Assembly (NCBI GenBank): GCA_021740585.1
Contig: JAIOZM010000004.1
Location: 1 to 64,000, forward strand
DNA: 64,000 nucleotides
Origin: Bacteroidales bacterium
GTDB taxonomy: Bacteria; Bacteroidota; Bacteroidia; Bacteroidales; GCA-2748055
Direction of reading: 5' to 3'
Positions 1-64,000 of the stretch are shown piece after piece; positions within the stretch are counted from its first letter, which is position 1; every line of letters starts with the position of its first letter. The position numbers were made by a program, and so were the translations under genes. The notes below the pieces were generated by a model. That model made no database searches. It was not told the origin of the DNA and saw only the letters and a program-made list of their open reading frames with translations.

Positions 1-5
1 ACTTG

Positions 6-60
6 TCTCTTTCGGGGGATTTCGCTCCGGCTACGCCTTCACTTCATCCCCCGAAAGAGA
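6..60. repeat. Perfect 15-bp inverted repeat with 25-nt loop
   Basis: Bases 6-20 and 46-60 are exact reverse complements (15 bp arms, pyrimidine-rich then G-rich), separated by a 25-nt loop. As RNA this is a strong hairpin. No T-run follows, so it is not a classical intrinsic terminator. It looks like a dispersed intergenic palindrome. The rest of 61-273 shows no convincing gene; the open frame at 3-218 lacks any recognisable protein feature. Confidence 0.6.
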
Positions 61-273
61 GTGTATCAACAAATTTAACAATTATGTCAAAGAACTTTAT
101 CTACATCCCATTGCCATATGGCACAAATATAGGGGAGGAACAGATGGTCGTTTCAAAGAATATTAATTTTGGGCTTAAGTTCTACAACGCTATCGGGAAT
201 CCTTCGGCAGGCTTATGAACCGCCCAGCACCCATCCCCCTCGAAACTTATCTTTACAATAATTACTCTCAGCC

Positions 274-306
274 TTTGCTTTTTCCACGACAGAATCCTTA
301 TTTTTA
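274..306 (+). promoter_or_regulatory. Possible Bacteroidota sigma-ABfr promoter for the gene at 328
   Basis: TTTG at 274-277 is followed after 21 nt by TATTTTTA at 299-306. This fits the Bacteroidota -33 TTTG / -7 TAnnTTTG layout with one mismatch in the -7 box. Transcription would begin only about 15 nt before the start codon. The match is weak in AT-rich DNA, so the call is tentative. Confidence 0.3.
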
Positions 307-327
307 CCCAAACAAAAAACAAATAAT

Positions 328-1218
328 ATGAAGAAATTATTAAGTGTGTTTATAATATCACTAATGGTGTCTGCCGGTATTTTTGCTATTCCTCCGTTTT
401 ACTCATTGGGAAGCAAGTCGGGAGATATTTTGGAGCTTGCAGAGTCGGTTAACTCTAAACTTGCAACTGAAGGCTTCGACATCCTGGGTGAGTACCATCC
501 AGGCAATGACAAAAGCTTATATGTAATTGTATTTAGTAGCAAAGCATTAATATCCAGCGCATCAAGAGTAAAAGACAGGGGTTTGCTGGGTGGAGTATTG
601 AGGGTTGGTTTAGTAAGTAGTGGTAATCAGGTAAAGCTTAGTATGTTAAATCCCGATTATATGTTCAATGCCTATTTCAGGACAGCAATGTCGGATGCAT
701 CATTATCGTCAGCCCTGAATGAAGTGAGTAAGCAGGCAAAAGATGCTTTAAAGACTTTAAATGGGACTCTGTCTGGTTTCGGTGGGGATGTAAGCGAGAA
801 AGAACTTCAGAAGTATCATTATATGATGGGCATGCCCTATTTCACTGATCCGGTGAAACTTGCGGAATTTTCATCCTTTGAAGAGGGTGTAAAAATAATC
901 AGCGCCAATTTAAAAGCCGGGAAGGGTAGTACTGTTAAAGTATATGAAAACATTATTACAGGCAAAAAGGTGGCTGTATTTGGGGTAGGCTTGCTTGATA
1001 CAGGAACCGGAGAGGCAAACTTTCTCTCAATTATAGGGACTGACCATGTGGCAGCTATGCCTTATGAGATTATTCTTATGGACAATGAAGCCAGTATGTT
1101 ACATGGACGTTTCAGGTTCGCTTTATACTGGCCGGAGCTTACTATGGGGACATTTACTAAGATAATGAGTACTCCGGGAGATGTGGAAGAAAGCCTAAAA
1201 GGTCTTTGTATAAAATAA
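328..1218 (+). CDS. Secreted protein of unknown function, 296 aa
   Basis: The protein starts with a clear signal peptide (about residues 1-20, hydrophobic core ending in AIPP) and has no lipobox Cys, so a periplasmic or secreted location is likely. Two similar-sized halves can be seen: residues about 30-150 with GEYHPGNDKSLYVIVFSS, and about 180-296 with a KLAEF...GVKIISANL segment followed by VAVFGVGLLDTGTGE and MPYEIILMDN. The second half has the beta-alpha rhythm of a DUF302-like fold, but this is only an impression. It stands alone, 300 bp before the tRNA-Leu locus, and has no visible link to the polysaccharide locus downstream. The ATG is the first one in frame with the signal peptide. 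Confidence 0.75.
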   Translation: MKKLLSVFIISLMVSAGIFAIPPFYSLGSKSGDILELAESVNSKLATEGFDILGEYHPGNDKSLYVIVFSSKALISSASRVKDRGLLGGVLRVGLVSSGNQVKLSMLNPDYMFNAYFRTAMSDASLSSALNEVSKQAKDALKTLNGTLSGFGGDVSEKELQKYHYMMGMPYFTDPVKLAEFSSFEEGVKIISANLKAGKGSTVKVYENIITGKKVAVFGVGLLDTGTGEANFLSIIGTDHVAAMPYEIILMDNEASMLHGRFRFALYWPELTMGTFTKIMSTPGDVEESLKGLCIK

Positions 1219-1276
1219 ATCTTGCATTCAGATGAGCTTTTATTGTCGGGATATTTTTTACTAAAAGATATTTGTT

Positions 1277-1284
1277 TAAATTTG
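1277..1284 (+). promoter_or_regulatory. -7 box (TAAATTTG) upstream of the tRNA-Leu locus
   Basis: TAAATTTG at 1277-1284 matches the Bacteroidota -7 consensus TAnnTTTG exactly. The -33 region (about 1253-1256) is only T-rich. Transcription would start near 1291. The first tRNA-like 15-mer begins at 1316, so this was probably the original tRNA-Leu promoter before the two 101-bp repeat units were inserted between it and the intact tRNA at 1518. Confidence 0.4.
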
Positions 1285-1315
1285 CAACGCTTAAAAAACA
1301 TTTACCTTTCCAAAT

Positions 1316-1517
1316 GCCCGGGTGGCGGAACCGAGCAGCCGAAGGATGAGAGCTACCGCCGAGAAAGAATCAAATAGAAGCATATACGTTCCTTTACAAT
1401 AAAAAATATAAGCGTTGCCCGGGTGGCGGAACCGAGCAGCCGAAGGATGAGAGCTACCGCCGAGAAAGAATCAAATAGAAGCATATACATTCCTTTACAA
1501 TAAAAAATATAAGCGTT
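1316..1517 (+). repeat. Two tandem 101-bp repeats carrying the 5' end of tRNA-Leu
   Basis: Units 1316-1416 and 1417-1517 are nearly identical (period 101; one visible difference, cgtt versus catt near their ends). Each begins with the first 15 nt of the adjacent tRNA-Leu (gcccgggtggcggaa), then diverges into a ccgag...gaagga...ccgccgag block and an A/T-rich tail ending aagcgtt. The intact tRNA starts exactly one period later at 1518. The units therefore look like truncated tRNA copies created by insertion into, and duplication of, the tRNA 5' region. Confidence 0.85.
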
Positions 1518-1603
1518 GCCCGGGTGGCGGAATAGGTAGACGCGCTGGACTTAAAATCCAGTGACCAGTAATGGTCGTGCCGGTTCGATTCCGGCTCCGG
1601 GTA
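1518..1603 (+). tRNA. tRNA-Leu (anticodon UAA)
   Basis: This is an 86-nt type II tRNA. The acceptor arm pairs GCCCGGG with TCCGGGT (G-U at both ends). The anticodon stem CTGGA/TCCAG encloses the loop CTTAAAA with anticodon TAA, which reads UUA Leu. A variable arm of the GACCAGTAATGGTC type follows, and the T arm is GCCGG-TTCGATT-CCGGC. The discriminator base is A1603. CCA is not encoded (the next bases are CAA), so it must be added after transcription. A hairpin and T-run follow at 1634-1660. Confidence 0.95.
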
Positions 1604-1633
1604 CAATTTTTTAGACCATAGACGATGGACAGT

Positions 1634-1660
1634 AGACCATAGTTTGTGGTCTTTCTTTTT
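1634..1660 (+). terminator. Intrinsic terminator of tRNA-Leu
   Basis: AGACCA (1634-1639) pairs with TGGTCT (1647-1652) around a 7-nt loop and is followed by a T-rich run to 1660. It lies 31 nt after the tRNA. A near copy (1856-1861 with 1869-1874, then T-run) follows the pseudo-tRNA, so tRNA and terminator were duplicated together. Confidence 0.6.
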
Positions 1661-1667
1661 GAGGGGA

Positions 1668-1795
1668 GGTGGCGGAACCGAGGACGAAGGACGAGCTCAT
1701 GAGCGCGACGAAGGAGCGCGAGTAATAGGTAGACGCGTCCCGAGGCTTCGGGATGACCAGTAATGGTCGTGCCGGTTCGATTCCGGCTCCGGGTA
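1668..1795 (+). pseudogene. Pseudo-tRNA-Leu with inserted repeat and replaced anticodon arm
   Basis: Bases 1668-1677 match the tRNA-Leu 5' part (ggtggcggaa). A 48-nt insert (1678-1725, starting ccgaggacgaagg) then splits the D arm. The D-arm remainder follows, and the 17 nt of the anticodon arm are replaced by a palindrome (tcccga-ggct-tcggga). The variable arm, T arm and 3' acceptor strand (to 1795) are identical to the real tRNA. With no 5' acceptor strand, a split D arm and no normal anticodon loop it cannot be a working tRNA. Its downstream flank repeats the flank of the intact tRNA, which supports origin by segmental duplication. Confidence 0.8.
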
Positions 1796-1910
1796 CAATT
1801 TTTTAGACCATAGACGATGGACAATACTTGTCTGCCGAAACATTAGCCTAGTTAGAGACCATGGTTTGTGGTCTTTCTTTTTCTACACTTTCACACTATA
1901 TAAAATTTAA

Positions 1911-2019
1911 AAAAAAAGCGGGTTCTTAAATTCTCTAATTCATGCGATCGCTGATTATACTAGTTATTCAAAAGGAGCGGTTTCTTTGTTGTAATTTTTA
2001 TTATTGAAAAGTTCGCAAA
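1911..2019 (-). pseudogene. Relic of an HTCS gene (linker and start of histidine kinase domain)
   Basis: Read on the minus strand this stretch gives FANFSIIKITTKKPLLLNN-stop-YNQRSHELENLRTRFF. It aligns with residues about 825-873 of the intact HTCS at 3174-7337 (FANFSIIKIATKKQLILDN ... NQRLHELENLRTRFF). The reading frame carries a stop and ends just before the H-box. It is a short remnant of a second, deleted HTCS gene or a partial duplicate of the neighbour, in the same orientation. Confidence 0.8.
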
Positions 2020-2086
2020 CTAAAAACAAAGAAAAATCGTGCTGTAAAATTTCCAGAAAATATTTATTAATCTTGTTTTTTGGGAA

Positions 2087-2118
2087 TTTGTATAGACTAA
2101 CTCAATAAATTAATTTTA
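2087..2118 (+). promoter_or_regulatory. Possible promoter for the gene at 2173
   Basis: TTTG at 2087-2090 and TAATTTTA at 2111-2118 are separated by 20 nt, which fits the Bacteroidota -33/-7 spacing. The -7 box has A in place of the final G. The predicted leader is about 45 nt. Confidence 0.35.
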
Positions 2119-2172
2119 AGGCAAAATACAGATTGAAATTCAATATATTTAGGCAAAAAATAATGCATTAAT

Positions 2173-3186
2173 ATGGATTACAAAAAAGTAAAAAAAGCAA
2201 GGCTCTTTCTGATTCTTATTCTGGTCGTCTCATTTAATGCTAGAAGTCAGTCACCATGTTCCTGGAATCCGGAAAAAAAAGAAATGGAGTTTTCTTTATC
2301 AGATATATCCGGCGTACTTAATTGTGATATGCAACAAAACCCCGGGCCTGGTAAAAGTCATCATTTCAGCAATGTAATATACAAACCAACTGGCATGATG
2401 ATCAGTCCGGACGGAGAACGCATGGCGGGCGCAGGTATGTTGAATTTTTTCCGCGTGCTCATCGAAGGTGGATACCTTACCGAGCTGCGTGTTGAAGAAG
2501 CCGAACTGGAACCTGGGGAGGATGGTATTAGCCTCACTTGGATGCCTACAATTCGACGACAGGCCAAAGTAAAAGTCAAATTTACATTCAAGGAACCGAA
2601 TATTATCGATATGGATATGTGGGTCGAAACGCTTAGCAACTACCCGGGATTCGAAATTCTTCTGTCGGCCTATCTGGCACCCGGATTTGAATCGGGTGTA
2701 TATGTGGCAACCGAAGAGTTTGGCCCGGTTGTTCCGGAACAAATCCGGCTGATTGATCAGCCGATGATTCATAGAATCTGGCCTTTTTTTCCCCGCAACG
2801 AGGCTGGTGCAAACCTTCTTACCGATGGCCGTCACCAAAAAGGACGTTTTTTTTGGAGAATGGCCATAGGAAGACGATACGGAATGCCGCTCGCATTTTT
2901 CAGTAAAAATGGGGTGGATGCCCTACTGATGGGACGACCGGAAGATGTTTATGCAGTTGGAGCCACCTATAAAGGAGATGAGGTAAACGATAATGTGGCA
3001 GGTCACCGAAGTCTCTATTTATCGGTGTTTGGTGAGGATTTTAAAGCAGGAGAAGGCAGATACACCCAAATGAGGATGATCATTGGTGATTATGGCAGCG
3101 ATCCCGAAAAACACAAAGAACTTTACCAGTCCTTTTTGAAAGATGTGGAGTCTACCCCCCGATCATTTACAATCTATCCTTTATAG
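2173..3186 (+). CDS. Secreted beta-rich protein of unknown function, 337 aa
   Basis: A signal peptide is visible (KKARLFLILILVVSFNARSQ, about residues 7-26), so the product is exported. The body is rich in alternating beta-strand patterns (RVLIEGGYLTELRVEEAELE; QAKVKVKFTFKEPNIIDMDMWVE), with aromatic and acidic residues reminiscent of a galactose-mutarotase-like or carbohydrate-binding sandwich. I do not recognise the family and see no catalytic motif. Its 3' end overlaps the end of the convergent HTCS gene by 13 bp (3174-3186), so the two mRNAs would overlap. Being next to the HTCS suggests a role in the same glycan system, but this is inference. Confidence 0.7.
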   Translation: MDYKKVKKARLFLILILVVSFNARSQSPCSWNPEKKEMEFSLSDISGVLNCDMQQNPGPGKSHHFSNVIYKPTGMMISPDGERMAGAGMLNFFRVLIEGGYLTELRVEEAELEPGEDGISLTWMPTIRRQAKVKVKFTFKEPNIIDMDMWVETLSNYPGFEILLSAYLAPGFESGVYVATEEFGPVVPEQIRLIDQPMIHRIWPFFPRNEAGANLLTDGRHQKGRFFWRMAIGRRYGMPLAFFSKNGVDALLMGRPEDVYAVGATYKGDEVNDNVAGHRSLYLSVFGEDFKAGEGRYTQMRMIIGDYGSDPEKHKELYQSFLKDVESTPRSFTIYPL

Positions 3187-6100
3187 TCCGAAGGTCTCAC
3201 TCCATATTTTACTTTAAAGCACTTACTGAAGTATTTAGGGTTGGTAAAGCCAACCATATAAGCTACTTCAGAAATGCGCAGTTTTTGTTGCATGATTAAT
3301 TGTACAGCCCGATGAAGCCTCATATTCTGTAATAATTCTTTCCCCGATTGACCGGTAATAGTTTTAATTTTTCTGTAAAAATTGGTATGACTCATGCCAA
3401 GAATCTTTTCCATAGATTCAACTGAGAATTCAGGATCCGGAATACCCTCTTCAATAGTTTCAATTAGTTTTTTCAAGAATAATTCGTCGGACGATGTTAC
3501 CGTAACTTCGGAAGGTTCTAACAGTATATTCTTTTGAAATAGATTTCGTAATTGCTCTCTTAATTGCAGTATCTTTTTTATCCGCAGACAAAGATAATCT
3601 ATATCAAATGGTTTGGGTATATAATCATCTGCACCTAATTCAATACTTTTAAACTTTGTTTCTGCATCTACTTTCGCAGTTAATAAAATTATTGGTATAT
3701 GACTGGTCTCAATGTTGGATTTTATTTTAGCGCAAAATTCGAATCCGTCCATTATGGGCATCATAATATCACTGACAATAAGTGATGGAGACTCTTTCAT
3801 TGCAATAGCATGTCCTTCTTGCCCATTAACAGCTTCAAATATTTTATAGTTCTTTGAAAGAACGGATTTTAAATACGACCTCATGTCTGCATTATCCTCA
3901 ACCAATAATATACTCTCGGCATTTTCCGGATAGAGTGGCTCATTTGTTTCGGTAACAGCTGTTTCAAGAGATATCAGCAATGTTGGTGATTTTGTCTGAA
4001 CCTCTTTAGAGACATTTTCTTCGAGCTCGGAGTAAAGAGGTAAATAAAAGATAAAACTAGAGCCAAAACCTTTTTTACTCTTAACATGTATATATCCCTG
4101 ATGAGATTCAATAAGGTCTTTAGTATGAGAAAGCCCGATACCGTATCCCTTCACCGTGCTTTCCGGATCCTGATAAAAACGCTCGAAAATTTTCTCGGTT
4201 TTCTCCTCAGACATCCCTGATCCACTGTCCTGAACTTCTATCATAATATAAAAATCAGTAGCGGGTATAAATGGCAAGTGATTTAGGTTTGTGGCAGGTA
4301 TGGACTCAAAATTAACAGTTATCTCACCTTGTTCAGTATATTTAAGGGAGTTCGATAAAAGGTTGAACAAAACTTTTCCAACGATATCTTTATCAATAAA
4401 AGCGACTATTTTCTCTTCAGGACTATTAATATTATAATTCAATCCTTTATCTTTTATGGCCAGTTCAAAGAGAATGGCTTCATTTTTAATGAATTCAACT
4501 ATTTCAACACTTTTTAGCTTTGGTTTTAGATTTCCGGTTTCAAATTTGCGAATATCCAGTAATTGTTCCACACGATACCTCAGGCGTTTTGCACTCCGGT
4601 TAACCATATCCAACTGACTTCTCAATTCTTCGTTAATTTTCAAATTTTTAAGAATATTTTCAAGAGGTCCTGTTATAAGAGTTAAAGGAGTACGTAAATC
4701 ATGAGACATGTTTATAAAAAACCGGGTCCTTAAATTCTCTAGTTCATGTAAACGCTGATTATGCTCATTATCCAGAATGAGCTGTTTTTTTGTCGCAATT
4801 TTTATTATTGAGAAGTTGGCAAAGTAAAATACAATTAGTCCAAAAGTTAGTATATAAAGGATTACAGCCCACCATTTAAGCCAGAATGGGGTTTGGATAT
4901 GAATAAAAATACGCGCTGTATCATCACTCCATACCCCGTCACTGTTTGTAGCTCTTACTTCAAAAATATATTTCCCAAAATTTAAATTGGTATAATTGGC
5001 ACTTCGCTTTGACGCAGTAGTGGTAATCCAGTCATTATCATATCCGCGCATAATGTATTCATATTGTATTTTCTCAGGATCAGAGAAATATAATGCAGAA
5101 AAATCAAAGCGTAGATCATTCTGGTTAGCTTTTAATATAAGGCTATCTGTAATATCTATCGATTTTAGAAGAATAGAATTACTATTTTCTTTAGAATAAG
5201 GGATAACTTTTTCATTAAAAAGATAAAAATCAGTAATAACTGCAGATGGAGAAAGGGGATTTATACCAATCTCATCAGGGTAAAATACATTAACGCCATT
5301 AATCCCGCCAAAAATGAACTCGCCGTATTCTGATTTAAAGGACGCGTGTTCTGAAAATTCATTGCTTTGGAGTCCATCTGATATTTTATAATTGGAAAAA
5401 GATTTCTTCTCTATATTGAATTTGGAGAGGCCTCCATTTGTTCCTAACCAGATATGACCATCGTCATCCTCCAGAATAGATTGAATCATATTATTTGGAA
5501 GACCATCCTCCATTTTCCAGGTTTTGAAGACAGATTTCCCATTTTCCAAATCAGTTTTAACCAGATTTAAACCTTCATAAGTACCTACCCATAATTGATC
5601 TTTTTTATCAACACAGAGTGAGCGAATATAATTACTACTTAATCTTCCTGGCTCATCTGAGCTGGCTAATAAAGGAATAATTTTCTCTGGAAATTGATCA
5701 TCATCTAGAATTATTTGGTTCAGGCCACCACCTTCAGTTCCCGCCCAAATGGTGTTATTTTTTTTATCATATTTTAGAACACGCGTATTGTTGAAAGATA
5801 TCGCAGGACTTGAATTTTCATCATAAAGAGTCTTCTCAAAGCTATAATCAGAGTTCATTTCAACACGCACAACCCCTGACATTGATGCAATCCAAAAAAT
5901 ATTATCTGACGATCTCTCAATATTGAAGCAAGCGTTATAAGCAAATACATCACTTAGTTGTTTAAATTCGAGGCTTGACACAATTTTCACCTCGTCATTT
6001 TTAATTTCTACCAAATGAGCGCCTGAATTTGTGGCAAGCCAAAGATGATTTTTGTCGACAGGATAAATATGAAAAATAGTGGTTTTATCCAGCCCCATTT

Positions 6101-7337
6101 TTTTAAACTCCTTTCTTTTGTAATCGTATTTGATTAGCCCATCGAAGTGCATACCAAGCCATAAATTCTGATCCGAATCTTTGTAAACTGCCCTTATAAA
6201 ATTATTTACCTTTCCTGTTTGATCAAGGGGAGGAATCCTTATTATTTTAAATAATTTTTGATATGGATCATAGGTATTAATCCCCTTCCCAAGGGTTCCT
6301 ATCCATAGCATCCCATCACGAGAAACAAAAAGACTGCGAATTAAGTTAGAGTTTAAACTTCCGGTTTGAAATTCATTATTCTGATAAATTGCGAATTCAA
6401 TATTCTCCTCTCCCGAACTCTGAGAATCAATTCTGTTGAGTCCGTCCTTATAATTTCCAAGCCATATATTTCCTGATAAGTCGACAACCAGAGCTTTTAT
6501 ATTATTCGATAAAAGTCCCGGACTGATTTCTGAAGAAAATCTTTTTAATTGATCATTATCTTCCCTAAATCTGTACAAGCCCACATCTTGTGTCCCAATC
6601 CATATAAGCCCCGAAGAATCTATAACCATATCATTTATCTCCCTGATTTCTTGAAGATTTTCAGGAAGTTCAGGAAAACGAAATTGATTCTCGTTTTCGA
6701 CGGAGTATTCAAAACAACTTATACCTTCCCAGGCACCAATCCATATTTTTCCATCCGCCCCTTTCGAAATTTTGTTTACAGAGGAATTTATAAATGTTTT
6801 ATCCATAATTTTCAGATCAACATGATCAATATCCTGGATAATTTTCACTAAAGACTCCTCAGAAATCGGGTCGTTTGTGAGTGATAATCGGAAAAGGCCC
6901 CGATAGGTTCCAATCCATAAATTATTATCGTCAGCAAGCAAATTTCTCACTATAAGTTGTTTGCCAAAATAAAAGTCAGGGAGAGCAAAGAATTGCTGAC
7001 TTATAGGATCAAAAAGATTTATTCCATTCCCCGTGCCTATCCATATCCTTCCAAATTTATCCTCTGCCAGAGAATAAATTGTATTATGCATCAGGCTGTT
7101 TGAGGCCCTTGAATTTATTGTATATGTAGTGATAGAGTATCCATCATACTTATTTAAGCCATCAAGGGTTCCAAACCACATATACCCTTTTCTGTCTTGA
7201 AGGAAACAATAAATTTCACTTTGCGACAGGCCTTCTTCCGAAGTAATCTGCTTAAACCTTATTTCTTCTGCAAAACTTGTTTCTGCACTTAGAAAAAAAG
7301 GAATAATAAGGTAAAATATTAAAAAAAGCTTTCTCAT
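3174..7337 (-). CDS. Hybrid two-component system regulator (HTCS), 1387 aa
   Basis: A one-protein glycan sensor and transcription factor anchored in the inner membrane. After a signal peptide (residues 1-23) come repeated 'GLIWIGT..GLYRF' type blades forming the two periplasmic Reg_prop beta-propellers (to about 715), a Y_Y_Y domain (about 720-800), one membrane segment (about 800-823), a histidine kinase with H879 in NMSHDLRTPL, an ATPase with N-box NLLSNSLKY and DSGSGM, a receiver with phospho-acceptor D1190 in VSDIMMPIMDG, and a C-terminal AraC-type double HTH ending in GFTNPKYFSKCFK. All key residues are present, so it should be active. It is divergent from the enzyme array and is the only regulator seen, so it likely activates the 7569, 21781 and 47195 units through the shared 15-mer. 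Confidence 0.97.
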   Translation of the reverse strand: MRKLFLIFYLIIPFFLSAETSFAEEIRFKQITSEEGLSQSEIYCFLQDRKGYMWFGTLDGLNKYDGYSITTYTINSRASNSLMHNTIYSLAEDKFGRIWIGTGNGINLFDPISQQFFALPDFYFGKQLIVRNLLADDNNLWIGTYRGLFRLSLTNDPISEESLVKIIQDIDHVDLKIMDKTFINSSVNKISKGADGKIWIGAWEGISCFEYSVENENQFRFPELPENLQEIREINDMVIDSSGLIWIGTQDVGLYRFREDNDQLKRFSSEISPGLLSNNIKALVVDLSGNIWLGNYKDGLNRIDSQSSGEENIEFAIYQNNEFQTGSLNSNLIRSLFVSRDGMLWIGTLGKGINTYDPYQKLFKIIRIPPLDQTGKVNNFIRAVYKDSDQNLWLGMHFDGLIKYDYKRKEFKKMGLDKTTIFHIYPVDKNHLWLATNSGAHLVEIKNDEVKIVSSLEFKQLSDVFAYNACFNIERSSDNIFWIASMSGVVRVEMNSDYSFEKTLYDENSSPAISFNNTRVLKYDKKNNTIWAGTEGGGLNQIILDDDQFPEKIIPLLASSDEPGRLSSNYIRSLCVDKKDQLWVGTYEGLNLVKTDLENGKSVFKTWKMEDGLPNNMIQSILEDDDGHIWLGTNGGLSKFNIEKKSFSNYKISDGLQSNEFSEHASFKSEYGEFIFGGINGVNVFYPDEIGINPLSPSAVITDFYLFNEKVIPYSKENSNSILLKSIDITDSLILKANQNDLRFDFSALYFSDPEKIQYEYIMRGYDNDWITTTASKRSANYTNLNFGKYIFEVRATNSDGVWSDDTARIFIHIQTPFWLKWWAVILYILTFGLIVFYFANFSIIKIATKKQLILDNEHNQRLHELENLRTRFFINMSHDLRTPLTLITGPLENILKNLKINEELRSQLDMVNRSAKRLRYRVEQLLDIRKFETGNLKPKLKSVEIVEFIKNEAILFELAIKDKGLNYNINSPEEKIVAFIDKDIVGKVLFNLLSNSLKYTEQGEITVNFESIPATNLNHLPFIPATDFYIMIEVQDSGSGMSEEKTEKIFERFYQDPESTVKGYGIGLSHTKDLIESHQGYIHVKSKKGFGSSFIFYLPLYSELEENVSKEVQTKSPTLLISLETAVTETNEPLYPENAESILLVEDNADMRSYLKSVLSKNYKIFEAVNGQEGHAIAMKESPSLIVSDIMMPIMDGFEFCAKIKSNIETSHIPIILLTAKVDAETKFKSIELGADDYIPKPFDIDYLCLRIKKILQLREQLRNLFQKNILLEPSEVTVTSSDELFLKKLIETIEEGIPDPEFSVESMEKILGMSHTNFYRKIKTITGQSGKELLQNMRLHRAVQLIMQQKLRISEVAYMVGFTNPKYFSKCFKVKYGVRPSDYKG

Positions 7338-7467
7338 AACTTGATAATTGCTAAAAGTAAGTTATAAAAATACTATTTCCCAAATCGAAGAATGGGAATC
7401 TAAAATTCCATTTATAAAAGTATGGCTTAAAAAACTTTCTTTCTAGCATATAACGTTTTTTAACCGC

Positions 7468-7517
7468 AAATTGGAATAAAACATATCCTATAAGGTGATA
7501 TTCATTTAATAAATTTG
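7468..7517 (+). promoter_or_regulatory. Candidate HTCS operator and promoter, site 1
   Basis: AAATTGGAATAAAAC at 7468-7482 is followed after 27 nt by a perfect -7 box TAAATTTG at 7510-7517. No -33 TTTG is present at the usual distance, as expected for an activator-dependent promoter. The same 15-mer occurs at 21644 with a 26-nt gap to TAACTTTG, and a near copy occurs at 46953 with a 26-nt gap to TAATTTTG. It lies in the divergent gap between the HTCS and the GH27 fusion gene. Confidence 0.65.
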
Positions 7518-7568
7518 AACCAGTTATAAAACCAGGTTCCATTATATGGAATAATATTTTAAATTTCC

Positions 7569-9770
7569 TTGATAAAACCTTTAACCTTCATACACGTGAA
7601 ATTATTATTTTCAATCGCCATAGCATTTTTTGTTTCAACGCTGAGTGCAAGTGAGTTAAAAGATGTAAAATTATTTATTCTATCCGGGCAGTCAAATGCC
7701 TTAGGTGCTGGAAATGCTGAATTATTATCAGAGCAGTATAAAACAAGAAATTCTGAGATATTGATCTTTGAGAATGGTCAATGGAGAGAAATGTCGCCTT
7801 ATGCCCGCAAAGCTGAAAAATTCAATATTGAAAAAGAGGCATTCGGTGCTGAACTGAGCTTTGCTTATGAGATGAAAAAACGCTTTCCCAATTATATAAT
7901 AGCTGTTTCAAAAGTGGCTGTTGCCGGAGGTACATCAATTGTGGCTTGGGACAAAGATATTCATAGGGAAAATTGGATGGAAGATTTAAAGGAAGTTGCA
8001 AATGAAGATAAAGCAAAATTAAAGCTTTATGATAAGCTAATAAATGACACAAAAGAAAGTATAGCTTCATTACTAGAAAAGGCTAATGTAAATAGGATTG
8101 AATTATCAGGTATGTTATGGCTTCAAACAGAAAGAGATGGAAAAACACCTGAAACAATAAAGAAATATGCTCCTCGCTTGAAGGCTTTAATCAATAACAT
8201 AAGAAAAGATTTAGATGCTCCTGAATTGCCGTTTCTTATAATGGATGCGCACATTAATAGGCAAAATTTATCAGATCATCAGAAAATGCTTACTGAAGTG
8301 CAAAAGAATATCATAGGTGTGAGAATAATCAAAAGCGATGATTTACCAAGCTATGAAGGGGTTCACTTTAATTCTGAAGGTGTGATGGAGCTGGGAAAAA
8401 GATTTGCTCAATCCTATTTTACTTATTTCAATGCACCCAAACCTCCAATGGGATGGAATAGCTTTGATAGTTATGGTGTATATCTGTATGAAGATGCTGC
8501 TATGGCAAATTTGGAATCATTTGCTGAAAAATTAAAACCTCATGGATATGAATACTTTGTAATAGATGCGGGCTGGTTTGGCGAGTTTAAATTAAAGGAA
8601 GGAACTATGTATCCTCTTGAGAAACATGCTGAGAGATTAAAATTTAATGAATATGGACTTCTTCAACCATCAGACTGCTATTTCCCAAATGGACTAAAAC
8701 CAATTATCGACCGATCCCATGAATTAGGGCTTAAATTTGGGCTGCATCTTATGCGTGGAATTCCAAGAGAGGCCGTAAGACAAAACACCAGGATTGAAGG
8801 AACAAAGTATTATGCTCAGGATATTGTCGACACAACCAGCATTTGCGTTTGGAATCATCAAAATTACGGTATTGATATGACTAAGCCTGGATCTCAGGAA
8901 TTTTATAATAGCTTAATTAATCAGTTGGCCGAGTGGGGAGTCGACTTTATAAAATACGACGATATTGTTCCTTACCCCAAAGAAGTGGAAGCGGTTGTTA
9001 ATGCCATTGCACAATGTGGCCGGCCAATGGTACTAAGTTTGAGTCCGGGGGGAAGTGTGGACACCAAAGCTCTCGACTTCTTTAAAAAAGCTAATATGCT
9101 TCGTGTTACAAAAGATATCTGGGATGAGCAGGAAGGAATTGATGAGTGTTTTGAAGCCTGGCATAAGTGGCAGGGAAAAGACGAACCGGGATTCTGGATC
9201 GATATGGATATGATACCTTTCGGACAATTGCAGCTTATGTCGCCAAAACCTGAGGGAGTTTCTGGACATGAGACAAAGTCTGAACTACAGGCAAAAATAA
9301 GCAATGGAGAGTTGAAAAACCTCGAATTGCTGTCAGGTAAGGGTTGGACAAGATGGAGCTCATTTAGCAAAGATCAGATGTACACCTTTATAAGCTTACG
9401 AGCACTTTCGGCATCTCCATTAATGATGGGGGGTGATTTACCCAGTCTCGACGATTTTTCATTAAAACTTATTACAAACAGGGATATGTTGGAATGTAAT
9501 CAGAATGGGGTGATGGGGAGTATGGTATATGAAGAAGAGGGTGTTGAGATTTGGAAGTCTCATTCCCTGCAATCAGATAAAGGCTGGCTCGGTGTTTTTA
9601 ACAGGAATTCAGAAGCCGTTGAAATAAATCTGTCGCTTGAGAAACTTGGGCTTGATGAATTCGCCGATTATAAATTGAAAAACATTTGGGAAGAAAAAAA
9701 CCTGAAATTAAAAAAGGGACAAAAAATAAATTCAGAAGGAGTTATATTTATCAGCTACTCAAAAAAGTGA
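7569..9770 (+). CDS. Secreted SGNH (sialate O-acetylesterase-like) / GH27 alpha-galactosidase fusion
   Basis: Two catalytic modules are visible. The N-terminal part (about 30-285) is an SGNH/SASA-type carbohydrate esterase: LSGQSNALGAG (block I Ser), WLQTERDG, and EGVHFNSEG with the catalytic His. The C-terminal part (about 290-733) is a GH27-type alpha-galactosidase starting PPMGWNSFDSYG, with nucleophile Asp in FIKYDD and the acid/base Asp in GFWIDMDM, followed by a beta-sandwich. It would remove acyl groups and alpha-linked galactose from the same substrate. The longest frame uses TTG at 7569; GTG at 7596 gives a cleaner signal peptide (MKLLFSIAIAFFVSTLSA) and may be the true start. It is the first gene after operator site 1 and probably opens the long + strand operon. 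Confidence 0.9.
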   Translation: MIKPLTFIHVKLLFSIAIAFFVSTLSASELKDVKLFILSGQSNALGAGNAELLSEQYKTRNSEILIFENGQWREMSPYARKAEKFNIEKEAFGAELSFAYEMKKRFPNYIIAVSKVAVAGGTSIVAWDKDIHRENWMEDLKEVANEDKAKLKLYDKLINDTKESIASLLEKANVNRIELSGMLWLQTERDGKTPETIKKYAPRLKALINNIRKDLDAPELPFLIMDAHINRQNLSDHQKMLTEVQKNIIGVRIIKSDDLPSYEGVHFNSEGVMELGKRFAQSYFTYFNAPKPPMGWNSFDSYGVYLYEDAAMANLESFAEKLKPHGYEYFVIDAGWFGEFKLKEGTMYPLEKHAERLKFNEYGLLQPSDCYFPNGLKPIIDRSHELGLKFGLHLMRGIPREAVRQNTRIEGTKYYAQDIVDTTSICVWNHQNYGIDMTKPGSQEFYNSLINQLAEWGVDFIKYDDIVPYPKEVEAVVNAIAQCGRPMVLSLSPGGSVDTKALDFFKKANMLRVTKDIWDEQEGIDECFEAWHKWQGKDEPGFWIDMDMIPFGQLQLMSPKPEGVSGHETKSELQAKISNGELKNLELLSGKGWTRWSSFSKDQMYTFISLRALSASPLMMGGDLPSLDDFSLKLITNRDMLECNQNGVMGSMVYEEEGVEIWKSHSLQSDKGWLGVFNRNSEAVEINLSLEKLGLDEFADYKLKNIWEEKNLKLKKGQKINSEGVIFISYSKK

Positions 9771-9791
9771 AAAAATTAATTAAAATTTTAT

Positions 9792-11345
9792 ATGCAAAAT
9801 AAAAAATCAATTTTTTTGGGTCTGGCAAGTCTGCCTGTATTAATTTCCTGTAATTCATTACAGTCTGCAGAAAATGAACATCCTAATATCCTGTTTATTA
9901 TTGCCGACGATATTTCCCGAAACAGTATGGGTGCTTATGGAAATGATTTCATAGAAACCCCAAATTTTGACAGAATTGCGAATGAGGGGGTTTTATTTAC
10001 CAATGCTTACGTTACAAACCCTAAATGTGCTCCTGCTCGTGCAGGTATACTTACGGGACGCTACTCATGGCAATTGGAAGAAGCAGCAAACCACTGGGCA
10101 ATCATGTCTGAAAAATGGGTATTTTATCCTGATTTATTAGAGGAGTCGGGTTATTTCATGGGATTCACCGGTAAAGGCTGGAGTCCTGGTATATTTCCCG
10201 GAGAACACAATCCGGCAGGGTGGGAATACAATGACATCAAATTGGAACCACCCTATAAATCAATAAGCAATAAAGATTACGCCGAAAACTTCAGGTTCTT
10301 TCTTGAACAAAATAAGGAGAAAAAACCATTCGTTTTTTGGCTTGGAACGCATGAAGCTCATCGCGGTTTTGAAAAGGATGTTTACAAAAAGAAGAATAAA
10401 AATTTGGATGACGTACTGGTTCAAGAAGCCTTCCCTGATAATGAAATTATAAGAGGAGATCTTGCCGACTATGGAGTAGAAGTTGAATATCATGATGAGG
10501 TAATTGGGAAATGCCTTAAAATTCTTGAAGAAAAGGGTCAATTGGATAATACTCTTATCGTAGTTACTTCCGATCATGGCATGGCGTTTCCTCATATCAA
10601 AGGTCAGATATATGATGAAGGATTTCATGTGGCGTTTGCGGCCAGATGGGAAGGTAAAATAAAACCCGGTCGTGTAGTGGATGATTTTATTTCATTCCCC
10701 GATATAGCTCCTACATTTATGCAGGTGGCCGGACTTGAACCACACGAACAAATGACGGGTAAAAGTTTTCTCAATGTTTTATTATCCGATAAATCGGGTA
10801 AAATTGACAAAAGCCGATCCTATGCTCTGCTTGGGAAGGAAAGACATGATGTTGGACGCGTGGAGGGAGAGATATTATCAGTAGGCTACCCCGTTAGGGC
10901 TATTAGAAACGACCAATATCTTTATTCAAGAAATTTCAAACCAGAACGATGGCCGGCCGGCGATCCGGAATACAATTACTTAAACTGCGATGATTCACCT
11001 ACAAAAAGCTACCTTCTGGGACTTTCTGAAAATAGCCCCGAATACCATTTCTTTGAATTATCATTCGGTAAAAGAGTGGAGGAAGAATTGTTTGATATAA
11101 CGAAAGATCCGGATTGTGTCAATAATCTGGCCGGTAATCCTAAATTCCTCGAGATTAAAACAAAGCTGAGGTCGAAACTGGAGGAAGAGCTGATAAAACA
11201 AAATGATCCGCGAATTTTAGGTTTGGGAGATATATTCGATTATTATCCGCATGGTAATGTTCCCAAACTAAAGGAACTTTATGGAGATAAATATTACGAT
11301 ATGGAAGAAGCTTTTGAAGAAAAATATAATAAGCTCTCAAAATAA
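9792..11345 (+). CDS. Sulfatase (S1 family, sulfamidase-like), lipoprotein
   Basis: A type I sulfatase with the formylglycine site at C79 (CAPAR, fitting C-x-P-x-R) and the metal-binding ILFIIADD near residue 35. A second metal site, VVTSDHGM, lies near residue 260. The lipobox LISC at about residue 20 predicts a lipid-anchored protein facing the periplasm or surface. The overall pattern (PNFDRIANEGVLFTNAYV; TLIVVTSDHGMAFPH) resembles the heparan N-sulfatase group, but the substrate is unknown. It lies 21 bp after the GH27 fusion, so cotranscription is likely. The cysteine type needs a formylglycine-generating enzyme or anSME, and none is in this window. Confidence 0.92.
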   Translation: MQNKKSIFLGLASLPVLISCNSLQSAENEHPNILFIIADDISRNSMGAYGNDFIETPNFDRIANEGVLFTNAYVTNPKCAPARAGILTGRYSWQLEEAANHWAIMSEKWVFYPDLLEESGYFMGFTGKGWSPGIFPGEHNPAGWEYNDIKLEPPYKSISNKDYAENFRFFLEQNKEKKPFVFWLGTHEAHRGFEKDVYKKKNKNLDDVLVQEAFPDNEIIRGDLADYGVEVEYHDEVIGKCLKILEEKGQLDNTLIVVTSDHGMAFPHIKGQIYDEGFHVAFAARWEGKIKPGRVVDDFISFPDIAPTFMQVAGLEPHEQMTGKSFLNVLLSDKSGKIDKSRSYALLGKERHDVGRVEGEILSVGYPVRAIRNDQYLYSRNFKPERWPAGDPEYNYLNCDDSPTKSYLLGLSENSPEYHFFELSFGKRVEEELFDITKDPDCVNNLAGNPKFLEIKTKLRSKLEEELIKQNDPRILGLGDIFDYYPHGNVPKLKELYGDKYYDMEEAFEEKYNKLSK

Positions 11346-11360
11346 AATAAAAAAATCAGT

Positions 11361-11446
11361 AGTGTCCGTTAAAAATGTGAGATTATGTCATTGAGCGCAG
11401 CGCTGCAATCTTTTCAGGCTTTATAAGTTTTACCGGACAACAATGA
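11361..11446. repeat. MITE-like element with short terminal inverted repeats
   Basis: Left end tgtccgttaaaa (11363-11374) and right end ttttaccggaca (11428-11439) are inverted repeats with 11 of 12 matches. The right 41 nt (11406-11446) recur at 17923-17963 with 39 of 41 identical. The element contains no gene and lies between two sulfatase genes. It looks like a small non-autonomous mobile element or its remnant. Confidence 0.55.
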
Positions 11447-11515
11447 AAAAAATTCATAAATTTATCAATCATAGAGAAGTCTCAGGGTCTTCCGAATAAC
11501 TTTAAAAAAAATATT

Positions 11516-12988
11516 ATGCACTCCATCAAGAATCTGAAAATCCCCGCCACTTTAATTCTATTACCTGCCATTTTTAGCTGTAATTCAGCAGAAAAGGCAC
11601 AAGAGAATGTAAAACCTAACATTATTTATATTCTGGCTGATGATCTGGGTTATGGCGATGTGGGGATTTATGGACAGCAGTTCTTCGACACGCCAAACAT
11701 CGACAGACTTGCTAAAGAGGGTATCCGGTTTACCGATCATTATGCCGGATGTACGGTATGCGCACCTTCACGTTCAGTTTTAATGACCGGACTACATACT
11801 GGCCATACTGCCATAAGAGATAATAAGGAAATTAAGCCTGAAGGTCAGCATCCCATGAATGCAGAGGCATTTACGGTGGCAGAAATGCTCAAGCAAGAAG
11901 GTTATTCAACAGGTGCATTTGGTAAGTGGGGACTAGGATTTATAGGATCAGAAGGTGACCCGAATAATCAGGGCTTTGACGAATTTTTCGGTTATAACTG
12001 CCAGAAATATGCCCATCGTTATTATCCTGAGTATCTTTGGTATAACAACACCAAAGTTATGCTTCCGGGAAATGACTGGTCTCATACTGTAACCTATGCC
12101 CCGGATGTAATACATGAAAAAGTACTTGAATTTATTGAGGTGAATAAGGATCAGCCATTCTTCCTTTACTATCCTAATACAATTCCTCATGCTGAATTAA
12201 TTGTTCCTGAGGATGAAATACTCCAAAAATATATAGGTAAATTCGAGGAAACACCCTTCCTGGGAGGAAATTTCAAAAACAAAATCGATGAAGCTTCCTA
12301 TGGCTCCAATTTAAATGTTGCTTCCTATTGTCCTCAGGAAAATCCAAAAGCAGTTTTTGCGGCTATGGTAGGACGTCTTGATAAACAGGTAGGGGAAGTA
12401 ATGAATAAGCTCAAGGAACTGGGTATTGAAGATAACACAATTATTATTTTTACAAGTGATAATGGGCCTCATAAAGAAGGGGGAATAGATCCGGAAGATT
12501 TCAATAGTAATGGAGAACTCAGAGGAGCAAAACGCGATTTATATGAAGGTGGTATACGAGTCCCGATGATTGCCCGCTGGCCGGGAAATATTGAGCCGGG
12601 AACAGAAACAAATCTTGTTTCAGCTTTCTGGGATGTGATGCCAACTTTAGCGGAAATTGCAGGTGCCGCAGCACCTGAAAATATTGACGGAATTTCGTTT
12701 CTGCCCACTCTTTTAAAACAAGAAGGACAATCAATTCATGAGTATTTGTATTGGGAATTCTATGGACAGGGAGGAAAACAGGCAGTAAGAAAAGGAAATT
12801 GGAAAGCCGTTCGACTTAATTGCTTTGACAATACTAAAACAACTGTGGAATTGTATGATCTGGAAAAAGATCCGGAAGAGGCTGTTGATCTGGCTGAAGA
12901 ATTTCCTGAAATTCTTACAGAAATGACACGGATTATGGATAAGGAACATATTGAAAGCGATGACTTTCCTTTTTCCGTGAAAAAATAA
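11516..12988 (+). CDS. Sulfatase (S1 family), lipoprotein, paralogue of the one at 40999
   Basis: Signal peptide with lipobox IFSC, then NIIYILADDLGYGDVG and formylglycine site C82 in CAPSR, followed by VLMTGLHTGHTAIRDN. The second metal site is FTSDNGPH. The HTGHTAIRDN and FGKWGLGF ... GFDEFFGYNCQ segments are shared with the sulfatase at 40999 (GHGWIRDN; GFDQFYGYNCQ). The two are therefore close paralogues within the locus, perhaps acting on the same sulfate position in different linkages. A 170-bp gap holding a MITE-like repeat separates it from the upstream gene, and only 8 bp separate it from the next sulfatase. Confidence 0.93.
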   Translation: MHSIKNLKIPATLILLPAIFSCNSAEKAQENVKPNIIYILADDLGYGDVGIYGQQFFDTPNIDRLAKEGIRFTDHYAGCTVCAPSRSVLMTGLHTGHTAIRDNKEIKPEGQHPMNAEAFTVAEMLKQEGYSTGAFGKWGLGFIGSEGDPNNQGFDEFFGYNCQKYAHRYYPEYLWYNNTKVMLPGNDWSHTVTYAPDVIHEKVLEFIEVNKDQPFFLYYPNTIPHAELIVPEDEILQKYIGKFEETPFLGGNFKNKIDEASYGSNLNVASYCPQENPKAVFAAMVGRLDKQVGEVMNKLKELGIEDNTIIIFTSDNGPHKEGGIDPEDFNSNGELRGAKRDLYEGGIRVPMIARWPGNIEPGTETNLVSAFWDVMPTLAEIAGAAAPENIDGISFLPTLLKQEGQSIHEYLYWEFYGQGGKQAVRKGNWKAVRLNCFDNTKTTVELYDLEKDPEEAVDLAEEFPEILTEMTRIMDKEHIESDDFPFSVKK

Positions 12989-12996
12989 ACATCCTA

Positions 12997-14310
12997 ATGA
13001 ATAAAGGCATAAATATATTCTTGAGCATTCCTTTATTGTTTTCTTCCTCATTCAATAAAGATCAAGCCCTTCAGAAGCCAAATATAATTCTCATTATGGC
13101 AGATGATATGGGATATGAATGCCTGAGTGCCTATGGAAGTAAATCTTATCATACACCTGTCTTAGATTCCCTGGCAGAAAAAGGGATTCTTTTTTCTGAA
13201 GTGGTTTCTCAACCACTCTGCACCCCTTCGAGAGCTAAAATTATGACCGGATTATACAATTATAGAAATTATGATTATTTCGGGCATTTGAATTCTGATA
13301 ATCCAAGCTTTGGAAATGTAATGCAGGAGGCAGGATATTCTACTTTAATTGCAGGAAAGTGGCAATTAAATGGTTTGGATAATAAGGATGTTTTTCCCTA
13401 TTGGAATGATAATACAAGGCCTAATAAATTTGGCTTCAGTGAATATTGTCTCTGGCAGCTAACAGGCAGAGGCAGCCGCTATGTAAATCCATTAATTGAA
13501 CAGAATGGTATATTTCTGGAGAATACTATTGATGATTACGGTCCCGATATTTTTTCTGATTACATCATTGATTTTATTGAAAGAAAAAAGGATTCGCCAT
13601 TCTTTATATACTATCCTATGGTTTTGGTTCATCCTCCTTTTCAACCTACACCAGATTCAAAAGAATGGGCGGATAAATCCATCTGGTCTTTAAAAGATAC
13701 TGCCTATTTCAAAGATATGGTAGCATATGCCGATAAGATTGTAGGCCGCATAGCAGATAAGCTCAAGGAACTGGAAATAGATGATAATACCATCCTTATT
13801 TTTACCGGTGATAACGGTACCCACGGATCAATTTATACTCATACCGATCATGGAATTATTAAAGGCGGCAAAGGATCAACCACCGACGCTGGTACTCATG
13901 TTCCATTGATAATATATTGGCCTGAAAAGATAAAAAATGGATTCGTTTATGAAGGGCTCATTGAATTCAGCGACTTTTTCCCAACTTTTGCTGAAATTGC
14001 AAATACGGTAGTGGTTTCTGACGGGGTAAGTTTTTTACCCATATTAACAGGAAATAAATCTATTACCAGAGAAACAGCTTTCGTTAGTTATAATCCTGAT
14101 CCCATTGGGGAAAGTAAGGGTAAAAATTCGGGACAATTTGTTAGAACCGTCAATTATAAACTATACAGGGATGGAAGGTTTTTTAATCTTACAACAGACA
14201 TTTTAGAAAAAAAGCCTTTGAATAGCGGAGAACTTTCAGAACAAGAAAAGGCCATCAGGATGAATTTGGTAGAAGAATTTAAAAAGCATCCTGATTTAAA
14301 AGTGAAATAA
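12997..14310 (+). CDS. Sulfatase (S1 family), exported
   Basis: Short for the family at 437 aa but complete: IILIMADDMGYECLSAYG, formylglycine site C75 in CTPSR, and the second metal site IFTGDNGTHG. The N terminus (MNKGINIFLSIPLLFSSS) looks like a type I signal without a lipobox, so this is one of the few soluble sulfatases of the locus. After the active site it reads MTGLYNYRNYDYFGHL, a pattern unlike its neighbours, so the target position is probably different. Spacing is 8 bp upstream and 18 bp downstream, within one operon. Confidence 0.92.
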   Translation: MNKGINIFLSIPLLFSSSFNKDQALQKPNIILIMADDMGYECLSAYGSKSYHTPVLDSLAEKGILFSEVVSQPLCTPSRAKIMTGLYNYRNYDYFGHLNSDNPSFGNVMQEAGYSTLIAGKWQLNGLDNKDVFPYWNDNTRPNKFGFSEYCLWQLTGRGSRYVNPLIEQNGIFLENTIDDYGPDIFSDYIIDFIERKKDSPFFIYYPMVLVHPPFQPTPDSKEWADKSIWSLKDTAYFKDMVAYADKIVGRIADKLKELEIDDNTILIFTGDNGTHGSIYTHTDHGIIKGGKGSTTDAGTHVPLIIYWPEKIKNGFVYEGLIEFSDFFPTFAEIANTVVVSDGVSFLPILTGNKSITRETAFVSYNPDPIGESKGKNSGQFVRTVNYKLYRDGRFFNLTTDILEKKPLNSGELSEQEKAIRMNLVEEFKKHPDLKVK

Positions 14311-14328
14311 TAAAACAAATAAAAAACC

Positions 14329-16194
14329 ATGATAAGAAAATTCATATTGATTCATATTGCTTTCAGTATTATTTTATCTGCAAAGATTTTTTCACAAGAA
14401 ATAATTATCCCGGAAATACCTGAGGTGGCGAAGGAGGATCAGATATGTTTTGCGATGTATACCGTACAGAATAATATTATGAAAATGTCGGCACAACTTT
14501 ATCCTTTGAACGATGATGACGACCGTTTTGTTCGCCTTGAGATAAATAAAGATGGCAAGTGGATTGAAATTGCAAGGGAAAGAATTAATGAAAATTCATA
14601 CAATTCTGTTGACGAGGCACGAGCCTGGAACGCTCTTTTTCGTATTGAAAACTGGGATTCAAAGAAAGATGTTGATTATCGGGTTGCATACGGAGAAACA
14701 GCATATTTTTATGGCAAAATAAGAAAGGATCCTATCGACAAAGAATCAATTGTTGTGGCTGCTTTTACCGGTAATTCAAATAAGGACAGGACTTTAAGAC
14801 CTGATATAATTGAAAATATCAAGGCTCAGGATCCTGACTTACTATTCTTTTCAGGCGATCAATCTTACGATCATAAATACCATTTGGCTGCCTGGTTATT
14901 ATTTGGCCGACAGTTTGGTGAAATTATCAAAGACCGACCAACAATAGCTATTCCTGATGATCATGATGTTGGTCAGGGAAATCTGTGGGGAGAAGGCGGA
15001 ATCCATACAGATAATCCTGCCGGCGACGATGGCGGCTATTATATGCCTGCTGAATACGTTAAAGAAGTCGAACGTGCTCAAACCGCTAATTTGCCTGATC
15101 CATTTGATCCAACACCAGTTGAACAGGGCATTGGGGTTTATTACACCTCCCTGAATATCGGAGGAATTGATTTTGCTATTATTGAAGATCGTAAGTTTAA
15201 GTCAGGACCTGCCGGTCTGGTCCCTAAACAAGGACCTCGTCCCGATCATATTAATGATCCCAATTACGATCCTAAAACAGTTGATATTCCCGGTGCTCAA
15301 TTACTTGGGGAACGCCAGTTAAAATTTCTTAATGATTGGGGACAGCAATGGGATGGAGTGGAGATGAAAGCCGTTCTTTCTCAAACCGTTTTTGCCAATG
15401 CAGCTCATATTCACTATGGCAGTCGTTTGATAGCAGATATGGATTCGAACGGTTGGCCACAAACCGGAAGGAATAAAGCTCTTGAAGAAATACGGAAATC
15501 TTATTCTTTTATGATTGGCGGCGATCAGCATCTGGCTACTGTTATCCATCATGGAGTGGAAAATTGGGACGACGCAGGCTTTTCATTTTGTGTGCCATCT
15601 ATCGTAAATTATTATCCAAGGGAATGGCGACCCTTAACAGCAAGTCTTGAGCCCATAAGCAAGGAACTTGAACATACAGGCAAATATTATGATGGTTTTC
15701 ACAATAAAATAACCATGTATGCTTATGCCAATCCGGACGAGAACAACACTCTTTATCCTAAATGGCGGGACGATGGCTTTTGGGGAAAATTAGCTGCCGG
15801 CTATGGAATTATCCGTTTCAATAAGACCAACAGAACTATAACCATGGAATGCTGGCCCAGAGGTGTTGACGTTACGAAAACAGATCCAAAACAGTTTCCT
15901 GGATGGCCGATAACTATAAAGCAACAAGACAATTATTCCCGTGAAGCTGTAACATGGTTGCCTGAAATTTTGGTTAAAGGAATGGAAGATCCTGTTATCT
16001 GGGTTTTTAATGAATCAAATAATGAGCTTGTATATTCCTTAAGGATTAAAGGTAACAGTTTTAAACCAAAAGTATTTGAAGATGGAAGATATACCATTAA
16101 AGTAGGAGATGGAGATGCTAAAGAAAAAGTGCTTTCCGGTATCGAAACGGGAAAAAATTCCGAGAAAAGAATAAAAATAAAATTTAAAAAATAG
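14329..16194 (+). CDS. PhoD-like metallophosphoesterase, exported, 621 aa
   Basis: Signal peptide about residues 1-23 (FILIHIAFSIILSAKIFSQ). Metal-ligand motifs of the PhoD/metallophosphatase superfamily are visible: FFSGDQSYDHKYH near residue 173, IPDDHDVGQGN near 207, and MIGGDQHLATVIHHG near 396. An N-terminal beta-sandwich precedes the catalytic domain, and a C-terminal all-beta part follows. Family members cleave phosphate mono- or diesters. Its position among sulfatases, 18 and 25 bp from its neighbours, suggests the substrate polymer carries phosphate or that this enzyme acts on a sulfate or phosphodiester in the glycan. That role is inference. Confidence 0.85.
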   Translation: MIRKFILIHIAFSIILSAKIFSQEIIIPEIPEVAKEDQICFAMYTVQNNIMKMSAQLYPLNDDDDRFVRLEINKDGKWIEIARERINENSYNSVDEARAWNALFRIENWDSKKDVDYRVAYGETAYFYGKIRKDPIDKESIVVAAFTGNSNKDRTLRPDIIENIKAQDPDLLFFSGDQSYDHKYHLAAWLLFGRQFGEIIKDRPTIAIPDDHDVGQGNLWGEGGIHTDNPAGDDGGYYMPAEYVKEVERAQTANLPDPFDPTPVEQGIGVYYTSLNIGGIDFAIIEDRKFKSGPAGLVPKQGPRPDHINDPNYDPKTVDIPGAQLLGERQLKFLNDWGQQWDGVEMKAVLSQTVFANAAHIHYGSRLIADMDSNGWPQTGRNKALEEIRKSYSFMIGGDQHLATVIHHGVENWDDAGFSFCVPSIVNYYPREWRPLTASLEPISKELEHTGKYYDGFHNKITMYAYANPDENNTLYPKWRDDGFWGKLAAGYGIIRFNKTNRTITMECWPRGVDVTKTDPKQFPGWPITIKQQDNYSREAVTWLPEILVKGMEDPVIWVFNESNNELVYSLRIKGNSFKPKVFEDGRYTIKVGDGDAKEKVLSGIETGKNSEKRIKIKFKK

Positions 16195-16219
16195 TACTAT
16201 TCTCAAATATTCAGAAAAA

Positions 16220-17737
16220 ATGAAAATACAATTATTTGGAGGTATAATGCTTGCATTAACGGCGGGCTCTTGTGCGCAGGTGAAAGAACAAGCGCAACCC
16301 AATATCATACTTATTGCGATCGATGATCTTAACGACTGGGTAGGTGCATTTGGCGGTAATCCACAGGCAATAACACCCAATATGGACAAGTTAGCCGAAC
16401 AATCGGTTATCTTCCAAAATGCCAATTGTCCCGGTCCTGTATGCGGGCCATCTCGTTCGGCACTTTTATCCGGATTTATGCCTTACACTACCGGGATTTA
16501 TGGGAATGCGAATAATATGCTTGACTCCAAACTCGTGCAGGAATACGCTACTTTACCGGAATATTTTTCCAAAAACGGTTACCTGACCATCTCAAAGGGT
16601 AAGATTTTTCATAAGCATACCACAGAAAACGGAATGGATCACGGTCAGTGGGCTTTTGATATATGGGAGCAGGAAACCGGTGATGGAAAAATACAAACCG
16701 ACAAGCTATATTCCCGTAATAAAGGCATCATAAATGGAGAGAAAGTGGCAGATTCAAAATTTACCGAAGGAGGTGGAACAGAGTTTGCCTGGTGTCCAAC
16801 TGAAGGCGATAAAGAGGATACGAAAGATTATAAGACCGCTCAGTGGTTCGCTGAAAAGCTGCAGGAAGATTACGAAAAACCTTTTTTTATGGCAGTGGGC
16901 CTTTCAAAGCCTCATCTTCCCTGGTATGTTCCTCAGGAGTATTTCGATATGTATGGACTCGATACATTGAAAATACCTGAATTCCATTTGGATGATCTTG
17001 ATGATATCATTGATGATAATGGAAAAAGAATGTTTTCGCCAACAGAAGATTTTCTATGGGCAAATCAGGATGAAGAACTTTTTAAAAGGGCCGTGCAGGC
17101 TTATTTGGCTAGTACTACTTATGCCGACGATTGTGTTGGTGTGGTTATGGATGCTTTAAATAATAGCAAATATGCGGAGAACACTATCATTATTTTGTTT
17201 GGCGATCATGGATGGCATCTGGGAGAAAAGCTGAGGTTCAGAAAAGTAACTTTATGGAAAGAAGCTACCCAACTTCCTTTGATGATAAAATTGCCGGGAA
17301 TGACAGAAAAACAATATTGTAACAAAACCGTTAATCTTATCGATTTATATCCTACGCTGATAGAACTATGTAATTTGCCAGAGAAAGCTTTGCTTGATGG
17401 CAAAAGCATAACTCCACTTCTTAAAAACCCTGAATTAGAATGGTCCCCTGCCATTACAACACAAGGTCCGGGTTCTTTTTCTGTTATTTCTCCAGACTGG
17501 CATTACATAACATATGAAAAGGGAGGGGAAGAATTATACGATTTAAAAAATGATCCAATGGAATGGGAAAATCTTACTCGTTCGGAATCAAGAACTATTA
17601 TAGAAGCCAAGACCTATTTACAATCATTTTTACCGGATAGTTATGCGGATAAATTGCCACAGAGTGATAAGGATAAATCAAGGAATGATGTTGACCTGAC
17701 GATTAAGCCTGGAAGGGATTTGAATACACTAAAGTAA
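16220..17737 (+). CDS. Sulfatase, iduronate-2-sulfatase-like (S1_7-type), lipoprotein
   Basis: Lipobox TAGSC at about residue 16. PNIILIAIDDLNDWVGAFGG and VCGPSRSALLSG (formylglycine site C75) are the standard signature of the iduronate-2-sulfatase group. FGDHGWHLGEKLRFRK holds the second metal site and a conserved substrate-pocket segment. In marine Bacteroidota, S1_7 enzymes act on several sulfated galactans and fucans, so the family alone does not prove uronate specificity. It follows the PhoD-like gene by 25 bp. A 290-bp repeat-filled gap follows it. Confidence 0.93.
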   Translation: MKIQLFGGIMLALTAGSCAQVKEQAQPNIILIAIDDLNDWVGAFGGNPQAITPNMDKLAEQSVIFQNANCPGPVCGPSRSALLSGFMPYTTGIYGNANNMLDSKLVQEYATLPEYFSKNGYLTISKGKIFHKHTTENGMDHGQWAFDIWEQETGDGKIQTDKLYSRNKGIINGEKVADSKFTEGGGTEFAWCPTEGDKEDTKDYKTAQWFAEKLQEDYEKPFFMAVGLSKPHLPWYVPQEYFDMYGLDTLKIPEFHLDDLDDIIDDNGKRMFSPTEDFLWANQDEELFKRAVQAYLASTTYADDCVGVVMDALNNSKYAENTIIILFGDHGWHLGEKLRFRKVTLWKEATQLPLMIKLPGMTEKQYCNKTVNLIDLYPTLIELCNLPEKALLDGKSITPLLKNPELEWSPAITTQGPGSFSVISPDWHYITYEKGGEELYDLKNDPMEWENLTRSESRTIIEAKTYLQSFLPDSYADKLPQSDKDKSRNDVDLTIKPGRDLNTLK

Positions 17738-17771
17738 TTAGTTCTTTTCCTGAGTGAATAATAAAGAGATT

Positions 17772-17963
17772 GAGGATGTCCAAAAAGTCTCTGTGGTACT
17801 CTATGTCAACTCTGTGTAATTCTCTAAATTATTGTTGCACAGAGGATCACCGAGGAAACACAGAGGACCACAGAGAAAAATAATATCAACTTTTGAATAA
17901 TTGAGTACTTTTTGGACACCCTCAATCTTTTCAGGTTTTATAAGGTTTACCGGACAACAATGA
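17772..17963. repeat. Large imperfect palindrome plus copy of the 11406 repeat
   Basis: The ends TGAGGATGTCCAAAAAGT (near 17772) and ACTTTTTGGACACCCTCA (near 17907-17924) are inverted with one mismatch. Inside, a ctctgtggtactc block is mirrored by cacagaggaccacagag. The arrangement forms a long cruciform of about 150 bp. Immediately after, 17923-17963 repeats 11406-11446 (39 of 41 identical). No protein is encoded. It breaks the operon between the S1_7 sulfatase and the hydrolase at 18028 and may affect transcript stability or read-through. Confidence 0.65.
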
Positions 17964-18027
17964 TTAAATTTTAAAAAAATAAACTTAAAATAAGTCCACC
18001 ATCAAAATACCTAAATATCAAATAACT

Positions 18028-19770
18028 ATGAAAAAAATGTTTTTCCTGATTTTTGCTGTAATAATTGCAAGCTTTTCCGGATGCGTCAATTCTCAAAAAG
18101 AAATAGCCATTGAACCTTCCAGTAAATACTTTCCTGAAAACTGCTGGGGTGTTTATAGTTGGGCTGGCTGGAATACAAAGGAAGTAAGTCGTGAGAGTCA
18201 TCCGCTTATCAAAGGAGCTCCAATTATCCTAAAATGGAATGATGTGGAGCCCGAACCCGGAGTTTTCAAATTCGAGGAGCTGCTGGATGAAAAACTTAAG
18301 CTGGCTGATGCAAATGATTTCTATACTTTTCTTATGATATGGGTAGCTCCCAATGCGCCAGAATGGCTCTATGAAAACGGGGTGCCAGAATTAGAAATGA
18401 CACCTACACTTAATCCTTTGGGACAACCCAGAGACTGGACTTTCCAGTATTATCTTGATGAGGATTATATTAATTATTATCACAGGCTTCTTAAGGAATT
18501 TGGAGCATACCTAATGCAACTACCTGATAGCTTGAGGGAAAGAGTGCTCTATATTCAGTCTGCCGAAGGAAGTACAGGAGATGGCGGGCCTTATAAAGGA
18601 GACCCTGTTCTTCCGGGATTTGTGATTAGCAATGAAGCCTGGGGCGAATTCAGAATAGATGCATGGGAGGTTCTCAAGGCCGCCGTGAGTGATGAGAATG
18701 GAGAAATGCAAATACCATTATTGGTTAATTTCGATTCAAATAGCAAGCGGCAATATGAATGGCTGTTGGAAAATCTTCCGGTAATCGGATTGAAAAACGG
18801 AATGTTCTCTCATGGTTATCATATCAGCGATACAAAAAGCAGGCTTGAAAGCTGGGAAACCTTTCGAAAAGATGTGGACGCTCATGGAATGGAATTTTTC
18901 TCTCGTGGAGAGCAGGATGGTGAATGGGCCGTTTACGGCTGGAGTACTCAGAATCCGGAACAGGCCTTTTACTGGTCGGGGATTTTTGCTACCCACTGCG
19001 GACTCGACATGTGGAATGTCCCTAATGAAGCAAGCGCTGGCTATCATTATCAGGATGCCATCAACTTTTTTAATAAATATGCCGGGCATCATAAGCCTTC
19101 CTCGGCACCTGCTGCTTTTTGCGCCTTGAGAAAAGGACTGGATGCTTCTGATACCATAGCATACCCCGAAAATATTTACGGTTCTGCAAAGAAGAATAAT
19201 ATTGGAAGATACCTCAATATTGCTGCCGCTTATAAGGAAAATGGCGCAATGCAGGGGGATCCTGAAAAAGCAACCGGCGGAGGAATGGTCAACCGGAAAA
19301 GACAGGATTATAACGATGTGGGATGGGGAATTCTTGATGGGAACTATCAAAGATTTATTAGTCAGATCGATGCCGAATCGACCAGTAAAGGCTGGTGGCA
19401 TAAAGGTCCTGAAAAAAGTATTTACAGTAGATTTGCAAGATCTATTATTATGAATGAAGATAAAGGAGCAATTTATTTTGATGTAAATGATTTATTTTAT
19501 CAAAATCCGGTTACACTCGAGATTCGAGTGGTATATCTTGATGAAGGCAATTCGGAATGGTCTTTTTTGTATGACTCGAAAAAAGATCCCGAGAAAATGG
19601 CTTATACCATAAAAAATGAAAACTCAGGAGAATGGAAGGAAAAAACTATCATCGTAAAGGATGCCAAATTTGAAAATAATGGCGAACGATCTTCTGATAT
19701 TAGCATTAGGTCTGTAGGCAAAGAGGATGTAATATTCCATCTGATAGAAGTAATTAAAATTGAGAAGTGA
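18028..19770 (+). CDS. Putative (beta/alpha)8 glycoside hydrolase, lipoprotein, paralogue 1 of 4
   Basis: First of four tandem paralogues (18028, 21781, 23600, 25369). Lipobox FSGC near residue 20. The body has the features of a clan GH-A-like barrel: GVYSWAGWN, ILKWNDVEPEPGVFKFE, APEWLYENGVPE, a YIQSAEGSTGDGG segment with E180, and FFSRGEQDGEW with E295. E295 is conserved in all four copies and is the best nucleophile candidate; E180 is shared only with paralogue 2. A C-terminal beta-sandwich ends in VIFHLIEVIKIE. I cannot assign a CAZy family with confidence. Activity on a galactan is inferred from the alpha-galactosidases and sulfatases around it. Confidence 0.8.
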   Translation: MKKMFFLIFAVIIASFSGCVNSQKEIAIEPSSKYFPENCWGVYSWAGWNTKEVSRESHPLIKGAPIILKWNDVEPEPGVFKFEELLDEKLKLADANDFYTFLMIWVAPNAPEWLYENGVPELEMTPTLNPLGQPRDWTFQYYLDEDYINYYHRLLKEFGAYLMQLPDSLRERVLYIQSAEGSTGDGGPYKGDPVLPGFVISNEAWGEFRIDAWEVLKAAVSDENGEMQIPLLVNFDSNSKRQYEWLLENLPVIGLKNGMFSHGYHISDTKSRLESWETFRKDVDAHGMEFFSRGEQDGEWAVYGWSTQNPEQAFYWSGIFATHCGLDMWNVPNEASAGYHYQDAINFFNKYAGHHKPSSAPAAFCALRKGLDASDTIAYPENIYGSAKKNNIGRYLNIAAAYKENGAMQGDPEKATGGGMVNRKRQDYNDVGWGILDGNYQRFISQIDAESTSKGWWHKGPEKSIYSRFARSIIMNEDKGAIYFDVNDLFYQNPVTLEIRVVYLDEGNSEWSFLYDSKKDPEKMAYTIKNENSGEWKEKTIIVKDAKFENNGERSSDISIRSVGKEDVIFHLIEVIKIEK

Positions 19771-19830
19771 TTTCTGATAATTTATTTATTCGGAAAAAGT
19801 GAATTATAATTGAAAAAAGGTCTTATTAAG

Positions 19831-21267
19831 ATGAAACAGATATTTCTTATACCTACACTTTTTATTAACCTGCACTTTTCAATACAGGCACAAGATAAAC
19901 CGAATGTTATTCTTATTCTATCAGATGACCATAGTTATCCTCATGTAGGCTGTTATGGCGATGAAAATATCCTGACATATAACATTACCCCCAACATTGA
20001 TGCTTTTGCCAGACAGGGTATGCGGTTTGAAAGAGCCTACACCACTGCACCTCAATGTGCTCCTTCACGAATTTCTATATTTACAGGTCGCAGTCCTATG
20101 AGTATTGGAATAACTCGTTTTATGGAACCAGCGGGAAAGGATGTGGATTTTTTTACAGATATTTTAAGAAAATCCGGTTATTGGGTTGGTCTTGATGGCC
20201 GCCACCATCATTTAGATGGAGCTGTAAAAGATAAAAACCCAATTATCAATGAAACCCTTAGCGAGGAAGGGATGAAAAATCTGGAACAACGTTTTGACCA
20301 TGTAGGGAGGTACAACACCAAAGGCATAAGTTTAGATACCGTCCCACAAAAGTTAAACTCAATTTTAGATGAGGTACCTCTGGGGAAACCTTTCTTTCTC
20401 TATTTTGGGTTTAATCAACCTCATCGAAAATTTGAAGATGATTTTGAAGAAATAGACCCTGAACAATTACTGTTACCACCAGATTTCCCCGATTTACCGG
20501 AAGTACGTAAAGATTACGCACGTTACCTGTCAGATGTTCGTGACATGGACCGAGGTTTTGGATATATAATGAAGGTTCTTGAAGACAGAGGTTTATCGAA
20601 AAATACAATTGTCATTTTTATGGGTGATAATGGCGAATCCTTATTACGCGGCAAGGGAACCTTGCATAGCCGTGGTATTCATGTGCCGTTAATCATAAGT
20701 TGGCCGGGAGTAATACAAGAAAATTCCTCAACCAAAACGCTGGTAAGCGGCGAAGATCTTGCACCGACCATACTTGAAATGCTTGGATTAACTTTTAATA
20801 ATGAAATTTCCGGGAGGAGTTTTCTAAATACATTAAAAGGAATTAAAACTGGGAATGAGCGCGACTTTATTTTCGCTGAGAGGGGTTGGCACTGGGGACC
20901 ACTTACCCGTACCGATGGTTTGGATTTTTGCAGGTCGGTAACCTCAGAACGTTTTCATTTTGTGTATAACGCACTACCAAAACAGGAATTTGCACCGGTG
21001 GATATGGTAAAAACATTGGCTTGGGATGAAGTTGTAGAAGCTCATTCAGATAAAAGATTATCTGATTTAATCGAGAGTTTTTATTTCTATAGCGATCGAC
21101 CTGTTTTTGAGTTCTACGATTTAGTAAATGATCCTTTTGAGCTCAATAATCTATCGGGACAAAAAGAATTCATAGAATTAGAAAAAATTCATCGGGATGA
21201 ATTAGATAAGTTGATGATAAAGGATCATGATTTTTTACCATTACCCTCTCATGTTATTGAAAATTAA
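19831..21267 (+). CDS. Sulfatase (S1 family), exported
   Basis: Formylglycine site C76 in CAPSR within RAYTTAPQCAPSRISIF, metal site NVILILSDDHSYPHVGCYG, and second metal site IFMGDNGESLLRGKGTLHSRG. The frame is open from a TTG at 19810, but ATG 19831 begins a good signal peptide (MKQIFLIPTLFINLHFSIQAQ), so that start is used. There is no lipobox, so the enzyme is probably soluble in the periplasm. The SDDHSY and TPNIDAFARQGMRFERAY segments resemble the N-sulfatase or heparan-type group. It lies 60 bp after paralogue 1 of the hydrolase family. A decayed gene follows. Confidence 0.92.
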   Translation: MKQIFLIPTLFINLHFSIQAQDKPNVILILSDDHSYPHVGCYGDENILTYNITPNIDAFARQGMRFERAYTTAPQCAPSRISIFTGRSPMSIGITRFMEPAGKDVDFFTDILRKSGYWVGLDGRHHHLDGAVKDKNPIINETLSEEGMKNLEQRFDHVGRYNTKGISLDTVPQKLNSILDEVPLGKPFFLYFGFNQPHRKFEDDFEEIDPEQLLLPPDFPDLPEVRKDYARYLSDVRDMDRGFGYIMKVLEDRGLSKNTIVIFMGDNGESLLRGKGTLHSRGIHVPLIISWPGVIQENSSTKTLVSGEDLAPTILEMLGLTFNNEISGRSFLNTLKGIKTGNERDFIFAERGWHWGPLTRTDGLDFCRSVTSERFHFVYNALPKQEFAPVDMVKTLAWDEVVEAHSDKRLSDLIESFYFYSDRPVFEFYDLVNDPFELNNLSGQKEFIELEKIHRDELDKLMIKDHDFLPLPSHVIEN

Positions 21268-21360
21268 TATGACTCGGGTCATTCAGATTCACTAAACGGT
21301 AGTTAGGGTTGTGCGTGCTTAGGTTTCAGCAATGGGTCATGACATAGGGAGAGAATTTGA

Positions 21361-21710
21361 ATGAAAAAATCAATATTGAGTATAATTGGCGTTATCCTGC
21401 TTGGTGCGACTGTGCAGTTGGGTGCTGCCGATATCAAGGTATGGCAGAATCCCCTTTGGTGATGATCGCAAAAACCGTTTCATTCTTCCGTAAGAACCAG
21501 AAACATTGGATGATGTTAAATCGGCAATATGGTTGGGAAACCGCACTCCTCAAATTATGGACAATCGGTATGCAAATGTCACCGACTCCTTCCCACTTCA
21601 AAAAGGAAATATTGCATTTAAACTTTGAACGAATTGTAATTCCAAATTGGAATAAAACGCTACCCGTTTTTTATATAGGTAGGTTAACTTTGCTGAAGAA
21701 CTTTTGCTAA
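21361..21710 (+). pseudogene. Decayed exported protein gene (5' fragment with frameshift)
   Basis: ATG 21361 starts a typical signal peptide (MKKSILSIIGVILLGATVQ) and the sequence AADIKVWQNPLW, then a stop at 21460. From 21458 the +1 frame continues plausibly (GDDRKNRFILP, a stop at 21491, then EPETLDDVKSAIWLGNRTPQ to a stop near 21630). This is a gene start destroyed by a frameshift and stops. The family cannot be named. The 3' part of the region has been taken over by operator/promoter site 2. An overlapping frame of 117 codons from 21357 is not a believable protein. Confidence 0.55.
21644..21692 (+). promoter_or_regulatory. Candidate HTCS operator and promoter, site 2
   Basis: AAATTGGAATAAAAC (21644-21658) is identical to the 15-mer at site 1 and stands 26 nt before TAACTTTG (21685-21692), a perfect TAnnTTTG -7 box. 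Here the 15-mer is part of an exact palindrome, attccaa-a-ttggaat. Transcription would start near 21700, about 80 nt before the hydrolase at 21781. The array therefore has a second HTCS-responsive start, driving paralogues 2-4 and the genes beyond. Confidence 0.65.
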
Positions 21711-21780
21711 TAGAATACTTTTAAATACGGGCAAAATATATACTTAGGAAAATTTGATTTTGTATTAAAAAAAATACCCT

Positions 21781-23565
21781 ATGAAGATACTTAAAGTATT
21801 ATCAGCTATTGCTCTAGCTTCCGCACTATTTTTATCTCTTGTCAGCTGTAACAGTCAATCATCAAAAAATGAATCAGCAGTATCTACAACCCTGCCTGCG
21901 GGAATAATTCCTGTTGATGCCTGCGGTGTCTGGTGCTGGTACTCAACCGGTGGTGCCCCCAACAAGTGGGACGGAAAAATATCAGATGAAGAGACCTACC
22001 CCGGTATGAGAGGTATCCCCATTGTTGTTGGATGGAATGAACTGGAACCCGAAGATGGTATCTATAACTGGAATCTGATTGACGACATTATAAAAAAAGC
22101 TGATGAATACGACAAGTATGTTTTTACCCTCTTATGGCTTAACCCTGTAAATCCGGAATGGCTGTATGAAAAAGGAGTTCCTAAAGTTGAGATTGAATCT
22201 TTCAAGAGAGATCCCAATTTCTCAACCCTTCCATACCCCATGGATGAGAAATACAAGTTCTATTCAGAACGTATTATCACAAAGCTGGCTGAGCATTTGA
22301 GGAGTCTTCCTCCTGATCTGTTCGAACGAATAGTATTTCATCAGGTAGTGGAAGGTTCTACAGGAGACGGATTCTGCTATAAAGGCGACCCGGTAGACCC
22401 AAAATACAATGTTTCAAGAGATGAATGGGCTGAATATCAGAAATATATCAGAAAATTTACCGTAGATGCTTTTACGGAAAAGGATAGCGGATTGCCTGAG
22501 ATTCCTTTATTGATACATCTGATGACCGATGGGGATATGACCTGGGGCGCAGAGCAGTATGAAGGATTCCTGACAAAAAAAGGAGTGGCCTCCCATTTTT
22601 ATAATAGCAATGATTCACGCTCAAAATCATTGGTTTACGAACCATACAATACCCCTGAAAATGAATTAGGAAGACCGGTTTATAGTCGGGGAGAAGGCGA
22701 AACCATGTGGATGAGGGAATGGTTTAAAAAAGACTCATTGCAAAATCTTTATTGGAGTGCTTTTCATGCCTTGCATTGGGGATTGGATATTTGGAATATT
22801 CCGGATCATATCCTGGCTGAGCCACGATGGTATCCTGCTTTAGATGTATTTAATAAATATGCCGGAAATAAATTCCCCGGGATTTCTCCTTATGCATTTG
22901 CAGCATTAAAAGATCAATTAAATGCCGATGACACCATTCGATTCCCGGAAAATATTTACGGAGTAGCTACAAAAACAAATACAGAAAGAGTACTTAAAAT
23001 CTGTTCTTCTTTTGCCGACCATGGGGCAATTGTTGAAGATTTGGATTTAAGTCTTGCAGGAAGCCATAGCAGTCGAGCCAGAAGAGGATATAATGATGTT
23101 GGTTGGGACAGGATTGATACCGATTATCGCATGTATTTGTATTCAATAGATCAAGTAGAAACAAGTGTTGGCTGGTGGCATATCGGACCAAAAGAATCTC
23201 CTTATGGCCGTTTTGCACGAGGATTCGAACATTCCACTGGAAAGGACACCCTCTTTTTCAAATTCCATAAAGATTTCTTCCCGGGTAATGGAAAAAAGGT
23301 GGGAAACCTGAAGTTCAGAATAGTGTGGTTGGATAACAACAAAGGATCCTGGAAATTTGTCTACGACGCAGGAGGTCGTGAAATGAATACTGCAGCCGAG
23401 TTTTCAGGGATGGGAACTGGTAAATGGAGAGAAGAACTCATAACTGTTAAGGATGCTATAATGGACGGAAATGGTCCCAGGGCTTCAGATATTGTCCTTA
23501 TAAATACTGACAATCTGGATAACATCTTTCACATTATTGAGGTTGAACGGATAGTTGAGGAATAA
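21781..23565 (+). CDS. Putative (beta/alpha)8 glycoside hydrolase, lipoprotein, paralogue 2 of 4
   Basis: Lipobox LVSC near residue 24. It shares with paralogue 1 the segments WNELEPEDGIYNWN, NPEWLYEKGVPK, VVEGSTGDGFCYKGDP (E191), YSRGEGETMW (E305), WGLDIWNIPD, FNKYAGNKFPG and NADDTIRFPENIYG, and the C-terminal sandwich ending NIFHIIEVERI. E191 and E305 correspond to E180 and E295 of paralogue 1 and are acid/base and nucleophile candidates. It is the first gene after operator site 2. It likely acts as a cell-anchored exo- or endo-glycosidase on the imported glycan; the bond cleaved is unknown. Confidence 0.8.
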   Translation: MKILKVLSAIALASALFLSLVSCNSQSSKNESAVSTTLPAGIIPVDACGVWCWYSTGGAPNKWDGKISDEETYPGMRGIPIVVGWNELEPEDGIYNWNLIDDIIKKADEYDKYVFTLLWLNPVNPEWLYEKGVPKVEIESFKRDPNFSTLPYPMDEKYKFYSERIITKLAEHLRSLPPDLFERIVFHQVVEGSTGDGFCYKGDPVDPKYNVSRDEWAEYQKYIRKFTVDAFTEKDSGLPEIPLLIHLMTDGDMTWGAEQYEGFLTKKGVASHFYNSNDSRSKSLVYEPYNTPENELGRPVYSRGEGETMWMREWFKKDSLQNLYWSAFHALHWGLDIWNIPDHILAEPRWYPALDVFNKYAGNKFPGISPYAFAALKDQLNADDTIRFPENIYGVATKTNTERVLKICSSFADHGAIVEDLDLSLAGSHSSRARRGYNDVGWDRIDTDYRMYLYSIDQVETSVGWWHIGPKESPYGRFARGFEHSTGKDTLFFKFHKDFFPGNGKKVGNLKFRIVWLDNNKGSWKFVYDAGGREMNTAAEFSGMGTGKWREELITVKDAIMDGNGPRASDIVLINTDNLDNIFHIIEVERIVEE

Positions 23566-23599
23566 AACATAAATATTTAACAATATAATAACCAATTCG

Positions 23600-25345
23600 A
23601 TGAAATCAATTAAATATAGCTTGCTGATCGCTCTTTCAATCAGTATTATTTCTACTTCGAATCTTAATGCTCAAAGTGCCCTCGATCTCAAAGCCTATGG
23701 TGTCTGGAGTCGCGGGGATATTGAGTTTGATCCCGCAAAACCAAACTACGACTATTTATTGGGGATGTCGGCCCCGGGTTCCTGGGGAAATATTCAACCG
23801 GATGACAGTTCAACCTACAATTGGAATATTATTCAGGAATCGATTGATTTGGCTACTGAAAGAAATCAATACCTGTATCTGGGAATTGGATTTGGACCTG
23901 AAGCCCCGGACTGGATCTATGAATGTGGTGTTCCCAAAGTATATACAACTGAAGATGGGCCTAAGCAACATGATAAATGGCCATACTACCCATATTATGC
24001 GGATCCAGACTATATGCGGTATTATAAAAATTTCCTGATTAAATTAGGAGAATTCCTGAAAAGTCAACCCGCAAATAAACTGGAGAAGGTTGTTTTTATT
24101 CAGGTAAAAACGGGGTGCACCGGGGATGAGACTGCTTATAAAGGGAAGGCCAATAACCCGGAATATGAAATGGAAAAAAATAGTAAAGGCTGGCTGGACT
24201 TCAGACTTTTCGCCTTTGAAACCTACAGGGAAGTTTTTAATTCAGAAGATCTCCATATTCCCTTATTATTTAATGCAATCAGTCCTGAATCTTACCCCGA
24301 TGAATGGCAATGGCTAACTGAAAATATCGGTAACGGTTTCGGTATTAAAGAAGGGGCTATGGTAAGGGGACATCACCTGACCGGCGAAAGAACAGTTGTT
24401 GAGCAATGGAATCCTCACCTGGTGAATCCAAAGGAACTACCTCTTTTTGCAAGATCGGAAATGGATCAGACATGGAGGAAATACTTATATCAGATCAATG
24501 TTGAACTGGGATTTTACTGGGGAGTGCTGAATGGCTTAAATCAGGGATTATCGGTTTGGGACCTATCCAATAGCGCTCTGGAAATGGCCGGTAAAAATAC
24601 TTCGGTACAAAATTCATTAAGATTCTTCAACAAATATGCCGGACAAATTTATCCGGAATCTTCTACCCATGCATTTATTGCCCTGCACGAGGGAATGGAT
24701 GCATCCGACACTAAAAAATTCCCTGAGGATATATATGGCGAGGCCTCTCCAAAAAATGAAGCAAGGTATGAGGCCATTTGTAATGATCCTGCCTATAAAG
24801 CCAGGGGTGCAAGAATTGACGACTCTTATGGAGCTACTCTTGGACAGGTGCGGCAGAGAGATACACAAAAAGCATATAATGATGCCGGTTGGGAAATATG
24901 GCCGACTAACTATTCGCGCTTTATAACTCAAATCGATCCGGATAATACATCCATCGGAGTATTCAGAATTGGAGGTCCCATTGATAAAAACTCATCCATC
25001 TATTCACGTTTCGCGCGTTCGTTTGAAAGCAGCACAGGAAAAAATGCTATGTATTTTAAATTGGCTGACGGCTTTAGCCAGGATAATCCCCAGAATATAA
25101 CTTTCAATGTGATATACTATGATAAGGTGAAAGGATCTGAATGGGAATTAAAATATGACGCCGGAAAAGGCAACTTTAAAACGGCAAAAAAGGTCATAGG
25201 TACAGGTGATAAAACTTGGAAATCCATTACAGTTAAGGTTACCGATGCAGTGCTGAATCAAAATGGTCCTGAAAAATCCGATTTCGCACTTGTAAATGCG
25301 GATAAAATAGATGATATTTTCCACATGATTGAAGTTGAAAAGTAA
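23600..25345 (+). CDS. Putative (beta/alpha)8 glycoside hydrolase, exported, paralogue 3 of 4
   Basis: A type I signal peptide (ending NLNAQ) replaces the lipobox of paralogues 1 and 2. The mature protein starts ALDLKAYGVWSRG and keeps the family pattern: SWGNIQPDDSSTYNWN, PDWIYECGVPK, QVKTGCTGDETAYKG, FARSEMDQTW (E287, nucleophile candidate) and NKYAGQIYPE. At the position of E180/E191 it has Thr, with Glu instead five residues later (TGDE), so acid/base placement or specificity may have changed. It is very close to paralogue 4, including long near-identical DNA around 24840-24910 and 26585-26660, which points to recent duplication or gene conversion. Its stop overlaps an in-frame upstream ATG of paralogue 4 (TAATG). 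Confidence 0.8.
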   Translation: MKSIKYSLLIALSISIISTSNLNAQSALDLKAYGVWSRGDIEFDPAKPNYDYLLGMSAPGSWGNIQPDDSSTYNWNIIQESIDLATERNQYLYLGIGFGPEAPDWIYECGVPKVYTTEDGPKQHDKWPYYPYYADPDYMRYYKNFLIKLGEFLKSQPANKLEKVVFIQVKTGCTGDETAYKGKANNPEYEMEKNSKGWLDFRLFAFETYREVFNSEDLHIPLLFNAISPESYPDEWQWLTENIGNGFGIKEGAMVRGHHLTGERTVVEQWNPHLVNPKELPLFARSEMDQTWRKYLYQINVELGFYWGVLNGLNQGLSVWDLSNSALEMAGKNTSVQNSLRFFNKYAGQIYPESSTHAFIALHEGMDASDTKKFPEDIYGEASPKNEARYEAICNDPAYKARGARIDDSYGATLGQVRQRDTQKAYNDAGWEIWPTNYSRFITQIDPDNTSIGVFRIGGPIDKNSSIYSRFARSFESSTGKNAMYFKLADGFSQDNPQNITFNVIYYDKVKGSEWELKYDAGKGNFKTAKKVIGTGDKTWKSITVKVTDAVLNQNGPEKSDFALVNADKIDDIFHMIEVEK

Positions 25346-25368
25346 TGCTAAACCAAAATTATTTAAAG

Positions 25369-28300
25369 ATGAATTTTTGTAAAAAAAGTTTCATTATAGC
25401 CTTTATTGTTATCCTTTTTGGAGCGAATTTGTTTTCTCAGAGCGCATTAGATATTAATGCTTATGGTGTTTGGTGCAAAGGTACAGATTTTGACCCTGCT
25501 GATCCCAATTTCGATTTTCTAAAAGGCATGTCGGTCGAAGATGCCCAATGGAAGTTGATCCAGCCGGTTGATAGTTCGTCATATGATTGGAGTTCAATTC
25601 AGCAATCTATTGATATCGCTGCAGAAAGAGGTCAGTTTATGTACCTTGGCATTGGTATGGGACCCGATTGTCCGGAATGGGTGTATGAAAATGGCGTCCC
25701 CAAAGTATATACTGATGATACAATGCATCCTGGCTGGGATTACTACCCATATTACAGCGATCCGGATTACGTAAGGTATTCTGACAAATTTATTGAAGCT
25801 TTTGGTGAATTTCTTACTAGTCAGCCCCGGGAAAAACTTAAGTGGGTAGGATTTATTCAGGTAAAAACAGGCTGTACAGGGGATGAGGTAGCCTATAAGG
25901 GTTCTCCTCTGGATTCACAATATGATATTCCTATAACAGGACAAAAATGGTTAGATTTCAGATTGGGGGTGTTTGAAAAATACCGGGTAGCGTTTCTCAC
26001 CGGGGATAATAAAATCCCATTAATGTTCAATGCTATCAGAGAGGAGGATTATCCTATAGAATGGAGCTGGATCATCAATAACATTGGTTCCGGATTTGGT
26101 ATAAAGGAAGGAGCCCTGGTTAGGGGGCACCATCTTACCGGTGAACGTATTGTCGTGGAAACATGGAAACCTTGTTTGGTTAATCCAAAAGGGCTGGCAC
26201 TTTTTACCAGATCCGAAATGGACCAGACATGGAAACAAGCACTTTATCAGCTAAATCAGGAATTAGGATTTTATTGGGGCATAATCAATGGTCTAAACCA
26301 GGGATTGTCATTAAATGATGTATCTGTAAGTGCTATGACTGAAACAGAAAACAATATTAGCATACAAAATACATATAGATTCTTTAATAAATATGCTGAC
26401 CAAATCTACCCAGAAAACTCAAGCAAGGCATTTATAGCCTTCCATGAAGGACTGGATGCATCCGATACAAATAAGTTTCCGGAAAGTAAATATGGTGCAG
26501 CCAACCAGAACAACCAATCCAGATATGCTGCCATTTGTAATGATCCTATATATAAAGCCAGGGGAGCCAGAATGGATGACCTCTATGGAGCTACCCTTGG
26601 ACAGGTGCGGCAGAGAGATACACAAACAGGATATAATGATGCAGGCTGGGAAATATGGCCGGGAAATTATTCCAGATTTCTCACACAGATAGATCCTGAA
26701 GGCACATCCATTGGATTGTTCAGAATTGGCGGAACCATAACCACAAGCTCCCCAATTTACTCAAGATTTGCGCGTTCATTTGAAAACAGCACAGGTAAGA
26801 ATGCCATGTATTTTCAGCTAGATGAAGATTTATTCAATAACACACCCGAAACGGTTACCTTCATAGTCACCTACTTTGATAAAACCAATGGCTCTGGCTG
26901 GAGTCTGAAATACGACGCCGGGAATCCCGAACTTAAGGAAGCGTATACCGTTACATGCAAGGGGAGTGGAACATGGAAAACACAGGTAGTCACAGTTAAT
27001 GATGCAGTGCTGGACCATAACGGTCCCCAGGGAGCAGATTTTGCCCTTATAAACACCGACGGAAAAGATGATATTTTTCATATGATTCAAGTGGAAAAAG
27101 GAGTAGCATCCCCTATTTACAAAAAATCTAATAATGCTCTCCTCGAATCAATATGCTGGCCGGATATCCCTGACTCCTTAAAAAATGCAGAATGGAATAA
27201 TCTGATAATTCCCGGATTTAAAACTGATGTATTAAGTTATACCATTCCGGTCCCTTACGGATTCAAACAGATCCCGGCCCTTACTGCTAAAACTCAGGAA
27301 ATTAATGCCAGCTTAAAAACTGAGAGAGCAACAAACCTGATGGGGAGTGCAGAGGAAAGAACCACAACTTTTACAGTTACGGCAGAAGACGGAAAAACAA
27401 AATTAAGCTATAAAGTACTCTTTGAACCTGAAAATTCAGTTTCGCTGAGTAGCCAGCCTTTTCAGGCTGAACCGCTTTTTACAAGATTGGTTTACCGCGA
27501 ATGGTTTAATAACAATTATATTGAAATCTCAAATCCGGGTACCGATACCATTGACCTAAGTGACTACCTCATTGCCATCGGTGATAACAAAACTCCGGAC
27601 CAGATTATTTCTGACACACTCACATTTGATAAGCGTTATAAGTATTACATTCCCGGTTGCGATTATCCGGCAGGTGATTCTGCAACATTTGTTCCTGGTA
27701 TAGTTGTAGCAGATCCTGACGTAGAATCAAAGATTGAACCGAATGGATCTTTTGTTATTGGAATGATTGAAAGGGAAGACCCGCTTGATAACATTCATAT
27801 TGACGATTGTGATATAATAATGAACAAAGATCTTTATTTTGAAACCGATGTCAAACTTCTTATTCCTGGGATAAATACAATAATAAATGACGGATGGATG
27901 ACCAATAGTGCTCTTTGTCTTTATAAAATTCTCAATGATTCTATTAAAAATGGAACTAAAGCAATCTCCGATCCCGATGATTTCCAGCTTATTGATGTAT
28001 TTGGAACCTTTGACGGCTCCGGCTGGGCCCCTGATGGAGCGGCTCTTCTCGATGAAGACAACAAATGGAATTTAACCAGAAAACCCGAATTCTGGTTGGG
28101 CGATACGCTTCCCGGACTTGAAGGCTCCTGGGGTGCAAATAAGAGTGAGTCAGAATGGATCTGCTATAGCAAAGAAGATTATGAAGCATTGGGAATGAAT
28201 GCACCGGAAAGCCATTTCGCACTAAGCGAAAACATTGGAAGTCATACTTTTGATCCTGTAACAGAATATATTTCTACTATTTCTTCAATTATTTATGAAG

Positions 28301-29871
28301 TTAGTCTGGGGCATGAATCCCCGCAAATTATAGAAGGTATCCCATTTAACACCACTTTATCAGGATTTCTGGCGAACATTATTAAAGCTCATATTGATCA
28401 GGATATTGTTCTGGAGGGGATAGATGGAACTATAAAAGCAATTGACGAAATAATTATTGAAGGAGATACCCTTACGGTAACTTCATCATATGGTAATAAT
28501 ATTACCAAATATGGACTTAATACATCAGCAGTAGCACAAAGTGACGATGCTGTTCTTATCGCGAAGGATGGCTCTGGTTATACCATTGATTATTTAGATG
28601 CTAAGGGGACTATTTCCGGCATTCCTTCAGGGATCAGTATCTCTTCCATTCTTAATAACACCATCCTTCCTGAAAATGCAATACTCAATGTCATTGATGC
28701 TGAAAATAATCTGGTTCCATTACTCACATTAAATTCCTCAGGTTCCTATTTGCCAACAACGGCCGGTGACTCTATTTTCTTTGAAGTAATTGCAGAGGAT
28801 AATTTTACAAAAATCAGCTACCAGCTTCAATATATTTTAAACGAGAATGAGGCTTATGTATGGTCGGATGTTTATAATGTAGATCAGGAAAGGTCTATTG
28901 TAACAGAGATATCGCCTGCAGTGAATGTCTCTGTCTTGTTTAAAAATCTGAAGCCGAATATTGGTTCATCCATTAAACTTATGGATCGTGCCGGGATAGA
29001 GAACTTGCAAGGTCCTGTTGATCCTGAAGACTATGTTATTGTTAAATCTGCAGATGGATCAAAAGAAAAAGCCTACCAGCTTAATTTTAATGGTGAAGAC
29101 CTGGGTAGTGAAGCATTTCTAAGATCTGATAAGTATTATATCAATCAGGAGTCGTTTCTGGTCGACAGCGTTTTGATTGGTACCCAGGCGGAAGAACTCT
29201 TAGATAATATTAATGCCTCTCCTTATGCAAGTCTTGAACTTCTTGACATTAGTATGTCACCTGTTTTCACAGGATCACTGGATGAAAACCATACGATTCA
29301 CATAACTTCCGGAGATGGTGAAACAAAGAATGTGTACCAGATCAGCTTTTATGAATTAGGAACTGAAGCTTTCATTACTTCGGACATATACAGGATTTAT
29401 CAGGAAACATTTATTATTGACAGCATTGAGATGGAAACTTCGGTTAGCGTCTTTCTGGCAAATATTACAGCAGCACCAGGGGCAAGCATCACAATTCTTG
29501 ATGCAAACCAAAACCCTGTAAGCTCAGGAAATCTGGCACAGGGATATTCGGTAAAAGTAATATCTGAAGATGGTTTGAAAGAGCTTGTTTATATTTTAAG
29601 TTTTTATGATCCAAGTTTGGGAATAAATTCTGAAATAAAATCTGTCAAATTATATCCAAATCCGGTTGGCGATCTCTTAAGTATTGAAGGACTTTCACCG
29701 CAAAGTACAATTAACGTTATGAATATTGTTGGGAATCTTATAACAAGTTTTACCAACGAAAACTCTGAAAAACTCGAAGTTTTTACGGGTAATCTAGATC
29801 CTGGTATCTATTTCATCCAGCTTAAGAATCAGGATCACAATTCAGTTATATTTAAAATTGTAAAAAATTGA
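25369..29871 (+). CDS. Multidomain T9SS-secreted putative glycoside hydrolase with lamin-tail and repeat modules, paralogue 4 of 4
   Basis: The start is taken at ATG 25369 (signal MNFCKKSFIIAFIVILFGANLFSQ); the frame opens 24 nt earlier. Residues about 25-577 are a catalytic domain closely matching paralogue 3 (GCTGDEVAYKG; SEMDQTW with E283). Then come a cadherin-like beta domain (about 580-690), a lamin-tail-like domain (about 700-965, EWFNNNYIEISNPGTDTIDLS), two mixed-beta modules, three about 80-aa repeats (pattern [FYI]xSDxYxIxQE ... DGxxKxxYxxxF; about 1155-1410) and a type IX secretion tail (KLYPNPVGDLLSIEG ... GIYFIQLKN). It should act at the cell surface or outside. The non-catalytic modules are shared with the protein at 47195. 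Confidence 0.87.
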   Translation: MNFCKKSFIIAFIVILFGANLFSQSALDINAYGVWCKGTDFDPADPNFDFLKGMSVEDAQWKLIQPVDSSSYDWSSIQQSIDIAAERGQFMYLGIGMGPDCPEWVYENGVPKVYTDDTMHPGWDYYPYYSDPDYVRYSDKFIEAFGEFLTSQPREKLKWVGFIQVKTGCTGDEVAYKGSPLDSQYDIPITGQKWLDFRLGVFEKYRVAFLTGDNKIPLMFNAIREEDYPIEWSWIINNIGSGFGIKEGALVRGHHLTGERIVVETWKPCLVNPKGLALFTRSEMDQTWKQALYQLNQELGFYWGIINGLNQGLSLNDVSVSAMTETENNISIQNTYRFFNKYADQIYPENSSKAFIAFHEGLDASDTNKFPESKYGAANQNNQSRYAAICNDPIYKARGARMDDLYGATLGQVRQRDTQTGYNDAGWEIWPGNYSRFLTQIDPEGTSIGLFRIGGTITTSSPIYSRFARSFENSTGKNAMYFQLDEDLFNNTPETVTFIVTYFDKTNGSGWSLKYDAGNPELKEAYTVTCKGSGTWKTQVVTVNDAVLDHNGPQGADFALINTDGKDDIFHMIQVEKGVASPIYKKSNNALLESICWPDIPDSLKNAEWNNLIIPGFKTDVLSYTIPVPYGFKQIPALTAKTQEINASLKTERATNLMGSAEERTTTFTVTAEDGKTKLSYKVLFEPENSVSLSSQPFQAEPLFTRLVYREWFNNNYIEISNPGTDTIDLSDYLIAIGDNKTPDQIISDTLTFDKRYKYYIPGCDYPAGDSATFVPGIVVADPDVESKIEPNGSFVIGMIEREDPLDNIHIDDCDIIMNKDLYFETDVKLLIPGINTIINDGWMTNSALCLYKILNDSIKNGTKAISDPDDFQLIDVFGTFDGSGWAPDGAALLDEDNKWNLTRKPEFWLGDTLPGLEGSWGANKSESEWICYSKEDYEALGMNAPESHFALSENIGSHTFDPVTEYISTISSIIYEVSLGHESPQIIEGIPFNTTLSGFLANIIKAHIDQDIVLEGIDGTIKAIDEIIIEGDTLTVTSSYGNNITKYGLNTSAVAQSDDAVLIAKDGSGYTIDYLDAKGTISGIPSGISISSILNNTILPENAILNVIDAENNLVPLLTLNSSGSYLPTTAGDSIFFEVIAEDNFTKISYQLQYILNENEAYVWSDVYNVDQERSIVTEISPAVNVSVLFKNLKPNIGSSIKLMDRAGIENLQGPVDPEDYVIVKSADGSKEKAYQLNFNGEDLGSEAFLRSDKYYINQESFLVDSVLIGTQAEELLDNINASPYASLELLDISMSPVFTGSLDENHTIHITSGDGETKNVYQISFYELGTEAFITSDIYRIYQETFIIDSIEMETSVSVFLANITAAPGASITILDANQNPVSSGNLAQGYSVKVISEDGLKELVYILSFYDPSLGINSEIKSVKLYPNPVGDLLSIEGLSPQSTINVMNIVGNLITSFTNENSEKLEVFTGNLDPGIYFIQLKNQDHNSVIFKIVKN

Positions 29872-29877
29872 TAGCAA

Positions 29878-31287
29878 ATGAAAAATAAACTTCTTTCCAG
29901 AAAAAGTTTTATAAAGTCATCCATTGGGATTGCTGCTGGCACAATAGCATTTCCTTATATGGCTTATGGCAATTCCTTCAGGTCAGCCAATGATATTCCA
30001 AACCTCGCTTTTATCGGAATTGGAGGCCGGGGTTCCAAGAACATTGAAAGTTTTCAAGGACTTGGAAATTTTGTTGCCTTTGCTGACGTTTCAGAAAACT
30101 CCAGCACCGTTCAACAGATAAGATCAGAATATCCCAAAGTACCATTTTTCAAAGATTATCGAAAAATGTTTGATAAAATGCACCAGCAGATCGATGCTGT
30201 AGTGGTCAGTACACCGGATCATTCTCATTATGCGATTGCTATGTGGGCAATAAGTGCGGGGAAGCACGTGTATGTGGAAAAACCTCTTACCCATACCATA
30301 GAGGAAGCCAGAAAGCTGAAACAAGCCGCCGCAGAAGCGGGGCTTATTACCCAAATGGGTAACCAGAGCTATTCCAACGATGGTATACGGGTATGCAAAG
30401 AATGGATCGATGCCGGGCTGATCGGTAATGTTAGTGAAGTAATTCAATGGACCGATCGTTTAACACCCGGTCAGATAGCAATACCGGGAAAAGAATGGCC
30501 AAAAGCTGAACCGATTCCTGATGGACTCGACTGGAAACTATGGATGAATGTTGTTCAAGATACTCAATATCATTCAAATATCGAAGGAAACTGGCGGGGA
30601 TGGTGGAGATTCGGATCAGGTGCTCTGGGAGACATCGGCTGCCATATGATGGGTATTCCGTTTTATGCTCTTGATCTTGGAATCCCTGAAAAAATTAGCG
30701 CAATTAGCAGGGGAGGTAGCAAATTGCATTGTCCTTTACAAAGCAAAGTAACCTACGAATTTAAGGGGGCTGAACATAAGAACCCATTGAAGATGACATG
30801 GTACGATGGTTTTAGAAAAAAGGATGGGAAGCAGGAAATCTATGAGGGATTTGATACTTCTTTTCTACCTAATATCCCGGCAGCTTTTCCAACAAAGGAT
30901 ACTAATGCTTTATCAGAAAACGGCCAGTTTATCGTGGGAGACGAAGGTCTGATATACATTCCGGCAATGCATCTTGGCAAAGAGCCCATTCTGCTACCTG
31001 AAGAAAAGTGGGAGGATATAAAAAATAATCTCCCGGAACCAAAATTGGAACGGGTTGAAAATCACTGGCTTAATTTCATACAGGCAGTAAAAGGAGAGAT
31101 TCCTCAGGCATCCTCAAATTTTAATGTTTCTGCAAATTTGACCGAAATCGTTCTACTTGGGAACCTTGCTCTTCGTAGTGGCAAACCTATAAAATGGGAT
31201 GCTGAGAATATGATATGTACCGGCAATAGTGCGGCAACAAAGCTGGTCAAAGAAAATCCTGCTCATCCAGAATTTTTACCGGGATGA
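29878..31287 (+). CDS. Gfo/Idh/MocA-family oxidoreductase, exported
   Basis: An NAD(P)-binding Rossmann domain begins LAFIGIGGRGSKN (about residue 43), with VVSTPDHSHYAIAMWAISAGKHVYVEKPLTHT as the family's cofactor and Lys-Pro signature. A C-terminal GFO/IDH-type alpha/beta domain follows. The N terminus (SRKSFIKSSIGIAAGTIAF) looks like a Tat-type export signal, as is usual for Bacteroidota members of this group, which can carry tightly bound NAD. It is 6 bp after paralogue 4 and 38 bp before a DUF1080 protein. Known pairs of this kind oxidise glycosides at C3 so that a lyase or hydrolase can cleave them. That function here is inference; a GH109-like retaining mechanism is the alternative. 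Confidence 0.88.
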   Translation: MKNKLLSRKSFIKSSIGIAAGTIAFPYMAYGNSFRSANDIPNLAFIGIGGRGSKNIESFQGLGNFVAFADVSENSSTVQQIRSEYPKVPFFKDYRKMFDKMHQQIDAVVVSTPDHSHYAIAMWAISAGKHVYVEKPLTHTIEEARKLKQAAAEAGLITQMGNQSYSNDGIRVCKEWIDAGLIGNVSEVIQWTDRLTPGQIAIPGKEWPKAEPIPDGLDWKLWMNVVQDTQYHSNIEGNWRGWWRFGSGALGDIGCHMMGIPFYALDLGIPEKISAISRGGSKLHCPLQSKVTYEFKGAEHKNPLKMTWYDGFRKKDGKQEIYEGFDTSFLPNIPAAFPTKDTNALSENGQFIVGDEGLIYIPAMHLGKEPILLPEEKWEDIKNNLPEPKLERVENHWLNFIQAVKGEIPQASSNFNVSANLTEIVLLGNLALRSGKPIKWDAENMICTGNSAATKLVKENPAHPEFLPG

Positions 31288-31325
31288 TGGTTGCAATTAA
31301 TAAAATCACGCTTAAATAATCTAGT

Positions 31326-32348
31326 ATGAAATTCTTCGTATTACACCTGGCTTTTTTATTTACACTAACTGCATTCTCGCAAACACGTTCTGAAATTCCT
31401 CCATTTATGGGAGACTGGCAGGGAATGTTTGACGATCAAAAAGGTGATGCAGATCTTGTAGCAAGAGTTATTGGACTCGGCAATTCTAACTACAGAATAC
31501 AGATTCTTCCGGAATGGGATAAACGTGCAGTTCCCTATGTGGATGTTGAAGCCACTGAAATTGATGGCCGGATAAAATTTAAGCAAGGTGAATGGGAAGT
31601 TTCCATTAGCTCCAACTCATTTGAAGGTATTAAATATGAAAAGCAAGATGAACGAGCTTTCAGATTGAAACACATACAAAGGAAATCTCCAAGTCTTGGA
31701 TTAACTCCTCCTGATGATGCCATCGTATTATTTAATGGTACAGATTTTAATGAATGGATTCATCCGGATAGTCCCGATGAAAAAATCGTATGGAAAATAG
31801 AGGATGGTGCCATGGAGATATTGCCTGGCATGAATAAGATTGATGGCAAAAGGAGTAAGAATGATCTTATTACAAAACGTCAATTTACAGATCTTGAGTT
31901 ACATATTGAATTTTGTATCCCCTACCAGCCGGAAAAACGAGAACAGGGAAGGTCTAACAGCGGGGTCTTTCTTCAGAATTTTTACGAGATTCAAATCCTT
32001 GACAGTTACGGCCTGGATGGAATGTGGAATGACTGTGGTGCCCTGTATAAAATGTCTCCACCAAAGGTAAATATGTGCTTTCCTCCGGGAGAATGGCAAA
32101 CTTATGATATAGTTTATTACAGTCCGGTTTTTGATAATTCCGGTACAAGAATTAAAAATGCAATAATCACCGTCAATCATAATGGGGTATTGATTCATAA
32201 CAGGACAGAATTGGTGCAGCCTACAGCCCATAACCAATCAGCGAGAAAAACAGATAAGGCACCTTTCGATCCGGCGCCCATCATGCTCCAGGATCATAGT
32301 AACCCTGTTAAATTCAGAAATATCTGGATCCGTGAAATAGTTAAATAA
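31326..32348 (+). CDS. DUF1080 (3-keto-disaccharide hydrolase-type) protein, exported
   Basis: Signal peptide residues 1-19 (ending AFSQ). A short N-terminal beta domain precedes the DUF1080 LamG-like sandwich (about residues 135-340), with the usual markers IVLFNGTDFNEWIH, VWKIEDGAMEI, FTDLELHIEFCIP, GRSNSGVFLQNFYEIQILDSYG, PPGEWQTYDIVYYSP and HSNPVKFRNIWIREI. Characterised family members hydrolyse or eliminate 3-keto-glycosides. It follows the Gfo/Idh/MocA oxidoreductase directly, so the two form a likely oxidation-then-cleavage pair. Confidence 0.88.
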   Translation: MKFFVLHLAFLFTLTAFSQTRSEIPPFMGDWQGMFDDQKGDADLVARVIGLGNSNYRIQILPEWDKRAVPYVDVEATEIDGRIKFKQGEWEVSISSNSFEGIKYEKQDERAFRLKHIQRKSPSLGLTPPDDAIVLFNGTDFNEWIHPDSPDEKIVWKIEDGAMEILPGMNKIDGKRSKNDLITKRQFTDLELHIEFCIPYQPEKREQGRSNSGVFLQNFYEIQILDSYGLDGMWNDCGALYKMSPPKVNMCFPPGEWQTYDIVYYSPVFDNSGTRIKNAIITVNHNGVLIHNRTELVQPTAHNQSARKTDKAPFDPAPIMLQDHSNPVKFRNIWIREIVK

Positions 32349-32373
32349 TTCAGAATGCTCATAACCCTTAAAA

Positions 32374-34314
32374 ATGAATACAATGAAAAATCCGAAAAGA
32401 AATTCAGGAAACATAAGAAAGTTTAGTTTATTGATGGTCGCAATTCTTGCATTGGTATTTTACAGTTGCAATACTCCAAAGCAGGAAATAAAGGTGGATG
32501 TGGTTTCCAATTCAGGAACCAGTGTGCTTCAGACTGATGTTAAGGTTTCTGAAATGAAAGATGGTTCGGGCCTTTTATCCATCTCGTTTACGAATAAGGG
32601 TGAAGAAGCCGAAATGATCAAAGAAATTAGAATAAATATACAACCTTCAAATGAGAGTAATACAGAATCAAGATTCCTGTATGGAGGTCACGATATGGGC
32701 CGCACACCCATTCAGCATGTCGGCTATGACGATGAACAACTATCTTCAGGAGCCTTTCTGCTTATTAAACACAACGAAGAATCCTACTCAAAAACAGGAA
32801 TTCTCAGCTGGAATATTTTCAGGCCATATATTACTTTTTCCAAAGAAGAAGGAATCATAATCACGGCAGATGGTGAGAATAAACCTGTTTTACCCGGAGA
32901 AACCATTTCATTTGAAAAGATAGTACTGGAAGAGGGAGCAAACTGGCAGGATATGCTCTATGCCTATGGAGAACAGATCGCAGAAGTACAGGATATCAAA
33001 ACAAAAGAGATTAAGCAGTTCAAAGGCTGGTCCACATGGGACTACTATGGCAGGAATTATAATTCTGATGATATAAAGCAAAATGTTGAAATGCTGAAAA
33101 TCTCCGGATTAGATGCAAACCTGATCCAGATTGACGGTGGCTGGTGGACGCAAAGAGGAGATTATTTAAGTGTTAAAGAGGAACTTCCTGAAGGCATGAA
33201 TGGAATTGCAGAATATATAAAGTCTAATGGCTACCTGGCTGGTATTCATCTGGATGGATTCAGAGCTGATAAAAAAGCGAATGTTTATAAAGAACACCCT
33301 GATTGGTTCCTTAGGGATCAAAATGGGGAAACAATTTGCCAGGAAATTGGAAAGGGTATAGACTTTATGGAATACATATATTTTGACTATTCCAATCCGG
33401 ATGTGAGAGATTATATGAAAAATGTGCTTACTACCATCCGTGAAGAATGGGGATTCGGGTATTTCAAGATCGATTTTATCAGGTATGGTTTGTTGGACGA
33501 TGTTCTTAAAATCCATGAAAAAGAGGGATTAACTGAAATTCAAGGATTTGACCCCTCTATAACAAGTATGGAGAGGACCAGAGCCGGACTAAAAGCGATG
33601 AGAGAAGGAATTGGTGAAGCCTTTTTTCTTGGTTGTTCTTCAGTTTTTGGACCAACTTTTGGTCTGGTTGATGGATTGAGAACAGGAGGAGACATTTCTC
33701 CCAGAATAGATTTCTATCAAACCAGATGCTTACAAAATGGAGGTAATTTCTATCTCAATAAAACCATTGTGCAAAATGATGCCGATTATCTTGTTTTGCG
33801 GAACAAAGACGATGAAGAAGCAGAAAGGGCATGGGGCAAGCATAAGTTTGGAGGAGATGTTAGTCTTGAAGAAGCAAAAATGTGGACCGATTATGTATCT
33901 CTGTTTGGGGGGATAAAGATCTCAAGCGATAATCTCATCACCTTAAGAGAAGAAAGAAAAGAACTAATCAGAGATGCCTTCAGTTTAAAATCATGCGACC
34001 GGTTTATTCCCCTCGATCTATGGGATCATGCAAAAGACAATGGAGATGCTTTCAATATCATGCTGGGAGAAAATGAGGATGGCATATATCTGGCCTTATT
34101 TAACTGGGATACAGCGGATCAGGAATTCATGCTGGAAGGATTCCCGGTTTCCATTAAAACGCTTCAAAATATTTCTGATGATTCCGAATATCAACTTAGT
34201 CAAGGTTCTCTTACTATTAAACTACAGACACACACATCGATGATTCTTAAAATTGACGATGGAAGCAATTTTGATGAGCTCAGGAAAGTAGTTAAGCTTA
34301 AAATAAATAATTAA
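32374..34314 (+). CDS. GH36-type alpha-galactosidase-like lipoprotein
   Basis: Lipobox FYSC near residue 30. An N-terminal beta-supersandwich (to about 205) is followed by a barrel starting GWSTWDYYGRNYNSDDIKQN. Nucleophile candidate D367 lies in GYFKIDFIRYG, and acid/base candidate D440 in GLRTGGDISPR; both fit clan GH-D. WTDYVSLFGGIKISSD and a C-terminal beta domain complete the fold. It would release terminal alpha-galactose or a related sugar. Together with the GH27 module this argues for alpha-galactosyl linkages in the substrate. Its TAA overlaps the next gene's ATG by one base (TAATG), which indicates translational coupling. An ATG at 32383 is an alternative start. Confidence 0.88.
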   Translation: MNTMKNPKRNSGNIRKFSLLMVAILALVFYSCNTPKQEIKVDVVSNSGTSVLQTDVKVSEMKDGSGLLSISFTNKGEEAEMIKEIRINIQPSNESNTESRFLYGGHDMGRTPIQHVGYDDEQLSSGAFLLIKHNEESYSKTGILSWNIFRPYITFSKEEGIIITADGENKPVLPGETISFEKIVLEEGANWQDMLYAYGEQIAEVQDIKTKEIKQFKGWSTWDYYGRNYNSDDIKQNVEMLKISGLDANLIQIDGGWWTQRGDYLSVKEELPEGMNGIAEYIKSNGYLAGIHLDGFRADKKANVYKEHPDWFLRDQNGETICQEIGKGIDFMEYIYFDYSNPDVRDYMKNVLTTIREEWGFGYFKIDFIRYGLLDDVLKIHEKEGLTEIQGFDPSITSMERTRAGLKAMREGIGEAFFLGCSSVFGPTFGLVDGLRTGGDISPRIDFYQTRCLQNGGNFYLNKTIVQNDADYLVLRNKDDEEAERAWGKHKFGGDVSLEEAKMWTDYVSLFGGIKISSDNLITLREERKELIRDAFSLKSCDRFIPLDLWDHAKDNGDAFNIMLGENEDGIYLALFNWDTADQEFMLEGFPVSIKTLQNISDDSEYQLSQGSLTIKLQTHTSMILKIDDGSNFDELRKVVKLKINN

Positions 34315-35798
34315 TGAAAATCTCAAACAAATTATCTCTTGCAGCAATATTCCTCGGGGTTTCCTGTATGAATGCTTCAACTCAGAAAGACCAGGAACAA
34401 CCCAATATCGTTTTTGTACTTGCTGATGATCTTGGTTGGAATGGATTAAGCAGTTATGGAAACAGTCATGTTAACACTCCAAATATTGACCGATTGGCGG
34501 AAGAAGGCGTAAAATTTACGGATGCCTATGCCATGCCTCAATGTTCACCTACACGATTCACATTTATGACAGGACAGTATTCAGCCAGGACCAATATGAA
34601 TGCTGTTGTAAAAGAAAAACATGTAATGCCATTCGCTCGAATGATACAGCCTGAATCTACCCGAATACTTCCACCCGAATCGATTACGATTGGAAAAGTA
34701 ATGAGGACAGCAGGATATAGTGTGGGTACTATTGGGAAATGGCATGTTGACCTGAATGAAAGTGAAAACAAGAAATTATTGGGTAATGAAAAGTATCTGG
34801 ATCAATATGGATTTGATGCATTGAAAGTTATAGATAATATACCGGATGAACCTAAAAATGTGATGAACTATACCAATGCGGCTCTCAATTACCTGGATGT
34901 CAACCGGGACAAACCAAGCCTTGTATATATTGCCCACAATACGGTCCATACCAAGCTCGAGGCTCCCGCTGACCTGATCCAAAAATATGTGAAAAAGGGC
35001 TATACGAAAAGCCCTGATTCCCAAGGTAGTTTTGAGAACAAACCCACGGCAGATTACCTGGCAATGATCGATTACCTTGATAAGAGTATCGGGGTTTTAA
35101 TGGAGGGAATTCGAGAGCTTAATCTTCCCCGTGAAACACTGGTTATTTTTATGTCGGATAACGGCGGACTTGATAGAGTCTGGGATTGTGCACCACTCAG
35201 AAGAGGCAAGGGCTCGGAGTATGAAGGCGGCGTGCGCGTGCCGCTTGTTATGTATTGGCCGGGAAGAATAGAGGCCGGGAAAATTGTTACAGAACCTGTT
35301 CATATAGTCGATATGTTCCCGACATTTATGGAACTGGGAAAAGGTAAGATTAATGAAGAATATATAGTTGACGGGGAAAGCTTGCTGCCCCTGATGCTGG
35401 ATCAGGGAAGTTTTGAGCGGGAAGCAATTTATATGAATACCCCGCTTTATATTCCGCATTATAATAAAACACCAAGCTGTTTTATACGGATGGGTGATTA
35501 TAAGCTTATTAAATTTTATGGCGACTACCTGGAAGAGGATGATTTCAAAAAAATATTTCCTCAACCGAAGATTGAGCTTTTTAATCTCAGAGATGATTTA
35601 TCAGAAAAGAACGACCTTTCTAAAATTATGCCTGAAAAGGCAAATGAAATGGAGAAGATGCTTGATGCCTGGTTAAAGGAAACAGGAGCAAAAACTCCGG
35701 TAGTGAACAAAAACTTCGATCCTGAAAGATGGAGATTTGCAACGGCTCATAAAGTGGATGAAAATGGAGAATCCATATACGGAGGTATAGAAGAATAG
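34314..35798 (+). CDS. Sulfatase (S1 family), lipoprotein
   Basis: Lipobox GVSC near residue 19, metal site NIVFVLADDLGWNGLSSYG, formylglycine site C77 in CSPTR (YAMPQCSPTRFTFMTGQY), and second metal site IFMSDNGGLDRVW. The start codon overlaps the GH36 stop, so the two are coupled. Enzymatically this suggests desulfation next to alpha-galactose removal. The C-terminal extension (about 440-494) is rich in charged residues without a recognisable domain. Confidence 0.93.
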   Translation: MKISNKLSLAAIFLGVSCMNASTQKDQEQPNIVFVLADDLGWNGLSSYGNSHVNTPNIDRLAEEGVKFTDAYAMPQCSPTRFTFMTGQYSARTNMNAVVKEKHVMPFARMIQPESTRILPPESITIGKVMRTAGYSVGTIGKWHVDLNESENKKLLGNEKYLDQYGFDALKVIDNIPDEPKNVMNYTNAALNYLDVNRDKPSLVYIAHNTVHTKLEAPADLIQKYVKKGYTKSPDSQGSFENKPTADYLAMIDYLDKSIGVLMEGIRELNLPRETLVIFMSDNGGLDRVWDCAPLRRGKGSEYEGGVRVPLVMYWPGRIEAGKIVTEPVHIVDMFPTFMELGKGKINEEYIVDGESLLPLMLDQGSFEREAIYMNTPLYIPHYNKTPSCFIRMGDYKLIKFYGDYLEEDDFKKIFPQPKIELFNLRDDLSEKNDLSKIMPEKANEMEKMLDAWLKETGAKTPVVNKNFDPERWRFATAHKVDENGESIYGGIEE

Positions 35799-35904
35799 TA
35801 CAAAGATTATCATTCACTTACAACAGAATTTGAGGATGCAAATACCTTATAAAGAAATCGACGAATATTTTAAAAACGGAATGAGTTTAAAAATTTAATT
35901 TATC

Positions 35905-38900
35905 ATGAAAATAAAAGCATTATCTATTCGGTTTGCAGCAATTACTGTTGCCATTCTTATGCTGGCATGGGCATCTGCTGATCTGTCAGAACAAGACAAT
36001 CCGGCACCTAAAAAAAGCATGACAGCTCAAAGGGATGCCTTGGGTAATGACGCAAATATCAATAATGAATTTGATATAAATACCGGTGACCTCTTCCTTT
36101 CCGACAATAGCGGACTCAAACTAACTATAAATCAGAATGGTCAGATAAACGAGCTTAGTATTCACGGGAAGAATCTCTACAATGGGAATCCTTCAGGATT
36201 TTTTTTGGTAGATCCAAAAGGAGGTTCAGTACCCATATTTTTTACCGGGACCATTGAAAATCAGGTATTCACAGGAAGCTCTGATCTGAACATCAGTATC
36301 AATGCAAGCATAAGCCAGGGGGAAAATTATATTGAGATTGAAGGAGACATTGTTCATCTTGGTGAAAATGACAAAGGGGTATGGCTGGGATTCAACATCC
36401 CGGTAGACACGAAAGGGATGGTATGGAGTGATAATCTCACCCATCCCACTGAGATAGGCAGTGGACAAATAACGACTTCCAACCTGATTCCAATACCCAC
36501 CGCAAGCGGTGATGATGGCGGTGTTGGAATGGCCATTCCTCCTACAAATCCCGCCATATTCAAACAAACTGCAGACGAAAGCGGGATCAGGCTTGAATGG
36601 GCCTTCGGATTATCCAATCTAACGCCGAATCCTTCCAGCGCTCACTTTAAATTCAGAATATTCTCAACCGACCATTGGGGATTCAGATCGGCTCTTAACA
36701 AATATTATAACTGGTACGATGAATACTACAGCCTTTCAGATGAACACATGTTGCGCCTTAATATTCCATACATATGGTACCATAGTGGTGAGGTGGAAAA
36801 TCAACTTGAGAAAGTGCCTTTGAGAAAAATTGATGAAGGAATGACCAAGTTTATGGCTTATTTAAATCCTTCAGGGGCGATAAGAAACAGTAATGGGACC
36901 TTTACAGATATAAATTCTGATGAAGACTTCTGGGCTAATGTTGATGGCATGACAGAACTCAAATGGCATGGAAAGGATAATTCCGCGCAAGAGCTGGAAA
37001 TGAACAGGGAGATTGTGCGCAATACAGTTTTAAGAGGGAAAAACCAACATGCATACTTTATTCCCAATAATGTGAGCCCTTCAGAAATTGGCCTTCCATT
37101 CAATTTTGAATTTGATATCCCCGGACCTAATAAAGGGGAGTATATGTTTAATATGCTGAAAGAAATTACCGGGCAGGGAAACATAAATGCTTTTCACTGG
37201 GACAGGGTAGGTGCCTGGGGCGCCTACACAAACTACCGACGAGATCATTTCCAGTACACACATCATCCACTTACCTTTGATGCACAGGGAGAGGTGTGTA
37301 TGCACCTGAAAATGTCGATGTATGAGTTTTTCAAAGGCATAAGGGAATATGCACTGCAAAATGACCTGGCTATCGAATTGGCAGGCATGAAGGTGTACAA
37401 TATGGCAAAAAATGGTATGGATGCCGGCGGATTAGAATTTGACGGTCGTTTTTTTACATCTTCACTGGCATGGTCAGGGTGGCATGAAGGCAATTTCAAT
37501 AAGATCGATTATGGCGGGTATGATTCTGAGCGTATTTTCCTCGGAAGGAAAACCTACCGTATTTCCTCTGGAAATATTGTAGCTCATAAGGAAGAACCGG
37601 TGCTGGAAAAGATCAAGATTGCCCTTTCTCAGTGCACCGCATATGGTGTTGTACCCGCAATTGAGCCAGAATACTTCTATTCAGAAGAACATCCTGGATA
37701 TGATCCGGTATACAGCAAATATTATAATCCAGAGCACAAGGCATTGTGGGATAAATATATCCCGGCTATTGACAGTATGAGGATTGCCCGTTGGGAGCCT
37801 GTTACAGGCGCATTTGTTGAAGAGGGTAACACCTTGATTGAAAGGTTTGGGAGTAAAAAACCATACTACTTCAGTCTCTGGAGTCCGAGTCCTGAAGATG
37901 AAGTTACTGTTCATATCAATGCTGATGAGCTGGGGCTGACAAGCATAGAAGTTAAAGAGATCATCAGCGATGTTAATATACAAATTGAGAAAACGGCTGA
38001 GGGATGGAAGCTCACGGTTCCCATGGAAAAATACATGACTCGTGTGCTATTGGTGTCAGAACCCAATTACCCGACTCCCGCTGATAAGGAAGTTAATGTA
38101 GCCTTGTGGGAAAAACTAATTTTTCTGAAGGATAAATCTGCAATAAGTGCGAATCTGTATTTTGGTACCGACTCTGCTGATGTTGCTGAAGCAGGAACGA
38201 ACTCATCCAGTTTTGTTACCAGTGTTTCTGAACGAGTGAATATTGTTGACCCGGCAGATTTTGGGCATACACTTTTATTCAACCATAGCTATTACTGAAG
38301 AGTAGACCAGGTAAGGTCAGACACAACAATAACCGGAGAAGTCTGGTCCTTTACAACAAGGGACTCAGCTTTTCTTGTTAAATTCAAACTATTTGGCTCG
38401 AAAGCAGCTGGGATTATTCCTCTTGATAAGGTGGATATTAATTTAGATAGTCTGTTGGGTTCCACCGATGAAAATGGTCTTACAAATATTGATATGGTCG
38501 ACCCCGGAGAATACAGTTTTTCAGCCAATCGGACAGGATATACTCCTATTCAAAAATCCTTGGTTGTTTCATCTGACACAACATTCATAGATACCATGGA
38601 AATAGAACGGTATGAGCTTAATTTTACAGTTAAGAATAATGATACAGGAGATGCCATTGAAAATTGCAAGGTCGTTATTAACGATGAAATATATTTCAGT
38701 AATACTGACGGAAGAATAAGTATTTCAAGTCTTGAATATGGAACTTACCCTTATTATACAGAATTCCCGGGGTTCATTCCTATAGCGAAAACTACTCTCC
38801 AAATCATTAGCGACACCACAATAAATCTGTTAATTAAAGCTAAAGAAAATCTGATCACTTACAGAATAACGGACAAAACATCCGGAGAGCCTGTAATCAG

Positions 38901-39567
38901 AGCCGTCATTTCCTATTCAGGTAATATAAAATTGACCGACGGAAATGGAGAATGCTCATTTAACCCTGGTCCGGTTGGAACCGTAGTATACTCCGTTTCA
39001 GATAATCAGGGTAAATACTTCCCCATTAACGATTCCTTAATTAATGTTGAGGATACAACAATTATAATTCAAATGATAAGGACCCACGCAAATGTTATTT
39101 TTCGGGTATTTGAAGGTCAGAATCCTCTATTGAATGTAGACATCTATTTAAATGAATACCATACCACAACAGATGATAATGGAACAGCATTCTTGTATAA
39201 CCGGCCTGCGAAGAAAATATGCAATTATACCATTTCGAAAACCGGATACCGTACATTAGAAGATTCCTTATACATTGAAATTGATACAACGGTCAATTTT
39301 CAATTGGAATTAATTTCAAAAATTGACCTGGAAGAAGCCGGGAATTTCAAAATATTCCCCAATCCTGCTGATGATTTGGTTTTTATAAATTCAAATACTC
39401 CTGAAACATGGCTTCGAGTGCTTGATCCCAACGGAAAAGTATTGATACTGGTCGAACTTGAAGTAGGCTCTGCAGAAATAGATGTGTCATTTTTACCTGC
39501 GGGTATATACTTCATCAACATTTGGGATCAAGAAAATAGCTACTATTATAAACAAATTATTTATTAA
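35905..39567 (+). pseudogene. Large T9SS-secreted putative glycosidase interrupted by one in-frame TGA (38296-38298)
   Basis: Codons 1-797 encode an export signal, a beta-sandwich (about 35-260), a barrel-like region (GNINAFHWDRVGAWGAYT; AIELAGMKVYNMAKNGMDAGG) and the start of an Fn3-like domain (LYFGTDSADVAEAG). TGA is codon 798 (38296-38298). The same frame then continues with RVDQV...GEVWSFTTRDSA, four PEGA/CarboxypepD-like repeats each closed by DTT, and a T9SS tail (FKIFPNPADDLVF ... GIYFINIW). The motif around the stop is SYY-stop-RVDQV; in this domain type the residue is Trp (YYWRVD), so TGG to TGA is the simple explanation. Without readthrough the enzyme loses its secretion tail. A sequencing error or a very recent mutation are both possible. 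The glycosidase family is not recognised. Confidence 0.85.
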
Positions 39568-39601
39568 TGAAATATATTTTACCATCCACAAACAAATTAT
39601 C

Positions 39602-40981
39602 ATGAAATCAAAACTAATCTACATTTTTTTATTTATTGTCTCTCTTACTGCTTGTATGGAAGATGAATATAGATTCAATTACAATAATCCTCCTCTGGTA
39701 TTAACCGCCGATTCATTGTCCGATGCCCTGGGCTCATTTGGTACAGCAGACCTTCCGGTACAAAGTCCAAATAATAAAGCAAGACTGTCTGGCAGCGCCT
39801 CTCCCATTACAAATAAAATGTGGAATATTGCCTTGCATGATGTGGAACAAAATCTGGTCACAAATGATTATGGTACTTATTTCGCAGCAGGCAGGCGATA
39901 CACAGAAAGAGTTTATACCCGGGATATTGCTTTTGCAGGCATTCTTGGACTAAATGCCATATATCCTGAGGAGATGAAACGTTCCCTCGAAATTACCCGG
40001 GAAGTAAGATCTGCTTTGGGCTATAAAGTGTCTGCTCCCCACGTGGTTAAAGAGATCAATGCTCCCTGGGAAATCTTTTCAGAATCGGAAAAGGATGTGA
40101 TGGCGGCATTCAGAACCAATAGTATTACCAGAAGGACTGACGATGTAGTATGGGTATGGGCGGTACAGGATCTGTTTACTCAGAATCCGGGACTTGCCGA
40201 CTGGGAATGGCTTTTCGAAACCGGTACCGACTATTTTGAAAATTATTATGCCCCATGGTTTGATACAGAAGATAATCTATACAAATGTCAGCCAGCTTTC
40301 CAGGATATTGAAAGTACTGGTTATCCCGATAGTCTGGACATTGCAGATTGTGTATTAATGAAAGGAACATCTACAAATTGTTTATACTACAAAGCAATGC
40401 TGTCGATGGCTGAAGCTGCTGAAAAAAGTGGTCAATCTGTTGAAAAAATTGAATATTGGAATAATCGGGCGGCAGACTTGAAAACAGCAATTCTTAAAGA
40501 GCTGATGCTTCCGGATGGAACATTTACGTATTACAAAGTCCGATATGGAAATGTGATGATTAATCAGCATAATCTGGGAACGGCCTTTGCCATTATTTTT
40601 GGAATAGTGGAGGGGGAAGCGGCAAAAAAAGCGATTCAGGATTATCCGGTAACCGACCGGGGCATTCCCTTGATTCACCCCTTTCTTACCGACAATCAGG
40701 GTCCTCACAATCAGGCATCCTGGCCTTTCTGCAGCACCTTTTTCCTTTGGGCTAAGGAAATAGCTTTAAAAGAAGATTTTACCGACTACAATGCAGCACT
40801 CCTGGCTCGAACCATGGGAACCCAGCTTGCCGAGAACAGAGATAAAGACTGGGGCGGATTTGGTTCTTTCCATGAAAAGGTACAATTGCCCTCGGGAATT
40901 ATTGACGGTTCCGGTCAGCAATTATGGACTTCAGCAGCCTATATAAATGTATGTTTAAGAGCTGGAATAGTAGAGAAATAA
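39602..40981 (+). CDS. Six-hairpin (alpha/alpha)6 glycosidase-like lipoprotein, 459 aa
   Basis: The frame is open from 39482, inside the previous gene, but ATG 39602 starts a proper lipoprotein signal (KLIYIFLFIVSLTAC), so that start is chosen. The body is alpha-helical with six-hairpin glycosidase features: RRYTERVYTRDIAFAGILGLNAIYPEEMKRSLEITREV, TDDVVWVWAVQDLF, NCLYYKAMLSMAEAAEKSG, and DNQGPHNQASWPFCSTFFLWAKE. Such folds occur in GH78, GH63, GH94 and GH105-type enzymes; I cannot say which is closest. Likely acidic catalytic residues lie in VYTRDIAF and TRRTDDVVW. It is 34 bp after the interrupted T9SS gene and 17 bp before a sulfatase. Confidence 0.82.
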   Translation: MKSKLIYIFLFIVSLTACMEDEYRFNYNNPPLVLTADSLSDALGSFGTADLPVQSPNNKARLSGSASPITNKMWNIALHDVEQNLVTNDYGTYFAAGRRYTERVYTRDIAFAGILGLNAIYPEEMKRSLEITREVRSALGYKVSAPHVVKEINAPWEIFSESEKDVMAAFRTNSITRRTDDVVWVWAVQDLFTQNPGLADWEWLFETGTDYFENYYAPWFDTEDNLYKCQPAFQDIESTGYPDSLDIADCVLMKGTSTNCLYYKAMLSMAEAAEKSGQSVEKIEYWNNRAADLKTAILKELMLPDGTFTYYKVRYGNVMINQHNLGTAFAIIFGIVEGEAAKKAIQDYPVTDRGIPLIHPFLTDNQGPHNQASWPFCSTFFLWAKEIALKEDFTDYNAALLARTMGTQLAENRDKDWGGFGSFHEKVQLPSGIIDGSGQQLWTSAAYINVCLRAGIVEK

Positions 40982-40998
40982 TTTTATAATGCTAAAGG

Positions 40999-42390
40999 AT
41001 GAAACTCAATAGTGTAATTTCAATAATGTCTATTCTGGCGCTAGGCAGTTGCAAATCGCAAGAAAAATCTGAGCCCCTAAAACCTAATATTATCTATATT
41101 CTTGCCGATGACATGGGATATCATGAACTCGGTTGTTACGGTCAGGAAGTAATTGAAACACCAAATATTGATCAATTGGCGAAAGAGGGGATGATGTTCA
41201 CGAATCATTACACCGGCTCAAATATTTGTGCACCTTCAAGATGTGCTTTATTAACCGGGAAACATTCCGGACATGGTTGGATTAGAGATAACAGACCTCT
41301 GCCTTTTGAAGGCAATGAACCGATTCCGGATGAAGAAATTACCATAGCAGAAATTCTAAAAATGAAGAATTATGCCACTGGAGTCTTTGGTAAATGGGGT
41401 TTGGGCTACCCCCTTTCAGAAGGGTCTCCAAATAAGCAGGGATTTGATCAATTTTACGGATATAATTGCCAAAGGCACGCTCACAATTACTTTTCAACTT
41501 ATATGCGTCAGAATGTCGATTCGGTAACTCTGAGCGGTAATTTAGAAAAGCCTTATACAGATTATTCTGCCGATGTCATTCATAATAAAGCCCTTGAATT
41601 TATTGAAACGAATAAAACTAAGCCCTTCTTTTTGTATTATGCTACCACTTTACCTCATAGTCCCTATAATCAGCCAGATGGTGAGCTATTGGAATACTAC
41701 AAAATAAAAACAGGATTGCCTAAAGGAGATGCTGCCGAAGAGGATTTTTCAGTTCCTAAGTATGCTGCTATGACCGCACGCCTCGACATGCATGTGGGCG
41801 AAATCATAGCAAAATTGAAAGAGATGGACCTTCTGGATAATACCCTGATTATTTTCTCCAGTGATAACGGTACTGCACTCAGACCAAACGAGGACAGTTA
41901 CCTTCAAACCGGTGGAAAACTACACGGCCGGAAAGGAGAAGTATATGAGGGAGGAATAAAAGCTCCAATGATAGCTGTTTGGAAGGGAAAAATTCTACCT
42001 GGAACTGTTTCAAACCATATATCTGCCTTCTGGGATGTGCTACCAACTTTGGCTGAGCTGGTTAATACTGATAATCCTGAGAACATTGATGGTATTTCGT
42101 TTTTACCCACACTGCTCGGAAATCAAGAAGAACAAAAAGATCATGAATATCTATATTGGGAAAGAAATCAAAGCCAGGCAATCCGCAAAGGCGATATGAA
42201 AGCAATCATCAGCTATGATAAAAAAACTTATCAGCAATCTGTTGAGATCTATAATATTGCCGATGATCCATTTGAAGAAAAAAATATGGCTGAAAATCTA
42301 CCTGAATTAAAGCAGTCGTTTCTTGAATTGGCAAAATCAGCCCGAATAGAATCAGAGCTTTTTCCGCTGTTGAAGATATCAAAAAATTGA
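40999..42390 (+). CDS. Sulfatase (S1 family), lipoprotein, paralogue of the one at 11516
   Basis: Lipobox LGSC near residue 15, NIIYILADDMGYHELGCYG, formylglycine site C77 in CAPSR (SNICAPSRCALLTGKHSGHGWIRDN), and second metal site IFSSDNGTALRPNEDS. It shares GHxxIRDN, FGKWGLGY and GFDQFYGYNCQRHAHNY with the sulfatase at 11516. The SGHGWIRDN tract, in place of TGHTAIRDN, may tune substrate binding. The gene's last codons abut the esterase at 42396. Confidence 0.93.
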   Translation: MKLNSVISIMSILALGSCKSQEKSEPLKPNIIYILADDMGYHELGCYGQEVIETPNIDQLAKEGMMFTNHYTGSNICAPSRCALLTGKHSGHGWIRDNRPLPFEGNEPIPDEEITIAEILKMKNYATGVFGKWGLGYPLSEGSPNKQGFDQFYGYNCQRHAHNYFSTYMRQNVDSVTLSGNLEKPYTDYSADVIHNKALEFIETNKTKPFFLYYATTLPHSPYNQPDGELLEYYKIKTGLPKGDAAEEDFSVPKYAAMTARLDMHVGEIIAKLKEMDLLDNTLIIFSSDNGTALRPNEDSYLQTGGKLHGRKGEVYEGGIKAPMIAVWKGKILPGTVSNHISAFWDVLPTLAELVNTDNPENIDGISFLPTLLGNQEEQKDHEYLYWERNQSQAIRKGDMKAIISYDKKTYQQSVEIYNIADDPFEEKNMAENLPELKQSFLELAKSARIESELFPLLKISKN

Positions 42391-42395
42391 AATCC

Positions 42396-43169
42396 ATGAA
42401 AAACACCAAATATTTCCTATTAGCTTTTTTCCTTATAGGCCAGCTTATAAATGCTCAGGATGTGGAAAATTGGGTGGTTGACCTTCATGAGGCTCATGTT
42501 TATAATGATATGCCATACAGGCTTTTGAAGCCAATAAATATTGATTCTAACATAAGCTATCCAATTATAGTTTCTTTGCATGGCGCCGGAGGAACCGGAA
42601 CCGATAATATAAGGCAGCTTCGCAAATGGAATCAATATCTTGCTGAGGAAAATATTCGTAATGAGTATCCATGTTATGTGCTTGCTCCACAAACAACAAA
42701 GCAATGGGATACTATTGCTTTGCAAAATATTAAAGATATTATAGCAAAATTACCATCTGTTGACATGAAGCGAATATATATTCTTGGTCATTCCATGGGA
42801 GGTCACGGAACCTATATTTTTACACAGTTAGATCCCGATTATTTTGCCGCGGCAGCGCCATCTGCAGGAAGCGGGCTAGCTACAACCGAAGACTTTGTGG
42901 ATGTATCGATTATAAAAGATATCCCATTCTGGATATTCCATGGCGATATGGATCCAAGATGCCCCTACGAAAAAGATCAGAAAATATTCTCGGATACGCA
43001 GAAGATTGGCGGGAATATGAAGTTTACCACTTGGGCTGGTGACAAACATGGTGGACCGGTAGCTCTGAAAATGGTAACAGGCAGCGATAATGGCAGTACT
43101 CAATATGCAAGTGAAAAATGCGATCCTGAACCTGTATTCTTAAAATGGCTATTTTCACAAACTAAATGA
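42396..43169 (+). CDS. CE1/PHB-depolymerase-like alpha/beta-hydrolase esterase, exported
   Basis: The frame opens at TTG 42387, but ATG 42396 begins the signal peptide MKNTKYFLLAFFLIGQLINAQ and is preferred. The catalytic triad is visible: S133 in GHSMGGHG, Asp in IFHGDMDPRCPYE, and His in GDKHGGPV. The oxyanion segment SLHGAGGTGTDN precedes it. These features match the esterase/PHB-depolymerase group that includes feruloyl and acetyl esterases. It probably removes acyl groups from the glycan so that glycosidases and sulfatases can act. It lies between two sulfatases with gaps of 5 and 10 bp. Confidence 0.88.
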   Translation: MKNTKYFLLAFFLIGQLINAQDVENWVVDLHEAHVYNDMPYRLLKPINIDSNISYPIIVSLHGAGGTGTDNIRQLRKWNQYLAEENIRNEYPCYVLAPQTTKQWDTIALQNIKDIIAKLPSVDMKRIYILGHSMGGHGTYIFTQLDPDYFAAAAPSAGSGLATTEDFVDVSIIKDIPFWIFHGDMDPRCPYEKDQKIFSDTQKIGGNMKFTTWAGDKHGGPVALKMVTGSDNGSTQYASEKCDPEPVFLKWLFSQTK

Positions 43170-43179
43170 CAGCATACAC

Positions 43180-44739
43180 ATGAAAAATTTCTCTATAAGT
43201 CTACTAGGAGCTTCCATTACTATTTCATCAGTTTTAGGGGCGTGCGGAGCAACTCCACCAAGCAAACCAAACATAATATTTATTCTCGCTGATGATTTGG
43301 GATATTCAGACCTGGGATGTATGGGATCGGAAATCCACACCCCAAATCTGGATAAACTTGCCAATGAAGGCATTTTGTACACGGAAATGCACAACACGGC
43401 AAAGTGTTATCCAACCAGAGCATCTTTGCTCACGGGAGTATATTTTCAGCAAACAAACAGGGCTTTTGATAATACTACCACAATAGGAGAAATCCTTCAG
43501 GAAAATGATTATACAACTCTTTGGGCTGGAAAACACCACGCTACTTTTGATCCAAGAACCAGGGGTTTTGATCGTTTTTATGGCTTTCTTGGTGGAGCAC
43601 TAAACTATATTAATCCTGGTAATGCGCCTGCTCCGGGAGGCAAAATGCCGGCCTATATTGGGAATGATGAATGGATACTCGATGACGAAGGCTCGCGAAA
43701 ACCTTTCATTCCTGATGACCATGATTATTACACAACCGATGCTTTTACCGATAAAGCTATTGCCTGGATGGATGAATATAAAGACGAAGATCATCCTTTT
43801 TTCCTATACCTGGCATACAATGCTCCCCACTGGCCTCTTCAGGCAAAAAATGAGGATGTTGAAAAGTACAAAGATTATTACCTTGATGGCTACGATGCAG
43901 TAAGAAAAGCCCGATATCAGAAACAAATTGAAATGGGTATTCTAGACCCTGAAACAAGCCCTCTTTCTGAATCTGATTATTTAAAAAGCTGGGATGAACT
44001 AAATAGTACTGAAAAGCAGGAAGAGATTATTAGAATGCAGGTTTATGCTGCCATGATAGACCGTCTCGACCAAAATATCGGACGCTTGGTAGATAAGTTA
44101 AAAAGCAACAATGAATTAGAAAATACAATTATTTTCTTCCTTTCAGATAATGGAGCATGTGCTGAAAACCCGACCAAAAGAGTTAAATTCCCCAACAATA
44201 AAGCAGGCTTAACAGGTGAGGTGGATAGCTATGACGCTATCAGAGAATCCTGGGCTAATGTGGCAAACACTCCTCTGAGATATTATAAAACAGACAGTTA
44301 TGCAGGAGGAATAAGAACTCCGATGATTGTTTATTGTGGAGAAAATATCCCGTCAAAACATCAGATAAATTCAGAAAAGCTTCATTTAATAGATATGACT
44401 CCCACTATTTTGGGACTAACAAACAGCAGACCCGAAAAATATGCCGATTATATCGCACAGCTTCCGGGAATTGATTTTTCTGCGTCACTTATCGGTGATA
44501 AGCTTGAGCGAAACAAACCCCTTTATTTCCAGTTTAATAAAGGACGTGCGATAGTTGACAATAACTGGAAACTTGTAAAAAAAGGAAATGCTGATTGGGA
44601 GTTGTTTGATTTAAAAATTGACAAAACGGAAATCCATAATCTGGCTGAAGAAAATCCCGCAAAGGCAAATGAATTAAAAGCCAAATGGGAGGAATGGTTT
44701 TCATCCTTTGAAAATTCAGATACTGGTGTGGAAGATTAG
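43180..44739 (+). CDS. Arylsulfatase-like sulfatase (S1_4-type), lipoprotein
   Basis: Lipobox LGAC near residue 21, NIIFILADDLGYSDLGCMG, and formylglycine site C76 in CYPTR (TAKCYPTRASLLTGVYFQQTN). The NTAKCYPTRASLL form is typical of the bacterial AtsA-like S1_4 branch. The second metal site is FFLSDNGACAEN. At 519 aa it is of usual length. It is the last gene of the + strand array; 460 bp of repeats follow. Confidence 0.93.
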   Translation: MKNFSISLLGASITISSVLGACGATPPSKPNIIFILADDLGYSDLGCMGSEIHTPNLDKLANEGILYTEMHNTAKCYPTRASLLTGVYFQQTNRAFDNTTTIGEILQENDYTTLWAGKHHATFDPRTRGFDRFYGFLGGALNYINPGNAPAPGGKMPAYIGNDEWILDDEGSRKPFIPDDHDYYTTDAFTDKAIAWMDEYKDEDHPFFLYLAYNAPHWPLQAKNEDVEKYKDYYLDGYDAVRKARYQKQIEMGILDPETSPLSESDYLKSWDELNSTEKQEEIIRMQVYAAMIDRLDQNIGRLVDKLKSNNELENTIIFFLSDNGACAENPTKRVKFPNNKAGLTGEVDSYDAIRESWANVANTPLRYYKTDSYAGGIRTPMIVYCGENIPSKHQINSEKLHLIDMTPTILGLTNSRPEKYADYIAQLPGIDFSASLIGDKLERNKPLYFQFNKGRAIVDNNWKLVKKGNADWELFDLKIDKTEIHNLAEENPAKANELKAKWEEWFSSFENSDTGVED

Positions 44740-44776
44740 TTCTGTTAATTTACAAAAGTGAAAAGATACCAAACAA

Positions 44777-45088
44777 TCTCCAACAAAGTAAATGATGATG
44801 GTAAGCCAATAACCACGGAGTAGCTTCATTAGATTAACCCATCCCGATATTGCAATCCCAACTTCCAACTCTTAAAGCTCACCCCCTCCTGGGGCTGATG
44901 GTGACGGGGCGGTCATATTACCCCGGGTGTGACCGGGATTAATCCAATATAACCGCTCCGCGGTTAAATCTTCTCTAACAAAGTAAATATGATGGTACCC
45001 CAAATACCACGGAGTGGTATCATTAAATTAGCCCCGATCCCACCCGGGGTATAAAACATAATAATACCCCCCAAGCCCGGAGGGCTTG
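44777..45088. repeat. Degenerate direct repeat of about 62 bp and GGA/TCC-centred palindromes
   Basis: 44777-44839 and 44971-45033 are diverged direct copies (ctccaacaaagtaaatgatg / ctctaacaaagtaaatatga, then a ccacggagt core). Three perfect palindromes share a 3-nt TCC/GGA centre: aaccgc-tcc-gcggtt (44951-44965), ataccac-gga-gtggtat (45004-45020) and caagccc-gga-gggcttg (45072-45088). No gene is present in 44740-45200. The set looks REP-like. It separates the + array from the convergent sulfatase at 45201 and may also stop transcription from both sides. Confidence 0.6.
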
Positions 45089-45200
45089 CATTAAAACCAT
45101 TCATTTCCATAAGGAAAAGCCGCGTCAATGCGAGCAAGTCCGAGGCACAAGCCAACCAAAGAAATCTCCTCCTTAGCCTAAATCCTGGCAATACAGCCCT

Positions 45201-46754
45201 TTACTTCAGCTCTAATTCCTCTGTATCTTTATAATCAAGGCCCCGGATCTCCACAAAAGCTTCAATCATTTGCTTGAGTTTTTCAGGTTCTTTAGATGCA
45301 AGATTCATTTGTTGACCAACATCCTGTTTTAGGTTAAATAACTGGTAGTCTCGGGAATTTCCAAGTTCAATGTCTACATCTGTATTTATCTCAACACCTT
45401 TATAAGGTGGGATCATAAGCCAATCGCCCTGGCGAAATGCAGTTCGGCTGGTCGCTTCAAGAACTAAATTCTCCCTGCCCTCTGTACTTCTTCCAAATAA
45501 AACATTAACAAGATCCTGGCTGTCTGATGTTCGAACATCACTTCCCAGTAGGGAGGCAATGGATGATAGCAGGTCAACCTGGCAAACCAGCGCATCGGAA
45601 ACCATTGGTTCAATTTTCCCTTTCCAATAAACGATAAAAGGAACCCTGGTGCCGGCTTCATATAAACTGTACTTACCTCCTCGCAAATTTCCTGAAGGGT
45701 CGTGCTCTCCAATTTTCTCAACCGCGTCGTCATAATAGCCATCGTTCAGCACAGGGCCATTATCACTACTGAATACGATGAGTGTATTTTCTAACAATCC
45801 CTGATCCTCCAGCGTTTTCATAAATTCTCCTATACACCAGTCGGCCTCAAGTATTACGTCTCCTCTGGGGCCCATTCCTGAAGTGCCTACAAATCTTGGA
45901 TTAGGGGTACGAGGCACATGTGGTTGTTGAAAAGTATAATAAAGGAAAAATGGTTTTTCTTTATGGGTTTCCACATAGTTAATTGCCTTTTTAAGAAAAT
46001 GATCAGCCATAACAGTATCATTCCATTTTGCAGAATTACCACCTGTCATAAAGCCAATCCGGGGAATTCCATTAACAATACTACCGTTATGCCCATGGTG
46101 CCATTTCATGGTTAGCAATTCAGGATTCTCCAGGCCGGTCGGTTCTCCCTCAAAATTTTCATCGTAATTTACTTCAATCGGATCCTCTGGATCCAGACCC
46201 ACTACATTTCCATTTTCAATATATACCGTTGGAACTCTGTCCTGGGTTGCTGCGAGTATGTATGAATAGTCGAAACCTACTTCGTTGGGGCCCGGACTGA
46301 TTTTTTCATTCCAGTTGACATATCCATCCCCTAAACCAAGATGCCACTTCCCAATAACACAAGTTGAATATCCCTTCGACTTCAATAATTTGGGGATGGT
46401 TATCTGAGCGGTATCAATAATTAATGGAGCGGTACCCGGGAGAATTTTCGCATCCTTATTTCTCCAGGGATACATTCCGGTTAATAATGCATAACGACTT
46501 GGAGAGCAGGTGGCAGAAGTTGCATAGCCATTTGTAAAACGGATGCCCCCATTTGCCAGTTGATCGATATTCTGGGTTTTCAGTCCTTTGGCACCATATG
46601 CGCTAACATCGCCATAGCCCAGATCATCCATATAGATCACAACAATGTTGGGTAGTTCATTACTTTCCTTATTCAGACTATTATTCGCATTTTTACAAGA
46701 GATGGGAAGTAAGATTCCTGCCGAAAGTGTTAATACAATTCTACTTGTTTTCAT
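45201..46754 (-). CDS. Sulfatase (S1 family), lipoprotein, on the opposite strand
   Basis: ATG 46754 is preferred to upstream in-frame ATGs because it starts the lipoprotein signal MKTSRIVLTLSAGILLPISC. NIVVIYMDDLGYGDVSAYG, formylglycine site C83 in CSPSR (TSATCSPSRYALLTGMYPWR), and second metal site VFSSDNGPVLNDGYYDDAVEK are all present. It is convergent with the main array, lies alone, and has no copy of the 15-mer facing it. It may be controlled separately. Family type is arylsulfatase-like; the substrate is unknown. Confidence 0.93.
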   Translation of the reverse strand: MKTSRIVLTLSAGILLPISCKNANNSLNKESNELPNIVVIYMDDLGYGDVSAYGAKGLKTQNIDQLANGGIRFTNGYATSATCSPSRYALLTGMYPWRNKDAKILPGTAPLIIDTAQITIPKLLKSKGYSTCVIGKWHLGLGDGYVNWNEKISPGPNEVGFDYSYILAATQDRVPTVYIENGNVVGLDPEDPIEVNYDENFEGEPTGLENPELLTMKWHHGHNGSIVNGIPRIGFMTGGNSAKWNDTVMADHFLKKAINYVETHKEKPFFLYYTFQQPHVPRTPNPRFVGTSGMGPRGDVILEADWCIGEFMKTLEDQGLLENTLIVFSSDNGPVLNDGYYDDAVEKIGEHDPSGNLRGGKYSLYEAGTRVPFIVYWKGKIEPMVSDALVCQVDLLSSIASLLGSDVRTSDSQDLVNVLFGRSTEGRENLVLEATSRTAFRQGDWLMIPPYKGVEINTDVDIELGNSRDYQLFNLKQDVGQQMNLASKEPEKLKQMIEAFVEIRGLDYKDTEELELK

Positions 46755-46952
46755 TTTTATTATTTTATTAATCATTAGCCATAACATCAGCCTTTTTGAT
46801 ATGTTATTCTTTTTATATCCAATAACTAAAGTAGAATGAGTGAATGATTGCTTTAACTTTCAAAAAAGAGACTCAATATTATGCTATGCCATTTGACATT
46901 AAAAATAGCTAAAGAATATAATAATTTGTTCCATTAACCATTATTTGCGACC

Positions 46953-47001
46953 ATATTGGAATAAAAAGAGACCTTATTAAAAAAGCTATTGTTTAATTTT
47001 G
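46953..47001 (+). promoter_or_regulatory. Candidate HTCS operator and promoter, site 3
   Basis: ATATTGGAATAAAAA (46953-46967) shares the 12-nt core ATTGGAATAAAA with sites 1 and 2 and lies 26 nt upstream of TAATTTTG (46994-47001), a perfect TAnnTTTG -7 box. Transcription would start near 47008, leaving a leader of about 190 nt before 47195. Nothing convincing is encoded in that leader; a 69-codon frame starting at 46989 would overlap the promoter and is rejected. Confidence 0.6.
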
Positions 47002-47194
47002 TGTTATATGTTTTAGGATTAGTGGAAGTGAGTGAAAATAACTGCACTTTAAAGATCAAAAAAATGGGTTGTAATTTGTACCATTGTGAGCTCAGTTTTT
47101 GTCTTTTTCGAATTTTAAATGATTATTTTTTCCAAGTTTATGTTCGCAAACTATTTGGTTTGAAAATAGCTAATTATAAATTAAAACTATTATT

Positions 47195-50100
47195 ATGAAA
47201 AGAAAACTACTTATTGCTTTAGTTTTTATTTTGAGCCTGCCCGACTTTGTTGGTGCTGTGTCCGATACCATTCCGGATTTGATAATATCAGAGACCCGGT
47301 TAAGAAACGGAGTGGAATCTTATGCTGAATTGTGCAACACAGGAACAGTAGATCTGGATCTTGGAGATTTCAAACTGTATTCCAGCAGCTACCCTGGATA
47401 CTCAGGCCTGAGTTTTAAATCAGGCACAATTTTGAAAGCTGGGGAAACTTATGTTATTTCTGATGCCTGGGAATTTAACGATAACCAATGGCCTAAATTG
47501 TATGAAGTGGCAGACACCTTGTTATATCATTTGGAAACACCTGATACTTTAGCAGGAGACATTTATCCTCTGGGGCCTGAATCAGAAATTTTTAGAAGAA
47601 CTAATGCAAAAAACGGTTTTGAAATGTATTATTTCCGTTCGGAGACTGATTCAATTTCAATTGATTGTGTGAATTTCAATCTCGATGCGAATGGAGTACC
47701 GAATTTTAACATTTTCTTGCCAATAGCAGGTGTTGAGATGGCTACAGCGAACCACACATTGGTTCGAAAAGCCAATGTGTTAGAGGGTAATCTTCGCGAC
47801 TGGGATAAATCGAGAGGCACAGGTCCCGGTGATTCGGAATGGATATTGATACCTCTAACTAGCAATTGGAAACCTTCGACTCCTCCAGATGAAATGCTGG
47901 TATTTACTACTGTAGGACATCATGGTGATGCCATTATTGTTGCATCGGGAAAAGATGCGGGTATTACCGTTGATTTGGGACAGCATACAATTACAGTACC
48001 CTGGGGTATAATAAAAGGTTATCATGTTATTAACTACATAGACCTTGGACCAGGAATGGCATGGGATTATGTTGAAAGCAGTGTTTTTGAGGATTCGGTA
48101 CATACTATTATGCAATCGGGTGATAAATTGGTGCTGTGGGCTGTTGGAAACACTTTAAAAACGGATAGTTTAACCGTTCAGGTTTCTCCTCCTGCGGTTA
48201 ATATGGCATCGGTTTTCCCATTGAAAACATTGCTTCTCCCTGATACTATACTTCGCCCCGGAATTTATGTACCTACCTGGGGAGGAAGCAGGTATTCTGT
48301 AATCGAAGAAGACGATGTAATCGACACCATTGGAAATGTTCCCTTTGCTACAAGGATTGATACTTTATATAAGTATCTGGAACATGCACCTAATGGAACT
48401 AAAAAGGTAATATGGGTTGATGGAGTGGAAAGAATTGACCTGAAGAACGGTGATATTCTTGAAATAACAGCAGAAGACGGTATTACAAAAAAGCAGTATT
48501 ACATTGATGTTCAGGAAATAAACAAGAATGAGGATGCTTTTTTGTCTGCGATTACCTGGCCTGATATCACTTTGGATGATATGAATTTTGATTTAAGCTG
48601 GACTTCAGATACCATACCAAAGTTTTCACGTACAACCTTCAATTACATAATTCCTTTGAAACAGGGAACCCAAAAAGTGCCTGCACTTGTTGCCTATCAT
48701 GATAATTTACCAGGCTTTAATTTAGCCAACTGCAAAGTAGATTATAAACCGGCCATATCTCTTAAGGGAGGCGTGGAAGAGCGCACTTCTGTCTTTACAG
48801 TCACGTCAGAGTCAGATTCCAGAGTTAATACATACCGCGTTCAATTTGAAGTTGCTATTAATGAAGATGATGTGCAAAAGTTTAATGGTGATCCTTTCTT
48901 TTCAGAATATCAATATAAACTGAGAGCAGTTGGTACACATTTTCTGGAAATTGCGAACCCCGGTAACGAAGAATTGGATTTAAGCAGGTACCTTATTGCT
49001 AGCGGTTCAGGAATAAGCGCAAAAGATGTTATTGAGAATCCAGTTTCATTCTTACAAAGATATACAAGATATGTACCGGGTTATAAATTTACTGATGATA
49101 CAATAACGTATAACAGCGAACTTGGTCAGGTATTGCAGATCGATAATACAGATCCCTGGATAGAAGCGAATGGTGGCGTATTTGTAATCGCTGGCCAGGA
49201 TTTAGTGAAATATTTGGGTACTGATTTCATCCCCGAAGAATGGTTTGATATCTCGTTTCCTATGGTTGATAAAGGCTTCTTAAATAAATGGGGGCTTGAT
49301 TTTGATAATAGCGAAACACTAATTCCTCCCGGGGTTGATGCTGTTTTTTTCTTATTCCGAATAGAAAATGATTCCATACTTGATGGAACTAAGGAAATTA
49401 AAGACTTCAATGATTTCACTTTAGTTGATCAGCTGGGATATGAAGATGGTACAGCTATGAATCTAATTGCAGATCCTGAAGTCGCTGCTATTGTCTCGGG
49501 GGGCAGAGATTGGAGTTTAAGTCGCAGACCTGAAGTTTACAAGGGAAATCCTAGTTATGTTTTATCTGCCGGAACAGAAGGACAGGTGGAATGGTTTGGG
49601 GAAAAAGCGTCTACTAACGCAGAAAGGGATGCGATGGTCGAATCTGTAGGAAGCCATGTACTGAATCCTGTTACAGCCTTTAAATCAACGGTTAGTTCAT
49701 TGGTTTACCTGGTGGATCCGGGATTTGAAAAAACGATTGGCATTACCGGTGTTAGTAATGCGGAAACCGTTGAACAATTCTATACTAACCTTATAAAAGC
49801 CTCCACAGGTCAGGTTTTGGTTGTAAAATCACACACTAGTGGATTGGAGCTTGCGTTGACGGATGCCGTTTCAGCTGGTGATACATTGATTGTTACTTCT
49901 GAAACCGGATTGTCGGTGACCAAATATATTATCGACCTTAATCCACAGGATTCAAATACCAAATTAATTACCATCGGGACATCAACATTAGTAATTGCTG
50001 ATGGTAAAGTAAGCGGGTTTGATGCAGGTAAAACTGTACGTCACATTATGAGTGAGGTTAAAGCTGAATCAGAAAAGTCAATAGTAACTGTTGTGAATGC

Positions 50101-51043
50101 TAAAGGTGAACTGGTTCCTATGAAAAAGAAGAATGTTGAAGGCAACTATGTTGACCTTGTTGCAAACAGTTCAATATCAATTGTAGTTACCGCTGTAAAT
50201 GGTGATCATGCAGCATATCAATTAAAACCCAATGGGTCGGCATCAGATGCCTATGTAATTTCAGATGTTTATCCTATATCTCAGGAAAATCTTTTTATCG
50301 ATTTAATCCCTGATGGATCCAGAGTTACTACATTCATGAATAACCTGATAGTTGCTGATGGAGCATCCGTGAAAATTCTTGACAGAATTGGTTTTGTAAG
50401 AACTGATGGCTCCATGGCTTATGATGATGTATTAGAGGTTGTTTCTGAAGATGCTTCAAAAACGGTTATTTACAGACTTAACTTCGCTAGTGAAATTGTT
50501 AACCAGGTACCTGTTGTTTCTATCGTATTAACTGGTGGAACTGATGTGGTTAGAAATGTAGCATTTACTGCTGTGGCTCAAGTTGATGATGATGGCCTTC
50601 CTAATGGAACGCTTGAGTATGAATGGTCTGTGCTTATCGGAGACGCTTCCAAAGTAACTATATCAGCTAATTCAGCTGCAACTACAGATTTCACTATTAG
50701 CGAGAATGGTAGTTACACACTTAAGGCAGCTGTTAGCGACGGTGAATTAACAGGCTCTAAAACTGTTGACGTATCTGTGGGCAACCCAATTGGTATCGAT
50801 GAAGCTAAGTCAGGATTCAGAATGTATCCTAATCCGACGACTAACAAGTTGTTGAATATTGAGTTGACACAAAACAATATGGAAATATCGATTGTCGATA
50901 TAACAGGAAAATTGAGATACAAAGCATTCAATGAAACTGATAGACATGTTGTTGATTTGAGTAATTTTAGTTCAGGAATATATTTCGTGAAAATACAATC
51001 CGGAACAGATATTACAACTCAAAAACTCGTTGTAGTTAAGTAG
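47195..51043 (+). CDS. Large T9SS-secreted lamin-tail/repeat protein, 1282 aa
   Basis: Signal peptide about residues 1-22, then a lamin-tail-like domain (IPDLIISETRLRNGVESYAEL, about 27-95). Several beta modules follow, with a second lamin-tail-like region near 575-830 (FLEIANPGNEELDLSRYLIASG), an about 80-aa module (AYVISDVYPISQE ... YRLNF) of the type repeated in the protein at 25369, a PKD-like domain (about 1105-1200) and a type IX tail (FRMYPNPTTNKLLNIE ... GIYFVKIQSG). No catalytic domain is seen. It may be a surface adhesin or binding scaffold using the same parts as the secreted hydrolase. It has its own operator-like promoter (site 3) and a perfect terminator, so it is a single-gene unit. 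Confidence 0.87.
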   Translation: MKRKLLIALVFILSLPDFVGAVSDTIPDLIISETRLRNGVESYAELCNTGTVDLDLGDFKLYSSSYPGYSGLSFKSGTILKAGETYVISDAWEFNDNQWPKLYEVADTLLYHLETPDTLAGDIYPLGPESEIFRRTNAKNGFEMYYFRSETDSISIDCVNFNLDANGVPNFNIFLPIAGVEMATANHTLVRKANVLEGNLRDWDKSRGTGPGDSEWILIPLTSNWKPSTPPDEMLVFTTVGHHGDAIIVASGKDAGITVDLGQHTITVPWGIIKGYHVINYIDLGPGMAWDYVESSVFEDSVHTIMQSGDKLVLWAVGNTLKTDSLTVQVSPPAVNMASVFPLKTLLLPDTILRPGIYVPTWGGSRYSVIEEDDVIDTIGNVPFATRIDTLYKYLEHAPNGTKKVIWVDGVERIDLKNGDILEITAEDGITKKQYYIDVQEINKNEDAFLSAITWPDITLDDMNFDLSWTSDTIPKFSRTTFNYIIPLKQGTQKVPALVAYHDNLPGFNLANCKVDYKPAISLKGGVEERTSVFTVTSESDSRVNTYRVQFEVAINEDDVQKFNGDPFFSEYQYKLRAVGTHFLEIANPGNEELDLSRYLIASGSGISAKDVIENPVSFLQRYTRYVPGYKFTDDTITYNSELGQVLQIDNTDPWIEANGGVFVIAGQDLVKYLGTDFIPEEWFDISFPMVDKGFLNKWGLDFDNSETLIPPGVDAVFFLFRIENDSILDGTKEIKDFNDFTLVDQLGYEDGTAMNLIADPEVAAIVSGGRDWSLSRRPEVYKGNPSYVLSAGTEGQVEWFGEKASTNAERDAMVESVGSHVLNPVTAFKSTVSSLVYLVDPGFEKTIGITGVSNAETVEQFYTNLIKASTGQVLVVKSHTSGLELALTDAVSAGDTLIVTSETGLSVTKYIIDLNPQDSNTKLITIGTSTLVIADGKVSGFDAGKTVRHIMSEVKAESEKSIVTVVNAKGELVPMKKKNVEGNYVDLVANSSISIVVTAVNGDHAAYQLKPNGSASDAYVISDVYPISQENLFIDLIPDGSRVTTFMNNLIVADGASVKILDRIGFVRTDGSMAYDDVLEVVSEDASKTVIYRLNFASEIVNQVPVVSIVLTGGTDVVRNVAFTAVAQVDDDGLPNGTLEYEWSVLIGDASKVTISANSAATTDFTISENGSYTLKAAVSDGELTGSKTVDVSVGNPIGIDEAKSGFRMYPNPTTNKLLNIELTQNNMEISIVDITGKLRYKAFNETDRHVVDLSNFSSGIYFVKIQSGTDITTQKLVVVK

Positions 51044-51060
51044 ATAGTGAGTGGTGTTAT

Positions 51061-51106
51061 ATGAAAAAAGAGGCTGTCTCACACTTGAGACAGCCTCTTT
51101 TTTCAT
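51061..51106 (+). terminator. Perfect 21-bp intrinsic terminator
   Basis: Bases 51061-51081 and 51086-51106 are exact reverse complements with a CACT loop. The stem has an A6/T6 outer segment and a GC-rich top (gaggctgtctca). With runs of A before and T after the core it can terminate transcription in either direction. It begins 17 bp after the stop codon of the T9SS protein. Confidence 0.9.
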
Positions 51107-51179
51107 ATATGAATATTTTCTCGATTTATCCTTCGTATATTATATGAAGCTGACTGATAAATACCTGCCCAGCTAAGCA

Positions 51180-51620
51180 CGCACTTTTTTAGCCCCGTCC
51201 CGATAGCAATCGGGACCACCCGGGCAGGAGACCAGACAAGCATCCCCAAGCCCGGAGGGCTTATTCAGTTAAACCCCATCCGGGTTTATAAATTTTTACA
51301 TGAATTGGATTCCTGGACAAGGGGCATCTCCGACAAACCGGAAATAGCCGTCCTGCGTTCGTAGCACGCAAATATCGATATCACTTTCGATAGAAATAAG
51401 TCCTTTTGCCATCGTAGATGGCAAATATTAATCATATTAAACAAAATAATTTTACCTGAATAGATAAAGTAGTTAGATACCGAGGTTTAAATTCATTATT
51501 GCACGCCCTACGGGGTGCTTACGAATATGCTGTACATATTCTTATCGATATTTACCTCCTACGGAGGCAGGAGTGTTTTTTCAATAAAATTTACCAAAAT
51601 CAGCTTAGCCCGGAGGCGGA
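51180..51620. repeat. Palindrome-rich intergenic region
   Basis: No gene is seen from 51107 to 51706. The stretch holds gtcccgat-agca-atcgggac (51197-51216), a copy of aagccc-gga-gggctt (51248-51262, also at 45073-45087), an imperfect gcacgcc...ggggtgc hairpin near 51501-51517, and a cctcctacggagg palindrome near 51560. The family resembles the palindromes of 44951-45088 and the one inserted into the pseudo-tRNA at about 1737. It lies between convergent transcription units (T9SS protein and the SusD end). Confidence 0.5.
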
Positions 51621-51706
51621 AAAGTGCTGATTGTTAAGCAATAACACCTTGCTGTGGGCGAGACGAGATTGCCTCGGTCGCAATTAAATCTAAAAACTAT
51701 ACAGTA

Positions 51707-53605
51707 TTAATCCAACGGAATATACCAATTCTCCTCGTTCATCAGAAACTGCCATACCTGTTCCGCTTTGTCTCCTGAAAATTTAGCTGCTACTTTATCA
51801 GCCAGGTAGGAATTTTTTCCCAGTTGTTTCGCTACACGCATTAAATCGTAAAACCTGTTTCCTTCAAATGCCAGCTCTCTGGCTCTTTCTTCAATGATCT
51901 GATTAATTAAATACTCTTGTTTGTCTGCAAGATTGTTCTTGTAATCCACATAGTCAATAATTTCGTTGGTAATCGGATCATGTTCATAAATAACATTTAA
52001 ATCAACTCTAATGGCAGCACTTCCACTCCCAAACCCCACGCGCCCTCTAACACCCCGCAGTGATCCTATACTACGGTAAGTTCCCGTATTCAATATATTG
52101 GTGCTTCTAATCAAAGAAAGGTTATTTCCATCGGCAAGCCAATATGCGTATATCTCGGACATGTAAAGGTGAATTCCGGCAGCTTTATATATAGAAAAAT
52201 TTGCATCATGATCATATGTATCCTTACCTATAGTATATTTATATACCACGGTATCGATATCGGCCATAAAATTATCAGCATCTCTAAAATTCCCTATCCT
52301 TTTGTATTCAAGCATTTGCGCAACATCTATGTCCTTTAGGTATTCTCCATTGCGGTAATATGCATAGGATGAGAGGTTTCCTCTGAACATATCCCCGGGA
52401 ACACCGGGGTCTTCAACGTATGTAGTAGTAGGGTTTAGGTCGTCCCTTATAATTTGTGCACTTTTCCAAATGGTTTCCCATTTATCTATGGCAACTTTAC
52501 TTGGTTTTAGCATATATAAATTCGGAGGCACAGACGAGAAAAGCTTTTGTAAACTGTTTTGTTGTTGATTTGCTTTGTTAAATTCTAAGGTAAAAATATG
52601 CTCATATTCGTCGAGACCTGTTAAAATAGTAACCCAACTTTCATTTGCAAACCTGCCATCAAGGCCATACTTGATATTTCCACTATTTCCTTGTGGAACC
52701 GGTTGGTATAGAATTTTATAAAAGTATCTTTCTGCTTCACCGAGATTTAGATCGTACAAATACATCTCTCCCAACAGACAATGGTATGCGTCAATATTCC
52801 AGACGGTTACATACCAGCTTATATCATCATTCGTAATGAAGTGTTCAACTCCTACCACATTAACCTTCTGAGTTAATTCTCTGGTAAATGTGTCAATAAC
52901 AGCACCCATATCAAGGTAAGCTCTATCAAGAGTTAAAGTATCAATGCTAATGGTATCGTTATTAACTCCGTCCTGACCATATATTATATCATGGACATCA
53001 TAGAAAGTTTTTGGGGTTGAAATATATTCTTCTATTTCAGAAAATGAAGTTAAGGATGGCCAGATATAGGGTATTTCACCGTAGATTTTTACCGCATTAA
53101 AATAGGTCCAGGCCCTCATACACAAAACTTCTCCGTATAATCTGTCGTAATTATCAAAACCACTTTCTCTCTGTATAAGTACTTGAGGATAATTAACTTC
53201 TATCTTCCTTGCCAGATTGTTGCATGCCGCAATTAATTGATAGAAATTATAAGGTGAGGTGTATTTGTTGCCTTTTGAATAGCTATAATTGTATATTTCC
53301 AACAGATCATTGTCAGCATATTCAGTTACCTCCACCAAATCAGCGCGTAGTTCTCCAAGTATTACAATTTGATCAACCAGCTTTTGCTGCAAGGCATACA
53401 AGCCTAGTTCTGCGGCTCTGTATTCATGCCAGTCTTTTGGAAAATCATTTTCCTTAATTATGAGTTCCTGAGAAGGATCGAAAAAAGACTCGCAGGAAAA
53501 TAAAAAAATACCTGATAAAAGAAACATTATTACTTTCACAGTATTTCTTATCTTTTTGCTCTCTATGGGCCGCAATGCTTTTATATTTAATTTGAAATTC
53601 TTCAT
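51707..53605 (-). CDS. SusD/RagB-family outer-membrane glycan-binding lipoprotein
   Basis: Lipobox LFSC near residue 38 follows a long charged N terminus (ESKKIRNTVKVIMFLLSGIFLFSC); an internal Met at the hydrophobic core could be an alternative start. The SusD helical core is visible: YGEVLCMRAWTYFNAVKIYGEIPYIWP (TPR part), CLLGEMYLYDLNLGEAERYF, and the C-terminal IIEERARELAFEGNRFYDLMRVAK signature. SusD acts as the lid on SusC and binds the glycan at the surface. It lies one base after the SusC at 53607 and is the last gene of this minus-strand operon. Confidence 0.95.
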   Translation of the reverse strand: MKNFKLNIKALRPIESKKIRNTVKVIMFLLSGIFLFSCESFFDPSQELIIKENDFPKDWHEYRAAELGLYALQQKLVDQIVILGELRADLVEVTEYADNDLLEIYNYSYSKGNKYTSPYNFYQLIAACNNLARKIEVNYPQVLIQRESGFDNYDRLYGEVLCMRAWTYFNAVKIYGEIPYIWPSLTSFSEIEEYISTPKTFYDVHDIIYGQDGVNNDTISIDTLTLDRAYLDMGAVIDTFTRELTQKVNVVGVEHFITNDDISWYVTVWNIDAYHCLLGEMYLYDLNLGEAERYFYKILYQPVPQGNSGNIKYGLDGRFANESWVTILTGLDEYEHIFTLEFNKANQQQNSLQKLFSSVPPNLYMLKPSKVAIDKWETIWKSAQIIRDDLNPTTTYVEDPGVPGDMFRGNLSSYAYYRNGEYLKDIDVAQMLEYKRIGNFRDADNFMADIDTVVYKYTIGKDTYDHDANFSIYKAAGIHLYMSEIYAYWLADGNNLSLIRSTNILNTGTYRSIGSLRGVRGRVGFGSGSAAIRVDLNVIYEHDPITNEIIDYVDYKNNLADKQEYLINQIIEERARELAFEGNRFYDLMRVAKQLGKNSYLADKVAAKFSGDKAEQVWQFLMNEENWYIPLD

Positions 53606-53606
53606 T

Positions 53607-56600
53607 TTATAATCCTAATTTGACACCGACTAATACTGTTCTTGATTGTGGTGCTAAGCCATAATCAATACCTTGTTCAGTAGTTTTATATGAGAATGCA
53701 AACTCAGGGTCGTAACCCAAATATTTTGAAAAGGTCAATAAATTAATTCCACTCACAAAAAACTCCGCATTTTTAATCGATAAGAATTTTGATGGGAGAT
53801 GGTAACTAAGTGTTAGATCCTTTAAGCGAAGGTAGGAGGCATCTTCAATCCAGCGTGATGAAAAGTCAGCATTACCAAGCGGATCATTCCAAACGGCTCT
53901 GGGAACATCAGTTTCTTGTTCTTCGTATTGCCATCTGTTCAAAACGGCTGTACTTTGATTGTGAATGCCGGTCATACTTTCGTTGATATTCCTTACATAA
54001 TTGTAGGCCTTATTTCCATAAACCCCATAAATACCGATATTAAGTTGCCAGTTGTCATAACGGAAATGCATGTTTATTCCGCCAAAAAAGTCAGGTATAG
54101 GGGAGCCTATTATCTGTTTGTCATAATCATCAATTACATGGTCGGGTATTCCATCTGGTCCTGATAAGTCTTCAAATTTAGCATCACCTGCTTCAAATTT
54201 TAAGCCCTTGTCATTATAAAGATTTGCAGTTTCAGCTTCGCTTTCGCTTGAAAAAACACCTTCGTAGTTTAAACCAAAAAAGTTAATCAGTTTTTCATTT
54301 TCTTTTGAAATGAATTCTCCGCCTAAAAATGAAGAGTATATGGTCTCCTTCAACTGACTAATCTTGTTGTTATTCGTGGAAATATTAGCTCCAAAGGAAA
54401 AGGAGAACTTTTTCTTTTCTACCAAATGAGATAACAGGTCCAGCTCCAAACCACTGTTAAGCACAGTCCCATCGTTTTCATGAGCCTTTTCAAATCCATA
54501 ATAAAATGGCATATTATTATAGATCACTAAATTCTCAGTACGATTATTATAGTAATCGATGGTAAGGTTTAATCTATTCCCCCAGGTGGTAAAATCAACA
54601 CCCGTATTCATCTTATATACATCTTCATAAGTAAATGTTTCATCAACACGAGGACCCGGAATTAAGCCTGTTGCATTTCTATAATGTGTAACTTTGTAAT
54701 AATTATAAGCACTTACATTATCAATAGCTTCGTTGCCGGATTTACCATAACTAAATCGTAGTTTTAAGTCGTCCAGCCAATACTCATCTTTTAATATCGC
54801 CTCTTCTGAAATTCTCCAGGCAAACCCTACTCCATAAAAAAGTCCATAGGGTACATTCTTGATAAAAAACAAATCCTCAGCATTTTCCCCAACACGGGTT
54901 GAATGTTCTGTTGTTATATCAAAATTTAAAAAGTATTTGTCCAGGAATGAGTATGCCAAATTGCTATAAATGGCAAGACTGTTCCAGTTTGCGTTAGTTC
55001 CTCCAAGTTCATTGAGTATTGCGTCACCATCATTAAGTTGAGTATATTGGTCACTTTCATCTGAATTCTTTCCAATACCCCAGTCGGCCTGATATTTGTT
55101 GGTATTGGTTCTAAACCCCAGATTTACGTTTATCTTGTGAAAATCATTTAAACTGGTTGTATAACTCAAATAATTATCATTTGTTAAAGAATAAAAATAA
55201 TTAGAATAGGCTTTTGAAACATTCCATGCCTCATTATCATAATACAATTCCATGCCTAAATTTGGCATAAACATCTTCTCGGTCAATGAATTAAAATTAA
55301 CCCCTAAGTTGCTGTTAATCTTCAAGTTATCAGTGATATCGCCTTTTATTCGAAACGAAGTAAGAAACCTGTAACCTTTATTGTTAGCAAAAAAACCACT
55401 ATTGTCTTTACCAGCAATAATTGCATAAGGATTGCTTATTCCCAGTTCATCAACATAGTTAGTATTTGTTTTTAATAGATTTCCAACTTTATCGTATTGA
55501 TAGGGTGATTGCAGGGGGTTTTTAAGAAGTGCAGTATATACAGGGCTTGTTTGACTAACTCTGGCCGATTCCATCAAACTGGAATTAGTACTGGACAGAT
55601 TTGAATTGATACTTAGGTTTAACCACTTTAGCATATCAAAGCTTCCAACAAAACGTACGCTGAATCTTTCAAAATCTGATGATTTTATCACACCTTCATT
55701 TTTCTGAAATCCGATAGATAAGCCATATTTAGCGATTTCATCTCCACCTAAAATTCTGAAGTATAAATCATTCATAATTGCATCCCTAAAAATAACTTCC
55801 TGCCAATTCGTTTCATTGTTATACTCGAAGTAATTGACATCATTACTCGATTTAAATAATCCAGGATAAACGATTGGATGATCTTCTTCATAAAGCGGCG
55901 CAGTCATTAGGATTTCTTTTGCCAAAGTCCTGTACTGCGTACTTTTAAGTTGAGGGCTGATTCTTGGACTTGAAGTTTTACCGGTTTTATAACTAAAATC
56001 AATTAGGGTTTCTACCTGATTTGGTTTAAGTGTTTCAATTAGAACAATTCCATTTGCTGCTCTTACACCATAAACAGGAGAGCCGCTATTGTCTTTTATT
56101 ATTGTGATATTTGTAATATCAGAGGGATTGATACTAGATAAGGGATTGAAATTATAGCCGTCAACAAACGATTCCACAATGCCCTGCGATTCCAGTGGGA
56201 GGCCATCAATAATGTACAAGGGTTGCGTATTTGCATTCAAGGTTTGATAACCTCTCAAAAAAAGTGTCGAACCACTTTCGGGTGAACCTGACTGTTTTAT
56301 CCCTAAAACGCCGGGGACACTTCCATTAATTTGGTTATCTATCGTTAATTGGTTTAGGTAAGTTTGTTTATTCAAATCTAACTGCGAATTGGCTGAAACC
56401 GTATTCATTTTTTTAGAAAAACCAAAGAAATTATTCACCTCATCTTGATTCCCAAAGTATTCGATTGGGGTTAGCTTTATTTTAATAGAAGTTTTGCCAG
56501 AGAGAAAATATACTTGTGGTTTGTAATCAAAAGAAGGTGAAATCAATAGAGTTGCATTTTTATGGGGGACACTAATTTCGAAATTTCCAAGACTGTCAGT

Positions 56601-56771
56601 ATAGACAGGTTGAGTTGATTCCCCTCTTACCGAAACAGAAATATCTGCAACACCCTTGTTGTTTGTGCCAATTATAATTCCAGTTACCTGATAGCTATTT
56701 TGCGCATGCAGTCCTATGCTCAAAAAGCAAGCTATCAAAAAAAGGAAGGATTTTATTTTATTTATTTTCAT
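53607..56771 (-). CDS. SusC/RagA-family TonB-dependent outer-membrane transporter
   Basis: Signal peptide residues 1-23, a CarboxypepD_reg-like N-terminal extension (YQVTGIIIGTNNKGVADISVSVRG), a plug domain with NGSVPGVLGIKQSGSPESGSTLFLRGYQTLN and the SusC signature SPVYGVRAANGIVLIET, then the beta-barrel. At 1054 aa it is of usual length and complete. It should import oligosaccharide with TonB energy and pairs with the SusD at 51707 (1-bp gap). It is the second SusC of the operon. The two SusC proteins are clearly different, so they may carry different oligosaccharides. Confidence 0.96.
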   Translation of the reverse strand: MKINKIKSFLFLIACFLSIGLHAQNSYQVTGIIIGTNNKGVADISVSVRGESTQPVYTDSLGNFEISVPHKNATLLISPSFDYKPQVYFLSGKTSIKIKLTPIEYFGNQDEVNNFFGFSKKMNTVSANSQLDLNKQTYLNQLTIDNQINGSVPGVLGIKQSGSPESGSTLFLRGYQTLNANTQPLYIIDGLPLESQGIVESFVDGYNFNPLSSINPSDITNITIIKDNSGSPVYGVRAANGIVLIETLKPNQVETLIDFSYKTGKTSSPRISPQLKSTQYRTLAKEILMTAPLYEEDHPIVYPGLFKSSNDVNYFEYNNETNWQEVIFRDAIMNDLYFRILGGDEIAKYGLSIGFQKNEGVIKSSDFERFSVRFVGSFDMLKWLNLSINSNLSSTNSSLMESARVSQTSPVYTALLKNPLQSPYQYDKVGNLLKTNTNYVDELGISNPYAIIAGKDNSGFFANNKGYRFLTSFRIKGDITDNLKINSNLGVNFNSLTEKMFMPNLGMELYYDNEAWNVSKAYSNYFYSLTNDNYLSYTTSLNDFHKINVNLGFRTNTNKYQADWGIGKNSDESDQYTQLNDGDAILNELGGTNANWNSLAIYSNLAYSFLDKYFLNFDITTEHSTRVGENAEDLFFIKNVPYGLFYGVGFAWRISEEAILKDEYWLDDLKLRFSYGKSGNEAIDNVSAYNYYKVTHYRNATGLIPGPRVDETFTYEDVYKMNTGVDFTTWGNRLNLTIDYYNNRTENLVIYNNMPFYYGFEKAHENDGTVLNSGLELDLLSHLVEKKKFSFSFGANISTNNNKISQLKETIYSSFLGGEFISKENEKLINFFGLNYEGVFSSESEAETANLYNDKGLKFEAGDAKFEDLSGPDGIPDHVIDDYDKQIIGSPIPDFFGGINMHFRYDNWQLNIGIYGVYGNKAYNYVRNINESMTGIHNQSTAVLNRWQYEEQETDVPRAVWNDPLGNADFSSRWIEDASYLRLKDLTLSYHLPSKFLSIKNAEFFVSGINLLTFSKYLGYDPEFAFSYKTTEQGIDYGLAPQSRTVLVGVKLGL

Positions 56772-56796
56772 CTTTTAAAAACTATTTATCGTTTCC

Positions 56797-58362
56797 TTAT
56801 AAGGGTGATGGAATCAAAGTAACATAGTCAATACTAAGACCATTTTCTCGTCCTTTTCCTTTACCTAAATATTCAAATCTTATTTTTACATCACCGTATT
56901 CAGTGATATTTTCAATCCAAAAATCAACGCTATTAAATCCTTCTGTACTAACTTCCCATCTCTCACCAATTTTACTTAGCCGGGTATCTCTTAAGGTGAA
57001 CGTGTCGAACTCAGTAATTTTTTCATTGTTAATGTATATCCCGTATAAACCTGAGGGTCGGTAATTTGCCCTCCATACCATTCGGTATCTTCTGGGAAAA
57101 ACATTAGAAACGGTATATTCCATGCTGTATTCGCCAGTATAATTGTTTCCAAAGGAAACGCTCAAATAGGCATTTTCAGAAGCCTGAGTTGAGATTTTTT
57201 TTAAGGGTAAGAAACTAACATTTGAAACAACGATGTCTTCTTTCCATGTGTATGATTCAACGCCCAAACTGTCTACTAAGGATTCTCCTTGTGTAATTAA
57301 ATCACCTGTGTACAATGAACTGGCAACTCCATATTGTAGATAGTTGTATATTATACCATTACTGCAAATTATCGGATTTAAATAATCAATATTATTAACA
57401 TCAATTGTTACTTTCTCCCCATTAATGTTTAGTAAAGGAGTTTCATTAAAATTTTCAGGGTTTAGCATTCCTTTAAAACAACCGTTGTTTATAATATCGG
57501 GGTATAAAACTGACTGAAGCCAGCTTAGGGGAATGTCTTCGTGCGATTGAATGCTGCCGCCCAGATTTGCAGCCATTTCGTCCAGAGCATCAAAATACTG
57601 TTGTTTGGAGAACAATACGAAAGTGGCAAAATTGCTACGCGATTCTTCATCCACAGGGAAATAGCTGTTATTAAAAACGTCAACTTTTATAAATACAGAG
57701 TCATAAATAGTATTACCTTTCTCGTCAAAATCAATGGGTGTACTGTTTGCCTTGTCCAGTGAATCGTATTCCAGCATATTTATAAACTGATACAGACCAG
57801 AAAGGTTATTTTCTATATATTCCTCAATACTTTGTTTTGCTAATGGTACTTCATTTGTCTCGTAGTAACGTCCATTGATGAAAAGTTTACTGGAGTAGAA
57901 TATAACTACTTCGTCAAAATACTCAACAAGGTCTTTTTTCTCAATGAATGCATATTTACCTGCCAATGTTAGCAGCTTACTATAATTTTGTACATTCCGG
58001 AAACTAAAAACAGCAGGCGAGATTAAATGCTTAATAACTCGTTCAGTTATTTCAATGGAATCGGCTAAATTTGCAAAAGCTTGATTATTCGGTATAAACA
58101 AAGTATTCTCTCCATTTATAATTATTGAATCTAAACCAAATGTTTCAATATATTCCACAAATGTAGAATAATCTCCATTTTGCAAAAGACCATCCCAAAT
58201 ATTACCTTCTATAGTTTTATCGACAGGGGTAAAATGCTTGTCAAAATCTTTATCACAAGCTGTTGTTGAAAGAAACAGAATAATTCCTAAAACTTGAAAT
58301 AAGCTTGAGAATATTCGTTTAATACTCTGTTTCCTATTATATGTTTTCAGACTTGGATTCAT
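56797..58362 (-). CDS. Fasciclin-domain surface lipoprotein, 521 aa
   Basis: Lipobox STTAC near residue 36 (LGIILFLSTTACDKDFDKHF). A fasciclin (FAS1) domain follows, with GDYSTFVEYIETFGL and NTLFIPNNQAFANL (about 60-120), and a second, more diverged FAS1-like region may follow to about 330. The C-terminal beta-sandwich (about 395-521; YSMEYTVSNVFPRRYRMVWR ... LSIDYVTLIPSP) looks like a carbohydrate-binding module. It sits between the two SusCD pairs, where surface glycan-binding proteins usually are. Binding of the PUL substrate is inference. Confidence 0.85.
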   Translation of the reverse strand: MNPSLKTYNRKQSIKRIFSSLFQVLGIILFLSTTACDKDFDKHFTPVDKTIEGNIWDGLLQNGDYSTFVEYIETFGLDSIIINGENTLFIPNNQAFANLADSIEITERVIKHLISPAVFSFRNVQNYSKLLTLAGKYAFIEKKDLVEYFDEVVIFYSSKLFINGRYYETNEVPLAKQSIEEYIENNLSGLYQFINMLEYDSLDKANSTPIDFDEKGNTIYDSVFIKVDVFNNSYFPVDEESRSNFATFVLFSKQQYFDALDEMAANLGGSIQSHEDIPLSWLQSVLYPDIINNGCFKGMLNPENFNETPLLNINGEKVTIDVNNIDYLNPIICSNGIIYNYLQYGVASSLYTGDLITQGESLVDSLGVESYTWKEDIVVSNVSFLPLKKISTQASENAYLSVSFGNNYTGEYSMEYTVSNVFPRRYRMVWRANYRPSGLYGIYINNEKITEFDTFTLRDTRLSKIGERWEVSTEGFNSVDFWIENITEYGDVKIRFEYLGKGKGRENGLSIDYVTLIPSPL

Positions 58363-58414
58363 AAAATTTATTATTGTTTCATAATGTTTCTATTACAGAT
58401 CTTTGTTACTTTCT

Positions 58415-60010
58415 TTAATAAGGTTCAAATCTAATGAAGTCCCATAAAAATGATCCTGATGCTATTGATTTAATCTCTACTACATGAGTTTTGTATTCTA
58501 AGAAATTAATATTTCCGGCAAATTTTACTTCGAAGGTGTCGGTATCTCTGTTTTTAACGGTGAGGTCCAAACTGTTACCCACCCTTACTCCATCAATGTA
58601 TACCTGTACCGTCGCATTATTTGAACTGCTAACATCCGCTTTAATTGACACTCTGAAGTTACCGGGTAAAAGTTTAGGTATTGTATAGGAGATGGTGAAG
58701 TTGCCCGAAACTGACAGATAGTCATTACTTTGTGCACTGATGCTGGAACCGGATTTAACGTATCTGATTTCATCAACTCCTGTCCAGCTAATTAAATTAG
58801 TATAATCTTTATTGATTATATATTCATCCGGAATTATACCAAGACCAGCAATATAAACATCTTCAAGGAATTCAAAAGTTCTTGTTGTTCTGCCTGGATT
58901 CTTGGCATGAAGCAAATCACGTATTAAATGAATCGAGCCATTTATGGTACTGATGTTACTGCTTTCCATCATAATTCGAACGTAGTTAATGATGGTGGTG
59001 TCCTGGCCGCTAATAATAATGTCTAATGTGTCTGTACCAGAATTGAGCTTTAATTCCAAATCGGAAACAATACTTATTGGAAAATTAGAATAGGTATTGT
59101 AATTTCCAGTTTTCAGATTGTCTAGATATAATTCTGTTTCCAAAATATGAAAGGCCATATTCTGATAAAATTCACTTTCAATTTTGTCAACTTCAATGGA
59201 AGATGTTTGATAATACGAAATCAAATCCTGAATAGAAAAGATTTCATACTTTGCATAAATTGAATCAGGCACAGCCAAAATGGTATGTCTCATTATTGAT
59301 GTATTTAATGTATCCTTAAGTCCGGTAATTTCGAGAGCTTCAGTGAAAATTGTAAAGCCCTTGTTTAATATAAGCCAATCATAACTGCTATTATAAACGG
59401 GCTCCAAAACTTTATCGATAACGTGAATGTATCCATTGCTGAGTTCAATGTCAGCTTTTATAATGGGTGCATCGTTATTCACCAGATAAATTATAGAATC
59501 GGTTGTTTCCAAAAAACCAATGGTTAAATAATCGCCGGTAGTGGTTGTGTCGGGCAAGGCTCCTAAAGGAAAATTTCCGGAAGCGATTAGTCCATTTAAA
59601 AGGTGATACCTCATTAATACATTAATGAAGGCTTTATCTGCCAACATATCATCAAAACTATTATACACAGGATGATTTTCTATATACCTTTCAAAAGCCT
59701 CATCTGTTGGCATAAAAAAAGTATAGCCGTCAACACTCCAACGATTATAAGCCCGAAGAGTATTATCTAAATTGCATTCTTTTAGTAGTTCCCAAGATTT
59801 TGAATATTTAGGAATAGGTGCCGTAGCGTTTTCTTCGATATACTCGGAAATTGTTTTACTATTACTAATTCTATCCTCTTCATCAATCGGTTTTTCACAG
59901 GCAAATAATAATAACAAGCTTCCACAGCTTATCAGACAGATAAAAAAAGAATGTATCTTCCAATTTGCGAAGCAAGACCCTTTAGCACTTATTTTGTTAT
60001 TTGTTGGCAT
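58415..60010 (-). CDS. Fasciclin-domain surface lipoprotein, 531 aa
   Basis: Lipobox LLFAC near residue 38. Two FAS1-type regions can be seen: LKECNLDNTLRAYNRWSVDGYTFFMPTDEAFERY ... IHVIDKVLEPV (about 70-210) and FTIFTEALEITGLKDTLN ... IHLIRDLL (about 215-365). A C-terminal beta-sandwich (about 405-531) with NFTISYTIPKLLPGNFRVSIKADV and WDFIRFEPY resembles the C-terminal domain of the neighbour at 56797. Its start overlaps the SusD stop by 14 bp, so translation is probably coupled. It is a paralogue, though diverged, of the gene downstream. Confidence 0.86.
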   Translation of the reverse strand: MPTNNKISAKGSCFANWKIHSFFICLISCGSLLLLFACEKPIDEEDRISNSKTISEYIEENATAPIPKYSKSWELLKECNLDNTLRAYNRWSVDGYTFFMPTDEAFERYIENHPVYNSFDDMLADKAFINVLMRYHLLNGLIASGNFPLGALPDTTTTGDYLTIGFLETTDSIIYLVNNDAPIIKADIELSNGYIHVIDKVLEPVYNSSYDWLILNKGFTIFTEALEITGLKDTLNTSIMRHTILAVPDSIYAKYEIFSIQDLISYYQTSSIEVDKIESEFYQNMAFHILETELYLDNLKTGNYNTYSNFPISIVSDLELKLNSGTDTLDIIISGQDTTIINYVRIMMESSNISTINGSIHLIRDLLHAKNPGRTTRTFEFLEDVYIAGLGIIPDEYIINKDYTNLISWTGVDEIRYVKSGSSISAQSNDYLSVSGNFTISYTIPKLLPGNFRVSIKADVSSSNNATVQVYIDGVRVGNSLDLTVKNRDTDTFEVKFAGNINFLEYKTHVVEIKSIASGSFLWDFIRFEPY

Positions 60011-61463
60011 AATAAGGATTTTGTTTTAGATTGACATTGTTTTCAAGCTCAGTTTCATTAATCGGGAAGTACCACGACATTGGGTCTTTAAGCTTAGAAG
60101 CATATAAAAGGCGTTGGTTTGATGGAATACTCTGTGTCATAATGTTAATTAGATCATTCTTTCTCTTAAAATCATTTCTCCTGCCCATTCGTAAAAGGTC
60201 AAACCATCTTTTACCTTCAAAAGCCAATTCCTTTGCTCTCTCAGTGAGAATTAAATCTTCAAAAGCATCAGGGTTTTGAGGCGCAGCCACCGGCAATCTT
60301 CCTGCTCTTTTTCTAACCAGGCTAACATACTCAATGGCTTCGTCGTATCTGTCTAATTGAGACAGAGCCTCTGCTTTCATTAGTAAAATATCAGCATAGC
60401 GATAAAATATCCAATTGGCACTTTTTTGGTTGGTACCGGGACGCACCGTATTCTTTGAAGAACCGCAATATTTCCAAATTTTCTGAGTAGTGGAGTTATA
60501 TGATGCGCTTCTGGTGACTTCTTTATCAGATTCAAGAAAACCTGACATATTAATACTTCCGGTAATTAATTCACTTGCGAGGTAAAAATTCTTAGTATAG
60601 GTTTGTTCGAATAAAGTGTTGTTCTGTGACACATTGTATTGCAATTCAAAAATACCTTCAAGCAGCCTGTTCCCATCATAAAAAATAGTAAACCAGTCTT
60701 TTTGCAGCGCAAGTGTAAATAGGGAATTTTCTTCAATTTCATTGATGTATTCCAGGCAATCTCCATATTCAAAATTCCATAAAGCAATATCGGCAAGTAA
60801 AGCATTAATGGCACTCTTTGAAGCCCTGCCTCTGTTATTCTCAATGGATCCATAATCATCAGAAACATACTTTCTTGCCTCTAAAAGGTCATCCATAATT
60901 GTGCTTAAAATTTTTTCTTCCGTTTCTTTTTCAGGATATAGAAATACATTGTCTGAGTTTGTGGGCGTTAAAACCAGTGGCACAGAATTGAAAATACGGA
61001 CCAGGTAAAAGTAGGACAAGCTGCGGAGGAAAAGGGCTTCTGATTTTACTCCAAGCATTTCGTATCTTGAATAGAGCACAGTATCATTTTCGTACACTTC
61101 CTGGTTATAATGCAATACGAGGTTGCAGTAATTTATTGTTTTGTAGAATCCTGACCAATCACATATTTTATTTGTCGAAGTAAGATCTCCCCGCATTATT
61201 TCTCTCAGGTTATCGGGCGCATTGTTATCCAGTGCAACAAGCCCTCCTCTTATTTCACCAAAAAGGAATAATTCCTCGTCCATCTTGGTTAACTGCTGGT
61301 ATGCTCCCATCAAGGTGGACACTACATGCTGTTTTGTTTTCCAATATTCGTCTTGAACCAATCCATCAGGTGGAATTAGTTCAAGCCAACCGCCATCATC
61401 TTTGTTGCATGAAGTTGAAAATATAAATACTGTTATTATAAATATAGCTATTCTTTTTATCAT
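59997..61463 (-). CDS. SusD/RagB-family outer-membrane glycan-binding lipoprotein
   Basis: The frame opens from TTG 61484, inside the SusC 3' end, but ATG 61463 starts the lipoprotein signal MIKRIAIFIITVFIFSTSC and is preferred. SusD features: LGVKSEALFLRSLSYFYLVRIFNSVPLVL, RASKSAINALLADIALW, NWIFYRYADILLMKAEALSQLDRYDEAIEYVSLVRKRAG, and LTERAKELAFEGKRWFDLLRMGRR. It partners the SusC at 61474. It differs strongly from the other SusD in this operon, so the two pairs are probably specialised. Confidence 0.95.
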   Translation of the reverse strand: MIKRIAIFIITVFIFSTSCNKDDGGWLELIPPDGLVQDEYWKTKQHVVSTLMGAYQQLTKMDEELFLFGEIRGGLVALDNNAPDNLREIMRGDLTSTNKICDWSGFYKTINYCNLVLHYNQEVYENDTVLYSRYEMLGVKSEALFLRSLSYFYLVRIFNSVPLVLTPTNSDNVFLYPEKETEEKILSTIMDDLLEARKYVSDDYGSIENNRGRASKSAINALLADIALWNFEYGDCLEYINEIEENSLFTLALQKDWFTIFYDGNRLLEGIFELQYNVSQNNTLFEQTYTKNFYLASELITGSINMSGFLESDKEVTRSASYNSTTQKIWKYCGSSKNTVRPGTNQKSANWIFYRYADILLMKAEALSQLDRYDEAIEYVSLVRKRAGRLPVAAPQNPDAFEDLILTERAKELAFEGKRWFDLLRMGRRNDFKRKNDLINIMTQSIPSNQRLLYASKLKDPMSWYFPINETELENNVNLKQNPYYANK

Positions 61464-61473
61464 CGTCTTTGAA

Positions 61474-64000
61474 TTAAAATCCAACTGAAATACTTAAGGT
61501 AAACATTTTTGGTGGCGCTGATTGTGCATTATCTGTACCAAACCAAAATGCATCTTCTACCTTTTGCTGAATTTCAGGATCTACTCCTGTATAATTTGTA
61601 ATGGTTAATATTTTTCTCATAGTGAGTGCCACATCAAACGATTCAATTGGCAGTATTTTAATGATTTTATTATTAAGACTGTAACGTAGCGTCAAATTAT
61701 TTAACCTTAAAAAATCACCATCTTCAACATAACGATCAGACCCCAGATTGTTTGCCGGATGGTCGAAGTAGGCTCTTGGCAACATATTTTCAAAGTTATC
61801 GCCTTCTTTTCTCCAACGGTGAAGAACCGCTTTACTTTGATTGTTCTTGTTAAGCATTCCTTCTGTATTCATAGCCACCTCATTTACAATTTGAAAGCCT
61901 GTTCTATATACGAATTGAAGGCCCATACTAAAATCTTTGTACTTAAAAGTGCCTCCAAAACCGCCAAAGAAATCGGGATTAGAATCGCCTAAAGCTACCA
62001 CGTCATTAATGTCTATTACCCCATCATAATTCATGTCCTTATACTTTGCGTCACCACCTTGAAATTCGTAGGACTTACCGCTGTAATAAATTGGTATTGT
62101 ATTTCCATTGACATCAACAATGGTTTCGTTATTTTTATCCAATGCAACTACATCACTGGTAGATGGATAAACCCCAAGATATTTAAAACCGTAAAATGTG
62201 CCAAGCGGATTACCCTCTATGGCTATTCGCGGGTATTGACCATTTTCCACGGTCATATCTTTTTCATTGTTGAAATTATCAGGGAATTTCAGAAATGAAT
62301 TGGTATTGTGAGAAATATTAAAATAGAGTTTTATCGAAATATTATTATTTCTATAAGGATAACCACTACTGGATATTTCCCAACCCTTGTTTTGTATTTC
62401 TCCGGCATTGTAGCGCTTTAAATTATTAAATCCTGAAGTAGTTGGAATATCATATCCCGGCCATAATAAATCCTTCGTATTTCTAACGTAATATTCTCCA
62501 GTAAAAGTCAGTCCATCCTTAAAAAAACCTAAATCAAGAGCAATGTTTGATTGAACTACAGTTTGCCATCTCAGATTGTCTAACTGAATCTGTGTAGGAA
62601 TTACAACAGCATTATCGATATAAAGACTTGGATTACCTGATTCATAAATTCCATGACGATCATATACATTTCCTGCATCTTTTCCAGTCAAACCATAGCT
62701 TGCTCTGAGTTTACCTGTACTAATAACCGGATTTTTTAGAAAGCTTTCCTCAGAAAAGATCCAGGCTGTTCCTATACTGGGGAAAGTACCCCATCTGTTG
62801 TTTGAGCCAAATTTAGAACTACCGTCAGTCCGAACATTAAAAGTTGCTATATAGCGGTTCATAAAAACGTAATTTGAACTAAAGAATAATCCTAGCGATC
62901 GTTCTTCGCTCGATCCTGATAGAATTTTGTTTATTATACCATTTGAAGCAGGATCAATTATTCTGGCACTTGGACTAAGATACGTGCTTAAACCAATGGA
63001 TTCCCTGGATCTTTGATCGGTCTCTGCCATTACAACTCCTGTAAAACTGTGGTTTTTACCCAATTTAGGTATTATAAATAATTGAGTCCTTGTAGCGATC
63101 TTAGTAGACGAAGAATTCGATTCTGAAGCATCGTTGTTAATTTCATTCAGCCAATCGGCACCCATTGCATTATAAGGCAAAAATGAAATCTTTTTTTGGT
63201 TTGCGTACTGGAATGAAACGGTTTCCCTAAACTTAAGCCAGGGCAAAATTGTTAAATCCAAAATATAGCTGTTAGAAACATCGTTTTCCAAAGCGTCGTT
63301 TCGACTTAAGTCGGTAATAGCTTTTGGGTTAAAATAAGTAGTTCCTTCGCCTTGGTAGCTCACTATTGGAGTAAAATATTCACCGGTTTTTTGGTTCAAT
63401 TCATCATATTCGTAGATGCTCATATTCGGAGCCTTGACAAAAGCCATTGCACGCACAGTTTTTAAATCACTCCCTGTATTAGCATCTGTATTGCCCTTAA
63501 ATGTGTAATTATCCTCTTTGTTAGCATTCGTATAACTGAATTGAACAGAAAACTTAATCTTTTTTGATATATCATAATCAAGATTCACTCTTGTTGATAA
63601 CCTTTTTAAGGCTGTATTTTCTACGGTTCCCTTTTGATCTACGTAATTAACAGAAGCAAAATAGCGCGTTTTACTACCCCCTCCGGATGCACTGAAGTAT
63701 TGATCGTTGGTGAGGCCAAGACGTGAAATTTCATCAAGCCAATTAGTATTCTTATTGTAATTGTTATAATCCTTAAAAGTCTCATTATTAGAAATTTCGT
63801 CAGGTTTCGTATATATTCCATATGCATTGTGGTATTGTTCAGATTGTAAGGTCTGGTATTCATCTCCGTTCAACATAGGAATAGGTGATGGTTCAATATC
63901 AACAGAATATTTGCCTTGATAATCGAATTTGGTACCTCCTCTTTTTCCTTTAAAAGTTTCTATTAAAAGTACACCATCAGCGCCTTTTGAACCCCAAACA
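61474..64000 (-). CDS. SusC/RagA-family TonB-dependent transporter, N terminus beyond window
   Basis: The frame runs off the right edge of the window, and about 842 codons are visible. The part near the edge reads GSKGADGVLLIETLKGKRGG, the SusC signature at the end of the plug domain. The rest is the beta-barrel ending in FTLSISVGF. An internal Met at 63876 is not the start. It partners the SusD at 59997, whose start lies 10 bp after its stop. It is likely near the beginning of the minus-strand operon, so a fourth copy of the 15-mer may lie just outside this window. Confidence 0.95.
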   Translation of the reverse strand, partial: VWGSKGADGVLLIETFKGKRGGTKFDYQGKYSVDIEPSPIPMLNGDEYQTLQSEQYHNAYGIYTKPDEISNNETFKDYNNYNKNTNWLDEISRLGLTNDQYFSASGGGSKTRYFASVNYVDQKGTVENTALKRLSTRVNLDYDISKKIKFSVQFSYTNANKEDNYTFKGNTDANTGSDLKTVRAMAFVKAPNMSIYEYDELNQKTGEYFTPIVSYQGEGTTYFNPKAITDLSRNDALENDVSNSYILDLTILPWLKFRETVSFQYANQKKISFLPYNAMGADWLNEINNDASESNSSSTKIATRTQLFIIPKLGKNHSFTGVVMAETDQRSRESIGLSTYLSPSARIIDPASNGIINKILSGSSEERSLGLFFSSNYVFMNRYIATFNVRTDGSSKFGSNNRWGTFPSIGTAWIFSEESFLKNPVISTGKLRASYGLTGKDAGNVYDRHGIYESGNPSLYIDNAVVIPTQIQLDNLRWQTVVQSNIALDLGFFKDGLTFTGEYYVRNTKDLLWPGYDIPTTSGFNNLKRYNAGEIQNKGWEISSSGYPYRNNNISIKLYFNISHNTNSFLKFPDNFNNEKDMTVENGQYPRIAIEGNPLGTFYGFKYLGVYPSTSDVVALDKNNETIVDVNGNTIPIYYSGKSYEFQGGDAKYKDMNYDGVIDINDVVALGDSNPDFFGGFGGTFKYKDFSMGLQFVYRTGFQIVNEVAMNTEGMLNKNNQSKAVLHRWRKEGDNFENMLPRAYFDHPANNLGSDRYVEDGDFLRLNNLTLRYSLNNKIIKILPIESFDVALTMRKILTITNYTGVDPEIQQKVEDAFWFGTDNAQSAPPKMFTLSISVGF

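Follow-up and report, generated by a model that had tools for sequence, protein, structure and literature searches.

The insert that interrupts the second copy of tRNA-Leu(taa) in the window is probably a copy of a mobile DNA element, non-autonomous and 34-62 nt long, that occurs in Bacteroidia and spreads by the mechanism proposed below. The window is the whole 64,000-nt stretch analysed here; it comes from contig C40 in a draft genome of 4.23 Mb and 139 contigs. Dispersed double-hairpin DNA of about 50 bases seemingly forms a hitherto undescribed family in Bacteroidota genomes, and no description of such an element in this phylum was found in open-licence papers.

All features of the window locus lie on the forward strand. 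Two 101-bp direct repeats, 99% identical, precede the intact tRNA-Leu(taa) (1518-1604; found by ARAGORN and scoring 57.7 bits with Rfam). These units were reported in the earlier note, which had the first one start at 1316; repeat comparison placed them at 1315-1415 and 1416-1516. Each opens with TGCCCGGGTGGCGGAA, i.e. one base and the first 15 nt of the tRNA, and the first unit continues with an AACCGAG-type insert and a new leader. On the 3' side of the intact gene come a terminator-like hairpin with a T-run (1634-1660), a 9-nt remnant of the tRNA 5' region recognised by its homology to the intact gene (GGTGGCGGA, 1668-1676) and, as the earlier note had seen, a 48-nt insert in the D arm of a downstream copy (1677-1724). 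This insert, delimited by family patterns and genome searches, splits the broken copy between GGCGGA and ATAGG and reads ACCGA-[GGACGAAGGAC]-GAGCTCATGA-[GCGCGACGAAGGAGCGC]-GAGTA. Its two hairpins, identified by covariation, occupy 1682-1692 (G, GA, C-GAA-G, GA, C) and 1703-1719 (GCGC, GA, C-GAA-G, GA, GCGC). The remainder of the tRNA, from D-loop to 3' end, follows at 1725-1797 and a second copy of the terminator-like hairpin at 1856-1882. Within this remainder, the palindrome TCCCGAGGCTTCGGGA (1738-1753) stands where the 17-nt anticodon stem-loop would be, a replacement that had also been noticed before and for which a further tRNA remnant offers a parallel (see below). Since this palindrome breaks it, homology to the intact tRNA on the right of the element is as short as 13 nt; it picks up again at 1754, positions 1754-1826 being a 99% repeat of 1562-1634 at the 3' side of the intact tRNA-Leu(taa). 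The tRNA trailers (1608-1640 and 1801-1830) display heptamer-like repeats (TAGACCA TAGACGA TGGACAG). Chance or an assembly artefact is an unlikely source of this layout because locus L206, from another genome of the window's family, shows an intact tRNA-Leu(taa) followed by a copy into which the element is inserted at the identical D-loop position. In genome G011, the tRNA-Leu(taa) locus is arranged as in the window, with a 195-nt exact repeat on the right.

The family consensus was A^ACC-GA-[hairpin 1]-GA-GCTCAY-GA-[hairpin 2]-GA-RTA^A. The anchors ACC, GCTCAY and RTA are fixed, and both hairpins are framed by GA...GA with stems that compensate. Covariation was assessed on 107 rows, 98 of them distinct, with nested parses and flanks below 15 nt excluded; a few of the rows are alternative parses that overlap on a single copy. 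In 91 of the 98 distinct parses hairpin 1 had a Watson-Crick or wobble first pair, and hairpin 2 formed its first two pairs in 82, against means of 48.8 (maximum 61) and 22.6 (maximum 36), respectively, in 2000 shuffles that take the copies as unrelated and ignore their relatedness. All four pairs (GC, AT, CG and TA) were used in the stems, and the Y of CAYGA covaried with the R of GARTA (T-A 50, C-G 39, T-G 6, C-A 3). Conservation of the anchors is partly an effect of sample selection, since the early patterns, up to the 395-genome search, spelled out parts of them (the latter also the A before CCGA, which the looser 20-genome pattern left free); the stems are free of that bias. Triloops were GNA in 56 and AAA in 10 of 79 cases, base composition leading one to expect about 9% GNA. 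The DNA hairpin GCGAAGC, with its sheared G-A pair, is described as extraordinarily stable (PMC6582339). Tandem GA and GNA loops are present on one strand only and, because this is the non-coding strand in three protein genes (mfd, a mutY-like gene and a DUF3795 gene), single-stranded DNA rather than RNA is favoured as the functional form. DNA folding z-scores of five single elements (-0.4, -0.5, -2.9, +1.0 and -2.6) were unremarkable in three.

Two RNA-based identities were considered and set aside. The string CUCAYGA...GAR resembles the core motif of hammerhead ribozymes but departs from it at one essential core base, and Rfam returned no family matching the element in the loci scanned and no group II intron RNA core within it. 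The first matches outside tRNAs lay in intron-like DNA, which raised the possibility of a group II intron fragment, yet the element is a separate unit since intron-like copies occur without it (L065, L067) and simple insertions are found elsewhere. The label 'group II' for this DNA is tentative: the maturase hits behind it, of 22.3 and 22.8 bits, are weak and lie under the Pfam cut-off of 23.

Examination of insertion sites revealed A^A as the target, GA^AT being its commonest full form, with A at both ends. Among 68 non-redundant flanks, AA preceded CCGA in 60, A followed GARTA in 63, and GAA and AT occurred together in 20. The proposal that a repeated element type aims at a fixed point of tRNAs was borne out, but not a specificity for tRNA-Leu: A^A, often as GA^AT, was also hit in T-loops, heptamer repeats, group II intron-like DNA (L030, L061 and L054) and protein genes. 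Wherever filled and empty sites were compared, the difference was the element alone. In the congener G001, mfd contains a 51-nt element in frame (17 codons, no stop) that is missing from the window's genome; other relatives have the shorter length, except G003, where the match was split. A CTTGAT...ATCAAG repeat exists in both filled and empty copies within G611, and in G761 copies are nested inside hairpin 2 of other copies. G011 has in-frame copies of 42 nt in the DUF3795 gene and 39 nt in the mutY-like gene. In G008 two different elements (53 nt, and 55 nt with a leading A) were each identical at two unrelated sites. A spanning ORF was found for 5 of 99 copies versus 41% of random positions, which indicates that insertion within genes is mostly selected against. 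Folding of the flanks, after rows 26, 48 and 52 were left out and the rest collapsed to 44 sites, revealed no general preference for hairpin loops (17 of the 44 versus 31% of control positions). A look for an empty site of L202 in relatives was uninformative, conservation there being limited to the left flank. Several sites had further peculiarities: elements of G008 often lay within other heptamer repeats (TTACGAA, TGTAGAA); at L054 (G011:C126, about 1500-1770) group II intron-like sequence directly follows a tRNA-Cys terminator and carries the element in its apparent domain I; and at L025 (about 3900-5255) the 3' end of a protein gene is repeated after the intact gene, and this duplicate bears the element as in the tRNA cases.

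In the window's own genome, 16 of the 20 matches lay in DNA whose flanks read as tRNA-derived (the exceptions being on C33, C55, C89 and C93). The element interrupts either the T-loop (TTCGA^ATCC) or the D-loop of tRNA-Leu (GGCGGA^AT), and an intact tRNA copy is nearly always retained beside the interrupted one; for the elements on C100 and C117, inspection of the vicinity revealed none. At 14 chosen loci the extent of homology with the intact tRNA was measured. It reached 5-19 nt to the left in 12 of them, a range partly forced because five of these 12 are D-loop sites, where no more than 14 nt of tRNA are available on that side; the right side reached further, mostly through the tRNA 3' end. 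The two remaining loci were L189, with 37-40 nt of homology on the left and its intact tRNA-Cys downstream, and L201, with two tandem elements. Repeated units also occurred: behind the intact tRNA-Ser of G000 stand at least three near-identical tandem units of 107 bp, and G785, which belongs to a different family within the class, has two 118-bp units carrying T-loop elements after its tRNA-Thr(ggt). At L050, L051 and L052 the terminators behind the two tRNA copies differ. An empty-site copy was found within 600 bp of 20 of 106 elements, most of these 20 being tRNAs, versus 27 of 505 random positions.

The palindrome in the anticodon arm is distinct from the element: it is more general and fills hairpin positions elsewhere too. 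The form TCCCGA...TCGGGA occupies the anticodon-arm position in the window and in the tRNA remnant on C100 (26.3 bits to the tRNA model, under the cut-off), and TCCCGA-6-TCGGGA was recorded at 10 places in the window's genome. Likewise, CCTGTCTGCCGACAGGCAGG was located in a T-loop and TTCGCCGCGGCGAA in a tRNA-Cys remnant. About half of the 25 matches of G008 use the latter and CCCGAC...GTCGGG, or close variants, for hairpins 1 and 2. Hairpin arms thus appear exchangeable, since the same palindromes fill tRNA remnants and element hairpins. Another palindrome, TCCCGATAGCAATCGGGA, lies at 51198-51215 of the window.

As pointed out earlier, the inserts upstream and downstream of the intact tRNA both begin with CCGAG directly after GGCGGAA. 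The conclusion that one element type had hit this point more than once holds for the downstream insert; kinship of the upstream insert could not be established. The 101-bp units have only AACCGAG, placed identically in the D-loop, in common with the element, and although their insert matches 18 of the 22 anchor positions, 44 of 400 shuffles reach that score.

Relatives of the element beside other tRNAs, for which the earlier note had suggested a search, were found in the window's genome and in other genomes. BLAST of the window's genome returned related pieces beside tRNA-Arg, tRNA-Ser and tRNA-Leu(caa), and a first pattern matched 14 places there. A gapped pattern (AACCGA-gap-GAGCTCANGA-gap-GARTAA) occurred in 16 of 395 sampled genomes of the class, the window's own included, its reversed control giving a single match in all 395. 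The looser pattern, run on 20 genomes picked for bearing the element, matched 20 times in the window's genome, 25 in G008, 12 in G011, 12 in G761, 9 in G578 and fewer in the others, and its reversed form had no match across the same 20. The exact pattern of one sub-type occurred in 2 of 393 genomes of the order, and a similar sub-type pattern with one mismatch allowed in 4 of 61 relatives, own genome counted in each case. Since elements adjoin other tRNAs in several genomes, the absence elsewhere that the note had named as a counter-argument does not apply. Among named records, a T-loop-specific pattern matched MAGs labelled Chitinophaga pinensis, Salinivirgaceae and Crocinitomicaceae; genome taxonomy was taken from such records and from kinship labels, and the main genomes are drafts. 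The surroundings of the element in the first of these (L050, CAMAZH010000017.1) are identical to G005:C17, which was placed in the window's family, and its Chitinophaga pinensis label may be wrong. One match in viral contigs (L102) was atypical and possibly due to chance. A high-copy repeat of G031 was rejected as a member: it shares AACCGAGGACRAAGGACGAGCTCA and lacks the AYGA...GARTA half. This repeat of about 120 bp is present in more than 20 copies (L137-L140), with AAACCTGAGTTCGA inverted ends where readable.

We propose that the element travels in the form of folded single-stranded DNA, aided by a protein provided in trans, and would land at 5'-GA^AT-3' within replication or repair gaps, the T-loops of tRNAs and the D-loops of tRNA-Leu presenting this target. 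A short tandem duplication, starting some 5-19 nt upstream of the element, would keep an intact tRNA copy; as insertion would wreck the tRNA, surviving loci would be those with such a copy. Duplication and insertion together would yield the order seen in the window: intact tRNA, terminator, short tRNA 5' piece, element and tRNA remainder. Further arms of the dead copy may later be filled by other palindromes, as presumably in the anticodon arm of the window. No mobilising gene was identified in the Y1-transposase searches described below. A bolder version, which we hold tentatively and consider a minority possibility, would see a new class of single-stranded DNA mobile element whose GA-framed hairpins have exchangeable arms; on hitting an essential tRNA it would enter together with a copy of the tRNA remainder, leaving the host with a functional gene, and the element's arms would be exchanged with palindromes that are general in the genome and also take the place of arms in dead tRNAs.

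The short left homology, the tandem units of 107 and 118 bp and the unlike terminators behind paired copies would also suit an element serving as att site of tiny cassettes (3' or 5' part of the tRNA, terminator and element), with recombination in an 8-12 nt T- or D-loop core restoring the tRNA. Yet mfd, the CTTGAT repeat and the nested copies gained the element alone, and this origin seems unlikely. Spread via RNA, where a reverse transcriptase (e.g. of group II-like introns) would insert or copy the folded RNA and leave tRNA pieces as by-products of template switching, accords with the copies in structured RNA genes and intron-like DNA and with the 3' bias of the tRNA remnants; we judge it quite unlikely given the non-coding orientation of the structured strand in the three protein genes, the tandem GA and GNA triloops that fit DNA, and maturase hits below threshold.

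A REP-like palindrome moved by a Y1 (HUH) transposase, as in REP/RAYT systems, would have a similar size and single-strand folding, and Y1 hits were obtained in six of seven element-bearing genomes. However, the element was absent from the flanks of all 17 Y1 loci (0/17 in 6 genomes), G578 has nine matches without any Y1 hit, and the anchors carry no GTAG or CGTC tag, which makes this improbable. That no mobile element exists, the look-alike inserts stemming from tandem tRNA duplication with ordinary decay or misassembly, can claim that the genomes are drafts and the duplications real; but stems that covary across 98 distinct parses, the clean contrast of filled with empty sites and anchors common to many genera leave it scarcely credible, and the filled/empty pair of mfd already disfavoured it.

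Compared with known systems, the preferred folded-DNA element would best be read, by analogy, as working like Rickettsia palindromic elements (RPEs) or mitochondrial double-hairpin elements (DHEs). RPEs, of about 150 bp and described in Rickettsia (PMC10969869), are likewise short dispersed palindromic repeats lying in frame within protein genes without obvious transposase, and in-frame copies were observed here in mfd, DUF3795 and MutY-like genes. By description, the element is set apart from RPEs by its 34-62 nt and two GA-framed hairpins; it also lies mostly outside ORFs and, in the window's genome, is concentrated in tRNA copies. DHEs of fungal mitochondrial DNA consist of two consecutive hairpins of tens of bases, are considered mobile and occur both between genes and within genes for structural RNAs (PMC10085805, PMC2800124). 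Covariation and filled/empty sites revealed two hairpins in a short mobile unit here as well, a likeness by description with elements that are mitochondrial; GA frames, GNA loops and a GA^AT target are not reported for DHEs in the accessible text of those two sources. REPs, palindromes tagged with GTAG or CGTC, are small and bacterial and some lie in ORFs (PMC3733652); the present element differs in having two hairpins and no such tag in its anchors, and no Y1 gene was found nearby. It resembles MITEs in being short, non-autonomous and repeated, but it starts with ACCGA and ends with GARTA, has no terminal inverted repeats, and duplicates at most A or AA of its target.

In-frame palindromic insertions have hitherto been a Rickettsia puzzle. 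A second bacterial family, whose target is defined, whose stems covary strongly and for which congeners provide a clean filled and empty pair, makes the movement of these small hairpins testable in other bacteria, and it implies that tRNA genes can be hit in their most conserved loops yet retain a working copy.

Follow-up and report, generated by a model that had tools for sequence, protein, structure and literature searches.

Four related genes lie on the forward strand of the window, the 64,000-nucleotide stretch of Bacteroidales DNA analyzed here. Copy 1 spans positions 18028–19770, copy 2 21781–23565, copy 3 23600–25345, and copy 4 25345–29871. The copy 4 open reading frame opens at 25345 and has an in-frame Met at 25369, and numbering from this Met lowers each residue number by eight (E291 becomes E283). 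The four products align end to end as paralogues, as the first-pass annotation had proposed, with pairwise identities of 31–36%, rising to 63% between copies 3 and 4. A four-copy profile matched these four places and no others in the whole 4.23-Mb genome (E < 1e-284). An antisense open reading frame at 18736–19401 was judged spurious. The genes had also been described as four tandem copies. This is accurate for copies 2 to 4, which are contiguous, but copy 1 is parted from them by a formylglycine-type sulfatase gene (PF00884; 19810–21267, forward strand) and a 513-bp gap.

The copies carry different export signals, in line with the locations first assigned to them. Read by eye, the N-termini of copies 1 and 2 show a signal plus a Cys (SFSGC and SLVSC, respectively), as in putative lipoproteins, and copy 3 starts with a plain signal sequence. 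In copy 4, the family domain (residues 9–590) is followed by cadherin-like and LTD-like stretches and a C-terminal type A sorting domain of the type IX secretion system (T9SS; TIGR04183, E 1e-10).

Nine PF00884 sulfatases are encoded in the window. Eight carry the maturation motif C-x-(P/A)-x-R followed by TG; in the ninth (16220), CGPSR precedes SG instead of TG. Upstream of copy 1, the forward strand encodes a SASA esterase/melibiase-like fusion, four sulfatases, and a PhoD-like phosphatase (7569–17737). Downstream, within 29878–46787, lie genes for a Gfo/Idh/MocA oxidoreductase, a 3-keto-disaccharide hydrolase domain, a GH36-like (melibiase) protein, four more sulfatases, an (alpha/alpha)6-like hydrolase, and an alpha/beta hydrolase. 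On the reverse strand, a SusD-like gene with a SusD Pfam match (51707–53605) adjoins a gene read as SusC-like (53607–56771), and a second pair at 59997–63999 also reads as SusD/SusC-like. The cluster is probably a system for using a sulfated, galactose-containing polysaccharide.

AlphaFold2 models built on 102 sequences of the family have a mean pLDDT of 93.9 for copy 1 and 94.4 for copy 3 (pTM 0.93–0.94). The copy 1 model consists of a TIM barrel (residues ~38–335), a helical stretch to ~420, and a C-terminal β-sandwich (~440–578). The barrel and sandwich read earlier from the letters are thus both predicted, and the top structural matches are barrels of glycoside hydrolases. Models and fold search agree on a (β/α)8 barrel like that of clan GH-A. 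The matches include GH14, GH35, GH5, GH10, and GH42 (Z 13–16, rmsd 3.3–4.8), with no single close relative among them.

HMM searches agree with the earlier failure to place these proteins, as no named family in Pfam, NCBIfam, or PDB sequences covers them. Pfam GH42 (PF02449) matched copy 2 at 27.1 bits against a cut-off of 21, over profile positions 32–125 of 376 only; copy 1 reached 14.7 bits, and copies 3 and 4 gave no match, which leaves no copy matched across the whole catalytic domain. PF01301 (GH35) and PF01373 (GH14) matched none of the four copies at E up to 1 and none of ten relatives at E up to 10. Apart from the T9SS domain, NCBIfam gave sub-threshold matches only, and a full Pfam or NCBIfam match was likewise absent from ten diverse proteins (seven relatives and three sister or more distant proteins). 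Searches of PDB sequences with copy 1 (phmmer) and with a four-row profile returned noise only. A 102-row profile matched GH42, GH10, and GH35 chains over β1–β3 only, some GH35 chains extending to the start of β4. Profile–profile alignment gave 97% probability for GH42 (residues 67–166, β1–β3) and 94% for GH35 (residues 65–180). By the features tested, the family is related distantly to clan GH-A and belongs to neither GH42 nor GH35. Judged by titles and abstracts, the literature on GH42-like or new clan GH-A families does not describe it.

Active-site residues were compared over the 102 sequences, with columns numbered as in copy 1. The end of β4 and the following loop (residues 173–187; 18544–18588, forward strand) contain Q177, E180, G181, and D185, and the end of β7 (residues 289–297; 18892–18918, forward strand) contains E295; copy 1 also has D297 and D327. 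The Glu called invariant by the first-pass annotation does occupy one alignment column in all four copies (E295, E305, E287, and E291), and the model places it at the end of β7. The Asp of the TGD segment, just past β4 in the model, is equally invariant (D185, D196, D176, and D180) and was not picked out at first reading. E180 of copy 1 aligns with E191 of copy 2 and, as had been noticed, with Thr in copies 3 and 4 (T171 and T175), where a Glu occurs in TGDE (E177 and E181). This Glu had been placed five residues beyond the Thr, but the distance is six (T171 to E177).

Three classes can be distinguished. Class I, which includes copies 1 and 2, has Glu180 (29 sequences). Class II, which includes copies 3 and 4, has Thr180 and Glu186 (51 sequences, one of which, L024, lacks Glu186). 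Class III has an aromatic residue or Leu at position 180 and Glu at neither position (22 sequences). As residue pairs in columns 180 and 186, the counts are 26 E/G, two E/E (both Phocaeicola copies), one E/T, 50 T/E, one T/G, and 22 aromatic/Leu without Glu. Chance is ruled out for this pattern because it holds over 102 sequences. D185 and T183 are present in 102 of 102 sequences, and G184, G181, and E295 in 101 of 102. D185 and E295 are the sole carboxylates at the β4 and β7 sites common to all classes. R394, I398, G406, N429, D430, G432, R471, D505, and W536 are also kept in all or nearly all members. At the thresholds used, only seven columns (45, 180, 186, 262, 264, 323, and 327) change cleanly from class I to class II. 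Each of them lies within the barrel near strand ends, which points to a changed pocket.

In clan GH-A, the catalytic pair is carried on β4 and β7, and the acid/base Glu follows an Asn. E295 fits the nucleophile of this arrangement, since it stands at the end of β7 and a global alignment matches it to the GH35 nucleophile column; on the evidence of alignment and model, it may serve as such. The Asn-preceded acid/base Glu after β4 is lacking in the sequence alignments. With GH42 as with GH35, the Asn of the Asn-Glu motif is matched by column 180, and its acid/base Glu by Gly181 (Gly in 99%). This leaves two options: the donor is located elsewhere, or the register is off by one. The second option would make class I a canonical retaining clan GH-A enzyme with a bulge that brings E180 to the usual acid/base place, and classes II and III degenerate. 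In both profiles, E180 does precede the canonical Glu by a single residue, with both alignments running from the same Gln. However, most sequences belong to classes II and III, which are conserved across phyla, keep D185 and E295, and show no sign of decay, and this explanation is unlikely.

The main rival to the explanation favored below is that the acid/base residue itself moved along the β4 loop, being Glu180 in class I and Glu186 in class II, with E295 as a constant nucleophile and class III inactive or dependent on another residue. The exchange between classes I and II is nearly exact (26 of 29 E/G versus 50 of 51 T/E), and a sister family retains Glu in column 186. In addition, E180 or T180 falls on the Asn beside the acid/base Glu in the GH35 and GH42 alignments, at most one residue from the canonical site. 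This extends the idea of the first-pass annotation, whose Glu/Thr swap is confirmed as class-wide. A catalytic role for the displaced Glu would be harder to square with other members: D185 and E295 are kept although both Glu residues are missing in 22 class III members and in the single Thr/Gly member (L024), and the two Phocaeicola copies have both. One moving acid does not easily explain either group. Movement of the acid is a possible but less than even explanation. Its most novel form, in which the proton-donating Glu shifted in the β4-loop backbone, the β7 nucleophile stayed fixed, and both states persist in one gene cluster, has a similar, less than even probability.

Roughly 100 full-length members, at 69 loci, were found in GTDB genomes; they come from Bacteroidota, Verrucomicrobiota, Planctomycetota, Acidobacteriota, Kiritimatiellota, and Sumerlaeota, and from single records filed as Bacillota and Pseudomonadota, about eight phyla in all. 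The single-phylum records may be binning errors because most records are metagenome bins. In even samples the family is rare (one of 198 genomes from the window's order and two of 395 from its phylum), and some genomes hold many copies, with 11 matches in Flavobacterium luteum NBRC 112527 and eight in Limnovirga soli, including a few fragments. This patchy spread would fit horizontal transfer. No relative was found on plasmids. Copies 3 and 4 are sisters in the tree and represent a local duplication. Copies 1 and 2 belong to separate old class I clades that include orthologues from other bacteria, with their nearest relatives in other Bacteroidota; therefore, the set was assembled or inherited and did not arise from one tandem series. 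The earlier picture of a single family diverging locally holds for the common family and for the E180/G186 versus T180/E186 swap, which is real and class-wide, but not for an origin in one tandem series. The three class labels require four changes on the tree, where two is the minimum, and are thus old clade marks rather than repeated switches, which makes the 180/186 exchange weak evidence for compensation. Rooting with the sister family, which occurs in the same clusters and matches over the full profile length (E 2e-73), did not settle which class is oldest (support 32–55), a point against the moved-acid explanation.

In another locus (L019), the combination of copy 2-like, copy 3/4-like, and sulfatase genes occurs again. 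Among loci at least 9 kb long, uncontrolled raw counts put a sulfatase homologue near the genes of class I in 21 of 21, of class II in 23 of 31, of class IIIa in five of nine, and of class IIIb in none of eight. A sulfated substrate cannot apply to the whole family, because class IIIb lacks these neighbors. GH36-like genes and GH127 enzymes also recur, a recurrence that leans toward a galactose- or arabinose-containing glycan. Class IIIa genes frequently adjoin class II genes. This arrangement, together with the lack of E180, E186, and D297 in class III, would suit non-catalytic barrels that bind glycan and hold the substrate for catalytic paralogues, a role that could extend to other classes. 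Against it, all 22 class III members retain D185 and E295, and a binding-only function is quite improbable.

The explanation tentatively favored here is an undescribed glycosidase family, similar to clan GH-A, whose core of Asp185 and Glu295 is constant and whose second carboxylate depends on the class; the probability given to it falls short of even. In favor of the constant core, Glu is absent from both 180 and 186 in 23 members and present at both in two. Further, if faint, agreement comes from a profile alignment with a GH14 β-amylase (L130), in which D185 falls on the Glu of GGPAGE and G181 and G184 on its glycines (probability 6–11%). The equivalent residue of soybean β-amylase, Glu186, is the general acid (PMC8449922). 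However, the conservation of D185 could be structural, reflecting a tight TGD turn. The sister family, which has Thr in the D185 column and Glu at 186, also argues against the constant core.

The analysis establishes the family, its predicted fold, residue pattern, clade structure, and gene neighborhood, whereas hydrolysis, the residue roles, the substrate, and a division of labor are inferred. The four copies would be secreted glycoside hydrolases distantly related to clan GH-A (nearest GH42/GH35). The two lipoproteins, the periplasmic or soluble copy 3, and the T9SS-exported, cell-surface copy 4 may act on one polysaccharide, with nine sulfatases and GH36/GH27-like enzymes as putative partners. 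The substrate would be sulfated and probably galactose-containing. The glycosidic bond would be cut in the barrel pocket, where Glu295 on β7 could be the nucleophile or base and Asp185 in the β4 loop the constant acid. Glu180 in class I and Glu186 in class II would then be class-specific pocket carboxylates, fitting a different sugar, linkage, or sulfation state.

If this explanation is correct, an unnamed enzyme family is present in about eight bacterial phyla, numbers as many as 11 copies in one genome, and is found repeatedly in sulfatase-rich clusters in bacteria of many habitats. Biochemists would gain a natural series in which a single barrel takes three active-site states, two of which occur within one cluster, as material for asking how acid/base residues are replaced. 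Some of the machinery of sulfated-glycan breakdown would also gain a name.

Among known enzymes, GH42 β-galactosidases (PF02449) share the TIM barrel and the 97% profile alignment. Unlike in GH42, this alignment ends before β4, the Asn-Glu motif is absent (the Glu column is Gly181), and proteins of ~580 residues carry a C-terminal sandwich; the single copy passing the Pfam cut-off covers a quarter of the profile. No separate alpha/beta domain comparable to the GH42 trimerization domain B is evident in the predicted secondary structure. GH35 enzymes (PF01301) of the Bgl35A type give the best Foldseek matches (E 2e-10 to 2e-11), the 94% profile alignment reaches the β4 Gln, and E295 falls on the Glu of the β7 SEW motif in the global alignment. 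Nevertheless, the Pfam match is absent, Asn-Glu is replaced, and the TM-score is ~0.4. GH14 β-amylases (PF01373) are inverting enzymes with the catalytic acid in G-x-x-G-E after β4 and the base Glu on β7. They have the top or tied structural Z (15.4 and 16.1), and their catalytic acid aligns, at the 6–11% probability given above, with the G-x-x-G-(D/E) loop after β4 in the family, but the Pfam match and the GH14 RYPSY segment are absent, and profile alignments to L130 and to a GH14-like protein (L104) are below confidence. The GH14 β7 base is the Glu of the GENA segment and not that of FTCLEM, judged by a spacing of ~195 residues from the GPAGE Glu, like that between residues 202 and 397 in PMC8449922. 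The soybean pair is Glu186 and Glu380 (PMC8449922). No GH167 chain is among the matches listed from the 102-row profile search of PDB sequences. The GH167 enzymes, which release β-neocarrabiose, differ in having four domains, including a helical N-terminal one, in ~775–808 residues (PMC6923384). They are GH42-like clan GH-A enzymes that cooperate with sulfatases, as is proposed for the present family, but their acid/base and nucleophile Glu residues overlap those of GH42 (PMC6923384).

The two glutamate positions of the β4 loop (columns 180 and 186, numbered as in the window copy at 18028) are usually occupied one at a time. Two neighbouring Phocaeicola copies (locus L026, 8182 and 9839) carry both Glu180 and Glu186 and so represent the double state in nature. 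Glu295, at the end of β7, is replaced by Val in a single family member (L051, 117-1664), through either a sequencing mistake at one base or a knock-out that arose naturally. A Flavobacterium luteum copy (L021, 20161-21392), one among 11 matches in that organism, is broken into two frames of 254 and 164 aa and is likely a pseudogene.

Class IIIb genes, which have neither β4-loop Glu, are found at L050, L052, L057, L060, L061, L062, L064, and L066, mostly from Chitinophagaceae. Their ORFs span 967-3571 aa and are frequently paired, and their examined flanks contain no sulfatase, GH36-like, or SusC/D homologues.

The four-copy family shares clusters with a sister family (L010, L011, L014, L026 at 15833, L039 at 6266, and L044 at 2440), whose proteins are 490-570 aa long and bear GTEH and YAEPW motifs. 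The two families align end to end (E 2e-73), and neither has a full Pfam match.

Elsewhere in the window, one protein (7569-9770) joins a melibiase-like barrel to a SASA-type carbohydrate esterase. At 35905-39567 (+ strand), a reading frame for what looks like a large secreted protein, to which no Pfam family matches, is split by an in-frame TGA at 38296-38298, between residues NHSYY and RVDQV. The same frame continues unshifted to a T9SS-type tail, and the TGA looks like a nonsense change or base error.

A 744-aa GH14-like protein from a Bryobacterales genome (L104) carries GPSGDYGEAQYP after β4, a motif intermediate between GH14 and the four-copy family.
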